Shown here: positions 1 to 47,105 of the stretch, one piece after another
How positions within the stretch are numbered: position 1 is the first letter of the stretch
How the letters are laid out: each line of letters begins with the position of its first letter
Source: an uncultured Pirellulaceae bacterium
Lineage (GTDB): Bacteria; Planctomycetota; Planctomycetia; Pirellulales; Pirellulaceae
Reading direction: 5' to 3'
DNA: 47,105 nucleotides
NCBI GenBank assembly: GCA_937929805.1
Contig: CALFUT010000063.1
Span: 1-47,105 of the forward strand
The notes under the pieces: generated by a model
The model's database searches: none
What the model was told of the DNA's origin: nothing
Seen by the model: only the letters and a program-made list of their open reading frames with translations
Program-made: the position numbers and the translations under genes

Positions 1-2672
1 TCTTTCAAATAGTCCGGTACTTCCGCGATATTAATCCTAGCATCGTCGGAGTAGGCAAGCATCTCGTGCTGATAAGCATCCTCCAATCCGCCAGCTCCAG
101 TGCCGGTGTAGGCAAACATCGAAAACATTCGATCAGAATCGTCTTTCTCGATTCGTTTGATGATCGGAGTATTTCGCAGCTTTGTCAGCTCAGCAAATTT
201 AGCCTCGTCAATTTCAGGACGCTTTGGTAGCGACACTTGGTAGACGGCGGGCATCACCGACTCAATACCGCCTACCAATTCGATCGGTTGAGAAGTCAAT
301 CGCAGCGTTGCGGGCTCAAGGCCATCTCGTCGAGCAGTCAGAGCAACCTCGCCCGCCTGCAACGTCGATCGAATGCTGACTCGGTTGATTCCGCACTCGG
401 TATCCAAATACTGGTGATTGATGCTGTCTTCGTTACCGCTGTTGTAACCGCCTCGCCAGATAGCCGGTCCGGAAATTTCAAAATCGACGCGTCCTTGATC
501 GGTCGGGCATCGAAGCCCCTCGGCATCCACGACCTCGAAGTCGACTAAGGCAACGTCAGAACCATCGGCACGCCATCCACCGGGAGCCATCATCGGAGTG
601 AGCCGAATCGCTGCCGGTTCTCCAGCAGTTTGTTTGACTTGAGTTGCCACGGCCTTGTCACCCCGGTACGCGACAACCTTGATCTCGCCGGGCTCAAAAG
701 AAACGTCAGGCCAAGTGAAAAGAGTATCCAAACTGCGCTCGCCACGCCCGAGGCTTTTGCCGTTGACGAACAATTCAACCGCATCCGCTTTCGCGACGGC
801 ATACATTGGTTTGACCGTATCTTCGGGATAGTTCCAATGTCCAATCAGATGGACACGATCTTCGTCATCCCAAGTCGCTTGCAGAGCCCAATAGGCCTCC
901 TTGGGCAATCGCACGGCATCCACTTCGCCTGTGGCACGAGCAACATCCGTGCGTTGCCGCGTCCCGTGGGTTCCATCGGAGAAAATCCAGTTCGCACCAC
1001 CCGAGTGATTGGGCTTGCTGCCGAACAAAGTCCACCATTCTTTGATCGCGTTGGTTGCAAAACCTTCGGACGCCAGATTGTACGTATTCAAATCGGACAG
1101 TTTTCCAAGGTTGCCAAAGTCCGGTGGTGAAAACTTGTCCCAAACCCGTCGCGGCGTTTCCGTACGATCGTACTCTGTTTCTACAACGGCCAAAGTTGGC
1201 AAGGCACGTGCGCGGCCGACGGTGCCTAACTCTAGGTCGATGCTGTCCAGCATTGCAGGCGTGGACATGCGAAACCCAAAGTAACGCTTGCCACCGGGAT
1301 CCCACTGGCGAGTAATCTCTTTCATCTCCGCTGCGTGTTCAGGGCTGACGTTGTAGTTGCCACCTTCCCAAACACAGACCGTTGGATGATTTCGATAGTA
1401 GATGATCATGTCGCGAAACGCATTGGTGCGAGTCTTCCACGCTTCGCCTTGGCAGTCTCGTTCGCCGTCGACGCCCGGCATGATCGTGACGAATCCGTAC
1501 TTGTCGCTGCTTTCAATGCCGACCGCTGGACCGGCGCAATGCCCCCAGCGAATCATATTGCCGCCGGCCTCTTCCATTAGCTTCAAGGTGTAATCATGCA
1601 TCCAGTTGGGGATGCCCGCGCCTAATCCGGCCCAACCCGCAATCGGTTTTTGCCCCCAGCCGTGCAGTTTGAGCGGATGCCCATTGATCCAGAATCCAGT
1701 GTCGGCATCAAACCGATAGTTTCGCAAACCAAACGGAGTCGAGGCAACATCGCGCGTGGTTCCGCCGGAGCTGACTTCCACTCGGACCTGATAAACGTAG
1801 GGATAATCGGGTTCCCAAAGATGCGGATCGGAAACTTCCATGGTTGATTTTAATTTCAACCGACCGTTGGCAGGAAGTTGTGCCGATTCTTCTGATCGAC
1901 TGACGACTTTGCCGTCATGGCCCACCAATGAAAAAGATACCGTGGCATCGCAGGCCTCGGACTGAGTGTTCTCAAGTTCGGCCGTCACACCGACGGTTGC
2001 TTGAGCCTTGCTGAGTGATTCCGTCCACGCATAAATGCCTTCGGTCCCCAAATGAGCGTGTAGCGGTAAAGTCACGTGAACTGGATCCAAAACGTGCAAG
2101 TACACGTTGCGATAAATGCCTCCGTGCGGTGGATGCCAGTTCTGATGGTGCCACGGAGTGTCTCCGGCGTACAGCTTTTTTGCGAGGCGATTGTCTGCTT
2201 TAACGGCTAGAACATTTTTTCCCTCGGCGTTCAAGTGCGGTGTCAAGTCAAACCCAAACGGAATGAAACCTGTTTTGTCTTGACCGAGATGGTGGCCATT
2301 AAGATAGACGTCAGCAATTTGACGAACGCCTTCAAATTCAACAATGATTTTCTTGTCTTGCTGAGATTTTGACAGAGTGAATTCCTTGCGGTACCACGCC
2401 GCTCCCATCCACAGATCCGACTCGCCCTGATGCCCGCCGGTTCCAAAATTGTTAAACGTATCAATATCGTTCCATGTATGAGGGCAGCTAACGGTCGACC
2501 ACTCAGTGGCATCGAAATCTGTCGCTTCTGCTCCCGCGACATCTTCTCTAATAAACCGCCAATCCGCATTTAGGCTGTGCTTACGTGACGCTGCGCCGAT
2601 CTCCTGTGCCGTTACACCATCGACTGGCCCGTATGCGAAAGCGGTAAACAACATGCAAGCCACGATCAGCAT
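1..2672 (-). CDS. Glycoside hydrolase family 2 protein, partial (runs off left edge)
   Basis: Open frame of 890 codons with no stop in the window, so the C-terminus is missing. The ATG at 2672 is followed by a short hydrophobic signal (MLIVACMLFTAFA), which suggests export. The GH2 order is visible: a sugar-binding jelly roll (residues ~25-190, with DVYLNGHHLG), an immunoglobulin-like domain, a TIM barrel (~290-560), then a DUF4982-like domain with ADAVELFVNGKSLG. The Glu of VVETEYD (residues 498/500) fits the nucleophile region. The usual acid/base motif W-S-x-G-N-E is replaced by WEGGNY (435-440), so the canonical acid/base Glu is Tyr. The enzyme may use another residue or have another specificity. 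GH2 members act on beta-galactosides, beta-glucuronides and, in some algal clusters, other linkages; the substrate cannot be read here. A GGAG-like sequence lies about 15 nt upstream of the chosen start. The gene lies 232 bp downstream of the toroid-type protein. Confidence 0.88.
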   Translation of the reverse strand, partial: MLIVACMLFTAFAYGPVDGVTAQEIGAASRKHSLNADWRFIREDVAGAEATDFDATEWSTVSCPHTWNDIDTFNNFGTGGHQGESDLWMGAAWYRKEFTLSKSQQDKKIIVEFEGVRQIADVYLNGHHLGQDKTGFIPFGFDLTPHLNAEGKNVLAVKADNRLAKKLYAGDTPWHHQNWHPPHGGIYRNVYLHVLDPVHVTLPLHAHLGTEGIYAWTESLSKAQATVGVTAELENTQSEACDATVSFSLVGHDGKVVSRSEESAQLPANGRLKLKSTMEVSDPHLWEPDYPYVYQVRVEVSSGGTTRDVASTPFGLRNYRFDADTGFWINGHPLKLHGWGQKPIAGWAGLGAGIPNWMHDYTLKLMEEAGGNMIRWGHCAGPAVGIESSDKYGFVTIMPGVDGERDCQGEAWKTRTNAFRDMIIYYRNHPTVCVWEGGNYNVSPEHAAEMKEITRQWDPGGKRYFGFRMSTPAMLDSIDLELGTVGRARALPTLAVVETEYDRTETPRRVWDKFSPPDFGNLGKLSDLNTYNLASEGFATNAIKEWWTLFGSKPNHSGGANWIFSDGTHGTRQRTDVARATGEVDAVRLPKEAYWALQATWDDEDRVHLIGHWNYPEDTVKPMYAVAKADAVELFVNGKSLGRGERSLDTLFTWPDVSFEPGEIKVVAYRGDKAVATQVKQTAGEPAAIRLTPMMAPGGWRADGSDVALVDFEVVDAEGLRCPTDQGRVDFEISGPAIWRGGYNSGNEDSINHQYLDTECGINRVSIRSTLQAGEVALTARRDGLEPATLRLTSQPIELVGGIESVMPAVYQVSLPKRPEIDEAKFAELTKLRNTPIIKRIEKDDSDRMFSMFAYTGTGAGGLEDAYQHEMLAYSDDARINIAEVPDYLK

Positions 2673-2904
2673 TTGCCCCACGATTGGTGCTCCTAAAGAA
2701 ACACGTAATCGCAATGCCGAGAAACAAAAAGATAAGTTGGGGTGTTGAGCGATAACATTCTTAACAGGCATTTAGGCTCTCGTTTGTCGGAGATTTTTTT
2801 AGTCAGAGTTAGCAGGTTTGGCTGGTTATCTTTGGAACGATGCAATGCGTCCAAGATACGCCAACACGGTAATGAATTAACCAGTCAATACGCTAAAGGG
2901 TTTG

Positions 2905-4842
2905 TTAGCTTACCGAAATTCTAATTTCAACGCCGTCGGCTTGGTCTTTCAAATCAGCAGACACCACAACCGCTTCGGCACCGGGAACCATGTTGAAAAC
3001 ACGGTTTTTGTCGGTGTCACCAATCGACATGGGAACGTTTGATTTTACAACAACAGTTCCGCCCGGTTTGTCGATCTCGAGATGGTTGTCAGATACTTGC
3101 CGAACGTCTTCACCGGTGGGCGAAAGAATTGGAACCACCATGACGGCTTGGCTATCGCCGGCCACCTTGTCAGTTGCCTGCGCCTTCATGGTAACCGAGT
3201 CGTCATCAAACCGGTAGTGAATCGCGTGCGGGGCAACATCATCCGGAACTACATTTCGATCTTCGTCTTGCAACATCGCTTTGACGTCAAAAGCGATCTG
3301 CGTGTCATTTTCCTCGAATGTAACTTCCGCCTTTAAGTCATACAGGTTGGTGTACCAACGGCCATCCTTTCGGAGCTCAACCCGTGGTGTCAGCGCGATA
3401 TCTTCGCCGATCTGCGGCTGCATGTTAAGCGGTTCGACCATGATGTATCGAGCCATACTACCGGCCAACAACGTGCCGACTTTGTTGTGGTATAGCACTG
3501 ACATCGAACCGCCAGTCGGTTGCTGCAGGTGGTCGGCCTTTTTTGTTTTATAGATCGAATCGTAAGCCGAAACCGTTGCTCGCCACGGACCTTGCGCGGC
3601 CAACCACACATCCAATTCAGGGAAATGCTTGACCCCAACGGCGGTTTCCCTCGGCAATCGCGTGGCCGTATCAACTTTCGGCATGGAGTGCATTCTGTCT
3701 TGGACAAACGCCATCACTTTTGCGTGAGCAAAGGTGTGATGAATGCAAGGCTTGACGCCATGAGAAACGTAATGCGGCCCGCCATGCAACAGACCGTCGG
3801 CAGTGCAACGCTCTAATAGTTCTGCGTTCTTGATCGCCGCCGTTCCAAAGGCAGGGTTGTATCCCGCCAGCAAGCTAAATCCGGGCTGGCATCCGTCCGA
3901 AGTGCGACTGCCCCAGTAGCTCCATTTTTGCGAACGCGTGCCCCAACTATTATCCCACGCGCCATCTGGCAGCATGAATTCCAAATGGCCAGCCAAGGAT
4001 TTCATCGTTAAGTCCAGCAACTCCGTGTCGTTCGCGTCGATCGCATAAAGGACGACGCCGTTGAGTGACTCTTCGACGTTGTACCCAAGATCAACCGGCA
4101 AGAGTCCTCGGCCGCTGAGGTTATTGTTTGGTTTGCCTTCGCCCCACAACAGCGTATTGGGTTCAGTGAAGAACTCTTTGACGCGTTTTACGAACTGAAG
4201 CCCACGGTCAGTGTACTTTTGGTTGTTCAGCGTCTTCCCGAAAAGGTAGAACCCGTAGATGGCCGTCATGCCGTAGTTGAGGTTCGTAAAATCGATCGTC
4301 TTAAAGTCCTTATACAAATAGCCGCCGACCGCTCTGTCCAATCGCTCCATCCACGCTTTGCGCTGTTCTTGATCGAGCAGTTTTCCATGGTAGTGCAGTG
4401 CTTCAGCAAGCGCGATGGCACCGAAGATCGTAGTGCCTCGCCAAGCTTTGGGCCTGATATCGTTTCGCCAACTGCCGTCATCGTTGGTGACGTTAACGTT
4501 TGCCCATTCAAACACGTCGATTGCGGCTTGCAAGTATTTTTTATCGCCCGTGACGCTGGCCATGTGCATGAAAGGATACATCGCGTCCGAGCAGCGACCG
4601 TGGATGTGTTCGCAAGACGGGCAAGCAAGTGCACCGTGAAGGGCCGGATTGTCTGGCTGGTTGATCTGACGCCGGATCATTCCATCACACCAATCAGCCA
4701 GCAAACGTTTGGTCAATTGATCGAAGTAACTGCCTTTTGCGGTGTTGTCACCCACGGCATCAAACGCGGGTAGCGAATTCGGCGATAACGCCAATCCCGC
4801 AGCGCTGAATGTAAGTGAATTTAGAAATATTCTTCGATCCAT
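2905..4842 (-). CDS. Exported toroid plus beta-sandwich protein, candidate polysaccharide lyase or oligosaccharide dehydratase
   Basis: A 645-residue protein beginning at ATG 4842; an in-frame TTG 15 nt upstream is less likely. The N-terminus MDRRIFLNSLTFSAAG resembles a twin-arginine signal. Residues ~40-390 are helix-rich with repeated aromatic and Gly segments, as in (alpha/alpha) toroids. Residues ~410-645 are beta-rich and acidic. This order is that of heparinase II/chondroitin AC-type lyases and, from memory, of the Formosa ulvan-oligosaccharide dehydratase P29_PDnc. Notable residues are a Cys/His cluster CPSCEHIHGRC (74-84), a run CIHHTFAHAK near 366-375, and WDNSWGTRSQKWSYWGSR near 296-313. 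I do not recognise the family from an exact signature, so lyase or dehydratase activity is inferred from fold and context. It lies between the DUF1501 gene and a GH2 on the same strand, preceded by a 549-bp gap, so it probably has its own promoter. A noncatalytic or glycosidase role remains possible. Confidence 0.6.
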   Translation of the reverse strand: MDRRIFLNSLTFSAAGLALSPNSLPAFDAVGDNTAKGSYFDQLTKRLLADWCDGMIRRQINQPDNPALHGALACPSCEHIHGRCSDAMYPFMHMASVTGDKKYLQAAIDVFEWANVNVTNDDGSWRNDIRPKAWRGTTIFGAIALAEALHYHGKLLDQEQRKAWMERLDRAVGGYLYKDFKTIDFTNLNYGMTAIYGFYLFGKTLNNQKYTDRGLQFVKRVKEFFTEPNTLLWGEGKPNNNLSGRGLLPVDLGYNVEESLNGVVLYAIDANDTELLDLTMKSLAGHLEFMLPDGAWDNSWGTRSQKWSYWGSRTSDGCQPGFSLLAGYNPAFGTAAIKNAELLERCTADGLLHGGPHYVSHGVKPCIHHTFAHAKVMAFVQDRMHSMPKVDTATRLPRETAVGVKHFPELDVWLAAQGPWRATVSAYDSIYKTKKADHLQQPTGGSMSVLYHNKVGTLLAGSMARYIMVEPLNMQPQIGEDIALTPRVELRKDGRWYTNLYDLKAEVTFEENDTQIAFDVKAMLQDEDRNVVPDDVAPHAIHYRFDDDSVTMKAQATDKVAGDSQAVMVVPILSPTGEDVRQVSDNHLEIDKPGGTVVVKSNVPMSIGDTDKNRVFNMVPGAEAVVVSADLKDQADGVEIRISVS

Positions 4843-5391
4843 GGTTGGCTTTCCCAAAAACGGAAATTAACGGAAGGTTTGCGGCAGACATGTAACCGCC
4901 AATTAGTGTTTGCTGACCCGTTGTCAGTTACATTCGAAAGCTTTTCAACTTTTGCTGGCTACTCCGAAGCAAGTTCATGCGGTGCTTTCCCGGATGCATC
5001 AGAGAATCGTTTCCACGAATGCCGGTCTGACGCGGATAAAACCCGGTGACAGACAGGCTAGGAAAACGAACTGGCAACACGTTAGATGGTACGGTTTGAT
5101 TAAATTTGCTCAAGGTTCAAGCCCGGACATTTCGCAGGTCGGTAATAAGGCCCTAAAACACCGTCGTAACTGTGCAAGCTCGCAAGGCTCAGAAACATCT
5201 GATATTTTGATTTGTCTCAGAAGCAAGACCGAACTTCCGGCATAACAAGTGTTTGCTTGTGACGGCCGACTTCTTTGGTGAAGTATCTGCGCTAGTGCTT
5301 CATCCAGATTTAATTTTAGGGTTGCCGATACGTTACGTGTTTGCCGAGCTGAAACGAATGACCAACCCTAAAATCTAAGTTAGACCAAGCA
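4843..5391. other. Intergenic region with putative promoter and MITE-like repeat
   Basis: About 550 bases between the toroid-type protein and the DUF1501 gene. The left part must carry the promoter of the minus-strand gene starting at 4842, with GGGAAAG about 9 nt before its ATG. The right part is mostly the inverted-repeat element described separately. Small frames here, such as a plus-strand one at 4910-5245, have no recognisable domain, and I do not regard them as genes. Confidence 0.5.
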
Positions 5392-5395
5392 CTAG
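5292..5395. repeat. MITE-like element with 33-bp imperfect terminal inverted repeats
   Basis: Left arm 5292-5324 begins CTAGTGCTT and ends ATTTTAGGGTTG. Right arm 5363-5395 begins CAACCCTAAAAT and ends AAGCACTAG. The outer 9 and inner 12 bases of the arms are perfectly complementary; the middle 12 match at 5 positions, giving 26 of 33. The 38-bp core has no coding capacity. Both ends carry CTAG, which could reflect a target preference or duplication. The right end overlaps the DUF1501 stop codon (TAG at 5394-5392), so the element abuts the gene and could also act as a terminator on the minus strand. No second copy was seen in this window. Confidence 0.65.
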
Positions 5396-6864
5396 GCAAT
5401 GATTTCTTTGACGACGCGAGCGGGCTCGACACCGGTCAGTTTTTGATCAAGACCTTGAAACGGGAACGTCAGCCGAGAATGATCGATGCCCAGCAGGTGC
5501 AACATGGTTGCGTGCAAATCACGCACATGCACTCCGTCTTCGACAACGTTGTAGCTAAAGTCGTCTGTCTTGCCGTGCTCAATGCCGCCTTGAACGCCAC
5601 CACCTGCGAGCAAGGCAGTGAAACATCGTGGATGGTGGTCACGACCATAGTTTTCAGCGGTCAGATTTCCTTGACAGTAGACCGTCCGACCAAATTCGCC
5701 CGCGAACACGACCAACGTGTCCTTCAATAAATCACGTTGTTTCAAATCCTTTAACAGCGCGGCGGTTGGTTGATCAACATCGCGACATTGTCCCGCCAGA
5801 TTTTCGGGTAGCTTCGAATGATGGTCCCAGCCACGATGAAACAGTTGAATGAAGCGAACGTCTCGTTCCGCCATCCGCCTTGCCAGCAAACAATTTCGTG
5901 CGTAGGAGCCGGGTTTTTCGATGTCCGGGCCGTACATTTCCAGCGTTTCTGGTGTCTCGTCCGAGATGTCCGTCAGCTCAGGCACGGAAGTTTGCATGCG
6001 AAAAGCCATTTCCTGCTGAGCGATCGTGGTTTCGATCTCGGGATCTCCCAATTCGGTGAAATGCTTCTGGTTCAGTTCACCCACTGAGTCCAGCATTCGC
6101 CGCCGTACGCTTGCATCGATCCCCGCCGGGTTAGACAGAAACAAGACCGGATCACCCACCGCTTGAAAACTACTGCCTTGGTGTCTCGATGGAAGGAAGC
6201 CGCTGCCCCACAATCGCGAGTACAAGCCTTGGACATTCACCTTGCCGCTCCATTTTGCTGACGGAAGCACGACATAGTCTGGCAGGTCTTTGTTCATCGA
6301 ACCAAGCCCGTAGCTTAACCACGCGCCCATGCTTGGCTTGCCTGGGATCTCCGATCCCGTGCAAAACGATGTCTTGCCGGGATCATGGTTAATCGCCTTC
6401 GTGTTCATGGACTTGATGAAACAAAGATCGTCCGCGTGTTTCGCCAAATGAGGCAGTAGCTCGCTGATCCAAATTCCATTCTCGCCATGTTGGCTAAACT
6501 TGAATTTCGAAGGTGCGATAAGCTGCCCTTTCCCTTTCGTCATGGCTGTCACACGTTGACCCATGCTAACGGACTTGGGAAGCTCTTCTTTAAAGCGGTC
6601 AGCTAATTCAGGCTTGTAATCAAACAAGTCAATTTGGCTTGGAGCTCCAGCCATGAACAGGAAAATGACTCGCTTGGCTTTGGCCGCAAAGTGAGGCCCT
6701 TTGCCGTGACGTGCATTTGATCCGACGATGTTTTCCGCGATCGTTTTCCCAAAGCCTTGACCAGCAAGAGCATTCGCCAGTGCCGAAACACCCAGCCCCA
6801 TGCCGGTGTTTGTAAGGAAGCGTCGGCGGTTTTGTAATGTATCGATCGTTGTGAACGAGGCCAT
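5392..6864 (-). CDS. DUF1501 domain-containing protein
   Basis: A 490-residue protein with a twin-arginine-type N-terminus (NRRRFLTNTGMGLGVSALA), so probable Tat export. The DUF1501 family belongs to the alkaline phosphatase/sulfatase fold superfamily and is abundant in planctomycetes; its biochemical role is unknown. Seen features are KRVIFLFMAGAPSQIDLFD near residue 65, VVFAGEFGRT near 387 and NYGRDHHPRCFTALLAGGG near 404-422, which are typical metal-site segments of this family. The length is normal. It starts three bases after the stop of the DUF1549/DUF1553 gene, so the two are almost certainly co-translated. This pair is a standard planctomycete unit often found beside carbohydrate-degrading genes. 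The stop codon TAG lies in the terminal repeat of the MITE-like element. Confidence 0.93.
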   Translation of the reverse strand: MASFTTIDTLQNRRRFLTNTGMGLGVSALANALAGQGFGKTIAENIVGSNARHGKGPHFAAKAKRVIFLFMAGAPSQIDLFDYKPELADRFKEELPKSVSMGQRVTAMTKGKGQLIAPSKFKFSQHGENGIWISELLPHLAKHADDLCFIKSMNTKAINHDPGKTSFCTGSEIPGKPSMGAWLSYGLGSMNKDLPDYVVLPSAKWSGKVNVQGLYSRLWGSGFLPSRHQGSSFQAVGDPVLFLSNPAGIDASVRRRMLDSVGELNQKHFTELGDPEIETTIAQQEMAFRMQTSVPELTDISDETPETLEMYGPDIEKPGSYARNCLLARRMAERDVRFIQLFHRGWDHHSKLPENLAGQCRDVDQPTAALLKDLKQRDLLKDTLVVFAGEFGRTVYCQGNLTAENYGRDHHPRCFTALLAGGGVQGGIEHGKTDDFSYNVVEDGVHVRDLHATMLHLLGIDHSRLTFPFQGLDQKLTGVEPARVVKEIIA

Positions 6865-6867
6865 GGA

Positions 6868-9261
6868 TCAGTCCTTTGTTTTGACAATGTCAAGATTAAA
6901 AAGAACGTTGCCCAGCACCGTCCACGCTGCCAATTCGGCTTTTGGCTGATCAGACAATTGATCCGCCGGAAAATTTGCTCCTTCGCACAATTGGTCCGCT
7001 AACGCGAGATCGGACGAATACGTCTCTGTCAAATCTGCCAACAACTGCTGCATGACCGCCGTTTCTTGTTCGTCAGGTAGCCGTGAGGTCACCGTTTCCC
7101 AAATTAGATTCAGCCGCTGATCAGCGGGTTCGTTCAGAGCCGTCAACGCCAACTGCCTCGCGGCCTTGATGTATTCAGATTCGTTTAGAAGCAGCAACGC
7201 CTGAGACGGTGTGTTGGTACGCTCGCGTCGAGCGACACACGAATCCCGCAGCGGCGCGTTGAGGATCGTCATCTGAGGCGGCGGCATCGACCGTTTCCAA
7301 AAAGTGTATACGCTTCGACGCCGGGCCGCGTTGCCCGAATCAGCATTGTAGGTTTCACCGATCATGGAGACGGCAGCCCAAAGTCCCGCAGGCTGGGGAG
7401 GTTTTACACTTGGGCCATACATTTCTGAGTTCAGCAAACCACTGGACGCCAAAATCTGGTCGCGGATCATTTCCGCGTCTAGCCGATATCGCGAACCTCG
7501 CGCCAGCAGGCGGTTTTCCGGGTCGGCGTTAAACTGCGCGGGTGTCGCAATCGAAGATTGGCGGTATGTCTTTGACATCACGATCTGCTTGACCAACGCC
7601 TTGATATTCCAACCCGACTCCATGAACGAGACCGCCAAATAATCCAGTAGCTCCGGATGCGAGGGGACGTCGCCTTGATTGCCAAAATCCTCTGAGGTTT
7701 TAACCAGCCCAACGCCAAAAAATTGTTGCCAGAATCGGTTCACGGCAACGCGGGCGGTCAGTGGATTTTTCGGATCAATAAACCATTCAGCCAGATCCAT
7801 TCGGGACGGAACGTCGCTGGCAGTGTTCAGCGGCGGCAAAAAGCTTGGCGTGTTTCGTTGGACTTCCTCGCCGGGCGCGTCGTACTGCCCGCGTTCCAAC
7901 ACAAAAGTCGGACGGACTTTCTTTCGTTCTTTCATGACCATCGCTTTGGGAACGGATCGATCAATTTGATCGAACTCTTGCTGCAACTGGGCCAATTCTT
8001 CGCTGAGTGAATCTTTTTCTTCCACATTGGCGGATGCGAGCTTTGTCTTCAGAGAGTTGACTTCAGCTGAGAGTTGTTCAAACCGTTGATTCTGCTCAGC
8101 GGTTCCCAGCAGAATAAACGGAGCCTGAAATCCGTTCTTTGGGCCATTCTTCGAGACTGTTTGAGGCTTCGCATCGATATTGTTTAAGAACGCCGACAAC
8201 GCGTAGAAGTCCTTTTGTGTGATTGGGTCAAACTTGTGATCATGGCACTGAGCACAATGCACGGTCAAACCCATGAACGCGGTTCCTACAGCGGTCACTC
8301 GGTCGATGACGTTTTTTGAAAAACTTTCCTGCGGCAACGCAGTGCCTCGGTCGATAATCAGATGCAGCCGATGGAAGCCCGACGCGATCAACTGGTCTGT
8401 GGTCGGCTGTGGGTGCAGGTCACCTGCCAGTTGATCGCGAAGAAAATCGTCGTAAGCAAGATTGTTGTTGAACGAACGAATCACCCAGTCGCGATAGGCA
8501 AACTGGTTTCGATAGAAATCCTTGTGCATGCCGTTGGAGTCTGCAAACCGCACAAGGTCCAACCAATACCGCCCCATGTGCTCGCCATACTGAGATCGAT
8601 CCAGCAAGCGATCGACTAGATCTTCCCAAGCCTGATCGGGCGAGTGCTCGCGTTCGTTCAGAAACTGGGCAATCTCAGATCGTGTTGGTGGAAGACCGGT
8701 CAAGTCAAACGTGACCCGTCGAATAAGCGTGCGCGGTTTGGCTTCGTCGGATGGAATACGATTAACCGATTCCAATTTCTTTAAAACGTGCTGGTCGATA
8801 GGTAGATCACTCCAAGAGTCATCTGCAACTGTGGGAGGGGCGGGTTTGGTGGGTGGCTCGAATGCCCAAAAACCCTCGTATTTGGCGCCCGATTCAATCC
8901 AGCGTTTGATCAACTCACGCTCGTTGTCGTCCAGAGGCTTCAGATGCGAATCGGGCGGGGGCATAATCTCAGATTCATCGTCCGAGGTAATCCGATTCCA
9001 TATCTCGCTGTCTTCAACCGATCCCGGTTCAATCGCGTAGCCATGAGCTCCCTCGTCTCCGTCCGCCTGATCTAACCGCAATCCGGCTTCCCGAGATTCT
9101 GCGTCGGGACCGTGGCAGGCAAAACAGCGACTGGAAAGCAGAGGACGGATGTCGTGGTTAAACGAAATCTCTTGTGCCGAAAGCGAGCTGGGTGCTTCGC
9201 ATAAAAGCAGCAGACCGACAATCATCGGTAGAATCAATTTGCGATCGAAGGTCAATTCCAT
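6868..9261 (-). CDS. Planctomycete cytochrome c / DUF1549 / DUF1553 protein
   Basis: A 797-residue secreted protein. Signal peptide residues ~1-30 end at SLSAQE. Residues ~35-130 form a planctomycete cytochrome c-like domain with one heme-binding CFACH motif followed by GPD. DUF1549 follows at ~145-360 (TFDLTGLPPTRSEIAQF; HCAQCHDHKFDPI, a second CxxCH). A charged coiled-coil segment lies near 390-430, and DUF1553 fills ~490-760 (NRFWQQFFGVGLVKTSEDFG; SKTYRQSS). The family is near-exclusive to planctomycetes and close relatives; its function is unknown, and electron transfer coupled to polymer or sulfatase chemistry has been speculated. The length is at the short end for the family. It forms an operon with DUF1501 three bases downstream. 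The ATG at 9261 is the first Met before the signal peptide. Confidence 0.94.
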   Translation of the reverse strand: MELTFDRKLILPMIVGLLLLCEAPSSLSAQEISFNHDIRPLLSSRCFACHGPDAESREAGLRLDQADGDEGAHGYAIEPGSVEDSEIWNRITSDDESEIMPPPDSHLKPLDDNERELIKRWIESGAKYEGFWAFEPPTKPAPPTVADDSWSDLPIDQHVLKKLESVNRIPSDEAKPRTLIRRVTFDLTGLPPTRSEIAQFLNEREHSPDQAWEDLVDRLLDRSQYGEHMGRYWLDLVRFADSNGMHKDFYRNQFAYRDWVIRSFNNNLAYDDFLRDQLAGDLHPQPTTDQLIASGFHRLHLIIDRGTALPQESFSKNVIDRVTAVGTAFMGLTVHCAQCHDHKFDPITQKDFYALSAFLNNIDAKPQTVSKNGPKNGFQAPFILLGTAEQNQRFEQLSAEVNSLKTKLASANVEEKDSLSEELAQLQQEFDQIDRSVPKAMVMKERKKVRPTFVLERGQYDAPGEEVQRNTPSFLPPLNTASDVPSRMDLAEWFIDPKNPLTARVAVNRFWQQFFGVGLVKTSEDFGNQGDVPSHPELLDYLAVSFMESGWNIKALVKQIVMSKTYRQSSIATPAQFNADPENRLLARGSRYRLDAEMIRDQILASSGLLNSEMYGPSVKPPQPAGLWAAVSMIGETYNADSGNAARRRSVYTFWKRSMPPPQMTILNAPLRDSCVARRERTNTPSQALLLLNESEYIKAARQLALTALNEPADQRLNLIWETVTSRLPDEQETAVMQQLLADLTETYSSDLALADQLCEGANFPADQLSDQPKAELAAWTVLGNVLFNLDIVKTKD

Positions 9262-9686
9262 TCCGTCTTCTTTAATGAGTCTTCGGGGCTGCGATTTTTT
9301 TGGAGAGCAAGGTTCGTGGTAAAGCTTTTAGGCTTTCGGTTGTCGTTTTCACGCGACTGAAGCCGCTACGACGAACGGCGCGAATCACTCAGTGAAACGC
9401 CTGTCACAAAAAATCACAGCCGCTCCGGGGCCGAGGTTCGTATTATACAACTTCATTTTCGGTCCGAAGTTTCTGTCGTCGCCGTTTTAAAATAAGGCAC
9501 GATTGATTTGCGAGCGATCGCAGCTTCTCACGTTCGATGATATTGCCTGCCGATTTCTCGTGAATCGAAAATGGTTGTCCATTTGCGTCAAAGATGTTGA
9601 AGGCGTGAATTTGTTCAGCTTCAACCATTTGAAGGAGCTTTGCGGACTTGTTTTTGGTGTTCGATCTCACGTGAGACTTAGATCGC
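9262..9686. other. Intergenic region between NHL and DUF1553 genes
   Basis: About 425 bases. It must hold the promoter of the DUF1549/DUF1553-DUF1501 pair. A GAAGCCGCTACGACGAACGG stretch near 9359 resembles short dispersed palindrome-type repeats common in Pirellulaceae genomes, but only one copy is in this window. A possible small reading frame is listed separately. No clear terminator hairpin with a T run was seen. Confidence 0.35.
9443..9628 (-). CDS. Possible small protein of unknown function (61 aa), weak
   Basis: A frame starting MVEAEQIHAFNIFDANGQ and ending RRRQKLRTENEVV. The composition (Phe/Ile/His core, basic C-terminal end) and codon choice look more protein-like than most shadow frames. 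However, there is no Shine-Dalgarno sequence before ATG 9628 and I recognise no family. The same frame stays open upstream to 9724, overlapping the end of the NHL gene. It could be a decayed gene remnant or chance. Confidence 0.2.
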   Translation of the reverse strand: MVEAEQIHAFNIFDANGQPFSIHEKSAGNIIEREKLRSLANQSCLILKRRRQKLRTENEVV

Positions 9687-10724
9687 TTATTCAGCCTTGG
9701 CTTCAATCTTTTGAAGGAATGCAAAACGACCGTTCGCGTTCCACTCGGTGATAATCAAGTTGCCATCATGATCAAACGTCAGGCCATGCGGCGCGTTGAA
9801 GAAGCCCTCGGTCCAGTCTTTGGGTGCCACTTTGTAGTTGGCCCATTGGCTCTTGTTGGGGTTGTCGCCAAGCACGGTTACGATTTTGTTTTCTTTGTCC
9901 AACAAGACAACCCTGCCGGCAAGTTCCGCGACCGCTGCAAAATCTCCGTGGAATGCAACCGCACAAGGTCGACGAAGGCCCGTTGCCGTGACAGCCATGA
10001 ACTCGCCCTCAAGTGAGAACGTTTGCAGACGCCCTGCTTCACGGTCCGCGATCAACAAAGTCGGCTCGTCGCCTCGATAGTCGACGCTGATACCGTGACA
10101 AGTGTTGAACTTACCGTTCTCATTGCCGGTGCCACCAAACTGGCGGATAAACTTTCCCTCTTTGTTCCATTGATACACAAAGTTCGAAGCGTAGCCGTCC
10201 GCCAAATAGAGATCACCATCTGGGCCAACCGCAACAGCCGTCGGACGCCAGCCCTTTGCACTTGATTCTTTTGGCTTGCCTAATCGCATTACGACTTCAC
10301 CATCAAGCGTGAGTTTGACAACGCCCATCTGTTGCCCTTTTCCATTTTGCGCGCCGTACAGGTAACCGGTGCCTTCCTCCTGAACGTAAATCAAGTTGTG
10401 TAATCCGTGCTCACCTTTTGCGATTCCCTTCTTGACGTTGCCCCGCTTGTCGTAGACAAGAATGCCAAAGCCGTCTTGTCGCGGCGAGTTGAGGGTGATG
10501 TAGATGTTGCCGTCGCTGTCGACAGCCGCACTGCCGTGAGTCGAGCCAAAGTGCTGGCCCTTGAGAACCTTCGCCCAGCCGGGGATGGTCTTGAACTGGT
10601 GTTCGCCCTGACCAAGAACAACGCTGTCAGTCAACGCATGGCTAGGCTGATCCGATTGATGAACGCCCTCGTGCGCGAACGCTTGGGAAGCGAGAGCCAA
10701 AAATACGAAAATAAGTTGCTTCAT
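9687..10724 (-). CDS. Exported NHL-repeat six-bladed beta-propeller protein
   Basis: 345 residues from ATG 10724, chosen because it is followed by signal peptide MKQLIFVFLALASQAFAHEG and preceded by an AAGGAT ribosome site 8 nt away; the frame stays open further upstream but that part has no protein character. Repeated blades are seen: HGSAAVDSDGNIYI, RPTAVAVGPDGDLYLADG, CHGISVDYRGDEPTLLIADR and APHGLTFDHDGNLIITEW. His residues recur at the same blade position (THGS, LHNL, CHGI, PHGL), as in peptidyl-alpha-hydroxyglycine amidating lyase, where such His bind zinc. That suggests a metal centre in the propeller, but lyase activity is not established. It lies 41 bp behind the nucleoside-hydrolase-like gene and is the last gene of the six-gene run that starts with GH106. 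A role in sensing or processing a sugar product is inference only. Confidence 0.85.
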   Translation of the reverse strand: MKQLIFVFLALASQAFAHEGVHQSDQPSHALTDSVVLGQGEHQFKTIPGWAKVLKGQHFGSTHGSAAVDSDGNIYITLNSPRQDGFGILVYDKRGNVKKGIAKGEHGLHNLIYVQEEGTGYLYGAQNGKGQQMGVVKLTLDGEVVMRLGKPKESSAKGWRPTAVAVGPDGDLYLADGYASNFVYQWNKEGKFIRQFGGTGNENGKFNTCHGISVDYRGDEPTLLIADREAGRLQTFSLEGEFMAVTATGLRRPCAVAFHGDFAAVAELAGRVVLLDKENKIVTVLGDNPNKSQWANYKVAPKDWTEGFFNAPHGLTFDHDGNLIITEWNANGRFAFLQKIEAKAE

Positions 10725-10765
10725 GTTGAAATCCTTGCAGGGGTATAGGTCACGTGAATAACGCC

Positions 10766-11800
10766 CTACCCTCCGGCCGGAGGCACGATCACATCTGGAG
10801 AATTCAGCATCTTGTTGATGTCGGCGGCCGTCGCGTGTTTGTTGCCGCCTTGGTTGGCTCCTGTCATCCACCAGTACACCATGCCGGCGTCCGAGCAATC
10901 AAATCTTCCGGTTTGAAATTTGACCACGCCATCTTGTTCCGCATAAACAAACTGTTTGCGAATCCACCGCATGCGATTATCAGGATGGCTTTTTAGCCAA
11001 TCCCACGGATCAATCTTCGTTTTCAGCCCAACGTTTTGATCACCGATTTGGTGCTCTTGGACTCCAAAATCTAGCACCTGTTGCCAAGTGAAAAAGTCGC
11101 CCGCATTATCGTTGGCGGGGTGGTGCGACACAACATGCACGAATGTTCGCTTAAGTGGATCGGCTGCTTTGAGAGCAAATCCAATGATGTCGGGTTCGCC
11201 TGCTTCAATAATCCATAGCGGATCATCTTTCTTCGAATCGTTGATGGCGTCACGAAGGTTCTCCACCGCGGCTTGCTGCTGAGTGCGGCAGTTGAAGTAG
11301 TCGGACAAGTTGTTGAACGGACCGAATTGCTCAACGCCTTCCTTGCAGACTTGATCAAGCACCTTTTGCCGACGTAATTCGTCTGCGGCAGAGATCCGTT
11401 CGGCGGGTTTTAAATCGCAGGAGTGAGAAAGGTGCACCAATCGGTCTTGCAGATTTGTCGCGTTGAAAAGACCAAACATCACCGCCGTTGCACCGATGTC
11501 GTCCGGATCCGGCGAGTTACCGTCGGCGACGACTGCGAGTCGACCGGCAGGAGGCTGAACCGTGGCCCGTTTGCTTTGAGCGGGCACAACACCACTTTCT
11601 GGTTTAGGTTCTGCCTCTGTTTCTTGGCGGACCAAGCTAAACTTGGGGGCGGACGCCAATTGTTGGACCTCGCTACCGTTGACTTCGCGGAACACGACGC
11701 TCGAACGGCGAGTCGGTTCTTTCGATATTTTGGCCACGCCGTAACTCGCGCCCAGCGAAACGGCGGCACATACGACAAGCAGGAGTATTTTTGATTTCAT
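10766..11800 (-). CDS. Nucleoside-hydrolase-like exported protein of unknown function
   Basis: 344 residues from ATG 11800 (MKSKILLLVVCAAVSLG), giving a signal or single anchor; the open frame extends upstream but without a plausible N-terminus. A low-complexity linker (residues ~55-85) precedes the core. VVADGNSPDPDDIGA at 90-104 matches the Asp-rich calcium-binding loop of inosine/uridine-preferring nucleoside hydrolases (D-x-D-x3-DD pattern), here with an altered first part. Other segments are PLWIIEAGEPDIIGFAL and FVHVVSHHPANDN, and the end contains FDCSDAGMVYWWMTG. It is probably a Rossmann-like sugar or ribosyl hydrolase relative, similar in outline to DUF1593-type proteins, but the substrate is unknown. 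It lies 65 bp after the GH2 and 41 bp before the NHL gene in the same direction, so it is probably cotranscribed with the glycosidases. Confidence 0.7.
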   Translation of the reverse strand: MKSKILLLVVCAAVSLGASYGVAKISKEPTRRSSVVFREVNGSEVQQLASAPKFSLVRQETEAEPKPESGVVPAQSKRATVQPPAGRLAVVADGNSPDPDDIGATAVMFGLFNATNLQDRLVHLSHSCDLKPAERISAADELRRQKVLDQVCKEGVEQFGPFNNLSDYFNCRTQQQAAVENLRDAINDSKKDDPLWIIEAGEPDIIGFALKAADPLKRTFVHVVSHHPANDNAGDFFTWQQVLDFGVQEHQIGDQNVGLKTKIDPWDWLKSHPDNRMRWIRKQFVYAEQDGVVKFQTGRFDCSDAGMVYWWMTGANQGGNKHATAADINKMLNSPDVIVPPAGG

Positions 11801-11865
11801 TGTAAAAAAGAATGCTCGCGACAGTGTTTTGGTGATTCGCGTGACAACGTAAAAGCGGCAATGGC

Positions 11866-14349
11866 TTATTGGCCTGCAATCGGTATCGAAATTCTTGCTG
11901 ATTCGAGTCCATCGGAAACAGCTCCCACAACAACCTCGCCCGCTGAATGCTTGGCCTGAAGAATCATTAAGCATTTTCCGTTGAACGCTTTCCGCTGATT
12001 GATTTTTGTCGAGGCCAAATCCAACGGGTCGCCGTTATCGACTCCGATGTTATCGGCCGGGCCGGACAGGGTGAATTTGATCAAGTTGTCTGCGTCAGGA
12101 ACGAAGTTTCCGTCTTTGTCCAAAACGTTGACCTCCAGATGCACGCAACTTACACCGTCAGCCATGATGGTTTGCTTGTCAGCGATTATTTCAATCTTCG
12201 CGGCAGTAGACGCGGTCTTGATCACGTGTTGGGCCACCGTCTTTCCCTGCGATTTCGCGACGGCTCGTAACGTGCCCGATGTGTACGGTACGTCCCACGA
12301 CAAATTCATCTGGTCCGTGTTCGATTTCGCTCCGAGCGATTGGTCATTTAAGAACAATTCCACTTCGTCCGCGTTGGAATAGGCCCAAACTGGAATGACC
12401 GTTCCCTCTTTTCCAGCCCAGTTCCAATGAGGCAGGATGTGAACCATGGGCTCGTCGGTCCACTGGCTTTGGTAAAAGTAAAAATGGTCTTTAGGAAAAC
12501 CGCAGACGTCGATGATCCCAAAGTTAAAAAACCGCGACGGCCAGCCTTTGATGGCTTCGCCCAAGTAATCGAAACCAGTCCAGCGAAATTCGCCCGCGAC
12601 ATACGGAAGGCTGGCGGTCCGCCGCCAAGAATCTCTGGCACTGATCCGCACACTGGAATTGTCGTACGACGAGGAATAGAACGGCGAGACGTCAGGGAAA
12701 ACCTCTTCGTCGGTCAGGTCGGGCACTGAGATGCCTTGCTTGGGTGATCGCATTTCAGTTTTGGTTTTGTAAATTCCACGCGTCTGAAAAGAGTGAGGGA
12801 TTTCAGTTGCGATAAATTTTCGATTCGGATAGGTCGCTTTATCCTTCTCATAGAAAACGGAGCCGCCCCCGCCGTTGTATCCCGTGACGTCCAGCATCGA
12901 CGCGAACCCAGTGGGGTTGGCCAGATGAATATAGCAACAACCGCAAGTGATTGGGCGGGTTGAATCCAACTTGCGAACGATGTCCATCATCGGTTTCAGA
13001 CGCTTGGGCCCTTCCGGGTAGCACTGGTCAGGAATCTCGTTGCCAACGCTCCACAGAACGATACTGGGATGATTTCGATCACGAAGGATGACGTCGGTCA
13101 AATCACGTTCCCACCACTCATCAAAATGTTTGTGGTAACCGTGCTTCACTTTGCCTTGGTCTTTAAGCCTCTTGATCCACGGCCACGAAGCGATCCATTC
13201 GTCAAAGATTTCATCCATGACAAGGAACCCCATTTGATCGCACAGGTCGTAGAACTCAGGAGCCATTGGGTTATGGGCGGTCCGGATTGCGTTGCAGCCC
13301 ATTTGTTTCAATAACTTGAGCCGACGGCGCAGCACGTCTTCAGGCACGGCGGCACCGACGGGACCACCGTCATGATGGTTGTTCACGCCCTTGATCTTCA
13401 CATTTTTGCCGTTGAGCCAAAATCCGGTTTCGACTTCGAAACGAATATCGCGAATACCAAACGGAGTCTTCTGAACGTCAACCAGCCGATTTCCGACCAT
13501 CAGTTTGGTGACCAGCAAATACTGTTCGGGCGATTCGATGGACCAAAGCTGCGGATTCGGAACGTCAAACGAGTGGTGGACAATGGCGGATGCATCTTTC
13601 TCAATCCGCTGTTGCTGAGACTGCTGAGCGATCTTCTTCCCATTTGGATCCCAGAGTTCCGCGACGATGTCGACCGCGGCTTCTTCGGCTGAACCATTGT
13701 CGATGTTCGTTTCAACCTGCACCTGTGCGGAATCGGCAGTCACGTTCTTTGCTACGACGTAAGTTCCGTGCTGGGTCACCGAAACTTTGTTCTTTACGTT
13801 CAGCCAGACATGCCGATAAATCCCGCATCCGGTGTACCAGCGACTGCTGGGCTGTTCCGAATTGTCGGCGCGGACCGTGATGACGTTGGTGCCTTCTTCG
13901 TTCAGATGGTCCGTCAAATCGTAGGTGAACCCAACGTATCCATTGGGCCGTTTGCCAAGCAGATGGCCATTGATCCACACCTCACTATTGCTCATGACGC
14001 CATCGAACGTGATTTGAACGAGCTGGTCCTTCCAACTCGGCTCAAACGGGAACGTTTTTCTGTAATGACCGATGCCGCACGGATAAAACCCACCTTGCTT
14101 GCCGGAGGGATTGCTTTTCTCGATCGGACCTTCGATGCTCCAGTCGTGCGGAATCTTGACACTGCCCCATTCGGAATCATCAAACGCTGCTTGCGAGGCT
14201 TTCGGGAAGTCCCCGCGTTTAAAGCGCCAGCCAGAATCGAAACTTTGCTTTCGCGAGGAGAGAATCCTCGTTTGTTCGTCCGCTTGCCCGACTTGGATCA
14301 GAACGAGAATGGCGACAGCAGAAAAAAATGATACTAACGATCGGTTCAT
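11866..14349 (-). CDS. Glycoside hydrolase family 2 protein (beta-galactosidase-like)
   Basis: 827 residues with signal peptide (SLVSFFSAVAILVLIQVGQA). Domains in order are a GH2 jelly roll (~30-185; SEVWINGHLLGKRPNGY), an immunoglobulin-like domain (~190-300), a TIM barrel (~305-620), a DUF4982-like domain (~650-720; ADEVELFLNDQSLGA) and a C-terminal Ig-like domain (~725-820). The acid/base Glu438 is in VLWSVGNE and the probable nucleophile Glu516 is in KFIATE, so the site is intact, unlike the GH2 at the left edge. GH2 relatives of this layout are annotated as beta-galactosidases or beta-glucuronidases; sugar specificity cannot be assigned. The start codon overlaps the stop of the BNR_4 gene by four bases (ATGA at 14349-14346), which suggests translational coupling. 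It is the fourth gene of the run that starts with GH106. Confidence 0.95.
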   Translation of the reverse strand: MNRSLVSFFSAVAILVLIQVGQADEQTRILSSRKQSFDSGWRFKRGDFPKASQAAFDDSEWGSVKIPHDWSIEGPIEKSNPSGKQGGFYPCGIGHYRKTFPFEPSWKDQLVQITFDGVMSNSEVWINGHLLGKRPNGYVGFTYDLTDHLNEEGTNVITVRADNSEQPSSRWYTGCGIYRHVWLNVKNKVSVTQHGTYVVAKNVTADSAQVQVETNIDNGSAEEAAVDIVAELWDPNGKKIAQQSQQQRIEKDASAIVHHSFDVPNPQLWSIESPEQYLLVTKLMVGNRLVDVQKTPFGIRDIRFEVETGFWLNGKNVKIKGVNNHHDGGPVGAAVPEDVLRRRLKLLKQMGCNAIRTAHNPMAPEFYDLCDQMGFLVMDEIFDEWIASWPWIKRLKDQGKVKHGYHKHFDEWWERDLTDVILRDRNHPSIVLWSVGNEIPDQCYPEGPKRLKPMMDIVRKLDSTRPITCGCCYIHLANPTGFASMLDVTGYNGGGGSVFYEKDKATYPNRKFIATEIPHSFQTRGIYKTKTEMRSPKQGISVPDLTDEEVFPDVSPFYSSSYDNSSVRISARDSWRRTASLPYVAGEFRWTGFDYLGEAIKGWPSRFFNFGIIDVCGFPKDHFYFYQSQWTDEPMVHILPHWNWAGKEGTVIPVWAYSNADEVELFLNDQSLGAKSNTDQMNLSWDVPYTSGTLRAVAKSQGKTVAQHVIKTASTAAKIEIIADKQTIMADGVSCVHLEVNVLDKDGNFVPDADNLIKFTLSGPADNIGVDNGDPLDLASTKINQRKAFNGKCLMILQAKHSAGEVVVGAVSDGLESARISIPIAGQ

Positions 14350-15854
14350 TGTGTTCTCGATTCTGCTGAAGGTTGCTGCTTGCGGGGCAATTGCTGCAAT
14401 CTCTCGTGATCGACATCAACGAGTCGATAATCCAGCACATGAAGTGGAGAAGGAAATCCATCAACCGCTTCGTCCCGCTCGGTGCTGATTCTCTTTCTTG
14501 GTTCCTCCTGAACGTATACCGATAATACGTTTTCGCTTTGCCAACGTTCCAAGTCCACCAAGGGCTCGCCGCAAACGGATTGAGGCTTTGGAAGGCTAAG
14601 TTTATCCCATTGCCAATGGGTGTTCTCGCGATTTGGATGTCCCTTTGCGACACTCAGCCACTCCGTCTCATCCTCTCTTTCGTCTGCATAAACAAGGATA
14701 AGCGATCGATCACTTGAGCCGACTAGCTTAGGACGACTTCCTGTAAATGGCAGCACTTGTTGACCCCACTCACCCGCGCTAGTTCGCCAATAATGGTGGT
14801 ATCTTGCTTCACGCGTGCCTGTCAAATTGCGTCTCATGACAATATGAACACTTCCATCGGCGAAAGCGAAATGAGTATTCGAATTGCTCAGACCCGAATA
14901 GGAATTGATCGGCGCGACGACTAGGCCCGGCGAGCCGAGATGGATCCCATTCGCGCCTGTTTTTCCTATCGGCTGGCCGTCGGAGTTCATCCACGTGCGG
15001 CCGTGATCATCACTATAGGCGTAACATAAATCGTGTTGGTTGACCGGATGTGTTTTCTCGAAACGGTCTCGCCAAATCCAAGATGCATGAAGCCGATTGC
15101 CAGCGTACGACAACGAATTCATGTAAGGGCAACGGTAACGACTGGTTCGGCCCCGAAAGCGGTAAGTGCCCACGTCCCGTGCGATGAACCTTCCCAGCCC
15201 CGGTGTCCAGTCGTGTTTATCACCATCGTATTCTTCGATCATCCCGTCGCCATTGCCCGATGTCACCGCCCGATAGTAGAGCATCAAATTGCCGTTCGGG
15301 CCCGGAACGAACCTTGGATAAGTAACCTGTGCGTCAGTTGTGATTGAGCCAAGTGAGTGAGTCACCGGACCGAATAGCTCGGCCGTCCACTCGACTGAGT
15401 CCGGATCATGAGCAGCTGCCAACTTTGAGACGCGATAATTCAACTGCGACGCATGATGGTCGAAGGCCATGTGGATCGTGCCATCCTTTGCACAGATCCC
15501 AATGACCGACGTGTTGTGCGAGTCATTCGTTTCAAACTTGTGGTCCTTGAACTGAATCACCTGCCACGAACCAGTTGGCAGTTTTCGACGACCGATGCAA
15601 AGCCGACGTTCAGCGTCAAAATACGTCACGTATTGATAGCCGCCATAAGTCGTTAGCGGCGTTTGCTGATGCGTACGCCCATTGACCGTGGTAGACCATC
15701 GTGCAGCCGGTCCCGATGCAAAGACCAGCGCCTGTTCAGCGACGGTGGTTTTCTGAACGAGTTCGATCTCGTTCGCTTGAGCATGATTGGGAACAAGTGT
15801 TGCCCGAACAATCAGGACGATGCCGATCGCGAAGCCTGTCGATCTATATCGCAT
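14346..15854 (-). CDS. BNR_4 beta-propeller protein, candidate ulvan lyase (PL24/PL25-like)
   Basis: 502 residues from ATG 15854, chosen because MRYRSTGFAIGIVLIVRA forms a signal peptide; a TTG 45 nt upstream is less likely. The repeated blade pattern fits the BNR_4 propeller (GGYQYVTYFDAERRLCIGRR; DGTIHMAFDHH; NGNLMLYYR; NRLHASWIWRDR; GSVHIVMRR). His113 lies in SHNTS and His133/134 in FDHH, 20-21 residues apart; Tyr179 (VTYPR) follows at +66 and Arg195 (YYR) at +82. From memory, the catalytic set of PL25 ulvan lyase PLSV_3936 is His123, His143, Tyr188 and Arg204 (+20, +65, +81), so the spacing agrees closely. Those enzymes cut the rhamnose-3-sulfate to uronate bond by beta-elimination. The fit is inferred, not aligned. 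The stop overlaps the GH2 start by four bases, and the gene lies 83 bp after DUF1080-GH78. It could instead be a noncatalytic BNR_4 protein. Confidence 0.75.
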   Translation of the reverse strand: MRYRSTGFAIGIVLIVRATLVPNHAQANEIELVQKTTVAEQALVFASGPAARWSTTVNGRTHQQTPLTTYGGYQYVTYFDAERRLCIGRRKLPTGSWQVIQFKDHKFETNDSHNTSVIGICAKDGTIHMAFDHHASQLNYRVSKLAAAHDPDSVEWTAELFGPVTHSLGSITTDAQVTYPRFVPGPNGNLMLYYRAVTSGNGDGMIEEYDGDKHDWTPGLGRFIARDVGTYRFRGRTSRYRCPYMNSLSYAGNRLHASWIWRDRFEKTHPVNQHDLCYAYSDDHGRTWMNSDGQPIGKTGANGIHLGSPGLVVAPINSYSGLSNSNTHFAFADGSVHIVMRRNLTGTREARYHHYWRTSAGEWGQQVLPFTGSRPKLVGSSDRSLILVYADEREDETEWLSVAKGHPNRENTHWQWDKLSLPKPQSVCGEPLVDLERWQSENVLSVYVQEEPRKRISTERDEAVDGFPSPLHVLDYRLVDVDHERLQQLPRKQQPSAESRTQ

Positions 15855-15937
15855 GGTAAAGTCACTAAAGAATTTGAATTTTGACTGATGGCAAACCAAC
15901 AGCCATCATTTTTTTGGCTGTCGGCTATACGCCAAAA

Positions 15938-18421
15938 CTATTTCGTTTCGATGGTGACTTTACCGCTGACTTCGTTGTTCAAAATTAGGCGATCGCCCAC
16001 CTTGGTTGCATCGGCGGGCTTTCCGTCAACCAAAACTTCACATGCGTCCTCAACAGCGGGCAATTCGACTTTCGCGGTCACGCCGTCGGGCAGTTCAAGC
16101 GAGATTTTGAACGCGTCTTTCCTCGTCCAGTCAACCGAAATCGGGCCGCGTGTCGTTGGGACTTTTCCACGAGCAAACTCAAGATTGGCCAAGCACGGGC
16201 GAATGACAGCGGTTTCCCACCCCGGCGACGTTGACTGAACTCCTAGCACAAACCGAGGCAAAAGGTTTGCCGGTGCGGCTCCCCAAGCATGATTCCAGTC
16301 TTGGTTTGGCTTGTACTTCATGCCCCAAGCTTCCCAGCTGATGGTGGTCCCACTGTTGACCATGTGTTTCCAGCTGCGATCGCCATCGGCAAGGATCAGA
16401 TCGATCGCCTTCTTATCACAGCCGTTGTTGAAGAGCCCTTCAATAAAATACTGGGCAGCGTAAACGCTGCACTGCATGTTTTTTTCTTGCAGCCATTCGA
16501 TCACACTGGCCTTTTTGTCTTCCGGAATCAAACCGAAGGCCAGCGGGAAAAAGTTTGCATGGATACTGCTGTGGTCTGTGCCGACGCCATCACGATAGAT
16601 CCCGGCCGTTTCGTCAAACAGGGTTTCTTGAAAGGCATCACGGGCCAGTTTTACTCGGGCAGTGAACGCTGCTGCATCCTCGTCCTTGCCAACCGCATTC
16701 GCCATTTCCGCCATTTGCTCGAGTGCAGCGATGTGGAATGCATTGACGACGGTATTAATTTCAGTGAAGACAAAATTGTCTCGTTCCTTCTTCGGCCAGT
16801 CGACAATGTCATGGCGAGTCCGATCCAGTTCCGCGCTTCGAACCAACCCGTCGTCACCCGCACGGTGGAGCAAAGTTTTTGACTTAAGCGATTCGTAGCG
16901 ATGCTTCAGCCATTCAACGTCGCCGGAATACATCCATTCGGCGTGAGCCATGAAAATCATGTGGGGTGACCACTCGGTCGGCCAAGTTCCATTCTCCATT
17001 AACCAATCGAACGACCGAGCCGCCATCAGAACGTTGTCGTCAGTCGTGTAATGGCTAAGCTGATTCAGATAAGCGTCCGCTTCGTAGGGAATTCGCTCGC
17101 GATCGCCGTCCACGTAAACACCCGCAAACGTCGTCGCCTTAATGCTGTATTTGCAAAGGTCCCAGATGCGGTTAAGCGTCTCATCGGAGCACTCGAATGC
17201 GCTCGCGTCCTCATTCCATGTCGAAGAGAAAGCGGCACGGCGTCGTACCAGGTCGTAGTCGAAGTCGGGCTCGAAACCTTCCAATTCAATCCAGCGAAAA
17301 GGGATGATCGACCCCCATGATTCGGGTGTCAAGACTGCGGGTGGGTTGGCGTTCATCAGGCCAGCCTGTTGAACATTTCGATCGTCCACAGGCGCGGGCA
17401 CAACCCAATTCCCTTTCTGCTGCCCGACGCGAACTGGAGTCGCTCCGTAACGAACCGTGCCCGGAGGTTTCCGGTCGATACGCTCGCCCTTTAATTTTTC
17501 GCCAAAATGAACTGTGGCTGTTCCGGTCCCTTTGGCTACCGGCATCACAACGTTCCCGAACGCTACCTTCCCAAAATCAATCAGCGTGACGTCGTCGTTG
17601 ATCCTTTTGATCGAGACCGGTGCCTGCTCGGTCAGCGACACATGCTGCTCTGCCGGAATCTGGGGCAACTCTTTGATGAACAAGTTTCGAAATCGATACG
17701 TTTGGCCTTTCTCGCCGTGGTGCTGAATACCAATGAAACCACTTGCGTCCATGGCATCGCGAAACCGAGCGGTTTGAACGCCGTTGACTTCGATCGTGAT
17801 CACGTCCTTGATACAAGTGACCACGTAACGATTCCAGCCGTTGCGATCGAGTGCGTTGGCAACCGCCGGTTGCTTAAAAAAAGCTTTGGATTCTTGTTCG
17901 TGTTTCAGGAACTGATCGGTCGAGCGATTCTTGGTGCTGGGCCAGATCCATTTGCGTCGGCCCTCGTCGTACAACCCACCGGACCAGCGGCGATCGGAAC
18001 CGTCGCATTCCGCTTGGTAACCGTAGACTTTCTTCTTTGGAGCGGATTCATCAACATGGCAACGAAACATGACTCCCGAGTTCGCCGGTCCATCGGGAAG
18101 ATGAATGTCGACGCTTAGCCGGAAGTCGGAATACGTCTTTTCGGTGACAAGGAAAAACTTCTTGTTGGCCAGCAGATGAATTTCGCCATCCACGACTTTC
18201 GCTTCGCCAAAAGAGTAAGGATTTCGCCAGCCAGACAAGTCTTGACCATTGAACAGAGGTTGGTAGCCGCGAGAGACCAGCGATTCGAACCCAACGCGAG
18301 CTTCGTCGGCCAAAACGGGCTTTTCTATCCGCGAAGTTTTGGACTCTTGCGCCGAGGCGATTGAAGAGGTCAAGACGATCAGAACAAGCGATTGGATCAG
18401 TTGGATCTTCATGGAAACCAT
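15938..18421 (-). CDS. DUF1080 domain fused to GH78-type alpha-L-rhamnosidase
   Basis: 827 residues with signal peptide MKIQLIQSLVLIVLTSSIASA; the start may be ATG 18421 or 18412, and a TTG further upstream is less likely. Residues ~45-250 are a DUF1080 domain (3-keto-disaccharide hydrolase family, concanavalin-like; PLFNGQDLSGWRN, NSGVMFRC, TYRFRNLFIKEL). The rest is GH78-like: a beta-domain (~275-390), a six-hairpin barrel and a C-terminal beta-sandwich. The acidic motif VDGDRERIPYEAD (~434-446) aligns with the GH78 D-x-x-x-R-D-E-R motif and keeps the general acid Glu; ISWEAWG supplies the likely base Glu. The usual Trp after the motif is Tyr. DUF1080 may bind or process the glycan. The gene lies 72 bp after GH106 and 83 bp before the BNR_4 gene, in one direction. 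Whether both domains are active is unknown. Confidence 0.92.
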   Translation of the reverse strand: MVSMKIQLIQSLVLIVLTSSIASAQESKTSRIEKPVLADEARVGFESLVSRGYQPLFNGQDLSGWRNPYSFGEAKVVDGEIHLLANKKFFLVTEKTYSDFRLSVDIHLPDGPANSGVMFRCHVDESAPKKKVYGYQAECDGSDRRWSGGLYDEGRRKWIWPSTKNRSTDQFLKHEQESKAFFKQPAVANALDRNGWNRYVVTCIKDVITIEVNGVQTARFRDAMDASGFIGIQHHGEKGQTYRFRNLFIKELPQIPAEQHVSLTEQAPVSIKRINDDVTLIDFGKVAFGNVVMPVAKGTGTATVHFGEKLKGERIDRKPPGTVRYGATPVRVGQQKGNWVVPAPVDDRNVQQAGLMNANPPAVLTPESWGSIIPFRWIELEGFEPDFDYDLVRRRAAFSSTWNEDASAFECSDETLNRIWDLCKYSIKATTFAGVYVDGDRERIPYEADAYLNQLSHYTTDDNVLMAARSFDWLMENGTWPTEWSPHMIFMAHAEWMYSGDVEWLKHRYESLKSKTLLHRAGDDGLVRSAELDRTRHDIVDWPKKERDNFVFTEINTVVNAFHIAALEQMAEMANAVGKDEDAAAFTARVKLARDAFQETLFDETAGIYRDGVGTDHSSIHANFFPLAFGLIPEDKKASVIEWLQEKNMQCSVYAAQYFIEGLFNNGCDKKAIDLILADGDRSWKHMVNSGTTISWEAWGMKYKPNQDWNHAWGAAPANLLPRFVLGVQSTSPGWETAVIRPCLANLEFARGKVPTTRGPISVDWTRKDAFKISLELPDGVTAKVELPAVEDACEVLVDGKPADATKVGDRLILNNEVSGKVTIETK

Positions 18422-18432
18422 GTTGGAGTTGC

Positions 18433-18447
18433 GTGTCAATTTGACAC
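18433..18447. promoter_or_regulatory. 15-bp palindrome GTGTCAATTTGACAC before DUF1080-GH78
   Basis: A perfect palindrome around a single central base, centred at 18440, 12 to 26 bases before ATG 18421. It could be a regulator operator overlapping the ribosome-binding region, or chance. It shares the outer TGTC/GACA with the rha operators but has a different centre, so it need not be bound by the same protein. Confidence 0.35.
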
Positions 18448-18493
18448 CGGGTTTGATAGCCAAGGTTTGATCTTGGTCATTTTATTTCTTGTT

Positions 18494-21400
18494 TCAACGT
18501 TCGCTACCTATCACTTTTGTGCGAACGTATGGACGGACGATGACTGGCCCCAGCAGGCCAGACGATTGTAGCTTTGAATCTTGTTTCCAGTGTTGGTACG
18601 CAGCGAACGTAACACGTTCGGACGGGCGGTCAGATCGCTGCAAAAGCCATTTCGGCCATTCCTTGATCGTCCGACCTTTACGCACAAAGTCTTTAGTCAG
18701 AGCCTCGTCGCCAATCAGTCTGTTGGCCCAAAGGTTGGTTACTTTTACCTGAAGCTCATTGATGCCCTCATGCACGAAGCCGTCCAATTTTGTTCTAAAC
18801 GGAGCCTTCCACAATATCCCAAGGTTCTCTCCGTTGACAATAACCTCTGCGATAACGCTCACATGGCCCAAGTCCAATTCTAATGAAACATTGGGCTGAA
18901 CGAGGCTGTCGGGTAAATCGAAATGGTTTAAGTAAGTTGCCGTGCCAGAAAAGTGCTTTATTACCGAGTCATTCGACTCCGTCCATGAATTCAATTCATC
19001 AAAAGTGGCATCCGTTGATGCGCCTTGTGGCGAGGGAAAGGTCAGCTTCCACGAACCTGCCGGTTGAACCGGTGAGGGTACGGATTCCACAGGGATCACT
19101 TTTTTGGCACCCGAAGCAGTTTGGCAGGTCAGCGTGCCGGCCCGCGGAGTAACCCACGTCGTTTCACCATTTTTTGCGACAAGTCTCGCACGAGGAAAGC
19201 GTTGTCCCAAATTCAGACGGTGCCCGTAGCTGATTTTCTGTTTTTCGAGTTTGCCATTAATCGAGTACTCGATTCGAAGCTGATTGTTTTGGTTGGGCTC
19301 GCTTGAAGTAGTCGCCAATTGGTCATCAACCGGAATTACAACATTGCCATCCGCCACCAATCCCGCAATCTTTTCCGTGATATTTGTGGATCTGCCGGCC
19401 GATGGAACACCGACTACGTTTTCATCAAATTTTCCAAAGACGGCACCTAAGATTTTCAGATCTCCTTCAGCACCGGAACGCAACGTGATGTCCTCTTGTT
19501 CCATCACACTGGTTTCGTGAACGGTTTCACCGGTCTTGTATCGGATACGAACTTCTTTCTTGTAACCGGGCGCCGGATCACAATTAAAAAGACCTCGGGA
19601 AGCTTTGGCTTGCAGTTGGTTGTCTTTCACGCGATCGGCAAGAACCTTGGTGACATCGACAAGACCATCAGGCAGAAACGTACCGTATTCCGCGTTAATA
19701 ATCTCTAAATTTGGCTGCTGCTGAAGCTTTCGTGGCTGGAGTTCCGTCGAGCTTGCCACAACATGTTCCGTGTTGGAAACTGTTTTTTGAAACACAACAA
19801 ATACCGACCCGTCGGGCGGTAGCTGAACCGAAACGGTAGTCGTCCCGTCTTCATTGCTTTTCCATTCACCAGCGTCGGCGATCTCGCCAGTTTCTGCGTT
19901 CCAGAGCTCTGGCTGTTTTCCGGTAACACGAAAACGACAACGCTCGCGGCGTTCTTCCTTGCGATGGTTTGCAATAAAGTAGATATCTGCTTCGTCCGTG
20001 CGGCGATGGATGAATTCGAGTTCCTTGCCAGACCCGTTTTCTACCTTGAAGTCGGGTGGTAACGACGCTTCCCGAAGGAAATCAACGATCGATTGATCTT
20101 TGATTAATTCGTCAGTCCAAAGCTTATCGGCCAACAAGGAGACTGTTTTATCGCAGTCGGGATAGCCTTCTAGGCTGGGAGATTTTTCAGGACGCGGCCC
20201 CAGAATCGTCGCGCCTGAATTGACTAAGGCGTTTAGCTTTTGAATCGTTTCGGGCTTCATCCAACGAGTTTTCGGCAATACCAATGCCCGATAGGTTGCG
20301 CCGGCCTGTGTGCGAATCGAGCCACCATCGACTGACAACGATTGCAACTTATTGGCTCCAATCAAATCGTAGTCGTACCCCATCGCCTTGATCGCTGGAA
20401 TTTGGCGAGCGGTGTTGGGCGACGCTTCGCCGGCAAACACTAAAACGTCAGCAACGGTCTGCCCCTTCTGAAGTAGCGATTGCCCACGCGCGACATAGTC
20501 CAGAAATGCTGTGCTTTGATTCCACCATGTGTTCAGCCGATTGAATTCAAGTCCGTGATAGCTCAAGGTCAGCCCGGGCGCGACGTCCCATGGTTGATGA
20601 ACGTAACTGTGGAAGATGAAACGATTGATTCCCTGTGCCCATGCTCGATCGCCAATCGATTTGATGGTGGCCGGATGTTCGACCCATCCGCCAAGCCCCG
20701 TAAATGCTTCGGCTCCGACGATGGATTGGTCATTGAGCTTCGCGATAGACGAAACAAATTTTGGCGAGTCGAAGAACGCGATCTCGCCGCTCCAAAATTC
20801 ACACATCACGACATCGCCCGCCGCGCCGACTTGCATGTTGTCGAAAGGACCCCAGTAGGGTTCCACGGAAAGTTTCATTCCGTGTTCGTGGCAACGCTTG
20901 CGAAAATGAGCGTAGTAGTTTTCTGCGATCAGGTCACCAATTGTGCGTCGAAAATCCCACAGGAAGCGTTCTGAAATTTCTCCACTTTCGACGTAGTAGC
21001 CGGCCAGAGTCGGCAGATAGCTGGTGCAGGTGTAGCCACGCAGACGATTGAATTCTTTGTCAAAACCGGGCGTCCAGTTGGTCGAGCCAACCTCGTAACT
21101 GTCGATGACGCAGTTGTTTACTACCGAACCAACATGCTGTCCAAGCTGCTTGAGGATGGGCGCAATGCCGCCAGCCCAAAAAACATCGACTGCCTCTTTG
21201 CTCATCTTGTCACATTCCAAACCCGCACCGCCAACCGGAGCTGGGCGGTTTCGCTGACCTTTGGCAGTGTGGCCAAGCCGCAGGATAATCCATTGGCCCG
21301 CGGGAGCGTCCCATTCGATGCTTCCATCCGAGCCGAGCTTTGCAGTCAAGTCGATGATGTCCGACTTCTTGATGATCGCCGCTGCCGGAATCTCTTTTGC

Positions 21401-22105
21401 GTCTGGCTCCAAGTGATTTCGGATTCGATCTGAAAGGGATTTGTAGTCCAACCCGTCGATGCGCCGATCGATTTTCGGTTTAGGAAACGCAAGGACGGCA
21501 ATGTCTCGGTAGTAATTCAACCGAATGTCCGGTTTGGGTAGCTTTGCCTTGAACGGTTTGCCGCCTTCGTGAATCACTTCGCTGCATACAACCGTTTGCA
21601 TGCTGTGCTCGGGCGTCACCCACGGTCCGCCGCTAGAAGACCAGCCCGGACCGTTGTGAAATCCAAGCTCAAGCCCCAATCGTTTCGCTTCCGAGGCAGA
21701 AAACTCAAACAGTTCCAGCCATTGCGGACTTAGATACTCTGCAGGACCAAGCGGATCATTGAGACTGACGTTGAAAAGCTGAACCTCTTGAATCCCCACC
21801 GCTTTCATGGCTTCCAGATCGGCCGTGATTCCCTCGCGTGTGATGTTGCCATTGATCCAGTGCCACCATGTTCTGGCTTTCGCAGCCGGTGGCGGATTCT
21901 TGAATCCGGCGTCAAGCGAGTCGTCCGCGTAAGCCGACGTTCCGGATAGAAGCAGCAAGATGCTCGCCAACGCTTTTAACGTGCCGGAATTGAACCTGCA
22001 TCGAAAAGTGTTCGCGACCGCGCCCGCGCGAGCGTTAGCAAGAGCAGAATCAGCAACAAGTGAAACACTTGCCGCGAGAATCGTCTGCAAAACACGTTTC
22101 AGCAT
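18494..22105 (-). CDS. GH106-type alpha-L-rhamnosidase
   Basis: 1203 residues from ATG 22105; a GTG at 22162 extends the frame by 19 residues but removes the signal from the N-terminus. The first hydrophobic stretch (VLQTILAASVSLVADSALANA) is followed by a second (LKALASILLLLSGTSAYADD) before the catalytic part, which is unusual. The hallmark KARTWWHWINGNITREGIT, then ITADLEAMKAVGIQEVQLFNV, fits the Glyco_hydro_106 family, whose members remove alpha-L-rhamnose from pectin and algal glycans. FGFHNGPGWSSSGGPWVTPEHSMQ-like segments follow. A C-terminal galactose-binding jelly roll (~1080-1190) contains NHFDLPDSLVQPNVSLELDL and VIVNGENLGILWKAPFR. Length agrees with the family. As the first gene of the minus-strand run, it is divergent from the CotH/lamin-tail gene. 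Sugar and linkage cannot be fixed from sequence. Confidence 0.93.
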   Translation of the reverse strand: MLKRVLQTILAASVSLVADSALANARAGAVANTFRCRFNSGTLKALASILLLLSGTSAYADDSLDAGFKNPPPAAKARTWWHWINGNITREGITADLEAMKAVGIQEVQLFNVSLNDPLGPAEYLSPQWLELFEFSASEAKRLGLELGFHNGPGWSSSGGPWVTPEHSMQTVVCSEVIHEGGKPFKAKLPKPDIRLNYYRDIAVLAFPKPKIDRRIDGLDYKSLSDRIRNHLEPDAKEIPAAAIIKKSDIIDLTAKLGSDGSIEWDAPAGQWIILRLGHTAKGQRNRPAPVGGAGLECDKMSKEAVDVFWAGGIAPILKQLGQHVGSVVNNCVIDSYEVGSTNWTPGFDKEFNRLRGYTCTSYLPTLAGYYVESGEISERFLWDFRRTIGDLIAENYYAHFRKRCHEHGMKLSVEPYWGPFDNMQVGAAGDVVMCEFWSGEIAFFDSPKFVSSIAKLNDQSIVGAEAFTGLGGWVEHPATIKSIGDRAWAQGINRFIFHSYVHQPWDVAPGLTLSYHGLEFNRLNTWWNQSTAFLDYVARGQSLLQKGQTVADVLVFAGEASPNTARQIPAIKAMGYDYDLIGANKLQSLSVDGGSIRTQAGATYRALVLPKTRWMKPETIQKLNALVNSGATILGPRPEKSPSLEGYPDCDKTVSLLADKLWTDELIKDQSIVDFLREASLPPDFKVENGSGKELEFIHRRTDEADIYFIANHRKEERRERCRFRVTGKQPELWNAETGEIADAGEWKSNEDGTTTVSVQLPPDGSVFVVFQKTVSNTEHVVASSTELQPRKLQQQPNLEIINAEYGTFLPDGLVDVTKVLADRVKDNQLQAKASRGLFNCDPAPGYKKEVRIRYKTGETVHETSVMEQEDITLRSGAEGDLKILGAVFGKFDENVVGVPSAGRSTNITEKIAGLVADGNVVIPVDDQLATTSSEPNQNNQLRIEYSINGKLEKQKISYGHRLNLGQRFPRARLVAKNGETTWVTPRAGTLTCQTASGAKKVIPVESVPSPVQPAGSWKLTFPSPQGASTDATFDELNSWTESNDSVIKHFSGTATYLNHFDLPDSLVQPNVSLELDLGHVSVIAEVIVNGENLGILWKAPFRTKLDGFVHEGINELQVKVTNLWANRLIGDEALTKDFVRKGRTIKEWPKWLLQRSDRPSERVTFAAYQHWKQDSKLQSSGLLGPVIVRPYVRTKVIGSER

Positions 22106-22642
22106 CGAAATGTGTCCAACCAATGGAGTAAAAAACTGGGCCCGATTGTTCAATTGCGACACTTATAAACCAGTGGGGGATTCCCGGAACGAAACTGTAG
22201 GTGCTTGATCGCACCCGTGAAGTGAACCAACGGGTGCGATCATAGCTAGGCCTTTAAGCGGATGCCAAGGGAGCAACAGTCCTTGCGGATTGAATCCCGT
22301 GCTGGCCTGTCGCTCAAAGCCAAATTGGATCGGCATTGCAAACAACAAAAGCACTGCTCCAAGAATACGGTTGAGCAGTTGGAAACAATTTTGAACTGGC
22401 TTGGTTTCGAAAAAAGCTCCTCGATTGAACAATTCATCTCAATTGACAACTGCGGTTGATTACAGCTTGTTGCCTGCTGCCCGCACGGAGCATCCTTCTG
22501 GTGCGGGTGACGCAAATGGACAACTAAATTTTCGCCTTGTGTTCGCGCGAACTGATTTAATAGATTTAAGCGGTTCTCGCGGCTGAGGTTGTCATTAATA
22601 GCCTTTCGCGACTCTCCACATCTCTCCTTGACGGACTTCTCA
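22106..22642. other. Divergent intergenic region between GH106 and lamin-tail genes
   Basis: About 540 bases with promoters expected in both directions. Two hairpins are visible: a perfect 13-bp stem at 22206-22242 and a 7-bp stem CCCGCAC/GTGCGGG with a 14-base loop at 22480-22507. Small overlapping frames on both strands show no family likeness. The TGTCGT-N3-ACGACA operator of the rha locus was not found here. Confidence 0.45.
22206..22242. repeat. Perfect 13-bp inverted repeat with 11-base loop
   Basis: The arm TGATCGCACCCGT (22206-22218) pairs fully with ACGGGTGCGATCA (22230-22242), and the loop is GAAGTGAACCA. It lies 100 to 137 bases before the GH106 ATG, inside the divergent region, with no T run on either side. 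A structured 5' leader, an attenuator-like element or a REP-type repeat are all possible. Confidence 0.55.
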
Positions 22643-25600
22643 ATGCCTAGTCGTTTTCACGAGTCACTCGGTAAGCACGGTCGTGCACGTTCGCAGTCTC
22701 ACGCCGGTTCGCGGCAGCGTAAACGACCGGGCGCACAATCGTCGCTTCAGTTTAGCAAGCTTGAGCCCCGGCAACTGCTGGCGGCAAACTTGGTGATTTC
22801 TGAATTTTTGGCATCCAATGGTGGATCGTTGCTAGACGAAGACGGAGCCGCGTCTGATTGGATCGAGATTCTCAACGCGGGCGATGAAGCCGTGGATCTT
22901 GGTGGCTGGTCATTGACCGACGATGCGAATGACTTGACCAAGTGGTCCTTCCCTTCCACCACACTTGATGCGAACGAATCGTTGTTGGTGTTCGCATCGG
23001 GGAAAGACAGGACGGTTGCCGCCTCTGAACTGCACACGAATTTTCGACTTAGTGGCATCGGTGAATACCTTGCGCTGGTCGAGAACGACGGTTCGACGGT
23101 CGCATTTGACTTCGGACCCGCGTATCCATCGCAATTTGAGGATATCTCGTACGGGCTGGCCATGGAGAGTTCGTTTAGTGTGCTGGTCGACAATAGCACG
23201 CTGGTGCGAACTTTGGTGCCGACCGACGGGTCCTTGGGAACGACGTGGATCAGCCCGACGTTCGACGATAGCAGTTGGGTAGGCGACCCGACCCGAACGG
23301 CTGGAGTTGGTTATGAAGGATCTCCGACCAGCGAAAACAATTACGCGTCGCTAATCAATGCTCCGTTAACGCCGCTACCAACCGGACTGCCGACCGCGTA
23401 CGCGAGGTTTGAGTTCCAGTTGGCCAGCGTCGCTGACATTAATCAACTTTCCCTAGCAATGCAGTTTGATGATGGCTTTGTCGCTTACCTGAACGGAGTG
23501 GAAGTCGCGTCCGCCAATGCGCCAACATCACCAACATGGAATTCGGTTTCCACAGCTGGCACGCCGGACGACCAGGCTGTCGAACCGGTCAACTTCGACT
23601 TAACTGACCATCTGGCTGAACTGAATGTTGGCACCAACGTGCTCGCCTTTCAACTGCTCAATCGATCGGCCGGCAGTAGTGATCTGCTTTTGGTTCCGGA
23701 ACTGTCAGTCGGACAAGCCGCGTTGGTTGATCCTGTCGTGCCCGGATATTTTGAAGCCCCAACGCCAGCAACACGAAACGGCGTCAACGCTCAAGGTTTC
23801 ACTTCGGAGCCCACGTTTAGTGCGACTCGCGGTTTCTATGAGTCAGCATTTGATGTGACGCTTGCCACCGATACGGCGGGGGCCAGCATCTATTACACGA
23901 CCAACGGTAGCGATCCAACCGCAACCAACGGAACGCTCTACACCGGCCCGGTCAACATCGCGGGCACTACAACCCTGCGTGCGGTTGCGATCAAGGATGA
24001 CTTCTTCCCGTCAGTTTCCGTCACGCACACCTACCTGTTCCCGTCCGATATTATCAACCAGTCGTCGTCGCCCAGTGGCTATCCGGCGGACTGGGGCACG
24101 CATAACAATAACGGTTCACCATTTTTGGCGGTCGCGGATTACGGAATTGACAGCGATGTAGTCGGCTCCAATGACCTGTTCAACGGTGCCTACACCGGGC
24201 AACGATTCGAAGACGCTTTGACGTCCATTCCCACGATTTCACTATCACTGGACATCGACGATGCGTTCGATGCCGACACCGGGTTCTATGCCAATTCGAT
24301 ACGTTCTGGTCGAGACTGGGAACGCGAAACGTCTGTCGAATGGTGGGACCCGGCCGACGACAGTCAGTTTCAGGTCAACGCTGGTATTCGAGCCCACGGT
24401 GGGGTCAGTCGCCAACCTTGGCGAACACCCAAACACGGATTGCGTTTGTACTTTCGCAACGACTATGGTCCGGGACGTTTGGAGTTCCCTCTGTTTGGCG
24501 ATGAAGGCGTTACCAGTTTTGATCGCCTAGTCTTCCGCAGTCACTATAACGACTCGTGGCAAGCCGTCAGTCCTGCATTGCACACTCGAGGCCAGTTCAT
24601 TCAGGATCCGTTCGTGCGAAACAGCTTCGCTGACATGGGGAATCTGTCAATTCGCAGCCGACCGGTCAATGTGTACATCAATGGGCTTTATTGGGGTGTC
24701 TACGACATCACCGAGCGTCCCGATGCAGAGTATTTTGCAGACCATCTGGGCGGCAACGCCGAAGACTACGATGTCATCAATCGCAATGGCACCGTGCAGG
24801 ACGGCAACGCAGACGCGTGGAACGAATTGATTAATTTGGTTCGCACCACCGACTTGACTACCACCGCTGGCTACGAGGCAGTCAAGGAAAGGTTGGATGT
24901 CGAAAATCTGGTTGACTACATGCTGGTCAACTTTTACGCCGGTGTGGATGACTGGCCGCACAACAACTGGGTCGCGGCCAACAACCGCGCTGAAGGTGGT
25001 GGATTCAGGTTCTACGTCTGGGATGCTGAAATTTCAATGAATCAATTGGGCAGCAACCGCACGGGAGTCGATGACGCAAATTCGTCTGCGGAGCTGTACG
25101 ATCGCTTGCGGGTCAACGCTGACTTCCGCCAGTTGTTCATGGATCGCGCATTGCTGCATCTGTCAGAAGGCGGCGCTCTTTCGCCCGAGGCATCGATCCA
25201 GCGGTACACAGAATTGGGCGATTTGGTCAGGCCAGCCTTGGTGGCCGAGTCGGCTCGTTGGGGCGACGTACATCCGGATATTCCATTGACCGTCGACAAC
25301 GAGTGGCAGAGCGAGTTTGACTCAGTCATCAATTCCTACTTGCCACAACGCACCAACATTTTCATCAATCAACTGCTGGGGGCCGGGCTTGCCTCAAATC
25401 TTGCAGCACCTGAATTTGGCACGACGCCGGGGCAGGTGCCGGTCGGGGCAAGTGTCAGCCTGATCAATAACCAAGCGGGAGCCACGCTCTACTACACCGA
25501 TGATGGAACCGACCCTCGCGCTTCAGGCGGCGGTATCGCCGCATCGGCTCAAGCTTTCAGCAGCCCCGTTTCCATTGACGGGGCGACGACAATCACCATG

Positions 25601-26896
25601 CGAGTCAGATCGGGAAACAACTGGTCAGGATTGGTTTCTGGTTTGTTTCTGCAAGCCGAGCCTGCAAATTCGACCAATTTGCGTGTGTCGGAACTGTACT
25701 ACAACCCTGCAGATCCAACCGCTTTAGAAACGAGCGTTGGCATCACCGATGCAGACCAGTTTGAGTTTCTTGAGCTGACGAATATTGGGTCTCAGTCCAT
25801 CGATTTGAACGGAGTCTCGTTTGATGACGGCATAGAGTTCGAGTTCACGACGACCACGGTTCTGCAACCCGGTGAGTATGCAGTCCTAGTTGCCGATCCA
25901 GCTGCTTTTGCCCTACGCCATGGCAGTTCGGCTCGAGTTCTTGGTCAGTACTTGGGAGGCTTGAGCAACGGCGGCGAGGCGTTGCTGCTAACGGATACGA
26001 ATGGCGAAACGATTCAATCCTTTTCGTACGAGGACGGGAACGCTGCCGACGAAGCAGGCTGGCCAACCGCGCCAGACGGAGACGGTCCTTCACTGGTTGC
26101 CATCAATTTGTTGGGCAACTATTCCGATCCAGAAAACTGGCGATCGAGTGCGGTTTCGGATGGGACCCCAAGCGCCGCAAGTTTCGTTGTCGGCGAAATC
26201 TATCGCGATGGCCATGTGGCTGAGTCACTGGACAGCTTAGCTCGTCCCGATCTGATTAACACAATCGCTGTTCAATTTGATCAAGACGTGTCTGTTGACG
26301 CGAGTCATCTGATCCTGCGAGACCAAACGAACGGTGGCAGCGTCGTTGATCTTTCTGGTGCGTCCTTTGAGTACGTGCCGTCCTCGCGGATCGCCGTTTG
26401 GGACCTGAGTAGTCTATCGCTGCCGTTGCCCGCCGCGTTCTATGAAGCGACTCTGACTGCGTCCGGGATCACGTCTGTCGCGTCTGGGCGAGGGATGGTT
26501 GGCGATGTGGTCGACGAACTGTACGTTGCATTGCCCGGCGATGCCAACCTAGACGGCACCGTGAATGTGCTGGGGGATGGATTCGCGTTGGTCGCCAGTC
26601 TGGGGGCCGCAACGGGCTCCACTTGGGCTCAGGGTGATTTCAACGGCGACGGCGCTGTTAATGTCCTTGGCGATGGATTTCCATTGGTTGCAAACCTCGG
26701 TCGCTCCGCCGTTCCCGCACAGGCTTTAGCAAAGTCTTCGGCGATTGCATTCAGCGCGACGACCGAGCAAGCGATGGCTTTCCCGGTGTTGACAGACGCA
26801 AGCAAAAACGAAAAGGATGAGAAGCTCATCGACCGCGACCGAAAAGCTCAACTTGATCAGTTGATGGCAACGGACGATGTTTTAGTTCTTCTCTAG
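22643..26896 (+). CDS. Very large secreted lamin-tail / CotH kinase / dockerin-like protein
   Basis: 1417 residues from ATG 22643; a TTG 54 nt earlier is open but weaker. A basic leader ends in LEPRQLLAA (40-48), the N-terminal signature of large planctomycete surface proteins. The order is: lamin-tail domain (~50-150; SDWIEILNAGDEAVDLGGW), a beta-sandwich, a chitobiase-C/FN3-like domain (~400-455; GASIYYTTNGSDPTATNG), a CotH kinase region (~500-850; WGVYDITERPDAEYFADH and RFYVWDAEISM), a second FN3-like domain (~920-990), a second lamin-tail domain (~1010-1110), an Ig-like stretch and a duplicated dockerin-type Ca-loop (GDANLDGTVNVLGDG, GDFNGDGAVNVLGDG) near 1315-1370. CotH relatives are atypical kinases of spore-coat proteins; such proteins in planctomycetes are probably surface or cell-cell anchors. 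Its role beside glycan degradation is unknown; the gene is divergent from GH106 and convergent with GH78. Confidence 0.9.
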   Translation: MPSRFHESLGKHGRARSQSHAGSRQRKRPGAQSSLQFSKLEPRQLLAANLVISEFLASNGGSLLDEDGAASDWIEILNAGDEAVDLGGWSLTDDANDLTKWSFPSTTLDANESLLVFASGKDRTVAASELHTNFRLSGIGEYLALVENDGSTVAFDFGPAYPSQFEDISYGLAMESSFSVLVDNSTLVRTLVPTDGSLGTTWISPTFDDSSWVGDPTRTAGVGYEGSPTSENNYASLINAPLTPLPTGLPTAYARFEFQLASVADINQLSLAMQFDDGFVAYLNGVEVASANAPTSPTWNSVSTAGTPDDQAVEPVNFDLTDHLAELNVGTNVLAFQLLNRSAGSSDLLLVPELSVGQAALVDPVVPGYFEAPTPATRNGVNAQGFTSEPTFSATRGFYESAFDVTLATDTAGASIYYTTNGSDPTATNGTLYTGPVNIAGTTTLRAVAIKDDFFPSVSVTHTYLFPSDIINQSSSPSGYPADWGTHNNNGSPFLAVADYGIDSDVVGSNDLFNGAYTGQRFEDALTSIPTISLSLDIDDAFDADTGFYANSIRSGRDWERETSVEWWDPADDSQFQVNAGIRAHGGVSRQPWRTPKHGLRLYFRNDYGPGRLEFPLFGDEGVTSFDRLVFRSHYNDSWQAVSPALHTRGQFIQDPFVRNSFADMGNLSIRSRPVNVYINGLYWGVYDITERPDAEYFADHLGGNAEDYDVINRNGTVQDGNADAWNELINLVRTTDLTTTAGYEAVKERLDVENLVDYMLVNFYAGVDDWPHNNWVAANNRAEGGGFRFYVWDAEISMNQLGSNRTGVDDANSSAELYDRLRVNADFRQLFMDRALLHLSEGGALSPEASIQRYTELGDLVRPALVAESARWGDVHPDIPLTVDNEWQSEFDSVINSYLPQRTNIFINQLLGAGLASNLAAPEFGTTPGQVPVGASVSLINNQAGATLYYTDDGTDPRASGGGIAASAQAFSSPVSIDGATTITMRVRSGNNWSGLVSGLFLQAEPANSTNLRVSELYYNPADPTALETSVGITDADQFEFLELTNIGSQSIDLNGVSFDDGIEFEFTTTTVLQPGEYAVLVADPAAFALRHGSSARVLGQYLGGLSNGGEALLLTDTNGETIQSFSYEDGNAADEAGWPTAPDGDGPSLVAINLLGNYSDPENWRSSAVSDGTPSAASFVVGEIYRDGHVAESLDSLARPDLINTIAVQFDQDVSVDASHLILRDQTNGGSVVDLSGASFEYVPSSRIAVWDLSSLSLPLPAAFYEATLTASGITSVASGRGMVGDVVDELYVALPGDANLDGTVNVLGDGFALVASLGAATGSTWAQGDFNGDGAVNVLGDGFPLVANLGRSAVPAQALAKSSAIAFSATTEQAMAFPVLTDASKNEKDEKLIDRDRKAQLDQLMATDDVLVLL

Positions 26897-27211
26897 AGCG
26901 CATTCCGTTTAAGTCTAGCCCGAATAATTCACCAGCTTGCGCACGCCGATGATTGATGATCTTTTTCGCTGCCTGAGAAACAGTGTGTTACCGTACAGAA
27001 CAATAAAAGCTCGCCAGTACCAAGGCGTATTGCCACTTAAAAAAATGATGCAATATCCGGGCTAGCGGTTTTTCGCTGCTTTGAATTCGGTTTTCACAAC
27101 GCCACAAACGCTAGAGTTAAGTGCAACATGCACGAATGCTTGGACATTTTTGAAGCGAACAGTGTTCAATCCGGCTTGATGCAATTCAAGCCGGATCCAA
27201 TGAGCGAAACA
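26897..27211. other. Convergent intergenic region, hairpin near GH78 end
   Basis: About 315 bases between two converging genes. It holds the hairpin at 27169-27196 listed separately; otherwise I see no gene and no terminator with a T run on the plus side. Confidence 0.45.
27169..27196 (-). terminator. Hairpin after GH78, probable intrinsic-type terminator
   Basis: ATCCGGCTTGA (27169-27179) pairs perfectly with TCAAGCCGGAT (27186-27196) around a six-base loop. It begins 15 bases past the GH78 stop codon on the minus strand. There is no clear T tail, so Rho-independent termination is likely but not certain; a 3' stabilising structure is equally possible. Confidence 0.55.
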
Positions 27212-29818
27212 TCATTGCTTTAACTCGTAGTGATACGTCCCCGCCACGACGGTTTCTGTTTCCCGATCATTCGGGAACTCGATTGTCGCGGTGGTGTTGG
27301 GAGGGACGACAACGTCCAGCACCAGTTTCCCGCTTTCCTTTTTCCAGCCGCTGGACGCTAGTCCGTAAGCGGTTTGAAGTTCAGCCTTTGCCCAGTCGAG
27401 CTGTTCCGCGATCAGCGGCCGAACGTAAAAGTGTTTATAGCCCGGCTTCTTCGGATCGGGTGATAATCCCGCGATACGCTCGTACATCCACTGCCCCACC
27501 GCACCATAAGCGTAGTGGTTGAGTGAATTCATGTTGGCCCCGTGGAAGCCATCCTCCTTCGAATAGCTGTTCCATCGTTCCCACACGGTCGTGGCACCTT
27601 GGTTGATCGAGTAAAACCACGACGGATAGGTTTCCTTGAACAAAAGCGAAAGCGCCAGATCGCTTCGCCCCATTTTGTCCAGCACGCTAACAATGTATGG
27701 CGTACCTAAAAAGCCGGTTCGCAAGTGGCCATCCGCTTCGTCTATCAAACGGATCAGATTCACCGTTGCCTTTTCGTGCATGGATTTGGGAATCAGATTG
27801 AACTCAATCGCCAACAGGTAGGTGGTTTGCGTTTCAGGCGCGTTTTGGATTTTGCCCTCAGCGTCGAAGTAATGTTTCGCAAACGAGTCAGCAATCGACT
27901 TCGCTTCGTCCGAATACTTTTTGGCATCCTCCTCTTTTCCAAGCACACGAGCGGTGTCAGAAAGAATTTGGCAGCTGCGGCCGCAGAACGCCAACGCAAG
28001 CAGAGGATGAGGCGTATCGCCGCGGTTGTCTTCGGCATACGGCTGAAGCCAGTCACCAAAGGCCCTGATTTTTGGTATCAGCCCGTCAACCGTTTGACGT
28101 CGGTACCAACCGACCAGTCGCTCCATCATCTCATAGTTGTCGGATAGCGCCTCGACGTCACCCGCGCGAACATAAACTTCCCACGGAACGAATGTCGCCG
28201 CATCCATCCAGCCGGGGCTTCCGCCGGCTCCTAGCACATCCGGAATCACGTGCGGGATTTTGCCGTTGTCAGATTGATCGTCTCGCATCGAGCCCAGCCA
28301 GCTTTTCCAAAACGCGTTACATTCGTAGTTGAACATGGACGTGGGGATGAAAGCTTGAGCATCACCTGTCCAGCCCATCCGTTCGTCTCGTTGAGGGCAA
28401 TCGGTAGGGATGTCCAAGAAGTTGCCTCGCTGTCCCCAGACAATGTTGCTTTGGAGCTGATTCAGTTTGGCGTGAGAGGAGTCGAACGTGCCGATCTGAG
28501 CTAAATCAGAATACAGCACAATCCCCGTGACCCAATCTTTGTCGGGCTTAACTCCTGCTGGCAAACCGGAAAGCTCGACAAACTGAAAGCCGTGGAACGT
28601 GAATTTTGGTTCCCATTCGATGGTGCCAGTCTCGGCCGCCGTGTATGAGTCGGTCGATTTCGCACCGCGATAGTTCTTGGTGTGCATCGTGCCGTCCGAG
28701 TTCAACATTTCCGCGAATCGAACCGTGGTTGTTTTACCCTTTTCGGTTGGAATGTTCAGCTTGGCCCAACCGACGATGTTCTGCCCCAAATCAAAAACAA
28801 AATGACCGGGCTGAGGCTCGGTGATTTCTTTGGCGGGAACCGTTTGCTTCTGTTTGACGGTTGGAAATGGCTTGGGAACAATTCGAGCCTTGCCGAGATC
28901 TTCATTCACGACAACCGGTTTCCAGTTCGTCCACTCTTTTCTCGCGTCGAAATGCTCGCCATCGTAGATGCTTGATGAAACGATCGGACCATCGAAGGTC
29001 GCTTCCCAGTTTTCGTCAGACACGATGGTTTTCTTGCTGCCATCGTTGTATTCGATCTCCAGCTGCAGTAAGAGTTCGGGGTACGGTCCAAAGTAGTGGC
29101 GTTCGCCCTTAAAGCCGAATCGCCCGGCATACCATCCGAAGCCAAGCATGGCATCGAACGAATTCTCGCCTTCTTGCAGCAAGTCGGTGACGTCGTAGGT
29201 CAACGAGTCCAGACGATTTTTGTAGGAGGTGAATCCGTTGGCAAAATGGTCTTCAGCCACTTTCTGTCCATTCAGGCTGACTTCGAAAACGCCGCGAGCG
29301 GCCACAAATAGCCGTGCAGTTTTAATACTGTCTGCCGCTTCAAACTGGCGGCGAAACCGAGTCACATGTTCGATCTCTGAAGAACCTTCGTCGGCGGGAC
29401 GAATCCACTTCCCAGACCAGTCATCCTTCGACATCAAGCCCAGCTCAAACGTTGCAGATTCGCTCCAGCCGGCTTCCTTCCCGTCCTCATCCTTAACATT
29501 CACGCGCCAATTGAGTCGCTGCCTTGATTGAAGTGGTTCACCCTTGTACGGAACAAACACGGATTGATCTGACTCGACCCATCCGCTGTCCCAGATCACC
29601 GACTCGTTGTTGACTTCAATACGATATGCGGTTTGCGCTCGTGTGCCGTCAGGCAATTTCCACGAGAATGTCGGCGTCACGTCGTGGAAGCCAAGCGGAT
29701 TTACGAACCCTTCGCCTACCGTCAATGAATTGGCCGGACCTTCAGCCTGAGTCAAGCCGCAAGGAATCCAAGCCAACAAAACGACTGCGAGAAACTGCTT
29801 CTTATTGAAGATCATCAT
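27212..29818 (-). CDS. GH78 alpha-L-rhamnosidase
   Basis: 868 residues from ATG 29818, 7 bases behind AAGGATTTG; the signal peptide FLAVVLLAWIPCGLTQA predicts export. The family order is clear: an N-terminal domain with NPLGFHDVTPTFSWKL (~40-55), a beta-sandwich (ARGVFEVSLNGQKV), a domain with FDLGQNIVGWAKL (~342-353), a six-hairpin barrel and a C-terminal beta domain. TDCPQRDERMGWTGD (~472-486) carries the conserved Asp and general acid Glu; TTVWERWNSY carries the likely base Glu. Residues agree with characterised GH78 enzymes, which cleave terminal alpha-L-rhamnose. The active site is fully canonical, unlike the DUF1080-linked homologue. It follows rhaB by 191 bp in the same direction and lies next to the rhamnose operon, so induction with rhamnose is likely. 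Linkage specificity cannot be read. Confidence 0.96.
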   Translation of the reverse strand: MMIFNKKQFLAVVLLAWIPCGLTQAEGPANSLTVGEGFVNPLGFHDVTPTFSWKLPDGTRAQTAYRIEVNNESVIWDSGWVESDQSVFVPYKGEPLQSRQRLNWRVNVKDEDGKEAGWSESATFELGLMSKDDWSGKWIRPADEGSSEIEHVTRFRRQFEAADSIKTARLFVAARGVFEVSLNGQKVAEDHFANGFTSYKNRLDSLTYDVTDLLQEGENSFDAMLGFGWYAGRFGFKGERHYFGPYPELLLQLEIEYNDGSKKTIVSDENWEATFDGPIVSSSIYDGEHFDARKEWTNWKPVVVNEDLGKARIVPKPFPTVKQKQTVPAKEITEPQPGHFVFDLGQNIVGWAKLNIPTEKGKTTTVRFAEMLNSDGTMHTKNYRGAKSTDSYTAAETGTIEWEPKFTFHGFQFVELSGLPAGVKPDKDWVTGIVLYSDLAQIGTFDSSHAKLNQLQSNIVWGQRGNFLDIPTDCPQRDERMGWTGDAQAFIPTSMFNYECNAFWKSWLGSMRDDQSDNGKIPHVIPDVLGAGGSPGWMDAATFVPWEVYVRAGDVEALSDNYEMMERLVGWYRRQTVDGLIPKIRAFGDWLQPYAEDNRGDTPHPLLALAFCGRSCQILSDTARVLGKEEDAKKYSDEAKSIADSFAKHYFDAEGKIQNAPETQTTYLLAIEFNLIPKSMHEKATVNLIRLIDEADGHLRTGFLGTPYIVSVLDKMGRSDLALSLLFKETYPSWFYSINQGATTVWERWNSYSKEDGFHGANMNSLNHYAYGAVGQWMYERIAGLSPDPKKPGYKHFYVRPLIAEQLDWAKAELQTAYGLASSGWKKESGKLVLDVVVPPNTTATIEFPNDRETETVVAGTYHYELKQ

Positions 29819-30009
29819 CAAATCCTTTTAACTAGCGGATGGTTCAAATTTTTCGTGGATGTCGCCGCACATCCAACGTGGTTGCCTCTTGGTGCGAATC
29901 GATGTCAAACGCACGACGCGAAACGATTGGAGCATGATTTTGAAATGGCCACTCGTGACATCCCATGGTCTCCTTCTTCTGCCGCGCCATTTCCTTCTTG
30001 GTCAACTAA

Positions 30010-31518
30010 TCAGCCAACCAATACAGAATGGTCGTTCCAGCCTTCAGCGTGATCGCTAGGGCCAAAGGCTACCGGTGTGAATGAGTTGCGAACAATGGCT
30101 CGAAGCTCTTCGAGATCTCGTACCGCCCCGCACCCAATCCCTTGCACCAGAATGTTCCCAACCGCGGTCGCTTCGCTTGGTCCAGCGATAACGGAACAGC
30201 CAGTCGCATCGGCGATGAACTGGTTAAGTAATTCGTTTTTACTTCCGCCACCCACAATATGCAGGTGCGAGAACGATTTCCCTGACGCCTCTTCCAACTG
30301 GCGAAGTGTTTCCCGGCTACAAATCGCAAGACTTTCTAAGCTACACCTGATTAACTCACCGACTGATTGGGGCACACGCTGCCCTGTTCTTTCGGCGAAG
30401 TCTGCGATTTTCTTGGCCATGTTTCCCGGCTCGGAAAACAGTTTGTCATTGGGATTTACGATCGCCATAAACGGTGCTGCCGCTGCCGCTGCTTGCATCA
30501 ACTCGGGGAAATCGAAATTGCCTTCTCTCGTTTGGCGAAACTCTCTTTGAAGTTCTTGGACCATCCACAGCCCCGTGATATTTTTGAGAAACCTCACGGT
30601 CCCGTCGATACCCAGCTCGTTGGTGAACGGCACTTTGGCAGCGACTGGGCTAATGTTGGGCTGCTTTAATTCCGCCCCCAATAGTGACCACGTTCCGCTT
30701 GAAAGATAAGCCCAGTCGGTCCCTTCCTGTGCCGGAACTGCCGCGATTGCTGAAGCAGTGTCATGCGAAGCGGGTGCAATCACTTTCAAGTCACGCGGCA
30801 CGCCAGTCAGCGAAACGAGTTCGTCTCTGACTGTACCGACTTCGGAGCCGGGTTCGACAAGTTGGCCAAACAAGCTTTGGGGGACATCTAGGCGATTTAG
30901 TATCTCGGGATCCCAGTCACCCGACTCAATGTTTAGAAGCGAGCTGGTTGAAGCAACCGTTCGCTCAACGGCAATCGTTCCGCTTAGCCAATAGTGAAGT
31001 AAGTCGGGGATGAACAACAGTTTGCTGGCGGCTTCAAATAATTTCGGTTCGCGTTTTCGCCTCGCGGCAATTTGGAAAATCGAATTGATCGACATCAACT
31101 GAATACCGGTCCTCGAGTACAGCCACTCAGCCCCACCCAGTTGTGTCAACGTTTCGTCGAGAACCGCGTCGTTTTGAGGATCACGGTAGCAGTGGGGTAA
31201 AGATAAAAGCTCACCCGACTCGCCCAGCAGAACCCAGTCCACGCCCCAGCAATCGACCCCGATGCTAGTGAGCGACAAGCCTTCCTCGTTGCAGACACGG
31301 GCGGCGAGCTTCATCCCCTCAAGGATATTTCGCCAGATGTCGACCAGATTCCAAACCGGGCCCGTTGGAGTCGGTTGCCCTAAGTGCTCAAACCGATGAA
31401 GTTCTCGCAATTCGACTTGGCGAGGCGAGCTATCATTCGAGCCGGCGTCGTCCAGCAGTCCAAGAATGGCTCTACCGGAACTCGCACCCAAATCGATCGC
31501 CAAATGTGCTGTTGTCAT
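30010..31518 (-). CDS. rhaB: L-rhamnulokinase (RhaB)
   Basis: 502 residues from ATG 31518 (MTTAHLAIDLGASSGRA); the frame also permits a TTG 9 nt earlier. This is an FGGY carbohydrate kinase phosphorylating L-rhamnulose to L-rhamnulose-1-phosphate, in the cytoplasm. Seen: phosphate-1 loop HLAIDLGASSGRAILG, VDCWGVDWVLLGESGEL, HDTASAIAAVPA, the adenosine-site SSGTWSLLGAEL, and HIVGGGSKNELLNQFIADAT. The length is normal for RhaB (about 480-500). It is divergent from the AraC-type regulator and isomerase and shares an intergenic region with two operator-like palindromes, so it is probably controlled by that regulator. The GH78 gene follows on the same strand. Confidence 0.97.
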   Translation of the reverse strand: MTTAHLAIDLGASSGRAILGLLDDAGSNDSSPRQVELRELHRFEHLGQPTPTGPVWNLVDIWRNILEGMKLAARVCNEEGLSLTSIGVDCWGVDWVLLGESGELLSLPHCYRDPQNDAVLDETLTQLGGAEWLYSRTGIQLMSINSIFQIAARRKREPKLFEAASKLLFIPDLLHYWLSGTIAVERTVASTSSLLNIESGDWDPEILNRLDVPQSLFGQLVEPGSEVGTVRDELVSLTGVPRDLKVIAPASHDTASAIAAVPAQEGTDWAYLSSGTWSLLGAELKQPNISPVAAKVPFTNELGIDGTVRFLKNITGLWMVQELQREFRQTREGNFDFPELMQAAAAAAPFMAIVNPNDKLFSEPGNMAKKIADFAERTGQRVPQSVGELIRCSLESLAICSRETLRQLEEASGKSFSHLHIVGGGSKNELLNQFIADATGCSVIAGPSEATAVGNILVQGIGCGAVRDLEELRAIVRNSFTPVAFGPSDHAEGWNDHSVLVG

Positions 31519-31666
31519 GCTACTCAAATTGAATCAGTAAGAAGTAGAGAGCCGATCAACAACATAACGCCTGAGCACGGATCACACACGGTTGGATTGA
31601 AGCTTCTCTACGATATTGGACCGTTCATCTTACTGATGCGAGTCGCCGCTGAGCATCGCAAACGAT

Positions 31667-31681
31667 TGTCGTTTTACGACA
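31667..31681. promoter_or_regulatory. Operator-like palindrome TGTCGT-TTT-ACGACA
   Basis: Perfect inverted repeat with three central bases, identical in its arms to the copy at 31798-31812. The two start 131 bp apart. Two exact copies in one intergenic region are unlikely by chance and fit a dimeric regulator; looping between them is possible. Which protein binds is not known. Confidence 0.65.
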
Positions 31682-31682
31682 G

Positions 31683-31710
31683 CCAATTTAGCGATAATCA
31701 TGACCAATTT
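31683..31710. promoter_or_regulatory. Direct repeat CCAATTT, 21-bp spacing
   Basis: CCAATTT occurs at 31683-31689 and 31704-31710, start to start 21 bp, that is two helical turns. AraC-type activators usually bind direct repeats of this spacing, so this is a candidate activator site. Alternatively it is an AT-rich coincidence. Confidence 0.35.
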
Positions 31711-31724
31711 CGCAAAATTTTGCG
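31711..31724. promoter_or_regulatory. 14-bp palindrome CGCAAAATTTTGCG
   Basis: A perfect palindrome 30 bases after the first TGTCGT operator. A TTTTGCG half-site recurs at 31839-31845, near the regulator start. It may be a binding site of a second protein. Confidence 0.35.
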
Positions 31725-31797
31725 GGCTCGAATGCAAAACTAATCATCACTGACGGCTGTTAGCGGGTGCTTGAATTGTGTCGTTCAATTGAAACGG

Positions 31798-31812
31798 TGT
31801 CGTAAAACGACA
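31798..31812. promoter_or_regulatory. Operator-like palindrome TGTCGT-AAA-ACGACA
   Basis: Same arms as the copy at 31667-31681, with the central three bases complementary (AAA versus TTT), so it is the same sequence in the other orientation. It lies 105 to 119 bases before the regulator ATG and 280 to 294 before the rhaB ATG. Confidence 0.65.
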
Positions 31813-31916
31813 ACAGATAAACCGTTTTCGTCGCTAAGTTTTGCGTTAAACTGTGTCCTCGACAAACGAGTTCTGCTTTGAATTTTCCGAACAACAACAC
31901 CGGAATCCTATCCGCA

Positions 31917-32888
31917 ATGGCGTCTTCCGACATGACGGAATCAGACAGTGAAAAGTTTACCTATCTTCCGGTGCCGGAGATTGTGGCTCGGTTGGGGCTG
32001 TACGTAACGGGTGCGGGGACGGATGTTGTGCCGCCTGGATCATCCTATCCGCGACAGCAACATCCTGAGCTTTATCACTTTAACTGGCGCGTTGGACGCG
32101 TGCTGCCGGAATTCCAATTCGTGTTCGTGGTTGAAGGTCGAGGCGAATTTGAGTCGCGGGAGACCGGGACGCTTGAGGTTGGGCCGGGCACCGTCATGAC
32201 TCTGTTCCCAGACGTGTGGCATCGGTACCGCCCCGAGCCCGAATCTGGTTGGACTGAGTACTGGATTTCTCTAGGCGGCGAACTGCTGTTCCAATGGCAT
32301 AAGCGGGGACTTTTTCGCGAGGATAAACCGCTAACGCAGTTGCGCAGACCCGTCGAGGCGGTCAGTCAATACCAGAACGTGATCGATTTCGTCATGAAGC
32401 ATCCTGAGCAGGATGCGCCGATGCTTACGGCTCAGGCGATGACGATTTTGGCGGGTGTTCTTGAGCAGTCGCATAAATCCATGACGGGAACGGGCAGCGG
32501 TCAAGATTCAGATGCTTTGGACCCGACCGTTAGAGAGGCGCTGAGAGTTGTTTGGAATCACAGCCACCAACGAGTGACGGTCGATATGATTGCAAAGCTC
32601 GTTGGCACGACGCGACGCACGCTCGAACGCCGCTTCAGAGAGCAATTGGGAAAAACGATTCTCCAAGCGCTGGTCGGATGCCGAATTCAACGTGCCAAAC
32701 GCCTGCTGGCCGAGACTCATGTGCCCATTAAAAACGTCGCACATGCGTCTGGATTCAGCTCCCTATCAAACTTTTGTAAAGTTTTCAGAAGAGAAATTGG
32801 AACAACACCGGGCGAGTATCGCGAAGACGCATTGCAGAATGTTTTGACCAAAGGGCCGGTGGCAAGCAAACAATCTTCCGACGATTGA
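31917..32888 (+). CDS. AraC-family transcriptional regulator, probably of rhamnose genes
   Basis: 323 residues from ATG 31917; an in-frame TTG at 31878 is less likely. N-terminal ligand-binding cupin-like part (~30-150; ELYHFNWRVGRVLPEF, GTLEVGPGTVMTLFPDVWH), an interdomain helix with AMTILAGVLEQ (~185), and two C-terminal helix-turn-helix motifs (~215-300; DMIAKLVGTTRRTLERRFRE and VPIKNVAHASGFSSLSNFCKVFRREIGTTP). The last is the standard AraC signature. It is divergent from rhaB and followed by rhaA, so L-rhamnose or L-rhamnulose is the expected ligand; this is inference. It is probably autoregulated through the shared intergenic repeats. Not close to E. coli RhaS/RhaR by length alone (278 and 312 residues), so no symbol is given. 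Confidence 0.92.
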   Translation: MASSDMTESDSEKFTYLPVPEIVARLGLYVTGAGTDVVPPGSSYPRQQHPELYHFNWRVGRVLPEFQFVFVVEGRGEFESRETGTLEVGPGTVMTLFPDVWHRYRPEPESGWTEYWISLGGELLFQWHKRGLFREDKPLTQLRRPVEAVSQYQNVIDFVMKHPEQDAPMLTAQAMTILAGVLEQSHKSMTGTGSGQDSDALDPTVREALRVVWNHSHQRVTVDMIAKLVGTTRRTLERRFREQLGKTILQALVGCRIQRAKRLLAETHVPIKNVAHASGFSSLSNFCKVFRREIGTTPGEYREDALQNVLTKGPVASKQSSDD

Positions 32889-33229
32889 GCCAGCCGCGGC
32901 GTCTGGCGTCGAGGAAAAATGCGGCATCACTGTCGCGAAACAACTTGATTTACGTGTAAAATGAAGACAGAAATTCGGGATGTAGGAGCGGTAGCTGGTC
33001 ACCCCAGAGCCCGTGACGCAAAATGACAATCGAAAGGACATTCGGGCCTTGGGCAGTTTGTCTTACGCTAAAGTCGGACGTCTGGATCGCAGATCTAACA
33101 CCTCCGGTTGCTTGACAAAGGCATACAAATTCGCGGCAGACTTGGGATCTTTTCCAAACGGAGACAATCCTATTTTAACCGCTTTGATAATACGTTCGAA
33201 GAAATCACAGAAGGAAGTGTGTGTCTTAA
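32889..33229 (+). other. Intergenic region before rhaA
   Basis: About 340 bases. A GTG-initiated frame of 74 codons (33013-33237) overlaps the rhaA start by eight bases but has no recognisable domain. AAGGA at 33211-33215 is a plausible ribosome site for rhaA, 14 bases before its ATG. No palindrome like the upstream operators was found, so rhaA may share the regulator's promoter or have an own one that I cannot identify. Confidence 0.4.
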
Positions 33230-34528
33230 ATGGATAACGGTACTCCTAAGTCAGAATCAGCAATTGAATCGGCGTTCGCGTTAGCGGCCGCACGATACAG
33301 CCAAGTAGGCGTCGACGTTCACAACGCGATGAATTGCTTGAAAAACATCAGCGTGTCAATGCATTGCTGGCAGGGCGACGATGTCAAGGGTTTTGAGAAT
33401 CTAAACGAGGATTTAGGCGGCGGCTTGGCAGTCACCGGTAACCATCCCGGTAGGCCTCGAAATGTTGACGAACTTCGTGCCGATCTTGAGCAAGCGTACT
33501 CTTTAATACCGGGTAAACATCGCCTCAACCTACACGCAATCTATGGCGAGTTCCCTACTGCGGTTGAACGGGATCAAATTGGCTCTGAACATTTCCAAGG
33601 CTGGATCGATTGGGCTCGCTCGCAAGGCGTTGGCCTTGATTTCAATCCGTCTTTCTTTGCTCACCCCAATGCGAATGATGGCTTTACGTTGGCTCATTCG
33701 GATAGCGGCATCCGTCAATTCTGGATCGATCACGGGATCGCTTGTCGAAACATTGCCGATGAAATGGGGGCCGCGATCGGGTCGCCGTGTGTGACGAACT
33801 TTTGGGTTCCGGACGGCTACAAAGACTTGCCCGCTGACCGAACAGCCCCACGCAAACGGCTTGCAAGTTCTTTGGATAAAATTTTTGAACAAAAGCTTGA
33901 CCCGCAAAATTCTCTAGACGCTGTCGAGTGCAAACTATTTGGTATCGGTTCCGAAAGCTATGTGGTCGGCTCGCATGAGTTTTATCTTGGCTATGCGATC
34001 ACGCGTGAGAAGTTGCTTTGCCTTGACGCAGGACATTTTCACCCGACGGAAGTGATCTCGGACAAAATTTCTGCGGCCATGCTTTATCTGCCGGACATTC
34101 TTCTGCATGTCAGCCGAGGTGTTCGCTGGGATAGTGATCATGTCGTGACCCTGTCGGACGAACTGCAAGCGATCGCGCAGGAAATTGTCCGCGGCAACTA
34201 CGTAGATCGCGTTCGCATTGGTCTCGACTTTTTCGATGCAAGTATCAATCGAGTAGCGGCTTGGGCCATCGGGACCCGCAACATGCTGAAAGCCATGCTG
34301 ATGGCATTCCTTGAGCCGACTTACCAGCTGAAGCAGTTCGAACTGGAAGGCGATCTCACAAGCCGCCTAGCACTGATGGAAGAGCAGAAAACGCTTCCGA
34401 TTGGAGCCGTGTGGGACTACTACTGCATGACTGAAGGGGCACCCGTTGGAATGGATTGGCTAAAGCAAGTTAAACAATACGAAACCGATGTGCAGCTTGG
34501 CCGCAGCAGTGTCCGTGAACAAGTTTAA
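33230..34528 (+). CDS. rhaA: L-rhamnose isomerase
   Basis: 432 residues, normal for the family (about 420). It converts L-rhamnose to L-rhamnulose in the cytoplasm with a divalent metal. Segments seen: [18 protein letters not shown] (~40-60), [34 protein letters not shown] (~143), [38 protein letters not shown] and [11 protein letters not shown]; the HFHPTE segment supplies metal ligands. The isomerase follows the AraC-type regulator by 341 bp and is 84 bp before the permease. No truncation or frameshift. Confidence 0.97.
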
Positions 34529-34612
34529 GCGTTCACACTTTAGAGTTAGCTACGTTCGACCAATGTAGGCGTTCACCGTTGCCCGCGACCACTTCCTGAA
34601 ATCAAAATTAGC

Positions 34613-36004
34613 ATGAGCGAAGAAACATCCAATTCCGGTGGCGAATTCGAACGAGAACCCGTCCCAGACAACGCATTGCTGGGCTCTGGGAAGTTTTGGG
34701 GGATGTACGCCGGTGAACACGCGGCCGGTACTGAGTTCATGATCGGGCCGTTGTTTCTTGCGGCCGGTGCTAGTTTGCAGGATCTGATCCTTGGTCTTTT
34801 GTTGGGCAATATTTTGGCGGTGCTGACGTGGCGTTATCTAGTGACGCCCATCGCGATCGGCAAACGCCTGACGCTTTACTATCAGCTGGAACGAATTGCC
34901 GGTGGTTCACTGGTTAAGTTTTACAACTTAATAAACGGGCTGCTGTTCTGTTTTCTCGCGGGCGCGATGATTACGGTTTCTGCGAGTGCGGTCGGAATCC
35001 CGTTTGGCATTAATTACGAAGTGCCGGCCGAAACGTTTGGCCTTGGAGCTCCCTCGTTCACCATGCTGGTGGTGCTGGTGGGTGTTGTGATCGCCGCCGT
35101 TGCAGCGGGAGGCTACTCAACCGTCGCCCGTTTCGCCAACATCGCCGCGCCTTGGATGATTATCATTTTCGCGGCGTGCGGAATTGTTTCACTCGCTCAG
35201 ATGGGAGCCACGTCATGGCCTGCAATTTCTGAAGGAAAATTCTGGAGCGATGCGATTGAGTTCGTCCAAGCGAAAGACGGAGCTCAAGAGTTTGGCTTCT
35301 GGAAAATTGTCGTGTTCGCGTGGCTTTGCAACGGTGCAATGCACTTCGGCATGGCTGATCTTTCCATCTTTCGGTTTGCCAAGAGTCCCGCGTCCGGCTG
35401 GGCACCTTCAATCGGAATGTTCCTTGGTCATTACATGGCGTGGATTGCAGCCGGTCTATTGCTGGCCGCTCAGATCAAACTCTCTCAAGACACAACCGCC
35501 AACCCGGGAGCACTTGCATGGGGTGCATTGGGCTGGACTGGAATCCTTTGCGTTGTGATTGCAGGCTGGACGACGGCAAACCCGACGATTTACCGAGCTG
35601 GACTTGCCTTTCAAGGTGTTTTTACCAAAAGTTCCAGAATCGCGATGACGTTGGTCGCTGGAACGATCGCCACGATCGCCGGCGCGTTCCCGAACCTGTC
35701 GGCTCAGTTGCTCGGTTTCGTGGGAACTTATGGCACTGTGTTAGGCCCGATGGGAGCCGTTATCTTTGTCGATTACTGGCTAATGAAGCGGTTTGGGCTA
35801 CAAGATGAGTACGCCCAAGAGAACGGTTCGTCGATCAATGTTGCCGTTCTTGTCGCGTGGCTTTTGCCCGTCATCGTGGGACTGTACTTGATCTTCTGGC
35901 AAGGCATTTTCGCTGCTTATGCCGTGATCCCATGCTGGGTCGCGTGCGGCGTTATTTATCTGGCTTTGAGTAAAGCCCTTCAACGACCGACTTCCAACGC
36001 TTAG
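34613..36004 (+). CDS. NCS1-family permease, candidate L-rhamnose transporter
   Basis: 463 residues with about 12 hydrophobic segments. N-terminal FWGMYAGEHAAGTEFMIGPL and GWTTANPTIYRAGLAFQGVF (~322-341) match nucleobase:cation symporter-1/cytosine-permease proteins. Such proteins import purines, pyrimidines, hydantoins or thiamin, with Na+ or H+. Here the gene lies between rhaA and rhaEW (84 bp after rhaA), in a cluster with no RhaT, ABC or TRAP sugar transporter, so it is the only uptake candidate; rhamnose transport is inferred from context and is unusual for NCS1. An outer-membrane or surface uptake partner is not seen. Confidence 0.88.
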   Translation: MSEETSNSGGEFEREPVPDNALLGSGKFWGMYAGEHAAGTEFMIGPLFLAAGASLQDLILGLLLGNILAVLTWRYLVTPIAIGKRLTLYYQLERIAGGSLVKFYNLINGLLFCFLAGAMITVSASAVGIPFGINYEVPAETFGLGAPSFTMLVVLVGVVIAAVAAGGYSTVARFANIAAPWMIIIFAACGIVSLAQMGATSWPAISEGKFWSDAIEFVQAKDGAQEFGFWKIVVFAWLCNGAMHFGMADLSIFRFAKSPASGWAPSIGMFLGHYMAWIAAGLLLAAQIKLSQDTTANPGALAWGALGWTGILCVVIAGWTTANPTIYRAGLAFQGVFTKSSRIAMTLVAGTIATIAGAFPNLSAQLLGFVGTYGTVLGPMGAVIFVDYWLMKRFGLQDEYAQENGSSINVAVLVAWLLPVIVGLYLIFWQGIFAAYAVIPCWVACGVIYLALSKALQRPTSNA

Positions 36005-36041
36005 CTTTTCATTCGTTTAGCTAATAGACCAGAAACAAAAC

Positions 36042-36233
36042 ATGAAACTAAATTTGAAAATCATTTCACTCGTCGCTCTGTTGGCGATCGTCGCATCTGG
36101 CGTCTTGTTTTTTAGGGGAGCGGTTAGCCAAGAAGTGATGAAAGCGATCGCCTTGATCGCGACGATTGCTTGGTTCATCGCGACGCCTATGTGGATGGGG
36201 CGCGAGCAATCGAGCTCTCAGTCCGAAGCCTGA
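36042..36233 (+). CDS. Small two-helix membrane protein between permease and rhaEW
   Basis: 63 residues from ATG 36042. Two hydrophobic stretches (ISLVALLAIVASGVLFF, residues 8-24; KAIALIATIAWFIATPMWM, 34-52) and a short polar Ser/Gln-rich tail. It starts 37 bp after the permease stop and ends 99 bp before rhaEW, same strand, so it is part of the operon. I do not recognise a named family. It may be a permease accessory subunit, a small stabilising peptide or a membrane anchor; this is inference. No strong ribosome site is visible. Confidence 0.7.
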   Translation: MKLNLKIISLVALLAIVASGVLFFRGAVSQEVMKAIALIATIAWFIATPMWMGREQSSSQSEA

Positions 36234-36332
36234 CCTCCCTCGGACGCTTTTTTTTGACACGAAGAACCGGACTCTTGCTGACTGCTTGGTTGGCTGGCCG
36301 AAAATTTATTCACTTACTAAAGAACTCCATTA

Positions 36333-38576
36333 ATGAATCAGGGTGGAAGCTCTGAGATCAAAACGATGTCTACAACACTCAGCGAACTCAAACATGTCGA
36401 CTACTTGTGGGACGATGCGGTCGTCAGCAAGATGACACCGGCCGAACGACTTGTTTATCGGTCGAACTGCCTAGGAGCCGACCAACGAATCACCAACACG
36501 GGCGGTGGTAACACGTCTTCCAAAGCAATGGAAGTTGATCCGCTTACTGGAAAAGAAACGGATGTTTTGTGGGTGAAGGGCTCCGGCGGCGATCTGCGGA
36601 CGTCGAAGCTAGAGAACTTTGCTTCGCTGTACATGGACAAGCTGTTGGGACTGATTCCAATGTATCAAAATGCTCCCGATAACGGCCCTAAGACGCCGGC
36701 GGAGGACAACATGGTTGGTTGTTTCCCGCACTGCACTTTCAATTTGAACCCTCGAGCAAGTTCGATTGATACACCCTTGCATGGATTCCTTCCGGCGCGT
36801 CACGTCGATCATATGCATCCGAACAGCGTCATCGCAATTGCCGCCTGCGATCGAAGCAAAGAGCTGACTGCCGAAATCTTTGGCGATAAAATTGGCTGGG
36901 TGCCTTGGTTGCGACCGGGTTTCGAGCTCGGCTTGATGATGAAGCGCGAGGTCGAAGCAAATCCGGCGCTTAAAGGACTTGTCATGGGCCAGCATGGACT
37001 CATCAACTGGGCCGATGACGACAAAGAATGCTACGACCTGACGCTCGAGTTGATCAATAAAGCGGCCGAGTACATCGAGTCAAAAGATAAAGGCGAAATG
37101 ACGTTCGGCGGCGCTCAGCATTCGACTTTGGCTGACGAGCAGCGTGATGAGATTCTTGTCGATCTTTTGCCATGGTTGCGAGGTCAAGTTTCCCAGCAAA
37201 ACAAATTTGTTGGCACCGTCGAGACGCGTGACTCAATCATGCGGTTCGTGAACTCGAATGACGCGGAACGTCTGGCTGAACTTGGCACCAGCTGTCCTGA
37301 TCACTTTCTCAGAACGAAAATCAAACCGCTGTACGTTAACTGGGATCCGAAAACCAGCTCCGAAGATGATCCTTCGGGCCTTCAGGCACTGAAGTCGATG
37401 CTGCTGAGTGGTCTCGAAAGCTATCGCGAAGACTACAAGAAATACTATGACGAGTGTCGCCACGATAACTCACCGGCGATGCGTGACCCGAACCCGACCG
37501 TCATTTTGATCCCGGGAATTGGGATGATCGCTTGGGGAAAAGACAAAAGCGAATCTCGCGTCACGGCTGAGTTCTACACCTGTGCCGTCGAAGTGATGCG
37601 TGGCGCCGAGGCGATAGGTAACTACATCGCACTCCCAAAGCAGGAAGCGTTTGATATCGAATATTGGTTGCTGGAAGAAGCAAAGTTAAAACGAAAGCCG
37701 CCAGAGAAGGAAATGTCGCGAGACATCGCGTTGGTCATCGGTGCGGGTAACGGGATCGGCAAAGAGGTCGCTCATCGAATCGCTCAAGAAGGCGCCCACG
37801 TCGTTTGTGCCGATCTTTCGGCGCCGGCAGCTGAGTCGACGGCCGATGAATTAACTAGCAAGTACGGTTTAGGGATTGGAGTCGCGGGATCTGGAGTCTC
37901 AGGCTGTGGACCCGCAATCGGATTGCCCGTCAACATCACGGATCGTGAATCGATTCGCGAACTGATCAAGCAAACGTTGCTGGCATACGGCGGACTTGAT
38001 CGTGTTATCGTTACCGCTGGCGTGTTCGTCGCGCCTGAGCGAGACGGTTCCCTTAGTGACGAGAAGTGGAAGTTCACCTTCGATGTCAACGTGCAAGGTA
38101 GCTACAATGTGGTTGATGAATTGAGAAATGTTCTGAAAGACCAAGGGTTGAATGCTTCGGTTGTTTTGACGACCAGCGTCAACGGCGTCGTTGGCAAAAA
38201 AGGCTCCGTCGCCTACGACACGTCCAAAGCGGCTGCGAATCATCTTGTTCGTGAACTGGCAATCGAGATGGCGCCGCTTGTGCGCGTCAACGCAGTCGCA
38301 CCAGCAACGGTTGTCGCTGGGAGTACAATGTTTCCTCGTGACCGCGTGATCGCTTCGTTGACAAAGTACGAAATTGAATTTGCTGAATCCGAATCGGATG
38401 ACGAGCTTCGGAACAAGTTGGCGGAGTTTTACGCACAGCGAACTTTGACTCGACAACCCATTACTCCAGCAGATCAAGCGGAAGCGATCTACTTCTTGTC
38501 CTCCACACGATCAAGCAAAACGACTGGTCAGATTATCAACGTCGACGGCGGACTTCACGAAGCGTTTTTGAGATAG
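36333..38576 (+). CDS. rhaEW: Bifunctional rhamnulose-1-phosphate aldolase / L-lactaldehyde dehydrogenase
   Basis: 747 residues; a second Met at 36366 is an alternative start. N-terminal class II aldolase (residues ~20-440): GADQRITNTGGGNTSSKAME and, with metal-binding His, RHVDHMHPNSVIAIAA (~149-164). C-terminal short-chain dehydrogenase (~460-747): nucleotide loop ALVIGAGNGIGKEVAHRI (~469), catalytic YDTSKAA (~629-635) and the end NVDGGLHEAF. The enzyme splits L-rhamnulose-1-phosphate into dihydroxyacetone phosphate and L-lactaldehyde and oxidises the latter to L-lactate, the combined type known as RhaEW. It completes the RhaA-RhaB-RhaEW route of this locus. Same operon as the permease. Length normal. 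No interruption. Confidence 0.97.
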   Translation: MNQGGSSEIKTMSTTLSELKHVDYLWDDAVVSKMTPAERLVYRSNCLGADQRITNTGGGNTSSKAMEVDPLTGKETDVLWVKGSGGDLRTSKLENFASLYMDKLLGLIPMYQNAPDNGPKTPAEDNMVGCFPHCTFNLNPRASSIDTPLHGFLPARHVDHMHPNSVIAIAACDRSKELTAEIFGDKIGWVPWLRPGFELGLMMKREVEANPALKGLVMGQHGLINWADDDKECYDLTLELINKAAEYIESKDKGEMTFGGAQHSTLADEQRDEILVDLLPWLRGQVSQQNKFVGTVETRDSIMRFVNSNDAERLAELGTSCPDHFLRTKIKPLYVNWDPKTSSEDDPSGLQALKSMLLSGLESYREDYKKYYDECRHDNSPAMRDPNPTVILIPGIGMIAWGKDKSESRVTAEFYTCAVEVMRGAEAIGNYIALPKQEAFDIEYWLLEEAKLKRKPPEKEMSRDIALVIGAGNGIGKEVAHRIAQEGAHVVCADLSAPAAESTADELTSKYGLGIGVAGSGVSGCGPAIGLPVNITDRESIRELIKQTLLAYGGLDRVIVTAGVFVAPERDGSLSDEKWKFTFDVNVQGSYNVVDELRNVLKDQGLNASVVLTTSVNGVVGKKGSVAYDTSKAAANHLVRELAIEMAPLVRVNAVAPATVVAGSTMFPRDRVIASLTKYEIEFAESESDDELRNKLAEFYAQRTLTRQPITPADQAEAIYFLSSTRSSKTTGQIINVDGGLHEAFLR

Positions 38577-39001
38577 CAACCATAGTTGGTCGGGCAAACG
38601 TTCTTTTCGACGGCCAGTAAATCTTAAGCTCCCGATATGCCTGCGCAACCAGTGAAGGGTTGGCAGGCATGATTGGTGAGTCGGTCGTTGCCTGATCCTC
38701 AGCCGCGAGCCCGTCGGGAGAGAGTCAAGTGGTAACGTGGTTGCGAATCTGTTCGTAGGTATTGTTGATCAGGTTGGTCAGACAAAATCGGGCATCGAGA
38801 TCTGGTGCAATCGGATTGGCATAGGAATTTTTCCTCCGACATCCGACATGGAAGCTCACTCGCATCAAATTCGCCGATGGGAATAGACCCGAAGTGCTTT
38901 GTTGGTCCCAATTTTCCATGCGTGCGATTCGTTTGGCCAAAACTCTGATCCGCGCGAGTGAAGTGAGTTGATCGGCGCCTCAAAACCACAGGAAGGCCAA
39001 G
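38577..39001 (+). other. Intergenic region between rhaEW and sulfatase
   Basis: 425 bases. It contains a hairpin at 38637-38670 listed separately. The second part presumably carries the promoter of the sulfatase, with AGGAAGG as a good ribosome site directly before its ATG. A minus-strand frame of 96 codons (38699-38989) has no family likeness. Confidence 0.45.
38637..38670 (+). terminator. Hairpin after rhaEW, possible transcription terminator
   Basis: ATGCCTGC-G-CAACC pairs with GGTTG-GCAGGCAT: a 13-bp stem with one bulged G and a seven-base loop AGTGAAG. It begins 60 bases past the rhaEW stop codon. No T run follows, so it may be a terminator of the factor-assisted kind or an mRNA end structure. 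Confidence 0.5.
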
Positions 39002-40840
39002 ATGAAACCATTGAATTTAAAGTTCCTTGTGGCTGTTGCGACAGTATTCCCCACCTTTCTTCTCTTGATAGGTGTGGGAATCACTCAAGCCCAAGAACGA
39101 CCGAATATTCTTTGGCTGACATGTGAAGACAACAACATCGACTGGGTCGGATGTTACGGAAACCCTCACGCCGATACTCCAAACATCGACAAGCTGGCCA
39201 GCGAGGGTTTTCAGTACATGCATTGCTACGCCAACGCGCCGGTCTGTGCGCCATCGCGAAGCACTTGGATCACCGGCATGCACTCGATCTCAACCGGCAC
39301 GTTTCAAATGCGCAGCCGATACGAGATTCCACATGATCGAATCAAGTATTATCCAGACCTGCTGAAAGCGAATGGTTACTACGTCGGCAACGACCGTAAG
39401 ACCGACTACAACATCGGTGGCCGTCCTGACAAAGACTGTTGGGATAATCCAGAAAAAGTCGATTGGCGAGCATTGAAAGACAATCAGCCATTTTTTCAAG
39501 TCATCAACGCGACAGAATCACACGAAAGCAAGGCTCAGGGGGATGTCGACAACACAACGCACGATCCGTCTAACACCAGACTTCATGATTACCATCCTGA
39601 CCTTCCTGACGTTCGCAAGAACTACGCAAAGTACCACGATGCCGTGAAGCGGATGGACTCGAAAATCGGTAGCGCGCTTGAGCGGTTGAAAGAGCTTGGC
39701 TTAGCCGAAAATACGATCGTCGTTCATAACTCCGACCATGGCGGAGTTCTTCCTCGCAGCAAACGTTTCCTATTTCAGACCGGCATTCATTGCCCATTGA
39801 TTGTCCGAATTCCGGAAGCGTACAAGCAACTTTGGCCCAATTCACGACCGGGCTCTAAGATCGATCGTTTGGTCAGCTTTGTTGATATGCCAAAGACGTG
39901 GCTTACGTTGACTGGCACTAAAGTTCCCGAGTACATGCATGGAACCGTGTTCCTTGGTCCTAAGATTGAGCCCGAGCAGGAATACCACTTTGCTTTTCGC
40001 GGCAGAATGGACGAGCGATTAGAAAACGCGCGTGCGATTTGCAACAAGCGGTTTCTTTACATCCGCAACTACATGCCCTACGTGCCGTGGATGCAGCACC
40101 TGAGTTACATGTGGAAGTTGAAAGCTACGGTTGCATGGCAGCAGCATGTGCAATCGGGCAACGCGACTGAGGAACAATCTCGTTTCTTTTTGCCCAAAGG
40201 CTGGACGGAAGAGTTGTACGACATGCAGACCGACCCAGACAACCTGAACAACTTAATCAATGATTCGGCACACAAAGAAATAGCGTCCAAACTGCGGGCA
40301 GAGCTGCGGCGGCAGCAAGTCAAGTTCCACGATTCCGGGCTCATTCCCGAATCGGAGATGGTGAGACTTGCGGCTGAGAGTAATCTGACGATTTTCGATT
40401 ACGTTCGTGACCCCAAACTTTACAGCGTTCCGGATTTGCTCGATGCGGCCGATCTGGCTCTAGAAAAAAACCGTGCCAACCTTCCTGCGTTGAAGGAACG
40501 GCTCGCAAGCCCGGAAGTCGGAGTTCGTTATTGGGCGGCGGTGGGCTGTTTTTTGCTCAATGATGCCACATCGGTTTCGGGTTGCTTGGACGATGAATCA
40601 CACGAAGTGCGAGCGATTGCCGCTTGGGCGATGATCAATGCAGGCGACAAGGATGCCGGCTTCCAATGTTTGCGGGAACTCTTGGAGCAAAATTCTTACT
40701 GTTCGCTAACTGTGTTGAATATCCTTGATTGGTTGGGCGACGAAGGGGAACGCTTACTTCCGGCGGTCAAGGCATCTTCATACGCAAAAAAATCGTACGA
40801 AGAACGAATGCAGATCACGCTAATCGAAAAATTTGACTGA
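39002..40840 (+). CDS. Formylglycine-type sulfatase (S1) with C-terminal HEAT-like repeats
   Basis: 612 residues with signal peptide VAVATVFPTFLLLIGVGITQA and ribosome site AGGAAGG. Residues ~33-480 are the S1 sulfatase fold: metal ligands in LTCEDNN (~39-45), formylglycine motif CAPSR at Cys82 with following STWITGMH, and HNSDHGG (~239-245). Residues ~490-612 contain two or three helix pairs of HEAT type (SPEVGVRYWAAVGCFLL; DDESHEVRAIAAWAMINAG). Sulfatases of this kind remove sulfate esters from polysaccharides; the exact sulfate position is not readable. The gene is 425 bp after rhaEW, so it may be on its own transcript. Probably acts on the sulfated polymer that supplies rhamnose. Convergent with the second sulfatase. 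Confidence 0.95.
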   Translation: MKPLNLKFLVAVATVFPTFLLLIGVGITQAQERPNILWLTCEDNNIDWVGCYGNPHADTPNIDKLASEGFQYMHCYANAPVCAPSRSTWITGMHSISTGTFQMRSRYEIPHDRIKYYPDLLKANGYYVGNDRKTDYNIGGRPDKDCWDNPEKVDWRALKDNQPFFQVINATESHESKAQGDVDNTTHDPSNTRLHDYHPDLPDVRKNYAKYHDAVKRMDSKIGSALERLKELGLAENTIVVHNSDHGGVLPRSKRFLFQTGIHCPLIVRIPEAYKQLWPNSRPGSKIDRLVSFVDMPKTWLTLTGTKVPEYMHGTVFLGPKIEPEQEYHFAFRGRMDERLENARAICNKRFLYIRNYMPYVPWMQHLSYMWKLKATVAWQQHVQSGNATEEQSRFFLPKGWTEELYDMQTDPDNLNNLINDSAHKEIASKLRAELRRQQVKFHDSGLIPESEMVRLAAESNLTIFDYVRDPKLYSVPDLLDAADLALEKNRANLPALKERLASPEVGVRYWAAVGCFLLNDATSVSGCLDDESHEVRAIAAWAMINAGDKDAGFQCLRELLEQNSYCSLTVLNILDWLGDEGERLLPAVKASSYAKKSYEERMQITLIEKFD

Positions 40841-41001
40841 TTGGACCTAAGGGATCTCCAAACAAATGAGCCCACCAGCTGCGTGAAGCTAAGGAAATTT
40901 AATGGTTCCAAGCGAAACCGAGCCAAAGGCCTTCGTGTATTTTATCAACGGCAGTTCCGTGTTCATGTGTATCGGTGGCACACAACAGCCGCAGTGATGA
41001 A

Positions 41002-42399
41002 TCACTTCTTTTTCCAATTCCTTGGAACCCAAGTCTCCGGGGAGTCGAGCATCAGTGGCTCATGAAAAACTGTCAGCTGATCGGCCTGCTCTTTGATCCA
41101 AGCATTCAAATCGCTCCGCAGCTTCTGCTGAATCGCTTTCAATCCGGGCTTGCCCGCAAGATTCACAAGCTCACTGGGATCCTGCTTCAAATCATACAGC
41201 TCAAACTTGGGCCGCCCGTAATACTTCGCTACCACCTTGGCGGCAGCCTGATCATTCTTCGACCGCTCGGTCCATTCTCTGAAATAATCTCCAGAAGTTT
41301 CTCTCAGCAGCAAATCAATGTGCGTGGTGAATGCAAATTCGGGGTGCGGGTTCCAGATCAGCTTATAGCGATCGCCGCGAATCGACCGGCTTAGGTAGAC
41401 ATTCATCATTCGATCTCCACTGTGGGTCGTGAAGATTTGATTGCGATGATTTGCCGTGTGGTCAAAAAGCACCGGAGCAAACGAGCGACCATCCAGATCG
41501 TCAGGCGTATCACCACCAGCTACATCAATCAAGGTCGGTAGAATGTCGACCCAACTGACCATCGCGTCGGTTCGAGTACCTGCTTTGATTGTATCCGCCT
41601 GAGCCACAATTAATGGCACTCGGATACCTTCTTCATACAATGTCCATTTGCCGAAAGGGAATTGGGCTCCGTGATCGCTCGAAAACACAAACAGCTTGTC
41701 TTTCGACATGTGCTTGTCCGTCAATTCGCGAAGTTCGCCCAGATACGCATCCAAGTTCTTAACTTCCTGCAGATACCGAGATCGCTGCACACGTGTGCGA
41801 GGCGTATCAAGCAATTGCGGAGGCATCGACATCGTTGCGGGGTCGATCGTTGACTTGCTGGGCCACGGGACGTGCGGATCCGACACGCCCACGAACAAGG
41901 CCAACGGTCGAGTATCTGTACGGTTCTCTAGAAATTGCTTTACCGATTTACGAAGCTCGAGAATTTCTTTTTGGCCGTCGTGAACTTCAAAATGATAGTC
42001 GGGAGCGCTGCGCGAATGAGCGACTTTACCGAACGCGGCGGTCTGGTAGCCCATCTCGTTCAAAACCTGCGGCAGTTTTAGAACGCGATCGTGAGGAAGG
42101 CTGTGATTTTCTTCGGCACCGTTTCGTGCCGGCATCAAACCGGTTAACAATGCCGCACGACTGACCGCACATGATGGGCTTGCAACGAACGCTCGATCGA
42201 AGGTCATCCCGTCAGCGGCCAGTCGGTCGATCGCGGGCGTTTCGATATCAGTCCCACCATGCAGTCGCAGGTCTCGAGCGGATAAATCATCCGCGAGGTA
42301 AACCACGATATCGGGCAGACGTTGGGCCGCGTCAGCTAGACTTCGCGTAGTCAAAACAGTGGCGAGCAAACACACCAACAAACCAAAATTTACTTTCAT
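41002..42399 (-). CDS. S1-type sulfatase with atypical CAVSR active-site motif
   Basis: 465 residues from ATG 42399, with GCGAGGAT as ribosome site and signal peptide MKVNFGLLVCLLATVLTTR; an upstream TTG start is less likely. Sulfatase fold throughout: VVYLADDLSARDLRLHGG (metal Asp pair), the formylglycine motif SPSCAVSRAALLTG at Cys77, FSSDHGAQFPFGKWTLYEEG and VPLIVA. The usual C-x-P-x-R has Val in place of Pro. Maturing enzymes prefer Pro, so processing to formylglycine is not certain. Codon use and length look normal, so it is not a decayed gene. The likely relatives are iduronate-2-sulfatase-type S1 proteins; substrate unknown. It is convergent with the upstream sulfatase and downstream of an own 480-bp region. 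Confidence 0.93.
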   Translation of the reverse strand: MKVNFGLLVCLLATVLTTRSLADAAQRLPDIVVYLADDLSARDLRLHGGTDIETPAIDRLAADGMTFDRAFVASPSCAVSRAALLTGLMPARNGAEENHSLPHDRVLKLPQVLNEMGYQTAAFGKVAHSRSAPDYHFEVHDGQKEILELRKSVKQFLENRTDTRPLALFVGVSDPHVPWPSKSTIDPATMSMPPQLLDTPRTRVQRSRYLQEVKNLDAYLGELRELTDKHMSKDKLFVFSSDHGAQFPFGKWTLYEEGIRVPLIVAQADTIKAGTRTDAMVSWVDILPTLIDVAGGDTPDDLDGRSFAPVLFDHTANHRNQIFTTHSGDRMMNVYLSRSIRGDRYKLIWNPHPEFAFTTHIDLLLRETSGDYFREWTERSKNDQAAAKVVAKYYGRPKFELYDLKQDPSELVNLAGKPGLKAIQQKLRSDLNAWIKEQADQLTVFHEPLMLDSPETWVPRNWKKK

Positions 42400-42879
42400 A
42401 TCCTCGCCCAGAAGCAAATCAATTAGCGTTCGTCGCCCGAACATTGATAAAGTGTATCTCAATTCAACGACAGTCGTTTCGTGCGAAACAAAAAATCATG
42501 GTGGATTTGCGACATAAGTCGCTCGTTCGAATGGTGGCCCAACTAATTAGACCTTGCTCGCAATTCTTTCCCTGTGAAATCGGTTCTGCATCTCGTTGCT
42601 TACCGTGTCATGATCGAAAGACTCCGTTCTTTGTTCTGTTCACGACTGACGTGTCGCCAACACGGTACCTGATTGGCAAATTTGGCAAGGGTTGATTCTG
42701 TCAGAATTTTCTGAGCACGAAGGTCAGGTGTATCGTAAAAGGTTGTCCTGCCAACAACGCTCCACGGGCAAGGTTTTGGCCGGCGTTGGGATCCCGATCA
42801 TTGGCGTTTTGAAACGGTTGATTTGGTCGGGGATTTGAAAACGATTTACAATCGCTTGGCAAACTTGCTGCTTAGAGTT
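42400..42879. other. Intergenic region between sulfatase and DUF4345-like gene
   Basis: 480 bases. It must contain the promoter of the minus-strand sulfatase. A short ACGACAGTCGT inverted pair near 42469 recalls the rha operator bases but in reversed order and without a spacer, so it is not the same site. Small plus-strand frames such as 42444-42695 have no domain likeness. Confidence 0.4.
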
Positions 42880-43260
42880 TCAAGATTTTCGGCTCGCGAA
42901 CAGTATCACCAACCCCAGCAAAAAGATAACCCATTCGCCAATGGCCAGCTTGTAGGTCATCGAGCCAATATTGCTGTACATGAAAAAGCTGATGGTTCGA
43001 AACAGCACCAAGGAACCATGGACTAGCACACTGGCAAACACGCCAAAGACGGCGAACTCTGGTTTGACCAACGTTGCCAGCAGAACTAACGCAAGACCAA
43101 ACTCAAGTCCTCCATAGACCGTCATAAACTCGGATTGGCCTGTCCCACCCTTTAGCTCAAACCCGACTTTCTCCGACGTCACATCTGGCGAAATCGTACA
43201 CCAAATCGCAAGCCCAAGATAAGTCATGGCGACGATGACAATGTAAATCTTTGCAATCAT
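42880..43260 (-). CDS. Small integral membrane protein, DUF4345-like
   Basis: 126 residues with four hydrophobic stretches (IYIVIVAMTYLGLAIW; FMTVYGGLEFGLALVLLATL; FAVFGVFASVLVHGSLVLF; AIGEWVIFLLGLVILFA). The Y-G-G-x-x-x-G-L-A signature in the second helix fits DUF4345-type proteins. The start ATG at 43260 is 43 bp past the stop of the FHA-sigma54 activator, same strand, so it is probably in one transcript with it. Function unknown; no link to rhamnose metabolism is visible. Confidence 0.75.
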   Translation of the reverse strand: MIAKIYIVIVAMTYLGLAIWCTISPDVTSEKVGFELKGGTGQSEFMTVYGGLEFGLALVLLATLVKPEFAVFGVFASVLVHGSLVLFRTISFFMYSNIGSMTYKLAIGEWVIFLLGLVILFASRKS

Positions 43261-43303
43261 AGAAATCTGTTTGTTCAGTCGCGTTCAGAGTTGACTCAAA
43301 AAC

Positions 43304-45379
43304 TCAAACCGTTTCACGCACGATTTCGTATCGCTTGATCTTGCGGTCGAGCGTCGAACGTTCTACGCCGAGAATCTGAGCGGATTTGCTCTTGTTCCAG
43401 CCTGTCTCGGTTAGCGTCGCGCGAATATGGTCGGCTTCAACTTCCGCCAGAGACCGTTCGCGATACTCATTTTCGACGGGCGCCTGATCGATACCGGCAT
43501 CAGCGGCCGGGCCAAGGTTCGTCAGAATCAGTTCGTCCATTTCGATCATTTCACCGCGAGCCAGCACCACGGCTCGCTCGACCACGTTCTTTAATTCGCG
43601 AACGTTTCCCGGCCACGAGTACTTTTGAAGTCGTTGTTTTGCCTGCGCAGAAAAACCACGAATCTTGCGTCCAGTTTCGCTGTTGAATTTTCGCAAAAAG
43701 AATTCGGCCAGTTCCAATACGTCTTCGGGTCGCTCACGTAGCGGCGGCACATTGATCTGAATCACGTGCAATCGAAAGAATAAATCTTTGCGGAAAGTCC
43801 CTTTGCGAACGGCGGCTTCAAGGTCTCGGTTGGTCGCCGCGATGACTCGCACATCGACCTTGATCGCTTTGCTGCCACCAACGCGTTCGAACGGGTGGCC
43901 TTCGAGCACGCGAAGAAATTTCGCTTGAATCGAAGGACTCATTTCGCCGATCTCGTCAAGCATCAGCGTGCCTTTATCGGCTGCTTCGAACTTGCCCATT
44001 TTGCGATCAGTTGCGCCAGTGAAGGCTCCTTTTTCGTGGCCAAAGAGCTCGCTTTCGAGCAATGATTCCGAAAGAGCAGCACAGTTAAGGCAAACAAAAG
44101 GCGCCTTTTTTCGGTCGCTGGAAAAGTGAACCGACCGAGCAACCAATTCCTTGCCGACGCCACTTTCTCCCCGGATCAGCACGGTCGCTTTGCTGGGTGC
44201 GGCGCGAGCGACTTGTTCGTGGACGGCAAACATGGCCGCACTGGCTCCAACGATTTCGCTTTCGAATCCAAGTTGGTTTCGCAGCAGGTCGATTTCGGTT
44301 CGAGTTTTAGAAAGATCGTCGACCAGTTTTTGCTCGCGATAACGCGTTCGCAACGCCATGGCGACGGTTTCGGCAACGGCCAACGTGAATTCCAAGTGAT
44401 CGGGCGACAGGATCACGTCGGGGACGGTCGAGTACAGATGCACCAGTCCGATGGAGCGATTGTTCATACGAATTGGCGCGCAAATCACGCTGGTCGCATG
44501 GATCAATCCTTGTGCGTCTCGCAAACCGAGCGCCGAATCGTCTTGAATGTCGCGGGCCAACACCGCTTCACCGCGGCGCAGAACGGTTTCGGCCAAGAAG
44601 CTGGAAACACGCTGGTAGTCGGGCCGTTCATCGCTTCGCGAAGCGATCAATTCCAGTTTGTTTGGATCAACCGTGGTGGGACGATTTCGTGGAACCATTA
44701 ACACGGCTCCGGCATCGATTTGAATTCCATCGACTAGGCTGTCGATCGCCATTCGAGCAATTGCGCGGGGGGTTGTTTCGTTGGCCAGCTCGAATGCCAG
44801 ACGACACAAGCGCGTCGCAGCGCGCTCGGTCTGCTCGACTCCTTCGCCGTCGCCCTCAGCATCATCCGGATTTTTCTCGTCGCCTCCTTGAAGAAACTTC
44901 GTCTTCTGCCGACGGTGCGTGATATTGGTCGGCTCTGTGACTTTCAAATCCAGAATCGTTGCTGCGTCGTCGAAGTTTTCGTCGCTTTGCGAAATCTCCG
45001 ACTCGAGCATCTTCATGGCCGAGACCGCTTCCTTGCTGTAAGCGGTACTCAAGTCGTTGACGAACGCCATCTGAGTGCTGGCGATCCAGATGATGTCGCC
45101 CGGCTTCAAGTTTCGATCGCCCGTCAAGCGGTCGGTGCCTACCGAGGTCCCGTTGCGGCTGTTGAGGTCCCGCAGCGTCCACTTCCCACTCGTCTGGAAG
45201 ATTTCGGCATGTTGGCGACTGGCTTGGTCGTCTTTGATGACAATCTGGCTGGTGGGAGACCTTCCGATCGTAACGGTTCTGCCGGGCATCAGCTTGAACA
45301 CGTCTGACCATTTCTTGCCATCCCTAATCACTAGGTAGGCAACATTGTCTGCGGATTGTCGGTTCGTTGGGTTTCCCAT
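43304..45379 (-). CDS. FHA-GAF-sigma54 AAA+ activator with Fis-type DNA-binding domain
   Basis: 691 residues from ATG 45379, with CGGAAATT close upstream; a frame continues 50 codons further but without protein character. Domain order: FHA (~13-110; [30 protein letters not shown]), GAF (~185-345), a connecting coiled coil (~350-370), AAA+ (~375-610; Walker A GESGVGKE ~404, GAFTGA 451-456, which contacts sigma54) and a C-terminal Fis-type HTH (~650-690; [23 protein letters not shown]). FHA binds phosphothreonine, so the signal is likely Ser/Thr kinase input; GAF may bind a small ligand. It is a sigma54-dependent activator of unknown targets, common in planctomycetes. It lies at the cluster edge and probably is not part of the glycan system. 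Confidence 0.95.
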
Positions 45380-45801
45380 AATTTCCGAGTTATCCGCGTC
45401 CCTTTTCTGGGTTTGCCATTGAGTTCGAGTAAGGTTTTTCGGCCCGCGATTGTCACGGATAAAGCCTGTGACTGTCGGCCGCCTGATTTTGCCCGCCAAA
45501 GTCGCAGCAGTGTCTGGTTGGCCAAGCAAGCTCTTTACGACTCAGATCGGCCATTTCGTCGGTCGTTTATTGCTTTTCGCGAGAGATCGGATTAGCCTGA
45601 GTGTTCGGTCGAGCGTACCGTTTACTCATATCTTACAGGGTATTGGGGTGCTTTCGCCAGACTTTCGCAAAAAGAGCCGCAAAGTTGGGCCTTTACCGCG
45701 AAAACGGTCGATCAATCAACCATACATTTTAGTCAAGCCTTCGACCGAGTCTCGGACAACTTTCGTGGTTTCCGGTCGAATAGCTCTCAGGAGTCGAAGC
45801 C
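45380..45801. other. Divergent promoter region of FHA activator and DUF1598 gene
   Basis: About 420 bases between divergent genes. AGGAG lies 9 bases before the DUF1598 ATG. I see no clear -24/-12 or -35/-10 box and no strong palindrome. Confidence 0.4.
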
Positions 45802-47105
45802 ATGTCGGCACGTATTGCCAAGTTTGCAATTTTGTTCAGTTTGGCGCTGGTCAGCAGCGTATCTCAAACCGCATCCGCACAGCTTTTGCTTGGTCGTGTT
45901 GGCGGCGTCAAGATCGACGCCCAAGGTGTGATTCAGCAGGGGTTCGAAAATCTGGACGAGTCGACCCTGCGACAAGTTCAGGATTACTTGAACGCCGCGG
46001 ATCAAGACATCAGCAAGTCGACTTCGATGCGGATGATCTCGCTGCGAGGACTGGAAGAAGTGGTTAACGAAACCGATCGAACGGGAAAACAACTTCCGGC
46101 CGAGGTCCAGTACATGGCCGGTTTGCAAAGAGTCGAGTTCGTCATTCTTTCGCCTGAGACCAACGACGTGATTCTGGGCGGTCCAGCCGAGGGTTGGAAG
46201 GTCAGTCCCGGCGGTTCAATCGTCGGTGCAACAACGAACCGGCCCGTGATTCATTTAGAAGATTTCTTAGTGGCGATGCGATCCGTTGATGCTGCAAACC
46301 AAGGTTCGGGAATCAGTGTGTCGATTGACCCCACCCAAAAGGGCGTTGAGCAGTTGTCGCAGTTCTTTCGGCAGTTAAAACAAGGTGGTGGCTTCGACCC
46401 TTCTCTACAAGGCGACGTCGAACAGGTCATGGGTCACCAAGAGATTAGCTTGACTGGCGTTCCTCAGGACAGCCGCTTCGCCAATGTGCTGGTTGCCGCA
46501 GACTACAAGATGAAACGAATCGCGATGGGGCTTGAGCCTTCGCCGATCAAATCGCTGCCAAGCTTTCTGGAGTTGGCGGTCAAGGGAAAAGCCAAGATGG
46601 TCCGGATGTCTCCGCGTTTCTGGATGGAGTGCAACTACCAACCCTTGGCAAAATCAGACAACGGTCAGGTTTGGCAGTTGCGTGGTCAAGGTGTAAAAAC
46701 GCTTTGCGAAGAAACAGTCGTGTCGCGAGATGGAAAAGAAAGAGTAAAACCAAACCGGTTCGCTTCGAAATGGTCTGATCTGATGACAAAGCACTTTGAC
46801 GAATTGGCCGCTGCCGATGCGACGTTTGGCGAGCTACGCAACGTCATGGACCTGTCTGTGGTTGCTGCGTTGCTGAAGCAGCAGCAAATGACTCAGACCG
46901 TTTCGCTGGAGATTCCCGCAATTCTTGGCCTGACAGAAGTCGCCACGACCCCGGCATGGACCGTCCCTAAGACGGTTCCAACGCAGTGCAGCTTTGCTCG
47001 ACTGAGCAGGTCTTGGCTGGTCACAGCGTCTGGTGGCGTCAGCGTCGATTCTTGGAGCGTGGCAGAGAAGTTCGAAACCGATGAGCGTCTCGATGGCGTT
47101 GCCAA
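45802..47105 (+). CDS. DUF1598 domain-containing secreted protein, partial (runs off right edge)
   Basis: 434 codons to the window end, with no stop. AGGAG ribosome site and signal peptide IAKFAILFSLALVSSVSQTASA. Segments such as AQGVIQQGFENLDESTLRQV, MRMISLRGLEEVVNE, QYMAGLQRVEFVILSPETND and DVILGGPAEGW are typical of DUF1598, a planctomycete-specific family of unknown function. VSVDSWSVAEKFETDERLDGV is near the window end. Probably an ordinary surface or periplasmic protein. It is divergent from the FHA activator. Confidence 0.88.
   Translation, partial: MSARIAKFAILFSLALVSSVSQTASAQLLLGRVGGVKIDAQGVIQQGFENLDESTLRQVQDYLNAADQDISKSTSMRMISLRGLEEVVNETDRTGKQLPAEVQYMAGLQRVEFVILSPETNDVILGGPAEGWKVSPGGSIVGATTNRPVIHLEDFLVAMRSVDAANQGSGISVSIDPTQKGVEQLSQFFRQLKQGGGFDPSLQGDVEQVMGHQEISLTGVPQDSRFANVLVAADYKMKRIAMGLEPSPIKSLPSFLELAVKGKAKMVRMSPRFWMECNYQPLAKSDNGQVWQLRGQGVKTLCEETVVSRDGKERVKPNRFASKWSDLMTKHFDELAAADATFGELRNVMDLSVVAALLKQQQMTQTVSLEIPAILGLTEVATTPAWTVPKTVPTQCSFARLSRSWLVTASGGVSVDSWSVAEKFETDERLDGVA

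Follow-up and report, generated by a model that had tools for sequence, protein, structure and literature searches.

The gene under study lies on the minus strand of the window, as we call the whole analysed stretch of 47,105 nucleotides, with an ATG at 15854 and a stop codon at 14346–14348, and encodes a 502-aa protein, designated P0001. A TTG at 15899 is an alternative start, which would give 517 aa. The sequence-only reading had proposed the frame 14346..15854, strand not given, and a BNR_4 propeller; the frame is real, and residues 73–366 match Pfam BNR_4 with 222 bits. Secretion of P0001 is most likely. The ATG of the GH2 gene overlaps the stop codon of the lyase gene (ATGA). Scans for promoters and terminators gave roughly the site numbers of shuffled sequences (7 vs 7.0; 15 vs 13.4). 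The rhamnosidases, the GH2 enzyme and the rhamnose catabolism genes previously noted as neighbours are present (Table 1); the sulfatases are in the window as well, but 23–27 kb off rather than adjacent.

Table 1. Features of the window around the P0001 gene (G numbers denote genomes)
Feature	Coordinates	Strand	Remarks
650-aa protein, co-occurs with lyase clade	2905..4857	-	low-confidence model: helices, then beta-sheet part
GH2 enzyme	11866..14349	-	closest NCBIfam models GalB/GalA beta-galactosidases, below cut-offs
PL42-type BNR_4 lyase gene (P0001)	14346..15854	-	502 aa; N-terminal hydrophobic helix, then propeller
3-keto-disaccharide hydrolase domain (DUF1080) + GH78-type rhamnosidase domain	15938..18463	-	76 % identical homologue in G444
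GH106 alpha-L-rhamnosidase	18494..22162	-	64 % homologue in G446 cluster
GH78 alpha-L-rhamnosidase	27212..29821	-	
FGGY kinase, probable rhamnulokinase	30010..31527	-	kinase name inferred from context
AraC-type regulator	31878..32888	+	assigned by reading the sequence
L-rhamnose isomerase RhaA	33230..34528	+	
Permease distantly like cytosine permease	34613..36004	+	adjoins RhaA homologue in G025 (84 % identical) and G446 (77 % identical)
Bifunctional rhamnulose-1-phosphate aldolase/dehydrogenase (RhaD-type)	36333..38576	+	
Sulfatase, CAPSR signature	39002..40840	+	best solved relatives are S1_8 sulfatases
Sulfatase	41002..42462	-	70–77 % homologues beside the 650-aa protein in G038, G437 and G444

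P0001 had been likened to the PL25 lyase PLSV_3936 from the spacing of H113, H133/H134, Y179 and R195. Alignment with FoRham1, the L-rhamnose-alpha-1,4-D-glucuronate lyase of Fusarium oxysporum (PL42; PDB 7ESK–7ESN), upheld these positions, with H134 rather than H133 as the second catalytic histidine and offsets from H113 of +21, +66 and +82. The near match to PLSV_3936 stands; however, His85/His105/Tyr150/Arg166 of FoRham1 have exactly the spacing cited for PL25, so that spacing cannot separate PL25 from PL42 and was rejected as a family marker. The PL25 annotation, tempting as it was, is thereby corrected. A relaxed form of the spacing motif, H-x(19-20)-H-x(43-45)-Y-x(15)-R, has a single match, in P0001, among the six-frame segments of at least 100 aa in the window (25,274 aa in all), and a scan of the genome contigs found one relative. 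Since the pattern also arises in 354 of 20,000 shuffles of P0001 (1.8 %), spacing alone is weak evidence; it is homology that lends it meaning.

Sequence, fold and subsite comparisons favour PL42. FoRham1 is the closest characterised enzyme (about 31 % identity) and has the nearest fold to the propeller predicted for P0001; sequence-search scores were 160.8 bits for FoRham1, 101 bits for BT3686 and 28.6 bits for PL24, and profile searches gave 317–322, 248–252 and 87–99 bits, respectively, so similarity to characterised PL42 members exceeds that to other PL families. The low identity to FoRham1 weighs against this assignment, as does the tree (13 of 37 inner branches open, deep order undecided), in which the three PL42 references do not group as one clade and the PL25 row sits on a very long branch. 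P0001 belongs to a distinct clade, in agreement with the earlier suggestion of a distinct group, and four cysteines conserved across this clade set it apart from FoRham1, as does its bacterial rhamnosidase/sulfatase gene context. The former GH145, now PL42, proteins BT3686, BACINT_00347 and BACCELL_00856 (≤101 bits by phmmer) are encoded in loci for arabinogalactan proteins (AGP), unlike P0001.

That P0001 is instead an ulvan lyase of family PL24 or PL25, as first read, with endo action on Rha3S-GlcA, is very improbable, although the fold and the His-His-Asp/Tyr/Arg set are shared, and the spacing and the rhamnose and sulfatase context would suit it. The PL25 residues His123/His143/Tyr188/Arg204 correspond to H113/H134/Y179/R195, but these are common to PL42 and not diagnostic. 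Neither sequence nor profile searches matched P0001 to the PL25 structures 5UAM and 5UAS at E≤10, and BLASTP against the PL25-type protein RS20455 of pAlt76, the ulvan plasmid of Alteromonas sp. 76-1, gave no match at E≤1. Zinc ligand His208 of PLSV_3936, the one of four ligands covered by the comparison, is replaced by Ser199, Asn122 by Ser112 and Lys125 by Thr115, whereas RS20455 retains the PL25 residues at these positions. PL24 membership was likewise rejected: pAlt76 RS20300 scores 423 bits against the endo-acting PL24 enzymes LOR_107 and Uly1, compared with 28.6 bits for P0001, and all five PL24-type rows have Glu in place of Asp111 and lack equivalents of the rhamnose-pocket residues Asn324 and Arg374. 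A GH145-like alpha-rhamnosidase acting at the posterior histidine, or a non-catalytic binding propeller, has hardly any likelihood. The best NCBIfam model is indeed named after the alpha-L-rhamnosidase BT3686, with 148.7 bits against a cut-off of 700, a shortfall that also counts against PL42; however, the posterior His48 position is Tyr70 in P0001 and Tyr (4/6), Phe (2/6) or His (0/6) in its clade, and the anterior lyase set, which the sequence-only reading had correctly described as intact, is complete.

By alignment with FoRham1, the +1 subsite and catalytic residues of P0001 are D111, H113, H134, Y179, R195, S199, Y244 and R262; Asp83/His85/His105, Tyr150, Arg166, Tyr202 and Arg220 of FoRham1 are all kept (as D111, H113, H134, Y179, R195, Y244 and R262), and the loop before Tyr244 is longer in P0001. 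Three of the five rhamnose subsite residues of FoRham1 (Tyr26, Asn275, Gln276, Arg331, Glu381) are identical (N324, R374, E430), while Tyr26 is replaced by His62 and Gln276 by Ser325, and therefore the –1 sugar may be modified. His62 occurs in 6/6 clade members as opposed to 16 % of the other counted rows. The observed basis for a PL42 lyase is thus family affinity, predicted fold, conserved residues and gene context; from it we infer, with a probability of about 0.72, that P0001 is a secreted PL42-type lyase which cleaves L-rhamnose-alpha-1,4-D-glucuronate by beta-elimination, most likely in exo mode, on a sulfated ulvan-like glycan. By analogy with FoRham1, cleavage would take place on the anterior face of the seven-bladed propeller. 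Arg195, Tyr179 and protonated His134 would neutralise the glucuronate carboxylate, and His113, presumably bridged to His134 by Asp111, would abstract the C5 proton and return one to the leaving rhamnose oxygen. The uronate would be held by Tyr244, Ser199 and Arg262, and the terminal rhamnose by Asn324, Arg374 and Glu430; such a pocket for a terminal sugar implies a most likely exo-acting enzyme which releases rhamnose and leaves an unsaturated uronate. Partners would be the GH106/GH78 rhamnosidases and sulfatases, on a sulfated glycan containing rhamnose, glucuronate and probably xylose. Catabolism of the freed rhamnose would then fall to the products of neighbouring genes, namely RhaA, the FGGY kinase and the RhaD-type enzyme.

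Ulvan is a plausible substrate, chiefly from the gene clusters of relatives, and the sulfatase support for it comes mostly from these loci or from another contig of the same genome. A sulfatase directly adjoins the lyase gene in only 3/6 clade loci. The cluster of G025 holds an S1_7-like sulfatase (450 bits to 6HHM) and a sulfatase with a 70 % homologue on pAlt76, and copies of both types occur in the P0001 genome on contig C5, outside the window. It is possible, though doubtful, that the enzyme cuts sulfated Rha-GlcA (Rha3S-GlcA of ulvan) as it stands, in exo or endo mode, with no need for the sulfate to be removed first. The invariant His62, some orthologs next to sulfatases and GH10, and the action of PL42 anterior sites on Rha-GlcA of wine AGP, probably sulfated, point this way, as do PL42-type genes on pAlt76: RS20240, PL42-like by its best solved match (111–117 bits to FoRham1), adjoins a sulfatase and a large "glycosyl hydrolase" (which served as our GH106 query), with rhamnosidases and rhamnose catabolism nearby, and differs from P0001 in having Asn at the Arg374 and Arg at the Tyr26 position. 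However, the FoRham1 equivalents of the retained Arg374, Asn324 and Glu430 bind O2/O3 of unsulfated rhamnose or fix the contacts to them, and the cluster sulfatases could strip the sulfate beforehand. Uncapping of AGP bearing gum-arabic-like Rha-GlcA caps is the proven activity of FoRham1, and the coupled GH2 enzyme is nearest to beta-galactosidase models; nevertheless, this role is unlikely for P0001, as GH43 (PF04616) had no match in its genome, though present in 5/5 clade relatives, and the clade clusters include sulfatases (S1_7-like ones among them) together with GH10 and multiple rhamnosidases.

Published annotations already include PL42 genes from planctomycetes: PMC12603096 names PL42 in the planctomycete "K. 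aquadivae" EP7, and PMC12590107 lists it for a mat-genome group that includes Planctomycetota. Our literature search, which mainly covered open-access papers, found no tested planctomycete PL42 enzyme, no PL42 tested on ulvan and no paper on Mariniblastus with ulvan; PL42 and ulvan were paired only in work on FoRham1. A coherent PL42-type clade tied to sulfatases rather than gum arabic bears on a remark in PMC8406133 (section 7) that GH145/PL42 lyase sites may have further substrates still to be identified. If our reading of P0001 as a PL42-type lyase is true, it would define one step by which bacteria rich in sulfatases turn over sulfated rhamnans.

The P0001 genome (95.64 % complete) gave no match over cut-off for GH88/GH105 or KduI, although such a gene could be absent from the assembly, and the unsaturated uronate would therefore be left without a known route. 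Searches with the "heparin lyase I family" protein of pAlt76, which we take to be a PL28-type lyase, returned 22-bit fragments in 2/6 genomes and none in that of P0001. We tentatively consider, as a rather speculative scheme, that these bacteria, probably planctomycetes, digest ulvan-like glycans by a distinct route, in which PL42-type propellers replace PL24/PL25 and act with an S1_7-like xylose-2-sulfatase and GH10. The product of 2905–4857, perhaps a lyase or hydrolase built of a toroid and a beta-sheet part, would either stand in for the GH105 that is missing or serve as a second lyase. A family search with this 650-aa protein gave no match at 1e-3. Its structural model is poor (pLDDT 56), and the Foldseek matches of that model, to be read as a lead only, were GAGases, dermatan sulfate epimerase, PL33, and alginate and hyaluronate lyases (TM about 0.2–0.4).

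P0001 appears to be a PL42-type lyase, albeit a rather distinct one (probability about 0.72). In sequence it was most similar to the PL42 Rha-GlcA lyase FoRham1, followed by former GH145 enzymes and, far behind, PL24, while no PL25 match was obtained at E ≤ 10; the predicted model gave the same fold ranking (FoRham1, 48.7; former GH145, 40–44; PL24, 33–35; PL25, 30.7). P0001 retains Asp111, Ser199, Tyr244 and Arg262 (Asp83, Ser170, Tyr202 and Arg220 of FoRham1). Its rhamnose pocket keeps Asn324, Arg374 and Glu430, with His62 and Ser325 in place of Tyr26 and Gln276. In contrast, all five PL24-type rows (three from pAlt76, the ulvan plasmid of Alteromonas sp. 76-1 (PMC6431674), and two from a Catenovulum plasmid) show Glu at the Asp83 position and lack equivalents of Asn275 and Arg331. 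PL25 features include a zinc site and Asn122/Lys125 (PMC13193363). All eleven positions of the PL25 lyase PLSV_3936 that were checked are present in pAlt76 RS20455, which is therefore assigned to PL25, whereas P0001 differs at three of them (Ser199, Ser112, Thr115). The PL24/PL25 membership suggested by the sequence-only reading is thus not supported by sequence, fold and subsite residues. The posterior His48 of GH145 enzymes corresponds to FoRham1 Tyr34 (PMC8377490) and is Tyr70 in P0001; since the NCBIfam model of BT3686, formerly GH145 and now PL42, scored 148.7 against a cut-off of 700, P0001 is not a BT3686 equivalog. PL42 genes of planctomycetes have already been annotated in print (PMC12603096, PMC12590107).

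The BNR_4 propeller (222 bits) and the putative catalytic set recognized by the same reading were confirmed: His113, His133/134, Tyr179 and Arg195 are all present and align with FoRham1, the second catalytic His being H134 (offsets +21, +66, +82). Their spacing, previously taken as a PL25 marker, cannot tell PL25 from PL42, because His85, His105, Tyr150 and Arg166 of FoRham1 (+20, +65, +81) and residues 123, 143, 188 and 204 of PLSV_3936 have identical offsets (PMC8377490). In a 38-row alignment, all 38 rows share the first His and the Tyr, 37 have the second His and 36 the Arg. The neutralizing Arg is replaced by Met in genome G083 and by Leu in G038; these propellers are possibly altered or non-catalytic. 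FoRham1 catalyzes syn β-elimination with His as base and acid, a double His bridged by Asp, and neutralization of the carboxylate by Arg/Tyr/His (PMC8377490). Judging from the alignment and the overall fold match, P0001 would use a FoRham1-type syn β-elimination and, because the rhamnose pocket seems to be retained, would be exo-acting.

Orthologs of P0001 (59–67 % identity) were found in genomes G025, G444, G446, G265 and G262. Including the genome studied here, they occur in 2 of 28 genomes of the genus, at least 5 of 397 of the class sample and at least 1 of 392 (the own genome) of the phylum sample, the latter two counts being lower bounds because at most three candidates were scored per genome. 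Distant relatives (29–45 % identity) are spread more widely. A distinct group, as had been surmised for a planctomycete lyase of this sort, emerged as a six-member clade (support 100/100); the tree leaves its place among the PL42-like rows unsettled and splits the three PL42 references. Four Cys common to all six members (C86, C121, C242, C277 in P0001) perhaps form two disulfides, as far as sequence conservation indicates. The own genome contains only two BNR_4 genes, both nearest FoRham1, and several clusters with P0001 orthologs contain genes related to the second. The pAlt76 paper mentions PL24/PL25 lyases, and the term “GH145” is absent from its main text (PMC6431674); besides these, the plasmid encodes two PL42/GH145-type BNR_4 proteins, RS20240 being nearest FoRham1 and RS20465 nearest BT3686-type chains.

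The hydrophobic N-terminal helix of the P0001 model is consistent with a putative signal peptide. A GH2 gene starts inside the P0001 stop codon (ATGA overlap, read in the sequence), and upstream of P0001, likewise on the minus strand, there are genes of DUF1080+GH78 type and of GH106, with spacers of 30–83 bases. These four genes look like one operon; promoter-like matches were at chance level. The GH2, rhamnosidase, rhamnose catabolism and sulfatase neighbours reported earlier are all present: besides these four genes, the window encodes a GH78 enzyme, an FGGY kinase, RhaA, a RhaD-type aldolase/dehydrogenase and two sulfatases. It equals the full contig C63, which belongs to a 4.2-Mb genome with a completeness of 95.64 %. 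A planctomycete source, as given initially, agrees with the presence of DUF1501-type genes, which are typical of that group.

Features of the window, of other loci and of contig C5
Feature	Location	Strand	Remarks
P0001	14346..15854	-	ATG at 15854, stop at 14346; 502 aa; residues 2–19, hydrophobic helix (predicted model)
650-aa protein	2905-4857	-	RR-type leader (by eye)
GH2-like stretch	297-2591	-	27 % identical to GH2 at 11866; near left contig end
1435-aa lamin-tail/CotH/chitobiase-type protein	22589-26896	+	Between rhamnosidase genes, opposite strand
Sulfatase	39002		Nearest solved enzymes, S1_8
Sulfatase	41002-42462	-	Signature CAVSR, vs C/S-x-P/A-S/A-R
Second BNR_4 gene, own genome	L029:9443-11905		PL42-like, catalytic residues intact, then dockerin-like repeats (by eye)
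PL42-like propeller, G083	L010:1216-2580		Neutralizing Arg is Met; rhamnose Arg absent
PL42-like propeller, G038	L014:1264-2643		Neutralizing Arg is Leu; rhamnose Arg absent
PL42/GH145-type proteins, pAlt76	L035:23784-25307; L040:2918-4342		
Haloarchaeal BNR-4 protein, Halocatena marina plasmid	L036:11926-14655		Near sulfatase and GH78 gene; xylanase gene further on
Sulfatase region, own contig C5	L081/L082 (63888-98598)		11 sulfatase matches in 35 kb, incl. S1_7-like and SULF_g1-like beside GH10

The clusters of the relatives were searched by tblastn with labelled proteins as queries. A SULF_g1-type sulfatase gene is located directly upstream of the lyase gene in three of the six clade genomes (G025, G446, G265; identity to the G025 copy, 70–71 %). 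In G262, only a fragment match lies upstream, with a 62 % copy elsewhere in the cluster; in the own genome, a copy with 74 % identity lies on contig C5, and the type was not found in the 40 kb read on the G444 lyase contig (best 26 %). SULF_g1 shares 70 % identity over 442 aa with pAlt76 RS20460, which adjoins the PL25 gene; its best solved match is the arylsulfatase 7AN1 (249 bits), not an ulvan sulfatase. SULF_g2 matches 6HHM (450 bits), which is P18_S1_7, an ulvan endo-2-sulfo-xylose sulfatase (PMC9096561). Its gene has GH10 as a neighbour in both G025 and G446, and also on contig C5 (61 % and 71 % identity), and GH10 is present in all six clade genomes. The S1_8 group includes the ulvan sulfatase P32_S1_8 (PMC9096561) and BpS1_8, which desulfates AGP and whose organism also uses a GH145 lyase (PMC8406133). 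GH78, GH106, DUF1080-GH78, RhaA, permease and BNR_4 genes of the own-paralogue type were found again in some clade clusters, not in each. The sulfatase region of contig C5 is possibly a partner locus of the window.

P0001 is set in a rhamnose context that probably involves a sulfated glycan. Rhamnose genes and sulfatases speak for the ulvan-degrading cluster initially proposed; against it, neither GH88/105 over the cut-off nor KduI was found in the own genome, whose only two BNR_4 genes are those nearest FoRham1. GH88/105 occurs in four of ten genomes or records examined (G444, G051, G219, pAlt76) and was not found in the own genome, G025, G446, G265, G262 and G630; the heparin-lyase-I-type protein of pAlt76 as query gave no match in the own genome. 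The odds for an ulvan-like substrate of P0001 are about even. Direct action on Rha3S-GlcA seems rather doubtful; the His at the Tyr26 position across the clade would leave room for a modified rhamnose. GH43 was not found in the own genome, which argues against AGP digestion there, though GH43 matches were obtained in all five clade relatives. The gene set is read most simply as rhamnose harvest, with rhamnosidases and an exo-acting lyase feeding rhamnose catabolism.

The 650-aa protein gave no Pfam/NCBIfam match at 1e-3, only weak sub-threshold ones. Six of 397 class genomes encode it, namely four of five clade-lyase genomes vs 2 of 392 others, taking the samples for both counts as the same draw (Fisher p 7e-8, or 4e-6 without the own genome, both optimistic since the genomes are related). 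In G038, G437 and G444 its gene is the direct neighbour of one homologous to the second sulfatase of the window, and a more distant PL42-like gene lies 2–13 kb away in G038 and G437. The poor model, with a helical part followed by a β-sheet part, suggests a toroid plus β-sheet layout as in several polysaccharide lyases, resembling PL40 Uly1040 in this general arrangement (PMC12915356).
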